From positions 1 to 33,693 of the forward strand of contig JAAYJV010000039.1 of the NCBI GenBank assembly GCA_012522755.1: a stretch of 33,693 nt of DNA. The letters are read 5' to 3'. How positions within the stretch are numbered: position 1 is the stretch's first letter; each line of letters opens with the position of its first letter. Under the pieces are notes generated by a model. It was given only the letters and a program-made list of their open reading frames with translations, was not told the DNA's origin and did not search any database. This document shows positions 1 to 33,693 of this stretch, piece after piece. A program made the position numbers and the translations under genes. The DNA is from Candidatus Hydrogenedens sp. (GTDB taxonomy: Bacteria; Hydrogenedentota; Hydrogenedentia; Hydrogenedentales; CAITNO01).

Positions 1-287
1 AACGCCGAGCCTATGGATTTCGAGATATGGAGTTCTTTAAATTAAAAATACTTGCGTTACACGAAGCAAAAATCAAACTCGTCGGATAGAAACATCAAGT
101 ACGCAAAAACCGGATGAGCCCTTTTTTCTCTCTTTCCTTTCGCGTCCTTTTTGGGCTTTTCGCGGTTAAATAAAAAAGCTTTATTTGGTTGCGGCTGTGC
201 TGCGCTGTTGTTTCAAGGGGCGTCGTGTCAGTGTCATCTCTTCGGTAAAGAAGTATTTCTCCGTACACTCAGTACCTCTGTGGTGAA
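1..287. other. Left-edge non-coding stretch with repeat remnants
   Basis: No credible gene was found here. The only open frame, reaching from 151 into the SGNH gene, starts with TTG, has no ribosome-binding site and lies antisense to a real gene. Two stretches look like degenerate dispersed repeats: about 134-178 (TTTCGCGTCC...TTTTCGCGG, followed by an A-rich run) and about 250-298 (CTCCGTACACTCAGTACC then TCTGTGGTGAATC). Both resemble sequences in other gaps of the window. No clear terminator was seen for the SGNH gene that ends at 288. Confidence 0.5.
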
Positions 288-1346
288 TCAAAAACCAACA
301 CTCTTCAACACTTCAAAATACAGCCAATGCCCGAAATCACTGGGATGATTGATATTATTGCCCAAAAGGCTTGCACAATCTTTTCTTTCCAATGCCCGGA
401 TCCAGCTGGCAAAGACATCCGCATAAGCGCAATTCTGTTCCGAAGCCACCTCTTCCGTCACAGCCGCATAAGCCTCCATACGATGAGAACCGTGTTTCCA
501 ATCGGGATTGGGCGGAAAAGCGGAAAAAAGAATGACTTCCGCCCCTGTGCTCTCTTTGATGGAGGAAACAATGTGGGTCAGTTTTGTTCCGAAATCCTCC
601 GGTTCAATCCAACCTTTGTTATGGTCATTCATGCCGAAACCCACGAGTACAAGATCGGGTTCCCGGCTCAGCACTTTTTCTTCCAGTCTTTCAATTCCCT
701 GTACTGTGCTGTCCCCGCCTGTTGCCCCATTTTCCAGAATGATATGCGCCTGAGGGAATTGCTCGCCCAACCAGGTTGCGTAACGTTCAGGAAATTGGAG
801 CTTCAACTCAGAGGCATCGCCACCAGCGGTAATACTGTCGCCATAGGCAATGACTTTAAAGTCGCCCCCTTCTTCCAGGCGCTTCTTGCTTTTCTTCAGG
901 GATGCTTCCTGCAGGGTTGGGGTAAACAAATCAAGTTTTTCAGCAGACTCATAATCCACGTAAACAAAAAAGTCGGAATTGCCGAAGCCCGGGAAATCCA
1001 CATGATTGAATTCTTTTTCCCCATAGAGCATGTTGGTTGAAAAATCCGGGATGGCGGACTGAGCTGTACGGCGCAGGGTTCCTTTATCGGGATCAAGAAG
1101 ATAATCGACCCCTTCTTTATAAACCTGGGAATTTTCTTTATCAGCCAGATAGGTACTCCGCACCACTACCGTTTCCGGCAAAATATTTTCACATAAAAGA
1201 AATGCTTCTTCTTCAGCCACCAGAACCAGGCTCTCCCCCACTATTCCGGTATTTGCGTCATTGGTCTGTGCGGGAATTGCCAGAGCGGTGACAAGAAATA
1301 AAGCACGGAAAAGAGTCAGGGATTTCTTGAAAATAAAGAGCTTCAT
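288..1346 (-). CDS. Secreted SGNH/GDSL-family hydrolase (putative carbohydrate esterase or lipase)
   Basis: This is a 352-residue protein of the SGNH hydrolase superfamily, whose members deacylate carbohydrates or lipids. An N-terminal signal peptide (about residues 1-27, hydrophobic core with an AIPA-Q site) suggests export. Residues 28-150 form an unassigned N-terminal domain. The SGNH fold begins near 163: block I GDSITAGG has the nucleophile Ser171, block II has Gly210-211, block III GMND has Asn240, and block V DFGH has Asp337 and His340. All catalytic residues are therefore present. The ATG is preceded by GAGGAAAG, a good ribosome-binding site. It lies 46 bp behind typA on the same strand, so read-through is possible. 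Substrate is unknown. Because the neighbourhood encodes glycosidases, an acetyl-xylan- or rhamnogalacturonan-acetylesterase-like role is a reasonable inference only. Confidence 0.85.
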   Translation of the reverse strand: MKLFIFKKSLTLFRALFLVTALAIPAQTNDANTGIVGESLVLVAEEEAFLLCENILPETVVVRSTYLADKENSQVYKEGVDYLLDPDKGTLRRTAQSAIPDFSTNMLYGEKEFNHVDFPGFGNSDFFVYVDYESAEKLDLFTPTLQEASLKKSKKRLEEGGDFKVIAYGDSITAGGDASELKLQFPERYATWLGEQFPQAHIILENGATGGDSTVQGIERLEEKVLSREPDLVLVGFGMNDHNKGWIEPEDFGTKLTHIVSSIKESTGAEVILFSAFPPNPDWKHGSHRMEAYAAVTEEVASEQNCAYADVFASWIRALERKDCASLLGNNINHPSDFGHWLYFEVLKSVGF

Positions 1347-1366
1347 TATTCTTTCCTCGGATTGAT

Positions 1367-1380
1367 TCCTGAAGTCAGGA
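1367..1380. other. Short inverted repeat between typA and the SGNH gene
   Basis: TCCTGA-AG-TCAGGA forms 6-bp arms around a 2-bp centre. It lies between the typA stop codon and the SGNH start, upstream of the SGNH ribosome-binding site. It could be a protein-binding palindrome or chance. No T-run follows, so it is not a convincing terminator. Confidence 0.25.
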
Positions 1381-1392
1381 TACCTTTACTGA

Positions 1393-3288
1393 CTATCCTT
1401 CCACAGCGTTCATATGCCGTTCAATTTTTTTGCGTTCCTCATGATTCAGGATGGCTTTTCTCAATCGAAGGGCTGTGGGAGTAATTTCCATCAGTTCATC
1501 TTTGGCGATCCATTCGAGGGCACTTTCCAGAGTCAAGGTGCGGGGCACGTCAAAAGTGACGGTCTGGTCTTTGGTGGCCGCCCGGTGATTGGTCAGGGCC
1601 TTGCGTTTTGTAGGATTGCAGGGCAGGTCACCGGGGCGTGCATTCTCACCGATGATCATGCCTGTATACACCTCGGTCATGGGCGTAATGAAGAGGGTTC
1701 CCCGCTGTTGAAGATTTTCCAGGCTGTATCCTGTGGCCAAGCCTGTATCCATGCTGATCATGGAACCCCGATTTCTTCCCGAAACAGGGCCATACCAGGG
1801 GGCATAAGCGGCGAAACGTGATGCCAGGATACCCAGTCCTCTGGTATCGGTCAGAAACTCGCTTCTGTAGCCGATGAGTCCCCGCGTAGGCATGCGGAAT
1901 TCCATACGGATCATCTCACCGGCACCTGTGTACATGGCTTGCAACTCCCCCTTGCGCTCAGAGACTTTTTCAATGACAATGCCCTGATGCTCCCGCATGA
2001 CATCGATTACCACCTCTTCCACCGGTTCGAGCAGGGTGCCATCGTCCCCGATCTGGGTGATGACTTCCGGCGCAGACACACAAAATTCCAGACCTTCCCG
2101 CCGCATTTCCTCGATGAGGATGGACAGATGCAGCTCTCCACGGCCTGAGACTTTGAGCGCATCCATACGTCCCACTTCTTCCACGCGCAGAGATACATTG
2201 ACGCGCAGTTCACGCATCAGACGTTCTTTCAGCTGTCGTTGTGTGATGGCCTTCCCTTCTCGGCCTGAAAAAGGCCCGCTGTTGATGAGAAACATCATGG
2301 ATACCGTGGGCTCTTCAATATCGAGGGGAGGCCGTGCCGCATTGTCAAGTTCCACAGCAGCCAGAGTATCGCCTATATTCAACTCTTTGGGTCCAGCCAG
2401 GGTAACAATATCTCCCGCACCTGCACTCTCTACAGCGACTGTGGTCTGGCCCTGGGTTGCCCAGAGATAAAGGGCCTTTTCCTCACTCTTTCCCGACACT
2501 TCCCATTCGAAGCTCTCATTGTCGTTGTAAAGATTCTTTGCCTCTTTGCGACGGGTGATCCAGCGGTTGATCTCCATGCCCTTACTCAGGCGGCCCTGCA
2601 GAATGCGGCCAGTACCTGTACGACCGATGTGATCATTCCAGCCTATGGCGTTGACCTGCATGAGAAAAGGAGCTTCTTCATCTCCTTCGGGAGGCGGTAC
2701 GTGATCGATAATGCTTTCAAAGAGGGCGTCCATGCCTTCTTCCGGAGTGCCTTCGGGATCGCGGGACAACCAGCCGTTCAGACCTGAACCGTAGAGAGTG
2801 ATGAAATCACATTGTTCTTCCGTTGCGCCCAGAGTTACAAAAAGATCAAAGGTCTGGTCCAGGGCACGGAGAGGTTCGGCCTGAGGACGGTCCACTTTAT
2901 TGATGATGACAATAGGTTTCAGGCCGGAACGCAGGGCGCGCATGAGCACATAGCGTGTCTGCGGCATGGGACCTTCATTGGCATCCACCAGCAGCAGAAC
3001 AGAATCCACCATGGAAAGGACCCGTTCCACCTCTCCGGAAAAATCCGCATGACCGGGCGTATCAATGATATTGATGAGATGATCTTTCCACTCAACCGTA
3101 CAATGTTTGGAACGGATGGTGATGCCCCGTTCCCGTTCCAGTTCGTTATTGTCCATGAAACGCTTGGCAACCCTTGCATTTTCACGGAACATGCGGGCGG
3201 CCCGGAAAATACTGTCGATAAGCGTGGTTTTCCCATGGTCAATATGAGCGATGATAGCGACATTTCTGATGGACTTGAGAGAATGCAT
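1393..3288 (-). CDS. typA: Ribosome-associated translational GTPase TypA/BipA
   Basis: TypA/BipA is an EF-G-like GTPase that binds the 70S ribosome and helps 50S assembly and stress or cold adaptation. The 631-residue product is slightly longer than the usual 605-615. All G motifs are visible: G1 AHIDHGKTT at 14-22, G2 RGITI at 54-58, G3 DTPGH at 76-80 and G4 NKVD at 130-133. The domain II beta-barrel, EF-G-like domains III and V (for example the [10 protein letters not shown] segment) and the C-terminal BipA-specific region follow. The ATG at 3288 begins a classical N-terminus. A GGAG lies 12 nt upstream, which is rather distant. TATAAA sits just 5 nt before the start and a bulged hairpin lies 30 nt upstream, so initiation may be unusual. 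It stands 215 bp behind the lactonase gene and 46 bp before the SGNH gene. Confidence 0.97.
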
Positions 3289-3317
3289 TGTTATTTATAG
3301 CTCCGGACAGCTGAATA

Positions 3318-3342
3318 CTGGCCTGGAATCAGATTCCGCCAG
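3318..3342 (-). promoter_or_regulatory. Bulged hairpin upstream of typA
   Basis: CTGGC and GGAAT on the left arm pair with ATTCC and GCCAG on the right arm around a 3-nt CAG loop, with a 2-nt bulge (CT). This gives 10 base pairs. It sits 30 nt upstream of the typA ATG and about 160 nt past the lactonase stop. It has no following T-run. It may be a 5'-UTR element or an operator of typA. Function is inferred from position only. Confidence 0.35.
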
Positions 3343-3503
3343 AGACAACTCACTCAGTGAAGAAAGAGGATGAAGTATCAGGAAAACACCCGGGATTCGT
3401 GTTTATACGAGGGAGGATGAGGTGATATTATGCGCCTTCAGGGTAGGCCAGCACAATTTTTTTACCTGCGACCCTCGTCTTTGCAATGATTTTATGCGAT
3501 CCT

Positions 3504-4667
3504 TCAGTCTTCGGATGGCTGTGAATAGAAGAGCACACATACGGCATTGGGAACACGCACTTCCTGATTCAAATCCTCCAGAAGGCCTGTCTCAGGGTTT
3601 ACACGAAAAGCCCGGACCGTGCCGCTCAGTTCATTGCCCACGACACAATACGCACCATCGGGCGACAGAGAAAAATGACGGGGACTGCGGCCTCCTGTCG
3701 GGATCTGGCCAGCACTGTCGAGCAATCCTGTTTCCAAGTCCACTGTAAATACGGCGATGCTGTCGTGGCCTCTGTTGGAGGCGTAAACAAATTTTCCTGA
3801 AGGATGCACACGAATTTCAGCTGTTGTGCTCTCTCCTGTGAAATCCTCGGGCAAAGTGGCAATGGTCTGCAAGTATTTCAAGGCACCTGAAGCTTCCTCA
3901 ACACCACAGACCGTAACGGTGTTGGCAAGTTCATTGACCACATAGGCAAAGGGCTTTGCGGGATGAAAGGCGAAATGCCGGGGACCGGATCCGGCTTCAA
4001 CGGAAAGGGACGCTTCCTTCTGAAGTGTTAACAGACCATGCTCCTCATCAAAATCATAGCGCAATACTTTGTCTATACCCAGATCAGCCACGTAAAGTCC
4101 TGTTCCTTCCTTATTGAAAGTCACAGAATGGGCGTGGGGGCCTTTCTGACGCGTGGGATGAGTGCCGGATCCTTCATGGGTCCAATAACCGCAGAGAGCT
4201 TCCAGGAACCCTTCCCCGTCCAGAGGAAAAAGACTTACACTGCCATTACCGTAGTTGGCGACGGCAATATGGCTGTTCGTTCCTGACACGGCCAGATGAC
4301 AGGGTTCCGTTCCTTTCACGGGCATACGGTGGATTGGCGGCAGTTTACCGGATCTTCCATCCACGGAAAAGGCATTGAGAAAGCCTTCCCGTTGTCCCTC
4401 CTCATTGAGAGCGTTGCCCACGCTGTAAAGAACAGGTGCTCTGGAATGAAGAGCGAGGAAGGAAGGGTTTTCCGTCTCAACGGCAAGCATGGGATCTGTG
4501 AGTTCACCTGTGTCCTTCTTCATATTCAGACTGTAAATACCCTGGCTGTCTCCGTGCGTATAGGTGCCGATAAAGAGCAGCCAGTTGTCTTCAGCAGCCT
4601 GAGCGCCGGCGGTCATTGCGCCGCAAAGCAGTGTGAATACCAGATTCGTCATGATCCTCTTTGTCAT
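3504..4667 (-). CDS. Secreted lactonase-family seven-bladed beta-propeller protein (6-phosphogluconolactonase-like)
   Basis: This 387-residue protein matches the lactonase (Pgl/YbhE-like, PF10282) beta-propeller family. The motif FIGTYTHGDSQGIYSLNM, just after the leader, is the typical first blade. Repeated blade motifs such as RHFAFHPAKPFAYVVNE, VHPSGKFVYASNRGHDSIA and RHFSLSPDGAYCVVGNE are diagnostic. A signal peptide (about residues 1-24, ending AGAQA-AE) makes it extracytoplasmic, so the cytosolic pentose-phosphate role of E. coli Pgl is unlikely. Hydrolysis of a sugar lactone outside the cytoplasm is an inference. The ATG has GGAG 8 nt upstream. It starts 27 bp after the GH106-like glycosidase stop codon, so the two are very likely co-transcribed. 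Some family members are now known as non-enzymatic propellers, so the activity is uncertain. Confidence 0.85.
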   Translation of the reverse strand: MTKRIMTNLVFTLLCGAMTAGAQAAEDNWLLFIGTYTHGDSQGIYSLNMKKDTGELTDPMLAVETENPSFLALHSRAPVLYSVGNALNEEGQREGFLNAFSVDGRSGKLPPIHRMPVKGTEPCHLAVSGTNSHIAVANYGNGSVSLFPLDGEGFLEALCGYWTHEGSGTHPTRQKGPHAHSVTFNKEGTGLYVADLGIDKVLRYDFDEEHGLLTLQKEASLSVEAGSGPRHFAFHPAKPFAYVVNELANTVTVCGVEEASGALKYLQTIATLPEDFTGESTTAEIRVHPSGKFVYASNRGHDSIAVFTVDLETGLLDSAGQIPTGGRSPRHFSLSPDGAYCVVGNELSGTVRAFRVNPETGLLEDLNQEVRVPNAVCVLFYSQPSED

Positions 4668-4694
4668 TCTTTGATCTCCGAAATAATGGTGTTT

Positions 4695-7600
4695 TTAAAT
4701 GGCCTGACGGATGATCAGTTCCGGTTCCTTCAAGATTCCGGCCGGATAGAGATTATAAGCATCCATGAAATCTTTGCCCGTTGTAACCCAGCTTCCCGGA
4801 CCATAGCCACCGGCTCTCAAGGTCACCTGATGCAAGGGTCCGAAACTGTTGCGACGGGTCAGGATTACGGTCAAGGGCAATATTTCGTCTGCAGCCGGTG
4901 CCTCCGTCAATTTGGCTTCATGGGGTGCCCAGGGCAGCAAGGCCTCTTCATCTCCCGGACTGATCTTCGCACAGGCTGCTTCAAAAGCGGGCAGGTGGAA
5001 GAAGACGGTCTCATCGGAATCTTTTGCAACATCGGGAAGTTCCACCAGATATTCTATAGCACCTGAATAGAAAGGCAGGCCCTGATCAGCTATATCAGCA
5101 AACTCCAGCGTCTCGGGAAGTTCTGTCAAAATACGGCGGATCCCGTCGAGGCGTACACCGAATTCGCCCAGCAGATACAAGGCTTCCAGATTCACCTCTT
5201 CATGAAAGTCCACCGATATCTCAATGAGATTCTCACCTGGCTTCAGCATGGACGGAGGCAGCACGAGTTTTCTCAGACAGGTATCCACCCACCAACCGGC
5301 ATCTTCTGCAGTTGACAGAGATTCGCCGTTGACCAGCACGGAAAACATGCCCGGCTGTTCCATGACCAGATAAAGCGCTTCGGGGATTGTCTCCACTTCA
5401 AAATCAAAGCGGATTTTCACAGCACCCCGGATCACTTTTTCCTGCTTTCCTGCAAACCAGGGTTGTAACATTTCGCCACCGCGACGGGCCAGTCCGTAGC
5501 GATCACGGATATACTGATCAATTTTCAATATTTCCATGGGTGTACCATAGCCCACATCGTCAATATTGCAGGCTGCACGGTCGAGGACACAGACATTGGG
5601 CTCACTCAATCTGTAGGGAGCCGGACCTTTCAAAGAAATTCGTCGCACTTCCTTCCAGCTTTCTTTCACCGGAAGAGAAGGATCGGCTTCCGGTCTGATG
5701 ACATACAGCTTTTCGCCGCCAGCCGGGAAATCAACAGAGAAGTGCAGCAAGCCCTCTTCATTGCGGGTGGGCACTGTCATCCGCCCGCCGGTGAGGCTGT
5801 CCCATTCTTCCACGACTCCCTCCCCCTTCACTGTCATGACAAATCCCGGACGGGCTTCTTCCCTGTTGGTATTGAGCGCCATGACATAGCGCAAGGCTCC
5901 GTCCAGACGGCTTTGCGTGAAAATCTGGCGTGTCCAGTCTTCATGCTCCTCATGGGTAATGCTTACAGCCGGTTGAATCCGGTCGGTGCAGGCCTGGAGC
6001 AGCTCTTCGCGCTCGAAGGGTACCTGCAGAGATTTCCCGGCCAGTACAGCAGCACGATCAGAGCGATCGCCATTCACATGAGCAGGAGCCTCGTCTGCAA
6101 AAAGCAGTGAACCGCCCGCCGCCTGAAATGCTTCAAGCATGTCCAGTGTTGTGGCCCGGATGCTTTCCAGACCGGAAACAATAACGAGGTCATAATTTCC
6201 CTTGCCGACCTGCAAAACAGGTCCATCTTTTTGCACCACGTTTCCATGGCGCATGAGGATATCTTCATCTCCAATATCAAAGTCCAGCTGCGCTTCAAAA
6301 AGCCAGGTAAGCAGCTGCTGGTATTTGCGGTCGAGAGCCACAACCTCCGGTGCCGTGGCGGAGAGCCAGCTCGCCCAGCCGGTATGAATCTGTGCCCAGG
6401 CGCTTTCCACTGGGTTCAGCACGAGAATATGACAGTCCGGCTTTCCCCGGGACATGAGCGTGTTGATCCGGGAAAAATAATTTTCCACATGTTTGTATTC
6501 GGGATACCAGGCACTCTGATAAAAAATACTGGCCGGGAAATCCCGTTTCGCTTCTCCTTCCATGGTGTACCAGGACAGATGATGACAGCGCAGATTGATG
6601 CCGAAAAGGCTCTGCCAGTCCCCTACTGCTTTGTGAGAGGCGAAATTGAACTGCCAGCCGGTGCATCCGTAGAGTTCCGACAACATCCATTTTTTGTCCA
6701 GCTGCCGGGCTGTGGAGGCCAGTTGCTTCACGATCCAGTAGTTGCGGTTGCCCTCTGTCAGCACGTCTACACCGGGGTAATCCATGTATTCATAAAAACG
6801 CATCATGGAACCGCAGGGAACAGCCTGGGCGCCCAGAGTGTCCTCGTGGAGAGCGTGACCTGTCAGGATCATATCGTGTTCCTGACACCATTCGAGCATG
6901 GGCTTCGCAAAGTTGTCCAGAAAGAGCTGTTGTATGAGTTCCATGTACTCCCATTTCACCCGGACGATACGCTCGCCCTCCGGTCGCAGGAAGAGCGCCG
7001 GAAGATGATCGAGCAGGTCATAGCCATAAGCATTTGAAAAAGCTTCCGGCAGGGCCCTTGTCCAGGGCGTGCATCTTTCCGAATCAGTCAAGCCACCCTG
7101 GTCGACTTTGTGACACATGACCATGCCCCGGTGAGGCTCATCTGTAAAAATACCTTTGATGGAGGTGCCGATTCGATCACCGCAATGTTCTTTATAAGCC
7201 TCATGGGTCAATGCGATGAAATGTTCCGTCGCCTCTTTGCTCATCGTGTCCAGATAGGTATTGCCATTGTAAAAAGAACTGCTGTCCATGTATTTGACAG
7301 AAAAGGCGAGGACCGTATTTGTTGTTCCCGAATGTTTTTGTCCTTTATCCAGACGCTGCAAATTCCTATAGTTCAATCCATCGAGATCACAGCTGAAAGC
7401 GGCTATAAAACGATCTTCCCACTCAAATTCGGAGGCATCGAAGATGTCCATGAGCAGATATTTCATCTGATATTCTGGGTTCTCTGTGGCCTTCCCTCCC
7501 GCCGATCCACTGGGCCAGCGGTCTTCGTCATAGAGCCAGGCCTCCAGATTGCGCTTTTCAGCTTCGTCAGCACAGACATTGATCAGATCAAACCATTCTT

Positions 7601-7883
7601 CACCCAGATATTCCGTAACAAGACCTGTCCGGGAGTGCATGAAAAAACCGCCGAAGCCCATCTCTTCCAGCACATCAATCTGGCGAAGCAGTTCTTCTTT
7701 TTCCAGCTTGCCATTCCACGACCAGAAGGGTTTCCCCTTATATGCGTTGCTTGGCTCCTGGAAAGACAGCCACGCTGCTTCGTAACGGGAGACGTCTTCA
7801 TTGGCAAAACACACTGGCGCCAAAGCCAGGATCAGGAGAAAAGAGAGAGAAGAAGAAAAAAAGGTACAGAATGAAAATTTCAT
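4695..7883 (-). CDS. Secreted GH106-like glycoside hydrolase (putative alpha-L-rhamnosidase)
   Basis: This is a large 1062-residue exported enzyme. The signal peptide is residues 1-27 (ending VCFA-NE). The catalytic region opens with KPFWSWNGKL at 51-60, then EMGFGGFFMHSRTG at 74-87 and WLYDEDRWPSGSAGG at 116-130, which are hallmarks of GH106 alpha-L-rhamnosidases and relatives. Conserved acidic residues that could be catalytic include Glu249 (FTDEP), Glu347 (HALHED) and Glu403 (LSELYG). Residues from about 480 contain a flavodoxin-like/beta-galactosidase-type middle domain. The C-terminal 300 residues look like a beta-sandwich sugar-binding domain. The start has AGGA 5 nt upstream. The lactonase follows after 27 bp, suggesting an operon. 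Expected role: release of rhamnose or a similar deoxysugar from polysaccharide side chains. The family call is by recognised motifs; the substrate is inferred. Confidence 0.82.
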   Translation of the reverse strand: MKFSFCTFFSSSLSFLLILALAPVCFANEDVSRYEAAWLSFQEPSNAYKGKPFWSWNGKLEKEELLRQIDVLEEMGFGGFFMHSRTGLVTEYLGEEWFDLINVCADEAEKRNLEAWLYDEDRWPSGSAGGKATENPEYQMKYLLMDIFDASEFEWEDRFIAAFSCDLDGLNYRNLQRLDKGQKHSGTTNTVLAFSVKYMDSSSFYNGNTYLDTMSKEATEHFIALTHEAYKEHCGDRIGTSIKGIFTDEPHRGMVMCHKVDQGGLTDSERCTPWTRALPEAFSNAYGYDLLDHLPALFLRPEGERIVRVKWEYMELIQQLFLDNFAKPMLEWCQEHDMILTGHALHEDTLGAQAVPCGSMMRFYEYMDYPGVDVLTEGNRNYWIVKQLASTARQLDKKWMLSELYGCTGWQFNFASHKAVGDWQSLFGINLRCHHLSWYTMEGEAKRDFPASIFYQSAWYPEYKHVENYFSRINTLMSRGKPDCHILVLNPVESAWAQIHTGWASWLSATAPEVVALDRKYQQLLTWLFEAQLDFDIGDEDILMRHGNVVQKDGPVLQVGKGNYDLVIVSGLESIRATTLDMLEAFQAAGGSLLFADEAPAHVNGDRSDRAAVLAGKSLQVPFEREELLQACTDRIQPAVSITHEEHEDWTRQIFTQSRLDGALRYVMALNTNREEARPGFVMTVKGEGVVEEWDSLTGGRMTVPTRNEEGLLHFSVDFPAGGEKLYVIRPEADPSLPVKESWKEVRRISLKGPAPYRLSEPNVCVLDRAACNIDDVGYGTPMEILKIDQYIRDRYGLARRGGEMLQPWFAGKQEKVIRGAVKIRFDFEVETIPEALYLVMEQPGMFSVLVNGESLSTAEDAGWWVDTCLRKLVLPPSMLKPGENLIEISVDFHEEVNLEALYLLGEFGVRLDGIRRILTELPETLEFADIADQGLPFYSGAIEYLVELPDVAKDSDETVFFHLPAFEAACAKISPGDEEALLPWAPHEAKLTEAPAADEILPLTVILTRRNSFGPLHQVTLRAGGYGPGSWVTTGKDFMDAYNLYPAGILKEPELIIRQAI

Positions 7884-7979
7884 GAAGATCCTTTCCAGGA
7901 AGACAATGCTGCTTTGGGCCAGTAAGGGCTCGTTCTTGATCTCATTATTGCAAAAGGGCTTTCAAGGCTGCAAGATAGA

Positions 7980-8026
7980 GCTGTGTTTTGTTTTACCACA
8001 GCGACACAATGGGACACAGAAAAGAT
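7980..8026. repeat. Degenerate ACCACAG-type intergenic repeat with small hairpin
   Basis: A stretch reading TTTTACCACAGCGACAC then AATGGGACACAGAAAAG resembles the reverse complement of the segment near 250-298 (TTCACCACAGAGG...). It includes a GCTGTG/CACAGC hairpin at 7980-8002. It lies in the gap upstream of the GH106-like gene and runs straight into another repeat. It appears to be a decayed dispersed element. Confidence 0.4.
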
Positions 8027-8124
8027 CTACGGTCTTGAAGCGTCCGCTCTGTCCACTGATGCACCAGAAATGCTCTGACCTCCGCCGTCATCCAGGTTTT
8101 TCCGTTTTGTTGTTATTCTCCCAA
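8020..8124 (+). repeat. Dispersed intergenic repeat, copy 1 (two modules)
   Basis: The first module, 8020-8080 (AAAAGATCTACGG... CGTCCGCTCTGTCC... ATGCTCTGACC), is similar to 32481-32548. The second module, 8079-8122 (CCTCCGCCGTCATCC... GTTTTTCCG... TTCTCCC), is similar to 32104-32147. Both comparisons were made by eye and show clear similarity with substitutions and small indels. The repeat occupies the gap between the radical SAM gene and the GH106-like gene. Confidence 0.6.
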
Positions 8125-8130
8125 AAGACT

Positions 8131-8171
8131 GTCTTGGTTCAGCGGAAAATGGACTTTCGTTGAACCAGGAC
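8131..8171. terminator. Long hairpin directly behind a radical SAM gene
   Basis: Bases 8131-8147 (GTCTTGGTTCAGCGGAA) pair with 8155-8171 (TTTCGTTGAACCAGGAC) over 17 positions with a 7-nt loop. On the plus strand three pairs are G-U. On the minus strand the same positions are A-C mismatches. The hairpin abuts the stop codon of the minus-strand radical SAM gene (8172) and is followed in that direction by a short TCTTTTGG. It may act as a terminator, but the pairing is better on the opposite strand, so it could be a palindromic remnant or part of a plus-strand RNA. Confidence 0.45.
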
Positions 8172-9446
8172 TCATCCCAGTGCGTAAGGCCGTGTTTTTG
8201 TCCATTCCGCCACTTTGGCCGGAAGCCACTGAGCCAGTTCGGGTTCAAGATAAAAGACCGGTGTCAGGAGCGTGTCTTCCACTGATACGAGCCCTCTTTC
8301 CACAGCAGCCGCCACCACTTCCGTATCGGGATAAATACGGATTCCAACGGTCACCCGCAAAGAATCGAGATTCAGTGAGTCGGCGAAGTCAAGACTTTCT
8401 TTCACAGTCTCCCTGGTTTCTCCCGGACCGCCGAGGAGCAGAAAGCCCATACATTGGATGGCTTTGTTCTGAAAGCAGGCACAAGCCGCCCGGACATCGT
8501 CGAGCGTAAAATGCTTGTTCAACACACGAAGCATTTTTTCTGAACCGCTTTCAAAGCCAATGCTCACGCGCACACATCCTGATTCCGCCATAAGGTCAAC
8601 CAGTTCCGCATCCATCTGTCCGGGATACACAATGGCGGACCAGGTACAGCCCAGTTTCTGGCTGATCATTTCACGACAGAGTGCTTTGGCATAGGGCACA
8701 GGCAGATTGAAGGTATTATCCACGAAATAGAATTGTGTATAGCCCACTTCGACCCACTGTTTCAACCAGTCCACCACGGCTTCGGGCGAACGTTCTCTGA
8801 TGGCTGTTCCCTCAATTTTGGGCGTTGAGCAATAGGAACAGGCCAGGGGACATCCCCGCCGGGTTTGTACGGGAATCCAGGGATCAGGATTCTTTTTCAC
8901 ATCTTCCAAGAGCAATGCCAGATCAGGAAGAGGAAAGTTGTCGAGTTCTTTCATGAAGCTTTTGGGGGACTCGCCTTCCCGATCAGCGCGGTGCAGTCCG
9001 GGAACTCCTTCCAGACTCTTTCCTGTTTCCAGAGCTTCCAGAAGAGCGGGAAAAGCCCCTTCCCCTTCTCCGGCAATTCCCAGATCCGCTCCCAGGAAGG
9101 TCAATACGGCATGGGGAAAAATGGTATAGCCCGCTCCTCCCAGAACAATCGGCACCTGTGTCTTCTCGCGGCAAAGATCGATGATCACCTTCACCTTTGT
9201 CAGAAGAAAACGGGTGGATTCCATGCGTTGATCATCAATATTTCGAACGGAAATGCCGATACATCCGGGCTGTTCTTTTTCCAGGGTCTCCTGAAGTGCT
9301 GTTTTGAGATCGGCCTGAAACATGAGATCCAGAAAAAGGACTTCATGACCATGTGCTTTGATTGATTCGGCCACACTGGCCAGGCCGAGAGGGATGGTGG
9401 CCATATCAATCTGCTCTGTATTGGCTGCAATCAACAGCACTTTCAT
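8172..9446 (-). CDS. Cobalamin-binding-domain radical SAM protein
   Basis: This 424-residue protein has a B12-binding-like Rossmann domain at about 1-140 (PLGLASVAESIKAHGHEV, VLGGAGYTIFP, GIAGEGEGAFPALLEAL). A radical SAM domain follows with the 4Fe-4S cysteines in RGCPLACSYC (Cys199, Cys203, Cys206). Later motifs such as IGFESGSEKMLRVLNK and FLLLGGPGETRETV are typical of the class B (B12) radical SAM group, which includes methyltransferases and ring-forming enzymes. No DxHxxG cobalamin motif is seen, which is usual in this group. The start has GGAG 8 nt upstream. The gene lies 166 bp behind the Tat-exported oxidoreductase. No partner or precursor peptide is evident nearby, so the substrate is unknown. 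Confidence 0.88.
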   Translation of the reverse strand: MKVLLIAANTEQIDMATIPLGLASVAESIKAHGHEVLFLDLMFQADLKTALQETLEKEQPGCIGISVRNIDDQRMESTRFLLTKVKVIIDLCREKTQVPIVLGGAGYTIFPHAVLTFLGADLGIAGEGEGAFPALLEALETGKSLEGVPGLHRADREGESPKSFMKELDNFPLPDLALLLEDVKKNPDPWIPVQTRRGCPLACSYCSTPKIEGTAIRERSPEAVVDWLKQWVEVGYTQFYFVDNTFNLPVPYAKALCREMISQKLGCTWSAIVYPGQMDAELVDLMAESGCVRVSIGFESGSEKMLRVLNKHFTLDDVRAACACFQNKAIQCMGFLLLGGPGETRETVKESLDFADSLNLDSLRVTVGIRIYPDTEVVAAAVERGLVSVEDTLLTPVFYLEPELAQWLPAKVAEWTKTRPYALG

Positions 9447-9612
9447 GGGAGAGGCTCCATAGTGAATGAGGTTCCGCTTTTACCATAAGAAAGCCGGGCG
9501 CTCCGGTGCAATTTCTGCTGTAACAAGCGAAAGAGCTTCCGAAGACACCCGGCATCAGCTTATATCAACTCTGTATTCTCTGTCATCACGTCAACAAAGG
9601 GCTGACTTCGGC

Positions 9613-10851
9613 TCAGGCGTCCAGAATCTCCCGGCTTGCCCGATTGTATACCTGACGTCGGCCCGTGTCCGCTGCGCGCATGGCCATGATCACGGCGACG
9701 GCATGCTGATAACCGGCCTCTATGCTGGCGTTGGGCGTTCTTCTTTCGCGTACACACTGGAACCAGTCTTCAATATGATCCGGCGCTTCGGCATCATCAA
9801 TGCGCACCCGTTCTTTGGGAAGAGCTGATTCGCTGAAGCCTCCTGTACCGGACACATAGACATTGCTCCAGTCCTGAAGGTCCATGACTCCCTGATCTCC
9901 CATGATCAGGAAAGTACTTCCGCCGCTGTTGCCGAAATAAGTGGAATAATGGGCGGAAAAGCCTTCCTCATATTCCCAGATGACATTGACGTGGTCGGGA
10001 CAATCGAAAGCGTATTCGTCTTTCCATATCTGAGTGGACTGCATGGATACGCAGGCACGGGGAATACGTGCGCCTGTGATGGAATGCACCAGATCAATAT
10101 AGTGGGCCCCGAGACTGGGAACAGCACCGTCGGAAAATTCTCTGAAGCCATACCATCCGCTGAAGAGAACGGGATCAAAGGGGCGCATGGGACAATGACC
10201 CAGAAACTCGGCCCAGTCCACATCTTCTTCCCTCACGTTATCTTTCAGATAGCCATACCAATAAGGACGTGAAGCGTTGCGGTGCTGCTCGATACGCCCG
10301 ACTTTTCCCAAAGCGCCGGTTTTATAATATGCACGAGCGCCGAGCATGGCGGGATAGCTGCGCAGCTGTGTGCCCACCTGACAGACAATACCGCTTGCCC
10401 GGACAGCGTCATAGGCTTCACGGAGAGGCGCCATCTCTTTGGCCAGAGGCTTTTCACAGTAGACATCTTTTTTCGCTTCGGCCACGGCTTTGAGGTGGGT
10501 GGTATGCAGATGCTCGGGGCTGGCGATGACAACCATATCCACGTTGGCTTCATCGAGAAGCTGCCTGTAGCTGACGAACTGCTGAGGTGCATTTCCGAAC
10601 CAGCCTTCGCACATGGCGGCCGCTTCTTCCCTTGCCACTTTCCAGGGATCGGCGACAGCTGTCACTTCCATATTGTATTTTTTGGCGTGATTGTTGATGG
10701 AGGGCAAAATGGCACCCTTCATCCTGCTGCCGCAGCCTATGAGACCTATACTGAGGCGATCATTGGCTCCGACGGAGCGTGTGTACCCCATGGCGGTCAA
10801 AGTGGCCGCCGCACCGGCGGCTGTCTTCAAAAATTCACGTCGCGTACCCAT
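9613..10851 (-). CDS. Tat-exported Gfo/Idh/MocA-family oxidoreductase
   Basis: This is an NAD(P)-dependent sugar or inositol dehydrogenase-like protein. From the chosen ATG it is 412 residues. A twin-arginine leader (TRREFLKTAAGAAATL, residues 3-18) indicates folded export. The Rossmann fold follows with SIGLIGCGSRMKG at about 34-45, and the family motif CEKPLAKE carries the conserved Lys134. A GAHYIDLVHSITG helix supplies the usual C-terminal domain Asp/His pair. A start three codons upstream at 10860 has its purine tract touching the ATG. The ATG at 10851 has GAGAGG 9 nt upstream and is preferred. Exported members of this family are common in saccharolytic PVC and Bacteroidota genomes, and some are glycoside hydrolases of the GH109 type, so a glycosidase role using bound NAD is an alternative. 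Confidence 0.88.
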   Translation of the reverse strand: MGTRREFLKTAAGAAATLTAMGYTRSVGANDRLSIGLIGCGSRMKGAILPSINNHAKKYNMEVTAVADPWKVAREEAAAMCEGWFGNAPQQFVSYRQLLDEANVDMVVIASPEHLHTTHLKAVAEAKKDVYCEKPLAKEMAPLREAYDAVRASGIVCQVGTQLRSYPAMLGARAYYKTGALGKVGRIEQHRNASRPYWYGYLKDNVREEDVDWAEFLGHCPMRPFDPVLFSGWYGFREFSDGAVPSLGAHYIDLVHSITGARIPRACVSMQSTQIWKDEYAFDCPDHVNVIWEYEEGFSAHYSTYFGNSGGSTFLIMGDQGVMDLQDWSNVYVSGTGGFSESALPKERVRIDDAEAPDHIEDWFQCVRERRTPNASIEAGYQHAVAVIMAMRAADTGRRQVYNRASREILDA

Positions 10852-11006
10852 CTGTATCATCCTCTCTATTCAATCTGAAAGTTGTTCCGATTCATCCGAT
10901 AAAACCAAAGGTCATTATGCGCCACGGATACAACAAATGCAAATCTCTTCCTCTGCAGACATAGCGATGGTGGGGTTCAAAATGAAAATTCCTGTCTGAA
11001 AAGGGA

Positions 11007-12428
11007 TCAGCTGAAGAGACCTTTGAAAGTTCTGCGAACAAAAGTAGGGATATACAAAGGCAGGAGGTGGCGCTGGGGAAAGTCGCGCAATAAACGATAA
11101 ATACGATTGGGCTTGAAGAAGAAAGCACGCGATGCCTTTCTCTGCAGATAAAACAATCTTTCATCTGACACAGTAGACATATTCATTTCCAGTGAACAGA
11201 AGTCCATATCATTATAGTTGAGGCCGCCCAAACGTTCGGGCATATGCTCCAAGGCATATTCATACAAAACTGTTCCCGGAAAAGGAGTTACTGTGAAGAT
11301 AGAAGCCGTATGGAGTCGTGATTCCGTAGCAACACGTATGGTTTCCAACATCTCTTCTTCCGTCTCCGTGGGAAAACCGAGCATCATAAAACCATTGGCA
11401 AAGACTCCTCTTTCTGTCGCATACTCTATTGCTTTGAGAAAACGCGGTATGTTCAGACGCTTCCCGGTAAACTCCTGGATGCGCGGAGATCCTGACTCCA
11501 AAGCAAAACTGCAAAAATACATGCCAGCTGTCGCCAATGCGTCCACAGCTTCTTCGTCCAACAGATCTGCACGAAGAGCATTGGGAAAAACAATCTTTAT
11601 AGGTCCATTTCGTTTAAGCAGCGAATCGGTACAGTCAAGAAGACGTTGTTTATTGAGATTGAAAGAATCATCAACAAACTCAACATCATTAATACCATAT
11701 GTTTTTTTGTAGTAGCATATTTCGTCCACAATCCTCTCAGCGGAATGAGCGCGAAAAGAGCGACCGAAAATATTATGGCACCACATGCATGTATATGGGC
11801 AGCCGCGGCTGCTCAAAAGAGATGCATACCGCCTGCGGGGAACTGGCGGCATGGACTGCGTTTTCCAGTACTTCGACAGATCAATAAGATCGTAGGCGGC
11901 CATAGGCAGATCATCCAGATTTTCGAACATGGGCGCACGTCCGGGATTGGTGATGATCTCACCTTCTTTATCGCGCCACATGAGTCCGGGAATATGGCTG
12001 AGGTCGCTGCCATCCAAAAGGGCCTGGACAATCATTTCCATACTCAATTCACCTTCACCGGAAACAGCGGCATCGGCATCGGGTGAGTGTTCGAAAGCCG
12101 GTTTCCCGAAGGCTGAAATATGAGGTCCGCCAAGAATGATAAATGTATCCGGCTTGGCCTGTCGCACTGCACGGGCAATAGCCGGCACGCCATGGGCCGT
12201 GGGAGTCATGCTGCCCAGCCCGACAATATCAGCGTCAAACTCAATGGCTCTACGGGCCACTTCATCGTGAGACCAGCCTTCGAGACGCTGGTTGATCAAC
12301 TGGATTTCGACCGGGAATTTTGTACGCAGATAAGCCGCGATGTACATAATCCCCAAAGGTGGAGTTGCCAGAGAATACACGCGAGAACGAAGGCCAACAT
12401 TCACCAGAAATATGCGTAACTTTTTCAT
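11007..12428 (-). CDS. B12-binding radical SAM protein (HpnJ/BchE-like class)
   Basis: This 473-residue protein starts with a cobalamin-binding-like domain (LATPPLGIMYIAAYLRT at 20-36, then IILGGPHISAFG, then AVSGEGE). A radical SAM domain follows with the cluster cysteines in SRGCPYTCMWC (Cys210, Cys214, Cys217). Motifs FALESGSPRIQEFTGK and NGFMMLGFPTETEEEM agree with the B12-dependent group. The ATG at 12428 has AGGAGGA 6 nt upstream (12435-12441), a near-perfect Shine-Dalgarno. This is preferred to an upstream in-frame codon at 12470. The ATG overlaps the stop of a small upstream ORF as ATGA, a sign of translational coupling. The gene shares domain order with the radical SAM gene at 8172-9446 but the two are only distantly similar. 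The product modified is unknown. Confidence 0.88.
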   Translation of the reverse strand: MKKLRIFLVNVGLRSRVYSLATPPLGIMYIAAYLRTKFPVEIQLINQRLEGWSHDEVARRAIEFDADIVGLGSMTPTAHGVPAIARAVRQAKPDTFIILGGPHISAFGKPAFEHSPDADAAVSGEGELSMEMIVQALLDGSDLSHIPGLMWRDKEGEIITNPGRAPMFENLDDLPMAAYDLIDLSKYWKTQSMPPVPRRRYASLLSSRGCPYTCMWCHNIFGRSFRAHSAERIVDEICYYKKTYGINDVEFVDDSFNLNKQRLLDCTDSLLKRNGPIKIVFPNALRADLLDEEAVDALATAGMYFCSFALESGSPRIQEFTGKRLNIPRFLKAIEYATERGVFANGFMMLGFPTETEEEMLETIRVATESRLHTASIFTVTPFPGTVLYEYALEHMPERLGGLNYNDMDFCSLEMNMSTVSDERLFYLQRKASRAFFFKPNRIYRLLRDFPQRHLLPLYIPTFVRRTFKGLFS

Positions 12429-12658
12429 GATATATCCTCCTGCATTACTGAACTCACCAGCGTCACACAAGCGTTCAGTCTGCGCAGGTTGGTGCTTGGC
12501 TCGTGCACTTCAAAACAAAAAGCTTTTACGATGTAACAGAAGTCCCTGTAAAATTCTACCATAGTGTTGTAACTCATTAGAAATATCCCCTTTTGCTGGA
12601 TCTCGGAAAGGAACTCCCGTAAAGGAAGCAGATTTTCACAAATGATACAGGGGCACAT
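12425..12658 (-). CDS. Small cysteine-rich ORF coupled to the radical SAM gene (tentative)
   Basis: The ORF gives 77 residues from the ATG at 12658; a TTG at 12703 would add 15. It begins MCPCIICENLLPLREF, with a CxCxxC cluster, and contains further cysteines (FCYIVKAFCFEVHE, NACVTLV). No family is recognised. Its TGA overlaps the ATG of the radical SAM gene in the sequence ATGA, and the strong Shine-Dalgarno of that gene lies inside this ORF. Both features are typical of translationally coupled genes. The ribosome-binding site of the small ORF itself is weak (TAGGTTCA before ATG). It could be a small partner or a peptide substrate of the radical SAM enzyme, or a chance frame in the leader. 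Coding status is not proven. Confidence 0.42.
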   Translation of the reverse strand: MCPCIICENLLPLREFLSEIQQKGIFLMSYNTMVEFYRDFCYIVKAFCFEVHEPSTNLRRLNACVTLVSSVMQEDIS

Positions 12659-12895
12659 TGAACCTATTTTATATAAAAGTCCGTCATTAACAAAACTCAA
12701 CAAAAAACAAGGTTAGTATATTCAGCACATCTAAAATAAAATCATGAAAGCCGCTTATCAAGTCCAAAAAAGTATAATACAATTCAAGATCAACGACACA
12801 AATGAGAGTCTCAGAAAAAACATGTATTGTCAAGAACTTAAGAAAGTTTCCATGAAAAATTGTTTTTAATTTGAATCCTTCAGCATTTCATCACT
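12659..12895. other. AT-rich leader without a recognised gene
   Basis: This gap separates the end of the minus-strand GT39-TPR gene from the small ORF and radical SAM gene. It is AT-rich with several TATA-like stretches (for example near 12712-12720 and 12769-12778), so a promoter for the downstream genes probably lies here. No -35/-10 pair of good quality could be fixed. No repeat or hairpin of note was seen. Confidence 0.4.
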
Positions 12896-15800
12896 TTACT
12901 GTAAAATAAACCAGTCAGGAAATAATTCATGAAGCTCCTGCAACTGATCTTCGGGTATCGCATCGTCATGTTTTTCAACAAGCGATAGAATCGTTTGCCT
13001 CAGCCCTGAAACATCAGGATTTTGCAGAAACAGAATTTTATAGTTTTCCAGAGCTTCAGCATACAAGCCGTTATTTAATTGTTCAACAGCCAGACATTGT
13101 CTGGGCCAGAGTGCATCGGGATCAGCCTTCACGGATTTTGTAAAATATCCAAGTGTTTCACGCCCATCGCCCTTTGCCCGGGCAAGTGTTCCCAATTCAA
13201 AATAGGCCAACCCATCAAAACCGCCTATGGCAAGCGCCTGGTTAAAACATTCTTCCGCTTCCTTCAATAATTGTTGGTCTACAAGCAATTGTCCGATGGA
13301 GATATACTCGTAAGTTATCAGTTTTGGCGGGTGACATCTCTCCGGATTTTGCTGCTCCAGTAATGTCAATGCAGTTTTATAGTCTCCGGAAAGACGCAAA
13401 CAGCGTATAGCCGCCACAAGCGCATCACAACCATGGGCCTCCGAGTCTTTTAAAACCAGATAGATCCGGGTGGCGTCGGTGAAAAATCCAGCTTCTTCCA
13501 GAGTGCCTCCATAGCGACGGGTTATGTCCCAGCTGTGAGGATTGGACTCATGAATGTCTTTCCAATAGTCCAGGCGATATTGTTCATCGTCCAGCTCATT
13601 GAGAACAATATCGGTATTGACGAGAACATTTGAAAACTGAGCGTCTTTTTTAAGTACTTCAGCATAGATTGTCAATGCCTCTTTGAAACGGAACTGTCGA
13701 GCATAGACTTCGCCTGTTCTGGCTGCTGTATCCAGCGAAAAAGAACCCAGCATTGAAGCACCTTGAAAGGCGGCCAGTGCAGCTTCGTTATTGTCCAGTT
13801 CATACCAGTCATTCCCGACAGCTTCCAGTTTTTGAACGGCATATGCTGAAAGATCAGGATTGGCAGAAACCAGCTCAAGCCAATTTGTCACATAGGCATG
13901 AACGTCCGCATATTTTTTGAGAAAATAATCATAACGATCATAAAAGAAGCATTCAAAAGGAAAACGCCCGATCAGTTCTCTGTATTTATTGGCTGTCCGT
14001 TCCGGGTTACCGGTCAAACAATAAGACAATTCAGCAGTGAGTGCCGGAAGTCTTTTTGTAATGGGCATCCAGGCTTCTGCTTTTCTGTTGTTTTTCTGAG
14101 CTGTAAAGAGAGCGTCAATCAATACAGCACCATCAGTCAATTCAGAAGCCAGGCGCACTCTCTCGTGGCCGGGAAGTATTTTAATCTTTGGACCACTTTC
14201 AGTGAAGACAGCTGTTTCTTCCAGATATCTTTGCAGATCCACAAATAACGGATAAGGAAAGGAAAATAAACGATCGGCCGCGGCTTTGTCTGGAAGAGCT
14301 TCTCCAGGTTCACATAACGCTCTGGAAAATGCTTCCGAATAGGATGCAATTACGGGATACAACGAAAAGGCCTGGGAAAAATAGGCACGGGCCCGATCAG
14401 TTTCACCTGCAAGAGCCAGCAAGGTACCCATATAGTAATAGCCCAAACCAAAATAGGGGTGAGATGACAGCAGATATTCAGCAAATGCGCCCGCAAGACG
14501 ATATTCCTTATTTCGTAAAAACGAAAAGCCCACCTCAAAGTTTCCAATTGTCAAAAAAAGAGGCCAGGCACTTGTTGATCGCTGAAAACCATAGATCAAC
14601 TGTTGTTTCTCTTCCTCGTTGTCAACATGAACGCCTAAATCATCAAAAAAACTGCTATAGTCCGCTATATCCAGTAATTGCGGAATCGGGACGGGAATGC
14701 GCGGCTCTTGTCCCTGAGTGCAGGTCGCTTTAAGAACAGTCAGATGGGTGCTTCCCGGAAAATAGGTAGCTTCCACATGCAAGCCGCATTCCTCCAAAGA
14801 AGCTTCTAGTATTCTCAGGGGATTTTTTGGCATACCGCCGAAATAGTACAAAAAAACCGGCTCCGTCAATATCCACACGGCCGGCTGAAGATCATCAGTA
14901 TGATCTTGATTTTGCAAAAAAAGTGCCGCTTGCGCGCAAACATCGCCTAATGAAGTTGCATTCACTTTTTTAACCTGGAAATCATTCAGATAATGGTCAA
15001 TCCGGGAAAAGGGTGCCAAAGACCATTCGTCAATGATAAGGTCCTGAAGGCCGCTGTTTTGTCGGATATAGGCTGCTGCTTCGTTCCATGCCGGGCGGGT
15101 TCTATAAGGAAGAAAGATGAGGCACTGGTAACCATACAATAAAATAACCAGCAATATAGAGCTTTTATAGATCCACTTTTTGTTGAAGCAACTCGCTGCG
15201 AAACCTATGGCAAGGTAAAGGGCGGCCATATTATAGGCATTATAGACCGGATTGAAAGTTGGTCGTCCTGTTACAGCTTGAACCGTTCCCAGCACCAAAG
15301 GAGAGACACAAAACAGAGAGATTATCAACATGAATTTTGAAAGAAGATTTCTCTCAAAATATATTTCTTCTCCAGATTTGTTTATACATGTCAGAGGTTG
15401 ACAACTCACCTTTTTAAACTTATTTTCCAAGAATTGGATTCTGAGGCTGGTTTCAGCACTGTAAAAGACAAAAACCAATAAAGATATCGTGATAAACAGA
15501 AAAATAAGCCCATCCATGAAGGGACGGACTTTGAGAAACAAGAGCAGAGAATCCGGAAGTTCTCCAGTGGGATGGTTGTGCCAGGGAGAAAAGAAGAACC
15601 AGCGCGTATTGATGATGTCCTGTCCCACTGCATTTGTCAGGGCCGTAATGATTTCGGGGGGAGGCGCCACTCTACCCTGTTCTTCAGTAGTATGTGAGAT
15701 ATCGAAAGCAGAGAAGAAGAGAATAGTAACCAGAATCACAGCTGGCAAAGCCCAGAGAATAAAGAAGGAAAAGCCCCGGCGCAAAAGGACATAAATACCT

Positions 15801-16423
15801 TGAGGTATGAGGATAAGTACGGAAAAAAGATGATTGAATAAAAACAACGCAGTTGCACAATAATATAACAGCCACAGACGACTTTTTTTTGTCGGTGACG
15901 AAAGGGCATGCTGTAAGCTCAGAAGCGACAACAGGGCCAGAAAAAACATCAGCCCGTAAGGTCTCAATTCTTGCGCAAACCAAATCTGCGTGGGTGACAA
16001 TGCCAGCAGAAGAGCGCTGATCAGGCCTGCTCGCCGTGAATAAAGAGAAGTTCCCAAAAAGTACATAAGCACTATGGCTGCTGTGCCAAAAGCAACCGGT
16101 AAAAGCCTCAGATACAAGGGATTCATCCCTGTAATTTTCGACCAATAATAAAAGAAAATATAGAAAACCGGGGCGCCTGTGTGCTCTGGCACTATAATTT
16201 TAAACAGGGAAAAAAAATCAGAGACACTGGAAGCTTTGAGCGGCACATAAGACGGGTATTCATCCAACCAGACAGACTGCTCAGAGAGGTGATACAAGCG
16301 AAGGAATAAACCAAGAGCCGTTATAAAGCACAGAGGAAGCAAAACTTTGTTGTCTTTGACAAAGGAAAACACATTGCTTCTCAGAGTATGCAGCTTATGT
16401 AAAAAACCACGAGGATCAGACAA
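12896..16423 (-). CDS. GT39-type membrane glycosyltransferase with TPR tail, copy A
   Basis: This 1175-residue protein is a fusion. Residues about 25-440 are polytopic membrane segments of the GT39/ArnT/PMT type (GT-C fold), which transfer sugars from polyprenyl-phosphate donors outside the membrane. Landmarks are GLFLRLYHL then the external-loop DE motif SVWLDE (Asp54, Glu55), and WFAQELRPYGLMFFLALLSL. The segment after the last membrane helix (RPAWNEAAAYIRQN) matches the post-membrane region of GT39 enzymes and is expected outside the cytoplasm. Residues about 590-1175 contain many TPR-like helical pairs (for example YFNQALAIGGFDGLAYFELG). The start is TTG at 16423 with AGAAAGG 8 nt upstream; no in-frame ATG is available near it. 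It is paralogous over its whole length to the divergent gene at 16808-20317. Acceptor and sugar are unknown. Confidence 0.8.
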   Translation of the reverse strand: MSDPRGFLHKLHTLRSNVFSFVKDNKVLLPLCFITALGLFLRLYHLSEQSVWLDEYPSYVPLKASSVSDFFSLFKIIVPEHTGAPVFYIFFYYWSKITGMNPLYLRLLPVAFGTAAIVLMYFLGTSLYSRRAGLISALLLALSPTQIWFAQELRPYGLMFFLALLSLLSLQHALSSPTKKSRLWLLYYCATALFLFNHLFSVLILIPQGIYVLLRRGFSFFILWALPAVILVTILFFSAFDISHTTEEQGRVAPPPEIITALTNAVGQDIINTRWFFFSPWHNHPTGELPDSLLLFLKVRPFMDGLIFLFITISLLVFVFYSAETSLRIQFLENKFKKVSCQPLTCINKSGEEIYFERNLLSKFMLIISLFCVSPLVLGTVQAVTGRPTFNPVYNAYNMAALYLAIGFAASCFNKKWIYKSSILLVILLYGYQCLIFLPYRTRPAWNEAAAYIRQNSGLQDLIIDEWSLAPFSRIDHYLNDFQVKKVNATSLGDVCAQAALFLQNQDHTDDLQPAVWILTEPVFLYYFGGMPKNPLRILEASLEECGLHVEATYFPGSTHLTVLKATCTQGQEPRIPVPIPQLLDIADYSSFFDDLGVHVDNEEEKQQLIYGFQRSTSAWPLFLTIGNFEVGFSFLRNKEYRLAGAFAEYLLSSHPYFGLGYYYMGTLLALAGETDRARAYFSQAFSLYPVIASYSEAFSRALCEPGEALPDKAAADRLFSFPYPLFVDLQRYLEETAVFTESGPKIKILPGHERVRLASELTDGAVLIDALFTAQKNNRKAEAWMPITKRLPALTAELSYCLTGNPERTANKYRELIGRFPFECFFYDRYDYFLKKYADVHAYVTNWLELVSANPDLSAYAVQKLEAVGNDWYELDNNEAALAAFQGASMLGSFSLDTAARTGEVYARQFRFKEALTIYAEVLKKDAQFSNVLVNTDIVLNELDDEQYRLDYWKDIHESNPHSWDITRRYGGTLEEAGFFTDATRIYLVLKDSEAHGCDALVAAIRCLRLSGDYKTALTLLEQQNPERCHPPKLITYEYISIGQLLVDQQLLKEAEECFNQALAIGGFDGLAYFELGTLARAKGDGRETLGYFTKSVKADPDALWPRQCLAVEQLNNGLYAEALENYKILFLQNPDVSGLRQTILSLVEKHDDAIPEDQLQELHELFPDWFILQ

Positions 16424-16807
16424 GACAGTTGCCTTTCTGGATAAAAACTCAGTTTAGCACGCAGGAATCGACGGGATCAACACACTTTCTTTTCGCAGCA
16501 GAGATGAGCAGCTATTCAAAATAATTGAGTGTATAGACTAGAAAAAAGACCATCAGACCTTACTTGTCAGTACAAATCATCAAGACATCTAAAGAGAAGT
16601 ACCTGCGGTGCCCCTGCATCATTTTACACCAAAAGACTGCATCTCGTCTCAAATTTCAGTATGGCCAGGAATTCATGACTTCAATATACCTGTATCTGAT
16701 TTCTTGACATTTGCTATAATTTATTATATAAGGGAAAATTTCACACTCCATCCCTTCCGCTAGCCTTGCTGCAACCAGAGACCGACCTAAAAGAAATATA
16801 AGAGACC
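16424..16807. other. Divergent intergenic region between the two GT39-TPR genes
   Basis: No gene is seen in this 384-bp region. It should hold both promoters of the divergent paralogues. A good sigma-70-type promoter faces right at 16704-16732. A weaker candidate faces left, TTGATC (16480-16475 on the minus strand) with TAAACT (16456-16451) at 18-bp spacing. No large palindrome that would suggest a shared operator was found by eye. Confidence 0.5.
16704..16732 (+). promoter_or_regulatory. Sigma-70-type promoter for GT39-TPR copy B
   Basis: TTGACA at 16704-16709 (6 of 6 consensus) is followed after 17 bp by TATAAG at 16727-16732 (5 of 6). Transcription would start near 16739, about 70 nt before the ATG at 16808. 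A TATAAT at 16715-16720 lies too close to the -35 to be its partner. Confidence 0.6.
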
Positions 16808-19800
16808 ATGTTTTATTTTTTTGGCATAAAGAAACAAAAGCTGTCATCTTTATTTTCTTTTGTCAGTACCAACATCCCTTTTTCTGTATGTTGTATTTTT
16901 ATACTGGGCTTTCTTCTTCGCCTCTATCACCTGCCACAACAATCCATATGGTTTGATGAATGGCTTTCTTATTCATCGCTCACCCCCTTGGGATGGAAGC
17001 ATTTTTTGGCGACTTTTCGAATTGCTATTCCTGAACATGCCGCCGCTCCCTCCTATTACATCTTCTTTTATTTCTGGGCACAACTGGTCGGTACCGCTCC
17101 TGTACTCTTACGGCTTTTTCCCGTGGTAACAGGCAGTTTCGCCATTATCTTACTCTATCATCTCACTCTGCGATTCTACTCCCATCGAGCCGGAACAGTC
17201 AGCGCCCTTTTACTGGCTTTGTCACCGTCCCAGATTTGGTTCTCTCAAGAACTGCGCCCTTACGGGTGGATGTTTTTTTTGGCGTTGGCTTCCATCCTGT
17301 CTCTGGAAACAGCCTTATCATCCCCCAAGCGCCCTTCCCTTCGTTGGCTGCTCTATTATTTGATTACGACACTATTCGTTTTCAGCCATCTTTTTGCCCT
17401 TTTGGCTCTGGTCCCGCAAGGTATTTACGTCTTGTTCCGGCGGGGAATACGTGCATGTATTCTCTGGGCTATTCCATGCCTTATTCTTGTCGCGTTGTTA
17501 AGTTTTTCCGTTCTGTACGCATCTCACGTATCCATTGAGAGCAGAGTCACAGCTCCAGATCGTGATGCTGTACGGTATCTGATATACCCGATTTCAAAAG
17601 ATATCGTAACGCTACACAGGGATCTTTCACCGCCCTGGCTATACAGCCCTCCCGAAGAAATCTCCGGTTCCTTAAAAGCTCTTTTGAAGTTTCGTCCTGT
17701 TTTTGACACAACCACTGTTTTACTTCTCTTGTCTTTGCTGGCTCTTTTCATCTTCAAACACTTGCGCCGTTGTATAAAAGAAGCCGCAGAGCCACTATCA
17801 GAGACAGGTTCATATTCGAACACAAAGTCAACAAAAAAGACTGACACCGACAATTCTTTATCTTCTCAGTTTCTTTATTCCAGATTTTTATTTATCCTGT
17901 GTTTGATTATTTCCGGTCCGATGATGCTGGCTCTGCTGGAAGTAATAACAAAACAAATAGTTATGGGAAGCAGCTATACCGCTTACAACATGATTGGTCT
18001 GTATCTGGCGGCCGGTTTTGTCATCAGCCAATTCCGTCATCGTTGGCTTTATACTGTGTCACTGTTACTGATTATTTTTTTCTACGGTTACCAATGTCTT
18101 ATTTTTCTTCCTCACAGAACACACCCGGAATGGCGAGGAGCAGTAGACTATATTGCCGATCATTGCAAGCCTCATGATCTTGTTATTGATGAGTGTGTCG
18201 GTTATCCTATGTCTCGTACAATTCTTTTTGGCAACACAGCACCTGTCCAAACAGCACAGGCTTCTTCCTATGGAGACACATGCACACAAGCAGTTCATTA
18301 TTTTAAGAGCACGCAGAAAGAAGCACTATCGGATGCATCCGTATGGATTTTGACTGAGCCCGTTTTCAGTATGCACAAAGCTGATCCCGATCATGCTCCT
18401 CTTCAGGTATTTAAGGCTGCACTGGAAGAACATGGTCTTCATGTAACCATCAAGTACTTTCCAGGCAGTATACCTCTGAGTTTACTGAAAGTAAATTCAG
18501 CCCCTGACACGACACCATCGCTTCCAGAACCATTTTCGCAGGCCCTGGATGTATTGGACTTTGAGTTATTTCTTTCAGACTTGACCATTATCCCTCAAAC
18601 CCGGTCAGAAGAGGATCAACTTAAAGGAGCTTTCCAACGTTCTGTTGGCCGTTGGCCTTCAATTTTTCTTAACTATAATCCACAACTGGGTTTTTCCTTT
18701 TTGCGCAATAAGGAATACCGTCTAGCCGCTGCATTCGGCTCATATCTTCTTTCTCGGTACCCCTATTACAATATGAGTTATTATTTCATGGGCACCCTTC
18801 TGGCTGTGGCTGGAGAAAGAGAGCGAGCTGCAACCTACTTTCAACATGCTTTCTCACTGAATCCTCATATGGCATTTTATGCCGCTGCCTATTCCGAGGC
18901 CTTATGCAATTCTGGGGGTGAACAGCCTTCTCCGGCTCTATCCGAAAAACTCTTGTCTTTCCCCTTGACCTTCTTTGTGGATCTGGACCGCTTCTTACAG
19001 GAAAACACTATTGCTGATCCGGAACAGGAAGATAATACCCGGAAAATATTGCCACAGGAGATTCGCGACGAGTTGCGTGCCCACCTGCCTGACGGAGCGG
19101 CCTTGTCTGAAACTGTTTTTGCGGCTCAAAATTCTCCTGCAGACTTGAACAGCTGGCTTCCCATCACAAAAAGAATGCCGGCCTTGTTGTGTGAGCTTCG
19201 CCGGATCTTTACTGGAAAGGACGAGTCTGCAGCGGCCTGGTACCGGAAACATATTGAAAAGTATCCTTTCGAAAAGATTCTCTATGAACGTTTTGATGCT
19301 TATCTGAAAAAATCCGCTTTGCCGGATGACTATAAACGACAATGGCTGGAACTGGTGGAAAAAAATCCTGATCTTGCTTTTTATGCTTCCCAACGCCTGG
19401 CGGAGCGGGGTGATAGCTACTGGTCTGCGGGGAAACTCAAAAAGGCTCAAGGTCTTTATGAAGCAGCGCTTTCTCTGAATCCCCACAGGATTGACACGGC
19501 CGCCAAACTTGCAGCACGCTATATAACTCTGGAGCGTTTCGAAGATGCGCTGCCACTGCTGAGCGAAGTGCTTCAGCAGGATTTATATTTTCCCGATGCT
19601 TTGGCGCAGGCCAATGAGACTCTGCAAGTGCTGGACAACCCTGAGCGGGATATAGCATTCTGGCAAGGAGTGCATGCGGCTCGGAGTGGAGATTGGAATG
19701 TTATTTTCAGTCTGGGCACTGCTCTTGAAAAGGCGAATCGCTTTTTGGAAGGAGCGGATATCTTTTTATCACTGGATAGTGCAGATGCAAACATCTGCCA

Positions 19801-20317
19801 TGCCCGTCTTGCCGCTGTTCGCTGTCTGCGTCTGGCAAAAGAATATTCAAAAGCGCAGACCTTGCTGGATACCCTGTCTCCCGATCACTGTGATCCGCCA
19901 CGGCTAATCAGTTATGAATATGTAGAAACGGGCCAGGTATTTTTTGCAGAAGGTGATTTTGATGCTTCAGCCGCTTGTTTCAACCGGGCTCTGGATACAG
20001 GCGGATTTGACAGCCTGGCCAATTTTGGTCTCTACGAAATATCCCTTGTCTTGGATGACCGAAGAGCAGCCCTGGACTATTTACAAAAATCCGTGGATGC
20101 CGATACAGACAATCTATGGCACAGGCAGATGCTTGCTCAAGAACAGTTGAAAGAAGGACTTTGGGACAGGGCTCTGGATAATATCGAGGTGCTTCTGAAA
20201 GCGAAGCCTCAGGATCCCGGTCTGCACCATCAGCTTCTTTCTCTTCTTGATCAGGATATGGATTCAGTAGTGACGGAACGTCTCCACAGCCTGTTAAAGA
20301 GCTTTTCCGAGCCATGA
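16808..20317 (+). CDS. GT39-type membrane glycosyltransferase with TPR tail, copy B
   Basis: This 1169-residue protein has the same design as copy A. A multi-pass GT-C membrane domain spans residues about 22-440, with FLLRLYHL, the external-loop motif SIWFDE (Asp50, Glu51), WFSQELRPYGWMFFLALASI and a final helix ending GYQCLIFLPHRT. An expected extracytoplasmic stretch (EWRGAVDYIADHC) follows, then a long TPR-like tail (for example AAAWYRKHIEKYPFEKILYERF, split here: AAAWYRKHIEK, YPFEKILYERF). GFSFLRNKEYRLA at about 627-639 is identical in both copies. The ATG has only a weak AAGAGA purine tract, but a strong promoter lies upstream. Probable role: transfer of a sugar from a lipid carrier to an exported protein or glycan, with the TPR tail binding the acceptor. 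That role is inference from architecture. Confidence 0.8.
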   Translation: MFYFFGIKKQKLSSLFSFVSTNIPFSVCCIFILGFLLRLYHLPQQSIWFDEWLSYSSLTPLGWKHFLATFRIAIPEHAAAPSYYIFFYFWAQLVGTAPVLLRLFPVVTGSFAIILLYHLTLRFYSHRAGTVSALLLALSPSQIWFSQELRPYGWMFFLALASILSLETALSSPKRPSLRWLLYYLITTLFVFSHLFALLALVPQGIYVLFRRGIRACILWAIPCLILVALLSFSVLYASHVSIESRVTAPDRDAVRYLIYPISKDIVTLHRDLSPPWLYSPPEEISGSLKALLKFRPVFDTTTVLLLLSLLALFIFKHLRRCIKEAAEPLSETGSYSNTKSTKKTDTDNSLSSQFLYSRFLFILCLIISGPMMLALLEVITKQIVMGSSYTAYNMIGLYLAAGFVISQFRHRWLYTVSLLLIIFFYGYQCLIFLPHRTHPEWRGAVDYIADHCKPHDLVIDECVGYPMSRTILFGNTAPVQTAQASSYGDTCTQAVHYFKSTQKEALSDASVWILTEPVFSMHKADPDHAPLQVFKAALEEHGLHVTIKYFPGSIPLSLLKVNSAPDTTPSLPEPFSQALDVLDFELFLSDLTIIPQTRSEEDQLKGAFQRSVGRWPSIFLNYNPQLGFSFLRNKEYRLAAAFGSYLLSRYPYYNMSYYFMGTLLAVAGERERAATYFQHAFSLNPHMAFYAAAYSEALCNSGGEQPSPALSEKLLSFPLTFFVDLDRFLQENTIADPEQEDNTRKILPQEIRDELRAHLPDGAALSETVFAAQNSPADLNSWLPITKRMPALLCELRRIFTGKDESAAAWYRKHIEKYPFEKILYERFDAYLKKSALPDDYKRQWLELVEKNPDLAFYASQRLAERGDSYWSAGKLKKAQGLYEAALSLNPHRIDTAAKLAARYITLERFEDALPLLSEVLQQDLYFPDALAQANETLQVLDNPERDIAFWQGVHAARSGDWNVIFSLGTALEKANRFLEGADIFLSLDSADANICHARLAAVRCLRLAKEYSKAQTLLDTLSPDHCDPPRLISYEYVETGQVFFAEGDFDASAACFNRALDTGGFDSLANFGLYEISLVLDDRRAALDYLQKSVDADTDNLWHRQMLAQEQLKEGLWDRALDNIEVLLKAKPQDPGLHHQLLSLLDQDMDSVVTERLHSLLKSFSEP

Positions 20318-20469
20318 AATCACCTTCTGTTTTTCCGCTTTTTTCCTGAAAATCACCCTGAGTAGCAGCATCATGTCCGGATTCGTTATACTTATGCCCG
20401 AGGTGTGAGTTTCTTTTGCAGGGAAAAGGCATATTCACATTCAATACAACGCAGCCATGGAGTGGACTC

Positions 20470-21045
20470 ATGACACAGGAACGTCATCCCGGTGATGTGA
20501 TCAAAAATTTACGTGAAACCCAGCAACTGAGCCTGGAAGAGCTGGCGGAACGCTGTCAGCTGGAAGTGGAATTTATCGCCCATATTGAACAGGGTCGTCT
20601 CTTCCCTTCTCTGGCGCCTCTCATGAAAATAGCCAGAGCGCTGGGCGTTCGACTGGGCACCTTTCTGGATGGAGAAGAAGGTACAGGCCCCGTGCTGGTG
20701 CGTCAGGGTCAGGCAAGCGATGTGATGCGCTTTACGGGCTCGGGAGCGCAGAAGACAGGGACTCTCGATTTTTATTCTCTCGGTGCCGCCAAAAGCGACC
20801 GGAACATGGAACCCTTTCTCATTGATGTCTGTCCTTCTGATGACACGGAACCCGTCCTTTCTTCCCATGAAGGGGAAGAGTTCTTGTATGTACTGGCTGG
20901 AACGGTCCGGGTTGTGCTCGGTCGCGAGACTTACCTGCTTCAGGAAGGTGACAGCATTTATTATGATTCCATCGTTCCCCATGAAGTTCGGGCTGGCGAT
21001 GGTGCCGGAGCCAAGCTTCTGGCTGTGGTGTATGCCCCCTTTTAA
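20470..21045 (+). CDS. XRE-family HTH regulator with C-terminal cupin sensor domain
   Basis: From the ATG at 20470 the protein is 191 residues. An XRE/lambda-repressor-type helix-turn-helix spans about 9-65 (GDVIKNLRETQQLSLEELA, IAHIEQGRLFPSL). A small cupin barrel spans about 110-190, with SSHEGEEFLYVLAGTVRV (His133, Glu137) and GDSIYYDSIVPHEV (His171) as the metal/ligand motifs. GGAG lies 7 nt before this ATG. The longer frame from TTG at 20416 lacks conserved sequence and is rejected. The gene is 38 bp upstream of the acyl-CoA synthetase gene, a pairing seen in many bacteria. It probably senses a small ligand through the cupin and controls this pair. Confidence 0.92.
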   Translation: MTQERHPGDVIKNLRETQQLSLEELAERCQLEVEFIAHIEQGRLFPSLAPLMKIARALGVRLGTFLDGEEGTGPVLVRQGQASDVMRFTGSGAQKTGTLDFYSLGAAKSDRNMEPFLIDVCPSDDTEPVLSSHEGEEFLYVLAGTVRVVLGRETYLLQEGDSIYYDSIVPHEVRAGDGAGAKLLAVVYAPF

Positions 21046-21083
21046 GCGGTGGTATGGGCTGAGTTTTTTCATTGGAGAGCGGC

Positions 21084-22748
21084 ATGATTAAAATTGATAA
21101 GACCATCGGAACTGTTTTTCAGGAGCAGGCAAGCTTGCACGCCGATAAGGACTTCATGATTTATCCTGACCGGGGTCTGCGCTTCACCTGGAAGGAATTT
21201 GATGAGCGCACGGCACTTCTTGCCAAGGGATTGCTGCAGCTCGGCCTTCGCCCGGGAGATCATCTGGGAGTGTGGGCACGCAATGTTCCGGACTGGCTGA
21301 CCCTCTTTTTTGCATCTACCCGCATTGGCGTGGTCCTTGTCACAGTCAATACTTCCTACAAAAGTCATGAGCTGGCTTATATATTGAAGCAGTCGGACAT
21401 GAAAGCGCTGGCCATTGTTGATGGCTTCCGTGATGTCAGCTATATCGACACACTCTATGAACTGGTGCCTCAGCTTCGACAAGTTCCCCGGGGCATGTTG
21501 CACAATCCTGAATTTCCTCATTTGAAGCATGTGCTTTTCATGGGTCAGGAAAAACATCGGGGCATGTACAGCATGCCGGAACTATTTCAACTGGGTGATC
21601 AGTGTCCCGATGATTTTTTAGAGGAGATCAGCAGTTCACTGGACTGTGATGATGTTGTGAATATTCAGTACACTTCCGGCACGACAGGCTTTCCCAAAGG
21701 CGTGATGTTGACCCACAGGAATATTCTCAACAACGGTTTCCATATTGGAGAGCGCCAGAAATTCACGGAAAAAGACAGGGTCTGCCTGCCCGTTCCGCTC
21801 TTCCACTGCTTCGGTATCGTGCTGGGCGTAATGGCCGCCTACACCCATGGCGCAACAGTGGTCATGGTGGAAATCTTTGATCCTCTTCTCACACTGGCAG
21901 CCGTTCAAAAAGAGAAATGCACGGCCTTGTATGGCGTTCCGACCATGTTCAATGCGGAATTGAATCATCCCATGTTCTCCCTCTTTGATCTGAGCTCTTT
22001 ACGCACGGGGATCATGGCGGGTTCCCCCTGTCCCATTGAAATCATGAAACGTGTCATCAATGACATGCACTGCGAGCAGATCACCATTGCTTACGGGCTG
22101 ACAGAAGCTTCGCCAGTCATTACACAAACAAGTACGGAAGACACCATTGAACGACGGGTCAGCACCATAGGTCAGCAGCTTCCCGGCATGGAAGTAAAAA
22201 TCATCAATCCTGAAACAGGTGAAAGGCTCGGCGCCAACGAAGAAGGCGAGCTCTGTTGCCGTGGCTACAATATCATGAAAGGCTATTACAACATGCCTGA
22301 AGCGACCGCTGAGGTCATTGATGCCGATGGGTGGTTGCACACAGGCGATCTGGCAACAGTGGACGAGCATGGCTATTACCGTATCACCGGTCGCAGCAAA
22401 GATATTATCATCCGTGGTGGCGAAAATATTTCTCCCCGGGAGATCGAAGAGTTTCTCCATACCATGCCCGGCATCCTCGATGTGCAGGTAGTCGGCGTTC
22501 CCGATGAGCGTTATGGCGAAGTGGTATCAGCTTTTATTATTCCGAAAGAAGACATTGATATTACTGAAGCAGACGTGCGTGACTTCTCGCGGACCCAAAT
22601 CGCGCGGTATAAGGTACCGAAATACGTCTTTTTTGTTCAGGATTTTCCCATGACAGCCAATGGCAAAATCCAGAAATACAAACTTCGTGAACAGGCCTGT
22701 AAAGAGCTGGATATCACGCCTTCGGATACGATCACAGCGGAGGGTTGA
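21084..22748 (+). CDS. AMP-binding acyl-CoA synthetase (fatty-acid-CoA ligase family)
   Basis: This 554-residue member of the ANL superfamily activates a carboxylic acid with ATP and transfers it to CoA. Motifs are [11 protein letters not shown] at 196-206 (P-loop), [35 protein letters not shown], the hinge [20 protein letters not shown] and the catalytic lysine in [13 protein letters not shown] near the C-terminus. This is the full set for a medium or long-chain fatty acyl-CoA synthetase, although substrate length cannot be read from sequence. The ATG at 21084 has GGAGAG 4-5 nt upstream; an in-frame TTG at 21072 overlaps that site and is not preferred. It forms a likely operon with the XRE-cupin regulator. 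Confidence 0.92.
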
Positions 22749-22765
22749 GCCCTCCTGCCAACCCT
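22739..22765 (+). terminator. Possible terminator hairpins at the acyl-CoA synthetase stop codon
   Basis: GGAGGG (22739-22744) pairs with CCCTCC (22750-22755) around TTGAG. Alternatively AGGGTTG (22741-22747) pairs with CAACCCT (22759-22765), which is followed by TTTC. The two are mutually exclusive and both cover the stop codon. The T-run is short, so termination is only plausible. A tRNA promoter lies just downstream. Confidence 0.38.
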
Positions 22766-22774
22766 TTCATGCTT

Positions 22775-22804
22775 TTGATTCAGCCCCTGTTTTTTTGCTA
22801 TACT
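22775..22804 (+). promoter_or_regulatory. Promoter for tRNA-Val
   Basis: TTGATT at 22775-22780 and TATACT at 22799-22804 are spaced by 18 bp. Transcription would begin about 5 nt before the mature tRNA 5' end at 22816. Both hexamers are close to sigma-70 consensus (4 of 6 and 5 of 6). Confidence 0.55.
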
Positions 22805-22815
22805 CTTTGCGTTGT

Positions 22816-22892
22816 GGGCGATTAGCTCAGTTGGTTAGAGTGCCACGTTGACATCGTGGAGGTCGCAGGTTCGATTCCCGCATCGCCCACCA
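22816..22892 (+). tRNA. tRNA-Val (anticodon GAC)
   Basis: The sequence folds into a standard cloverleaf. The acceptor stem GGGCGAT pairs with ATCGCCC, followed by discriminator A and an encoded CCA. The D arm is GCTCAGTTGGTTAGAGT. The anticodon stem CCACG/CGTGG holds the loop TTGACAT, so the anticodon is GAC (valine). The T arm is GCAGGTTCGATTCCCGC. Length is 77 nt including CCA. No direct repeat of the tRNA 3' end was seen in the window, so there is no sign of an integrated element here. Confidence 0.97.
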
Positions 22893-22926
22893 TTCTTCCT
22901 TATTCCTTCCTCATTTTTTGACCCTC

Positions 22927-25900
22927 TTATTCACCATAGAGGGCAAATGTATCCGCTTCCACATGCAATTGGAGAACACCCTGTTCTACGCTAAAAGCCT
23001 GTTCTGTCCGGGTACCGTCTGTTTTCTCCCGAAGCATGCGCTTGGGCACAGCAACAGTAAAGGGCAGCTTCTTCAGGTCAATGAAAGCCGTAAAGGCGGC
23101 GTTCTCCGGCAGGGGCATCAGTACAAGGCTGTTCTCCTCTTTTGTCAGGCGAAATGCGCCATCGGTTACGATGCCATCAAAGTTCATCCTCTTTTTCTCC
23201 AGATTGAACCTCGAAAAAATGGGGTTGATTTTCACAGAAGCGGGAGTATAGGTCAGGGCTGTTATTTCATCGTCTTCGCCTTCACAACGCAGTGTACCCA
23301 GGAAAAAGGATTTCTCTTCGAGGGTACTGTTCAATATTGTGCAGCGTTGTAATCCCTCTACAAAAATTCCCGCTCGGATCTTGAATTCATCACCGGGCCG
23401 GCTGAAGTCAGGCAGGGTGCGACTCGCAGAGGTCACAAACGGCTCATCCGCCTTGCCACTACCGATGAAAAAGGAGTGATCGGCCTGGAAGGCAATTGAG
23501 TCGTCCTCATTGAGAAAGTGGACAAACACCTTCAGGCCCCGGGTCAACGGTCCGTGAGGCTTCCAGTGCAGGCTCAATTCAAAGTACTTCTCCTTTTCCA
23601 AAGTCACTGTTGATGACGCAAGTTCAACAGGCTCATAGGCGATCTGGTCCGTTCGGGCATTGACATAGAGTGCTTCGGGGGAGCGGCTCCATTCAACGAG
23701 GACACCTTCCCGACGTTCAATAGCGCAGGCGCTATCCCCCGCTTCACTGTAAAAGCCCATGGGAGGAAGAATCCGCCCGAACACAGACCAGTCCTTGTCC
23801 TGCTGTCTGTTAACCCACACCTGCGCACCGTTTTCATAGCCCACCTGCTGGGTGTGTATGTTGTCATTGATAAAGGCATGGTCAGCAAGAGCCACACGGG
23901 CAATACGAGTCATAAAATCGTTTGAAAGCCAATATTTCCGAACGGTATCACGACTGAAAGGCTGTGTGGTCATGGCGGGGTGGCCCGTGAGCATTTCCGT
24001 TGCCATATAATCGTCACTGAAAATTCCCGCCAGTTCCGATGGTTCTCCGGCTTTGTACCGGGGATCATAGCCGGCTCCATGATAAATAAAGCGGTCATGA
24101 CAGGCCATGTCGCTCCAGGGGATCCGTTCCGCATCTTCACATGCAATGGGCCAGGTGAAGCCCTGATCAGGATGGGAAGGAGGGCTGACATCCACCCGCA
24201 AATGATTTGCCTGGGCTCCATCAACGCTTCCTATGAGCTGATCATGGCCACTTTCCGAAATCATGGGTGCATTACCGCCCAGGGTATCCCTGATCCAATT
24301 AAAAGAATCACCCCAGATTTCACGGCAAAGCATGCGGTCTTCCAACTGTCCATCGCTGGTCCACGAATCACAGGGCATCACGCTTGCCCACACATCAATG
24401 AAAAAGGCGCTGGGTGCGATATTTTCCCGGATCCACTGCACATTTCTTTCCAGGAAAGGCCGCATGGCCATGGGCCGCCAGCGAAAGGCCTGAGACCCAC
24501 GCCCTTTGTTGAGCCAGGCCCAAAAGGGTTCCCTGTTTTTATGGAAAGCAATATGATCATAGCTGAACTGATCCGCATCGGGATAAAAGTCGATATAGTT
24601 GTCATGGGGTGCGAAGAGGACGTCATGATCATGACAGATGGCGACCAGTTCCAGAAATTCCTGAAAAGTCCCCCATCTGGTATTGGGCGGTGTGATGTCC
24701 GGCAGACGATAATCATAGCCATGGCGTTGCCAGTTGTGCCAGAGGACCACACTGTTGGTCAATCCATATCGAAAGGACTGCTTCAAATCTTCCGTTGCGC
24801 GTTTGATATCCCCTCTCCACAGATCAAAGCCGTAACGTCCGGCCAATTGCGGAACACCGGGCCCGGCCTGCAAGCCGTTGATATCTCTCCAGACCTTGAC
24901 AGCTGACCATACATTTGGTGCCGGAATAAAATGAAAATCAGCCGCGATGCCCGCCTGCAAGCTGTAGATTTTGTCAACAGGCGTTACCACAAAACGTGAA
25001 GGCGGTGCTTTCAGAGCCTGCACCACAGACAGACCTGTCGGAAAATCAAAGCCCACAAAAGAAGTGGCCAGCTGATGCGCATCCGCCGCCAGAGTGAAGG
25101 CTTGCGGATCACAAATGACATTGCCCATGCCCGCATAGATCCTGTCGGCCCGGGCACTCCAGGGGCCTGTTTGTACAGATTCCAGGCAGGGAATCAACCA
25201 GGGCTGAGAGGCCGGCGCATTTTCCAGACGCAGTACGACACACAGGGCTTTGTCATCAATCACAGAAAGATCAGCAACCAGATCGTAGTTTCCTGAAGGA
25301 CTTTCAAAAGCATGACGGATCAGAAAACCCTTCTGAGTGGGCTCTGTCTCCACGAAAACGAGCTCCGTGACTCCTTGCGCCTTTTGTAATTCTTCGCCGA
25401 ATACATGCACGGAAAAACCCTGAAAGCTGAGGAGGCCCTCATCTCCTTCAAAAAACACGGTGCCATCGAGAAGGCCCCGGTGACCGAGAACAAAAGAAAC
25501 ATCATAGTTTATCCCGTCAATGGAGAGCTGTCCTATCTCTTGCTTTTCATGTTTTGGCGGATCGACCACGTTCTTCTCTTTCCCTACGTGGATTTGCGGG
25601 GCTCCCCACAAAGCTCTGTCGCAGGTAGTGTCCCAGGCCGGACCCGGATGGGTTTCCAGTTGCAAGAGTATGGTCTGACCTGCATAGGCATCAAGAGAAC
25701 AACGGTGATATTGCCAGCTTTTATCGTCTGTATGACTTTCGAAAAGAATTTCGCCCAAAGCTTCCTCAGGGGCCTCTTCGGGCAATACACGGAGTCGGAA
25801 GGTCACCCCATCACTGGGCGGCTCCAACCCTTCTTTGTGCGGAGCGATAGCCACAGCAGTTGAGAACCAGATTTCTTCTTCTTCGGGAAGAGATACAAAG

Positions 25901-26577
25901 TATTCCCGGATTACCGAACCACGAGCTCCTCCATGCCAGGGAGGATGAGCAAAAAGGCTTTCCAATGCCTCAGGGAGAGCATGTACACCTTGCGGCTCCA
26001 CTGTGGCCCTGGTATAGCCTTCCACTCCATTAAACCCCACAGAGAGGAAAATCGGTGGAACATCACGCATTTCCAGACGGGTACGGTGAATCGGAGAGGC
26101 CAAAAGACTGAAGAGGCCGGGTTTCACAGGCAAGGCTTTCCAGGGGAGTGCGTATTCAGGTTGAGGCACGTCTGTGAAGCGTGTATAAATCAGTTGGACA
26201 GCGTGAGCTTCCTTCTCCTCCCCTTCTTCAATAAAATGGACGTGGGCATGAAGAGGATAAATGGCGTTGAAACTGTCTGCTGCGACATGAACGGTGAAAC
26301 CAATGCTCAGGCTTTCTTCTTTTTTCAGACTGAAATCTATCTTATCAGCAGGATCCACTTTCCAGCCATCGATGGAACTGAGCAGAAGCTGACCTGTGAG
26401 AGCTTCGCCTGTACTGCTCAGCTTCACTGAACACTCCAGAGGATCGTTCTTTTCCGTGATCTGATCAGGCACGTCCAAGACCACCAGCAACGAACCGACT
26501 TCATCAGTGGGTTCATTGAAGGCAAAAACATTTGCAGCCATAAAAAGCAGTGTTGCAATAAAAAAGAAAGTTCTCAT
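22927..26577 (-). CDS. Large secreted putative glycoside hydrolase, family not assigned
   Basis: From the ATG at 26577 (AGGA 6 nt upstream; the frame extends five codons further) the protein has 1216 residues. A signal peptide spans about 1-19 (TLLFMAANVFA-FN). Beta-rich N-terminal regions follow. Residues about 275-330 resemble an NPCBM-type sugar-binding module (LLQLETHPGPAWD, ALWGAPQI). A TIM-barrel-like core at about 565-870 shows GTFQEFLELVAICHDHDVLF, FFIDVWASV (Asp728) and MISESGHDQ (Glu775), which could be catalytic acids in a retaining mechanism like that of GH36/GH101-type barrels. A beta-sandwich C-terminus completes it. It is probably a glycosidase of alpha-galactosidase or endo-alpha-N-acetylgalactosaminidase type, but I cannot name the family. 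It is a single gene convergent with tRNA-Val. Confidence 0.7.
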   Translation of the reverse strand: MRTFFFIATLLFMAANVFAFNEPTDEVGSLLVVLDVPDQITEKNDPLECSVKLSSTGEALTGQLLLSSIDGWKVDPADKIDFSLKKEESLSIGFTVHVAADSFNAIYPLHAHVHFIEEGEEKEAHAVQLIYTRFTDVPQPEYALPWKALPVKPGLFSLLASPIHRTRLEMRDVPPIFLSVGFNGVEGYTRATVEPQGVHALPEALESLFAHPPWHGGARGSVIREYFVSLPEEEEIWFSTAVAIAPHKEGLEPPSDGVTFRLRVLPEEAPEEALGEILFESHTDDKSWQYHRCSLDAYAGQTILLQLETHPGPAWDTTCDRALWGAPQIHVGKEKNVVDPPKHEKQEIGQLSIDGINYDVSFVLGHRGLLDGTVFFEGDEGLLSFQGFSVHVFGEELQKAQGVTELVFVETEPTQKGFLIRHAFESPSGNYDLVADLSVIDDKALCVVLRLENAPASQPWLIPCLESVQTGPWSARADRIYAGMGNVICDPQAFTLAADAHQLATSFVGFDFPTGLSVVQALKAPPSRFVVTPVDKIYSLQAGIAADFHFIPAPNVWSAVKVWRDINGLQAGPGVPQLAGRYGFDLWRGDIKRATEDLKQSFRYGLTNSVVLWHNWQRHGYDYRLPDITPPNTRWGTFQEFLELVAICHDHDVLFAPHDNYIDFYPDADQFSYDHIAFHKNREPFWAWLNKGRGSQAFRWRPMAMRPFLERNVQWIRENIAPSAFFIDVWASVMPCDSWTSDGQLEDRMLCREIWGDSFNWIRDTLGGNAPMISESGHDQLIGSVDGAQANHLRVDVSPPSHPDQGFTWPIACEDAERIPWSDMACHDRFIYHGAGYDPRYKAGEPSELAGIFSDDYMATEMLTGHPAMTTQPFSRDTVRKYWLSNDFMTRIARVALADHAFINDNIHTQQVGYENGAQVWVNRQQDKDWSVFGRILPPMGFYSEAGDSACAIERREGVLVEWSRSPEALYVNARTDQIAYEPVELASSTVTLEKEKYFELSLHWKPHGPLTRGLKVFVHFLNEDDSIAFQADHSFFIGSGKADEPFVTSASRTLPDFSRPGDEFKIRAGIFVEGLQRCTILNSTLEEKSFFLGTLRCEGEDDEITALTYTPASVKINPIFSRFNLEKKRMNFDGIVTDGAFRLTKEENSLVLMPLPENAAFTAFIDLKKLPFTVAVPKRMLREKTDGTRTEQAFSVEQGVLQLHVEADTFALYGE

Positions 26578-26801
26578 GCTTCGTCCTTTCATGATTTCCT
26601 GAATTGTAACAACAGGTACCGCCTTTGTGCCACTTCAGGGGAAGAAGCCATGACGAGTTGGCTGAAGCCTCTTGTATCCCAAGACACTGGTGTCCAAAAT
26701 GCGAAGGCCCATGTAAGACCGTTCTACAGCCACACAATGCCATGAAGACAAGCTTTTTCGGGTGCTCAGCACATAGAAAAAGGTATCAGCACATGGAATG
26801 A

Positions 26802-26831
26802 GCCTGTCCAAGAAAAGCTGATTTGGACAAG
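26802..26831 (+). repeat. 30-bp direct repeat with inverted arms, copy 1
   Basis: This copy is identical over 30 bp to 27023-27052. It begins GCCTGTCCAAGAAAAGC and ends TGATTTGGACAAG. Internal TGTCCAA (26805-26811) and TTGGACA (26823-26829) form a 7-bp stem with an 11-nt loop. Confidence 0.75.
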
Positions 26832-27022
26832 AATAAAGAATTTTTATAGTTTGCCTTTTCTTTTCTTCCACGAAGTTACACGAAGTCACACTAAAGGAAA
26901 GACGATGCAAATATAAAGGCATGAACACTGTTCAAGTTATTTGTTGAATTCATTGGTATTTTGGCCAGCTTTTGTCTTCATTTTTCCGCTTCCCAGGATC
27001 AGGTTGACTGATCGTTGCATTG

Positions 27023-27052
27023 GCCTGTCCAAGAAAAGCTGATTTGGACAAG
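27023..27052 (+). repeat. 30-bp direct repeat with inverted arms, copy 2
   Basis: This second exact copy of the element at 26802-26831 starts 221 bp downstream of it in the same orientation. The same TGTCCAA/TTGGACA arms are present. Flanking bases differ, so the repeat unit boundaries are sharp. Confidence 0.75.
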
Positions 27053-27125
27053 GATGATCCCAAGACAACCACTGAGGAGAAAACCTGCTTATATCCCCTC
27101 TCTTTTTCCCTTTATGAAGGCTCAT

Positions 27126-27155
27126 GTGACGTTATCATAGTCCAAGCGTTATAAT
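27126..27155 (+). promoter_or_regulatory. Promoter abutting the mutS start codon
   Basis: TATAAT (27150-27155, perfect -10) is preceded at 18 bp by GTGACG (27126-27131, 4 of 6). The -10 ends only 7 nt before the mutS ATG, so transcription would start at or next to the start codon. This agrees with the lack of any Shine-Dalgarno sequence before mutS. Confidence 0.5.
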
Positions 27156-27162
27156 ACCCTTT

Positions 27163-29811
27163 ATGACAGACAAATGGATCCGACTCAGCGAAATCTCTCC
27201 CCATCACACCACTCCCGCCATGCGCCAGTATCTGCAGGCCAAAATGGAATGTGAGGGGAGCCTTTTGTTTTTTCGCATGGGTGATTTTTATGAGCTGTTT
27301 TTTGAAGATGCCGTGGAGGCGGCGGAAATACTGAATCTGGCGCTCACCTCCAGAGACGGCCCCGATAAAGAGCGACGTGTCCCCATGGCCGGTGTGCCTG
27401 TACGCGCCGTGGACAGCTATATTGCGAAACTGGTCCGGCTGGGGAAATCCGTATCCATTTGCGAACAGATGGAAAACCCGAAGGATGTCAAAGGCATTGT
27501 CAAGCGTCAGGTAGTCCGTACAGTGACTCCGGGCACGGTTCTGGAACCGGAATTGCTCGACGATGGACGCAACAATTATCTGGCCGCCATTGCTGTGGGT
27601 GAGAAGGAAGGGGCGGCCGCCTTCGTGGATATGACGACAGGTGAATTTCTGACCCTGACTGTTGCGCCTCAATCCGAAGAACTTTTTGACGAGCTGGCAA
27701 GACTTACTCCCGCTGAGCTGCTGATGGCTGAAAAAAATGATGCCTCACTTTTCATGGAGACGGAAAAACGGTTTCCGGAAATGGCCGTGACCCGCCGCCC
27801 CGCCGATGAATTTGACCCGGAATACGGGAAAGAAGCCCTCCTCCATTATTTCCAACTGAAGACACTGGAAGGACTGGGCGGGCTGGCTCTGTCTGATCAG
27901 GCTCTGGCCTGTGCGGGAGCCGTTGTTTCCTATCTTAAAGAAACTCAACGGGACAGCATCCCCCAGCTGGATCTTCCCCGGCACCAGCGTCCTTCGGCCT
28001 ATGTGGCTCTGGATGCGAATACGCAGCGCAATCTCGAACTCACTGTGACCATGCACGACAAGAGCAAGCGCGGCTCCCTGCTGGGGGTATTGGATAAAAC
28101 ACTGACGGGTATGGGCGAACGGAAATTGAGACATTGGATTCTGCATCCCCTGTCCGAACTGGAACCCTTGCAGGAACGGCTTGATGCGGTCACGGAATTT
28201 TACGATGAGATTACCCTGCGCCTGACCTTGCGCGATGCATTGAAGGGCATGCCTGATATTGAACGTTTGTTGGGAAGAATCACGGCCAGTGCCGGCAATG
28301 CCCGGGATGTCCTGGCTCTGGGAACTACACTGGCTCAGCTTCCGGAAATTCTGCGTATTGCAGACAGTTTTCAATCGCCCTTGCTCCAACAACTCCAGAC
28401 GACACTGGATCCTCTGGAGGATATCACCAGCCTTATCGAAAGATCCATAGCTGATGATCCGCCGCTGGTTCTCAATGAGGGTAATCTCATTCGGGAAGGC
28501 TATCATGAAGAATTGGATCGACTCCGGGATCTGGTACGGGGCGGGGTCAGCTGGATCGCCAGACTCCAGCAGGAAGAGCGGGAACGGACGGGCATAGCCA
28601 AGTTGAAAGTGGGGTTCAACCGTGTCTTCGGCTATTACATTGAGATCAGTCGGACCCAGTCCCATCTGGCCCCCGATGATTACGAGCGCAAACAGACTCT
28701 GGCCAATGCGGAGCGTTTTATCACGCCTTCTCTGAAGAAATATGAGGAAGAAATTCTCACGGCCCAGGAAAAAATGCAGATTCTGGAATACGATCTCTTT
28801 GTTGCATTGCGCAGCCAGGTGGCTGCTGCAGCAAAACGGATCCGGAAAACAGCCGATGCTCTCGCCTCTCTGGATCTCATCGCTTCACTGGCGGAAGTGG
28901 CGGCCACACATAATTATTGCCGGCCTGAGCTGGACAAGTCCGGCGAGATTGAGATTGCTGACGGGCGCCATCCTGTTGTGGAGGACATCAACAAGCAGAA
29001 TGATTTTGTGCCCAACGATACTCGACTGGGTGAAAACGGTTCTCGCATGCTCATCATGACGGGCCCCAATATGGCGGGTAAATCCACCTATCTGCGGCAG
29101 GTCGCGCTGATCTGTCTCATGGCGCAAATGGGCAGTTATGTGCCCGCATCCAAAGCACGCATAGGACTCGTGGACCGGATTTTCACCCGTGTGGGCGCCT
29201 CCGATAATCTTGTTCGGGGCGAAAGTACTTTCATGGTGGAAATGATCGAGACAGCGGCCATTCTGAACAGTGCAGGTAGAAACAGCCTTCTCGTTCTGGA
29301 TGAAATCGGCCGGGGAACAAGCACCTATGACGGCATCAGCATTGCCTGGTCTGTGGCGGAATACATACACGATGCCATTCAGGCGCGCACCCTCTTCGCC
29401 ACACACTATCACGAGCTGACGGAACTGGGTGACAAACTGGAGCATGCCCGGAATATCAGTGTATCCGTCCGCGACTGGCAGGACACCATCGTTTTTCTCT
29501 ATCGTGTCGTCGATGGCGGGGCTGATCACAGTTATGGCATTCAAGTGGCGAAGCTGGCGGGATTGCCCCAGCAGGTTCTGAAACGTGCTCACAAAATACT
29601 GGAGAGTCTCGAAGCCGGCGGCCCGACAACAGGCGCCACGGAAAGCGGAGCACAGCAGATGTATCTCTTTGCACCTGTGGAAGAGAGCAGCCCCGGCCCT
29701 CTGGAAAAAGAGCTGGAAGAACTGGATGTGGACGCCCTCTCACCCAGAGAGGCACAGGCCTTCCTCTATCATCTGAAACATCTGAGCAACCGTCCGCGCA
29801 AAGGCAAGTGA
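27163..29811 (+). CDS. mutS: DNA mismatch repair protein MutS
   Basis: MutS recognises mismatches and small loops and starts repair with MutL. The 882-residue product is full length. The mismatch-reading motif GDFYELF holds Phe42 and Glu44. Domain II spans about 140-260, with the lever and clamp at about 275-570 (FNRVFGYYIEISRTQ). The ATPase has Walker A GPNMAGKST at 634-642 and Walker B LLVLDEIGRG with Asp713-Glu714, followed by the conserved ATHYHELTEL. The C-terminal tail is the usual short dimerisation segment. The start fits the family N-terminus (TTPAMRQYLQAK). No ribosome-binding site is visible and a -10 box lies right before the ATG, suggesting a leaderless message. The stop is 2 bp from that of the convergent glycosidase gene. 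Confidence 0.98.
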   Translation: MTDKWIRLSEISPHHTTPAMRQYLQAKMECEGSLLFFRMGDFYELFFEDAVEAAEILNLALTSRDGPDKERRVPMAGVPVRAVDSYIAKLVRLGKSVSICEQMENPKDVKGIVKRQVVRTVTPGTVLEPELLDDGRNNYLAAIAVGEKEGAAAFVDMTTGEFLTLTVAPQSEELFDELARLTPAELLMAEKNDASLFMETEKRFPEMAVTRRPADEFDPEYGKEALLHYFQLKTLEGLGGLALSDQALACAGAVVSYLKETQRDSIPQLDLPRHQRPSAYVALDANTQRNLELTVTMHDKSKRGSLLGVLDKTLTGMGERKLRHWILHPLSELEPLQERLDAVTEFYDEITLRLTLRDALKGMPDIERLLGRITASAGNARDVLALGTTLAQLPEILRIADSFQSPLLQQLQTTLDPLEDITSLIERSIADDPPLVLNEGNLIREGYHEELDRLRDLVRGGVSWIARLQQEERERTGIAKLKVGFNRVFGYYIEISRTQSHLAPDDYERKQTLANAERFITPSLKKYEEEILTAQEKMQILEYDLFVALRSQVAAAAKRIRKTADALASLDLIASLAEVAATHNYCRPELDKSGEIEIADGRHPVVEDINKQNDFVPNDTRLGENGSRMLIMTGPNMAGKSTYLRQVALICLMAQMGSYVPASKARIGLVDRIFTRVGASDNLVRGESTFMVEMIETAAILNSAGRNSLLVLDEIGRGTSTYDGISIAWSVAEYIHDAIQARTLFATHYHELTELGDKLEHARNISVSVRDWQDTIVFLYRVVDGGADHSYGIQVAKLAGLPQQVLKRAHKILESLEAGGPTTGATESGAQQMYLFAPVEESSPGPLEKELEELDVDALSPREAQAFLYHLKHLSNRPRKGK

Positions 29812-29853
29812 CTTCAGTTTTCTGTCTGCTTTTTTTCCTCTTTGGGCGGACGG
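29790..29853. terminator. Inverted repeat spanning two convergent stop codons
   Basis: CCGTCCGCGCAAAG (29790-29803) pairs with CTTTGGGCGGACGG (29840-29853): 13 base pairs with one G-G mismatch. The 36-nt loop contains both stop codons and a run of seven T. The arms lie within the last codons of mutS and of the convergent glycosidase gene. It could act as a bidirectional transcription barrier, although the long loop is not typical of an intrinsic terminator. Confidence 0.35.
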
Positions 29854-31757
29854 AGGGACACGCCCAGATGGGCCTTCATGCCTTCTCCGAAGTCACCCTG
29901 AGCCACCAGCCAGAAAGGGCTGTCCTGCAGGGGCAGCGCATCTTCTGCAATCGTCACGGACAAGGGAATAGCGCGCCTTTCCATGGACTCCAACCGGACT
30001 GTCCAGTTTCTTTTCGGGAACTCCCAGCCGGATGGAATTTCAGTCAGTGCCACCTGTCCCTTCACCCTGTGATCACTCAGGTTATAGGCGGCCAGTTCCC
30101 ACTCCTGCTCGCCGGGCCGGGCTGTGCGGTCGTGTTCCGTTGCCCAGTCAACGGAATGCATCTGTATATCCTCCACAGGCGCACAGAATTGAAGAACAAT
30201 CGGACTGGGCGCTTCAAAGTCCACAGGCTCGGGTGCGGGACTCTTGTGCAGCTTCAGAGTATCCGTGCTTCCCGGGGGCAGCACGAGAAAAACGGGAGTA
30301 CCCGTCACTTCATCGGGCACTTCAGCCGGCTGAGGACGGCCCAGATAATCCCAGACACTTTCCACAGAAAACTCTTCAGGCAATGCAAGTGAAGCTTTTG
30401 TATTTCCACGTTCCGGCCAGTCGTTCCGTCCTTCCGCCCAGACCACGAGGACATCCTTTGTTTCGCCCTGGGGTCTCGCCTGAAAAACGAAGACATAAAG
30501 ATTTTCATCTCCTTCATCAATCCACTGGCCCTTATAAGTCGCATCAGCCAGAAGACGGCCTGTCGCCGCCAGAGCCGCATAGCCCATACGGGGTGAACCG
30601 TCCTTTCTCAACAGTCCGAATTGAATGGTATTGTTCCGCTCCATATACCAGGGCAGGACAAAATGAAACTGGCGGGCCACTCCGCTGGCAAGACTGGATG
30701 CCATGGACTGGATGATAAAGGAGGCTTTCAGTTTTTCGTACTCCCAGGTGAAATCGCCATCAGCTGATTCAGGGTCAGCGAGCATGCCCCGATCACTTTC
30801 CGATATCCACATGGGTTTACCGCCTGTTGCCCGAAAAGCCCAGGGGCGCAAGCGGGGATAATCATGATGCCAGTCATAAGAATGGAAACAAAATATATCA
30901 AAATAAGAACCCACCTGATTGTGGATCATACCCTGATAATGGTTTTCGGAAAATTTTCCCGCATATGGACCCAGACAGACCGTCGCATCCGGATTCCCTT
31001 CTTTAAAACCCAGGTAAGCCGCTTTCTGGTGAGAAGAGAGTTCATCACCGGTATGTCCACCGAAATTACTGATATTTCCTTCATTCCAGGGTTGCCAGGC
31101 CTGTACCGTGTCCTGAAAGCGTGCCGCCGCATCACGACAGAAACGCCAGGTGAGCCGAAGATCCTGAGGTATCCGGTTTCTCTCCTGAGGATAACCGCGC
31201 AGCCAAGAGGGCGTATGATGAAAGACTTGCAGAATATCCAGTCCCTCCGCCTTCTGGATGGCGGCTGTGTCATCATACTTTGTGTGGGCGACAAATGGTC
31301 CGGGTTCAGGCTGCAATTCCCGCCAGTGGAGGCGATCACGCACCATGCGTACCCCGGCCAAGGCGGACAGGTGAGCCACATACTTCCAACTCTCTTCTCC
31401 TTCGGGAGGTACCCAGGACAGGGCAACATCAACAGCAATGGGCGTCTCGGGCGACGGTCGTTGTTTCAGAGCGGTCAGGACGGCTATGGAAGTCCAGTGG
31501 AGCAATTCATCGGATTCGTCAAGAAAGTCCACCTTGTACCAGCCCACGGGCAAAGTACCCGCAGCCCGGACCAGAGTCCCCTCTTCGACAGTACCTTCGC
31601 TGAAGAGGCTGAAATCATCGAGAAGCAGCCTCCAGGAATGGCTTCCTGCAGGAGCGGACAAGGTTACGACTTCATCTTCAGAGAAAACGAAGCATTCCGC
31701 ATGAAGGGTTGAAGTCAGAAGCAGCAAGGCCGCAATGCAAAGCCGGAATTTCGCCAT
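29814..31757 (-). CDS. Secreted clan GH-A glycoside hydrolase (GH39-like TIM barrel)
   Basis: This is a 647-residue exported protein. The signal peptide ends near residue 20 (STLHA-EC). A beta-rich N-terminal domain reaches about residue 100. A TIM barrel at about 105-420 follows, with RMVRDRLHWRELQPEPG, the acid/base motif WQPWNEGN (Asn225-Glu226) and the nucleophile motif PMWISESDRG (Glu320). The Asn-Glu pair and second Glu define clan GH-A retaining enzymes. The overall look is nearest to GH39-type or related families, but the exact family is not certain. A C-terminal beta-sandwich (about 470-647) completes it. AAGGAG lies 10 nt before the ATG and is inside a small hairpin (AAGGA/TCCTT, 31760-31772). 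The gene stands alone, convergent with mutS. Substrate is unknown. Confidence 0.8.
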   Translation of the reverse strand: MAKFRLCIAALLLLTSTLHAECFVFSEDEVVTLSAPAGSHSWRLLLDDFSLFSEGTVEEGTLVRAAGTLPVGWYKVDFLDESDELLHWTSIAVLTALKQRPSPETPIAVDVALSWVPPEGEESWKYVAHLSALAGVRMVRDRLHWRELQPEPGPFVAHTKYDDTAAIQKAEGLDILQVFHHTPSWLRGYPQERNRIPQDLRLTWRFCRDAAARFQDTVQAWQPWNEGNISNFGGHTGDELSSHQKAAYLGFKEGNPDATVCLGPYAGKFSENHYQGMIHNQVGSYFDIFCFHSYDWHHDYPRLRPWAFRATGGKPMWISESDRGMLADPESADGDFTWEYEKLKASFIIQSMASSLASGVARQFHFVLPWYMERNNTIQFGLLRKDGSPRMGYAALAATGRLLADATYKGQWIDEGDENLYVFVFQARPQGETKDVLVVWAEGRNDWPERGNTKASLALPEEFSVESVWDYLGRPQPAEVPDEVTGTPVFLVLPPGSTDTLKLHKSPAPEPVDFEAPSPIVLQFCAPVEDIQMHSVDWATEHDRTARPGEQEWELAAYNLSDHRVKGQVALTEIPSGWEFPKRNWTVRLESMERRAIPLSVTIAEDALPLQDSPFWLVAQGDFGEGMKAHLGVSLRPPKEEKKQTEN

Positions 31758-31906
31758 GATAAGGAAGCTCCTTGTATAGTGATTGAAACAGATGATCCCT
31801 GACAGCTGTCTGTTGGTTATATACCAAAAGGGTTGTGCTTTTCCAAAACTCGGCCAGAGCGTGGAGACTTTAAAGGGAAGTGATGATTTCTCCTGTGTCT
31901 TTTAGC

Positions 31907-31926
31907 CACGAAGTCACGAAGGACAG
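31907..31926 (+). repeat. Degenerate CCACGAAG/ACGAAGG element
   Basis: CCACGAAGTCACGAAGGACA resembles the segment at 26866-26899 (TTCCACGAAGTTACACGAAG...) and the reverse complement of 134-178. These are short, decayed members of one intergenic family. Confidence 0.4.
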
Positions 31927-32021
31927 GTCGGTTCATTAAGAAAATGAGAGGAAGAGGCTTATGTGTCTTCCCGGAGTCTCTTTTGTATCCCAAGACATGC
32001 CTGCATCCCTCCCACATCCGT

Positions 32022-32053
32022 CCGATCCGACCGATCCGACCGATCCGTCCGAC
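32022..32053 (+). repeat. Nine-base microsatellite (CCGATCCGA)n
   Basis: Three full 9-bp units and a partial fourth are present: CCGATCCGA (32022-32030), CCGATCCGA (32031-32039), CCGATCCGT (32040-32048), CCGAC. Translated it would give DPTDP-type repeats. Tracts of this kind are, to my knowledge, common between genes in some PVC bacteria. Confidence 0.7.
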
Positions 32054-32103
32054 TCCCCGGAGATGTCTGATCCCTTCGAGTCTCTTATTCGCCTCAAGAC
32101 CAA

Positions 32104-32147
32104 CCTCCGTCGTCCTTCCGGTTTTTCCCGTTTTTTGTTGTTCTCCC
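32104..32147 (+). repeat. Dispersed repeat module B, copy 2
   Basis: CCTCCGTCGTCCTTCC, then GGTTTTTCCCG, then TTGTTGTTCTCCC aligns with 8079-8122 with few changes and indels. It is in the same plus orientation, but here it lies about 330 bp left of module A rather than joined to it. Confidence 0.6.
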
Positions 32148-32303
32148 GAGAAACAGAATTGTATGTTGTGTATTCTGTAGGTAATGCTTTGACCTTGAGT
32201 AATTTCCGGCGTAAAGTTTTCTCAGTAATGGATTTGTTTGAGAAAACAGAGATATCATGCCGTAATCAGGTTTTTAACTTCTCCGAGTCACAATACGCTG
32301 TCT

Positions 32304-32321
32304 GCCAATGTGGAAATTGGC
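32304..32321. repeat. GCCAAT/ATTGGC hairpin element (REP-like)
   Basis: GCCAAT (32304-32309) and ATTGGC (32316-32321) form a 6-bp stem with a 6-nt loop, followed by GTTCCCAGG. The form is that of a small palindromic intergenic element. Only one copy was noticed in this window. Confidence 0.35.
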
Positions 32322-32480
32322 GTTCCCAGGAGTGAATCTCAACGTCTTTCAGGGTTCCTCAAGGCGTTATTTGTTCGTGATTATCTGAAGACACCTTGCA
32401 GAGTCAACAACACAAACTTCTTCGAAAAAACAATGGAAGTTAACGGGTAATAACTCGGAAAAAATACAGGCGACATAAAA

Positions 32481-32548
32481 AAGACCCATCGTTTTGACAC
32501 GTCCACTCTGTCCTCTTTGTTCATTGATTCGCCATAAATGCCCTGACC
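32481..32548 (+). repeat. Dispersed repeat module A, copy 2
   Basis: This segment aligns by eye with 8020-8080: AAGACCCATCG, CGTCCACTCTGTCC and AAATGCCCTGACC correspond to AAGATCTACGG, CGTCCGCTCTGTCC and AAATGCTCTGACC, with a short insertion. Same orientation as copy 1. Confidence 0.55.
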
Positions 32549-32648
32549 CCACCCCTCGCAAATCCCAGCGATTTTCCTGACATCAGTAATCGCATGGAGT
32601 CTCTTAAATCCTGCACTCCCCCCTTTTGTCCATGAAATGAGATATCTT

Positions 32649-32678
32649 TTGCTCAGGATATGCCTTTTATTCTATGAT
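32649..32678 (+). promoter_or_regulatory. Candidate promoter for the aminotransferase gene
   Basis: TTGCTC (32649-32654) and TATGAT (32673-32678) are separated by 18 bp. The -10 is 5 of 6 and the -35 only 3 of 6. Transcription would begin near 32685, giving a leader of about 85 nt. Confidence 0.38.
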
Positions 32679-32768
32679 ATGAGCGATCGGCAGAAACAGA
32701 AAGAGAACTGTGTCTCCAATCCACCTTTTTCAGCGTCCCCCACCTCAACCGGAAGAGAACTACATACC

Positions 32769-33693
32769 ATGTTTGAAAGATTGCAAATGGCTCCTGCAGA
32801 CAGTATTCTCGGTCTGACAGATGCTTTCAGAAAAGACAGCAACCCGAATAAAATCAACTTGGGTGTCGGAGTATATAAAGATCCATCGGGCAAGACACCG
32901 GTTTTGCAATCCGTGAAGGCCGCGGAAGCTTTTCTGGTGGAGAATGTGCAAACAAAAAGCTATCTCCCCATTACGGGTTCTCCAGCATATGCACGAGTAA
33001 CGCAAGGGCTGCTTTTCGGTGCAGGTCATGAGGTGGTCACTGCCAACAGAGCCTATACTGCCAACACGCCCGGTGGCACCGGTGCCCTTCGCGTGGCTGC
33101 GGACTTTCTTCATCGCTGCAACGCATCAACACGGGTCTGGCTGAGTAATCCCACCTGGGCCAATCACAACGCTATCTTTGAGGCTGCGGGCCTGGAGCGG
33201 CTTGTTTACAGCTATTATGATCCGGCCACACGGGCTGTCGATTTTGAAGGAATGCTCTCCAGCCTTGAAGAAGCACAGCCGGGCGATGCACTGCTGCTTC
33301 ATGCCTGCTGCCACAACCCCAGCGGTGTGGATCTGAATGATGCGCAATGGCGGACCATTGTGAACCTTATCCGGGACAAGTCGCTGCTGCCCGTGGTGGA
33401 TTTTGCCTATCAGGGTTTCGGAAGTGGTTTGGAAGAAGATGCCGCCGGCGTCCGGTTACTTGTTGAGTCCCTCCCCGAAGTGCTTATATGCAATTCCTAT
33501 TCCAAAAATTTCGGACTTTATCAGGACCGTGTGGGAGCCATTACCCTGGTTGCCGCAGATGCAGACACAGGAGCCCGGGCTTTCAGTCAGGTGGAAAAAG
33601 TGATCCGTGCGAATTATTCCAATCCCCCGGCTCATGGCAGTCTGGTGGTCACCACCATCCTGGAGAACGATGAGCTGCGTTCCCTGTGGCAAA
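32769..33693 (+). CDS. Aspartate/aromatic amino acid aminotransferase, 5' part (runs off the window)
   Basis: An open frame begins at ATG 32769 (GGAAGAG about 11 nt upstream) and continues without stop to the window end, giving 308 residues of an expected ~400. It is a PLP-dependent fold-type I enzyme of the AspC/TyrB subgroup. Motifs are INLGVGVYKDPSGKTPVL near 28-45, SYLPITGSPAY, the TPGGTGALR phosphate loop, CCHNPSGVD, DFAYQGFGSG and the PLP-binding lysine in SYSKNFGLY at Lys246, the same position as in E. coli AspC. It transfers the amino group between aspartate or aromatic amino acids and 2-oxo acids in the cytoplasm. AspC and TyrB cannot be told apart from this part. The gene is complete up to the edge and shows no damage. 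Confidence 0.93.
   Translation, partial: MFERLQMAPADSILGLTDAFRKDSNPNKINLGVGVYKDPSGKTPVLQSVKAAEAFLVENVQTKSYLPITGSPAYARVTQGLLFGAGHEVVTANRAYTANTPGGTGALRVAADFLHRCNASTRVWLSNPTWANHNAIFEAAGLERLVYSYYDPATRAVDFEGMLSSLEEAQPGDALLLHACCHNPSGVDLNDAQWRTIVNLIRDKSLLPVVDFAYQGFGSGLEEDAAGVRLLVESLPEVLICNSYSKNFGLYQDRVGAITLVAADADTGARAFSQVEKVIRANYSNPPAHGSLVVTTILENDELRSLWQ

Follow-up and report, generated by a model that had tools for sequence, protein, structure and literature searches.

We found that a divergent gene pair in a Candidatus Hydrogenedentota genome encodes two paralogous membrane proteins in which a GT-C glycosyltransferase core, very probably acting on the outer face of the membrane, is joined to a long TPR tail, and that relatives of these genes repeatedly adjoin genes for B12-binding radical-SAM enzymes. 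On balance, we lean towards reading the pair as periplasm-facing, polyprenyl-phosphate-sugar-dependent glycosyltransferases, with a TPR tail that binds an acceptor or partner, acting together with a modifying B12 radical-SAM enzyme. The window, by which we mean the whole 33,693-nt stretch analysed, spans one whole contig of a draft metagenome-assembled genome (MAG) of 4.0 Mb. All of the data come from MAG contigs, none of them chromosome-level, and many loci are broken by contig ends. The features of interest are the following:

8172..9446, minus strand: second B12-binding radical-SAM enzyme, rSAM1 (Pfam; nearest NCBIfam family TIGR04072, 299.8 bits, under the cut-off of 360)
9613..10860, minus strand: GFO/IDH/MocA sugar oxidoreductase, between rSAM1 and rSAM2 (Pfam), tied to the pair by position only
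11007..12470, minus strand: B12-binding radical-SAM enzyme rSAM2 (Pfam B12-binding and Radical_SAM domains both present; cluster motif CxxxCxxC present as CPYTCMWC; co-location)
12896..16423, minus strand: GT-C/TPR protein, minus copy, TTG start, 1175 aa (open reading frame; Pfam PMT_2 and TPR; model and Foldseek search of residues 1-575; topology)
16424..16807, no strand: divergent intergenic region, 384 bp (sequence read directly)
16808..20317, plus strand: GT-C/TPR protein, plus copy, ATG start, 1169 aa (open reading frame; Pfam; full-length model; Foldseek)

The original prediction of two head-to-head paralogues of about 1170 residues, 384 bp apart, was borne out: both open reading frames were found, and the two proteins are 42% identical nearly end to end (residues 13-1166, E=5e-292), so that the entire chain has been duplicated, TPR tail included. 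A sigma-70-like sequence, TTGACA-N17-TATAAG, was located by script in a direct reading of the intergenic region at 16704-16732, 75 bp upstream of the ATG of the plus copy; a stricter promoter scan of the region did not list it. Three other genes of the window deserve mention. A 1062-aa GH106-like (alpha-L-rhamnosidase) protein, whose Pfam score is barely above cut-off, lies near the pair at 4695-7883. The 1221-aa protein at 22927-26592 has weak matches to DUF5696 and GH101 (endo-alpha-N-acetylgalactosaminidase), and a putative O-glycan glycosidase here would fit a glycoprotein theme. Finally, a 647-aa protein at 29814-31757 has no Pfam match and is 60.5% identical to a protein at the same place in the sister species.

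To describe the fold, we modelled both copies with AlphaFold, using 24 alignment rows. The full-length model of the plus copy (pLDDT 82.5, pTM 0.74) gave the TPR superhelix of OGT and other TPR proteins as its top Foldseek matches. Since this search listed TPR proteins only, the core was modelled separately as residues 1-575 of the minus copy (pLDDT 85.5, pTM 0.88). All 27 of its PDB matches at E<=1e-3 were GT-C enzymes, among them yeast and human OST, AglB, PglB, ArnT, Pmt4, Pmt1-Pmt2, ALG9, ALG12 and DPY19, with modest TM-scores of about 0.4-0.5. The domain order is the same in both proteins: a core with 11 transmembrane (TM) helices (residues 1-437 in the minus copy, 1-433 in the plus copy), an alpha/beta domain (~440-570 and ~440-565) and a TPR tail (~590-1170 and ~585-1164). 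The alpha/beta domain of ~130 residues, which separates TM11 (~437) from the TPRs (~585), corrects the earlier description of a core and a tail. The tail itself comprises ~580 residues of helical hairpins, and its model (~585 to 1164 in the plus copy) is almost all-helical; in both proteins, Pfam found TPRs from mid-chain onward and a weak PMT_2 match at residues ~81-235. With the N-terminus assigned to the inside, basic residues number 12 in 67 in cytoplasmic loops versus 8 in 135 in outer loops, and 10 in 59 versus 11 in 138. The sequences and models thus predict an 11-TM, N-in topology with the TPR tail outside, which also places the acidic pair, E76 and the QELRPY segment on the extracytoplasmic side.

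Next to this topology stands a set of residues conserved in distant homologues: R38, S46, W48, D50, E51, E76, R102, P140, Q147, E148, R150, Y152, H194 and W442. The acidic pair follows an SxW motif in the first external loop (D50-E51 in the plus copy, D54-E55 in the minus copy), where E76 is conserved alongside it. It persists as D/E-D/E in PMT_2-type relatives and is missing from a second GT-C type of those genomes. A strict script pattern counted it in 19 of 30 sequences; the remaining 11 were judged by eye, and most of those that are PMT_2-type and uncut have it. A GT-C core, an extracytoplasmic TPR-like tail of more than 500 residues and a conserved acidic pair, the features on which the original prediction had staked itself, were therefore all found.

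The same prediction had called the core GT39-type, which holds for the GT-C fold and fails for the family. The best sequence-level family is PMT_2 (PF13231), to which other PMT_2-TPR genes of the same genome also belong; the pair scores around its cut-off of 26.1 bits (22.7 and 21.6 bits in a protein scan, 28.5 and 27.4 in a genome search), and the long tail is limited to one subfamily. The GT39 enzymes PMT and POMT share the GT-C fold and 11 TM helices (Foldseek E=2e-5 to Pmt4), whereas neither protein of the pair has a MIR domain or PF02366 (PMT) detectable by Pfam, and both carry a TPR tail instead. ArnT (5EZM/5F15, GT83) likewise has the GT-C fold, an odd number of TM helices and a periplasmic C-terminal domain (Foldseek E=1e-5), but it acts on lipid A, lacks a TPR tail and shows only ~11% identity in the structural alignment. 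The TPR superhelix of OGT and SPINDLY resembles the tail of the pair; those enzymes, however, are soluble and of the GT-B type, and their catalytic core is unrelated. In the open-licence papers that we searched, we found no characterised GT-C enzyme with a TPR tail from these bacteria, no description of PMT_2-TPR proteins from Hydrogenedentota and no paper linking cobalamin radical-SAM enzymes to GT-C/TPR genes.

We then asked how far the likeness to TMTC proteins, also claimed originally, extends. TMTC proteins have 11 TM helices, an acidic pair in external loop 1 (EL1) and a lumenal TPR region (PMC7801869; PMC6801728), and full-length prokaryotic homologues are already on record (PMC7801869). 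The eukaryotic O-mannosyltransferases TMTC1-4 (CAZy GT105) and these prokaryotic homologues thus share with the pair a GT-C core, 11 TM helices, the EL1 acidic pair and an outer or lumenal TPR tail. In contrast, the pair has DE where TMTC has DD, and adds the alpha/beta domain before the TPRs. A pattern search of both proteins for the TMTC motifs SHKSYRP (EL1), KE(T/Q)xxT (EL3) and DW (EL4), as defined in PMC7801869, found none, and hhalign comparison of the core with bacterial TMTC-like proteins, whose profile held only three sequences, gave a probability of 1.6% (E=0.03). On these two results we rejected the pair as TMTC members. The likeness is therefore one of fold and architecture, which supports the earlier caution that it may be convergent. 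DUF1736 (PF08409) did not match the pair either, which says little because none of 60 relatives holding TMTC-like proteins gave a match above cut-off. TMTC-like GT-C/TPR proteins also occur in the phylum (HDDP in EL1, CKQ in a later loop), a label that rests on motifs and involved no comparison to a eukaryotic TMTC; examples are L133:3261-5528, L126:1683-3674 and L139:2388-3671. These three and L138:3-1064 adjoin close rSAM2 relatives in same-family genomes, and PF08409 detects none of the four.

A profile search of the window's own genome returned 19 PMT_2 matches, and at least seven further proteins join PMT_2 to TPRs (C107, C108, C77, C117 and C29 by Pfam, C7 and C173 by profile hits); in C28, PMT_2 falls under the cut-off. 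The genome search suggested originally thus yielded further copies; as for donor synthases, the 23 GT2 matches could include some and are not specific. Near the 1054-aa GT-C/TPR gene of C107 lie two GFO/IDH/MocA-like genes (L111:9088-11086), compared to one near the window's pair. Homologues were present in 60 of 60 relatives searched, and tandem sets occur elsewhere, for instance three genes on G007:C35. In the tree, the long-tailed form clusters with genes of two genera only (six rows, support 98/96); inside that cluster, both copies and the single gene of a sister species make up a trio at genus level (support 100/100), within which the tree gives no clear branching order. That sister gene, a single copy at the syntenic position, is 49.5% identical to the minus copy and 43% to the plus copy. 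Among named relatives, Candidatus Hydrogenedentes bacterium ADurb.Bin170 comes closest; its contig MWCY01000016.1 shows synteny with the window and keeps the gene order (HTH-cupin 74% identical, AMP-ligase 85%, GH101-like 55%, MutS 84%). Judged by sequence, the pair is a duplication inside one genus within a large paralogous family and is locally not unusual, which weakens the earlier view of it as special. In G016, a GT-C core stops early (L103:4669-5955, 429 aa), and its first residues match the full-length G003 gene L040:5899-9009; it is perhaps a decayed or cut copy.

The strongest contextual clue, missed by the original prediction, is the adjacent B12 radical-SAM genes. Ten loci were picked solely by a strong match to the plus copy, i.e. 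by the glycosyltransferase alone. Of these, 8 have a B12 radical-SAM gene no more than 1.4 kb away from a family member, compared to 0 of 40 control loci (Fisher p=8e-8). The gaps are 425 bp in the window, where rSAM2 is on the strand of the minus copy, 154 bp in G001, 624 and 1369 bp in G007, 757 bp in G008 (a weak match, E=5e-10), about 20 bp in G016 (read across L103/L104), 56 bp in G018, 53 bp in G029 and 72 bp in G034. No radical SAM was seen in the loci of G031 and of G003, the latter of which stops at a contig edge. In the reverse direction, a GT-C gene was detected by profile in 11 of the 40 loci that contain close relatives of rSAM2 versus 1 of 40 controls (p=0.003), and in 15 of 40 when TMTC-like genes (L126, L138, L139) and one contig-truncated copy (L151), all added by eye after viewing the neighbours, were included (p=1e-4); the control regions, hand-picked from the same genomes, total 418 kb versus 526 kb for the rSAM2 loci, and the reverse contrast is therefore somewhat overstated. 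In the other 25 rSAM2 loci, many of which are short contigs, no GT-C gene was seen. YfhO-type neighbours were dropped as evidence, as they are found in control loci too.

The neighbouring radical SAMs are 22-62% identical to rSAM2 and do not form one orthologous group; one group of them also adjoins TMTC-like genes. The window's own genome has seven B12-binding matches, three of which adjoin GT-C/TPR genes, and among its 19 PMT_2 genes a radical-SAM neighbour is known only for the pair and the C173 gene. The glycosyltransferase-adjoining radical SAM of the sister species is 85.5% identical to the one at C173, which also adjoins a GT-C/TPR gene; the two sister species thus have this enzyme (L109:537-1985 and L119:7846-9294) next to different GT-C/TPR neighbours. 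From its position, rSAM2 is a probable functional partner of the glycosyltransferase pair.

What the pair does can be proposed from these data. Both genes would encode inner-membrane GT-C glycosyltransferases with an active site on the outer side, formed by D50/E51 and E76 of the first external loop and the QExRPY segment of the second. GT-C enzymes use polyprenyl-phosphate donors, so the pair may be expected to transfer a sugar from such a carrier to an acceptor. Motifs of GT-C enzymes do not determine the sugar, and for that reason a specificity, though considered, was not assigned. The extracytoplasmic alpha/beta domain and TPR superhelix may hold an acceptor or partner protein at the active site, a role suggested for the tail by analogy with OGT and TMTC. 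The copies, which would have arisen by the within-genus duplication, probably differ in acceptor or partner. As for the linkage, the cytoplasmic B12-dependent radical-SAM enzyme encoded by the adjacent gene may act ahead of the transfer by altering a substrate common to both enzymes, be it the sugar, the lipid carrier or the acceptor. That the acceptor is a protein we consider possible but doubtful.

A more specific and tentative reading is that the two proteins are TMTC-style protein O-glycosyltransferases, whose tails capture exported polypeptides, whose cores add a single sugar to Ser/Thr and whose two copies serve different protein classes. In its GT-C core, 11 TM helices and outward-lying TPR tail, the pair agrees with the TMTC layout (PMC7801869, PMC6801728), the tail resembles the OGT TPR region known to bind polypeptide, and the TMTC-like genes of the phylum adjoin the same radical-SAM group. 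Yet the pair lacks the TMTC motifs, PMT_2-type enzymes include lipid and glycan modifiers too, TPRs can also be scaffolds, and no candidate acceptor protein was found adjoining the pair. Alternatively, the proteins might be surface glycan or glycolipid enzymes, with a lipid-linked oligosaccharide, an envelope lipid or an exopolysaccharide receiving the sugars and a tail that does no more than dock envelope partners; this too strikes us as less than probable. It is consistent with the matches to ArnT and ALG9/ALG12, whose substrates are lipids or lipid-linked glycans, with the sugar oxidoreductase and rhamnosidase-like gene at the locus, with the naming of TIGR04072, the family nearest to rSAM1, for lipid biosynthesis, and with the many family members in each genome. 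However, Pfam counts over 50 flanking proteins showed no common glycan operon, with GT2 in only 2 of the 50 and flippase and polymerase families absent from the 25 commonest, and the window holds no capsule or O-antigen operon. Finally, it is unlikely that the radical-SAM neighbourhood is incidental, the two numerous and often duplicating families merely sharing genomic islands without joint function: tandem arrays are indeed frequent, and gene order near the pair shifts between sister species, the sister's radical SAM having its counterpart on another contig here, but in both species that enzyme still adjoins a GT-C/TPR gene, distances are often below 100 bp, and none of the control loci holds a radical SAM.

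Returning to the favoured reading, glycosyltransfer coupled to a radical-SAM step, a far-reaching and quite improbable extension would be a Hydrogenedentota extracytoplasmic glycosylation system in which the B12 radical SAM makes an unusual (e.g. C-methylated or deoxygenated) sugar or carrier, TPR-tailed GT-Cs of more than one family, TMTC-like ones included, glycosylate exported proteins, and paralogues read different acceptors. TPR-tailed GT-C enzymes are abundant in these poorly studied bacteria. Two distinct GT-C lineages with TPR tails and a common B12 radical-SAM neighbour provide a way of testing what these enzymes act on, and of testing for repeated origins of the TMTC layout.
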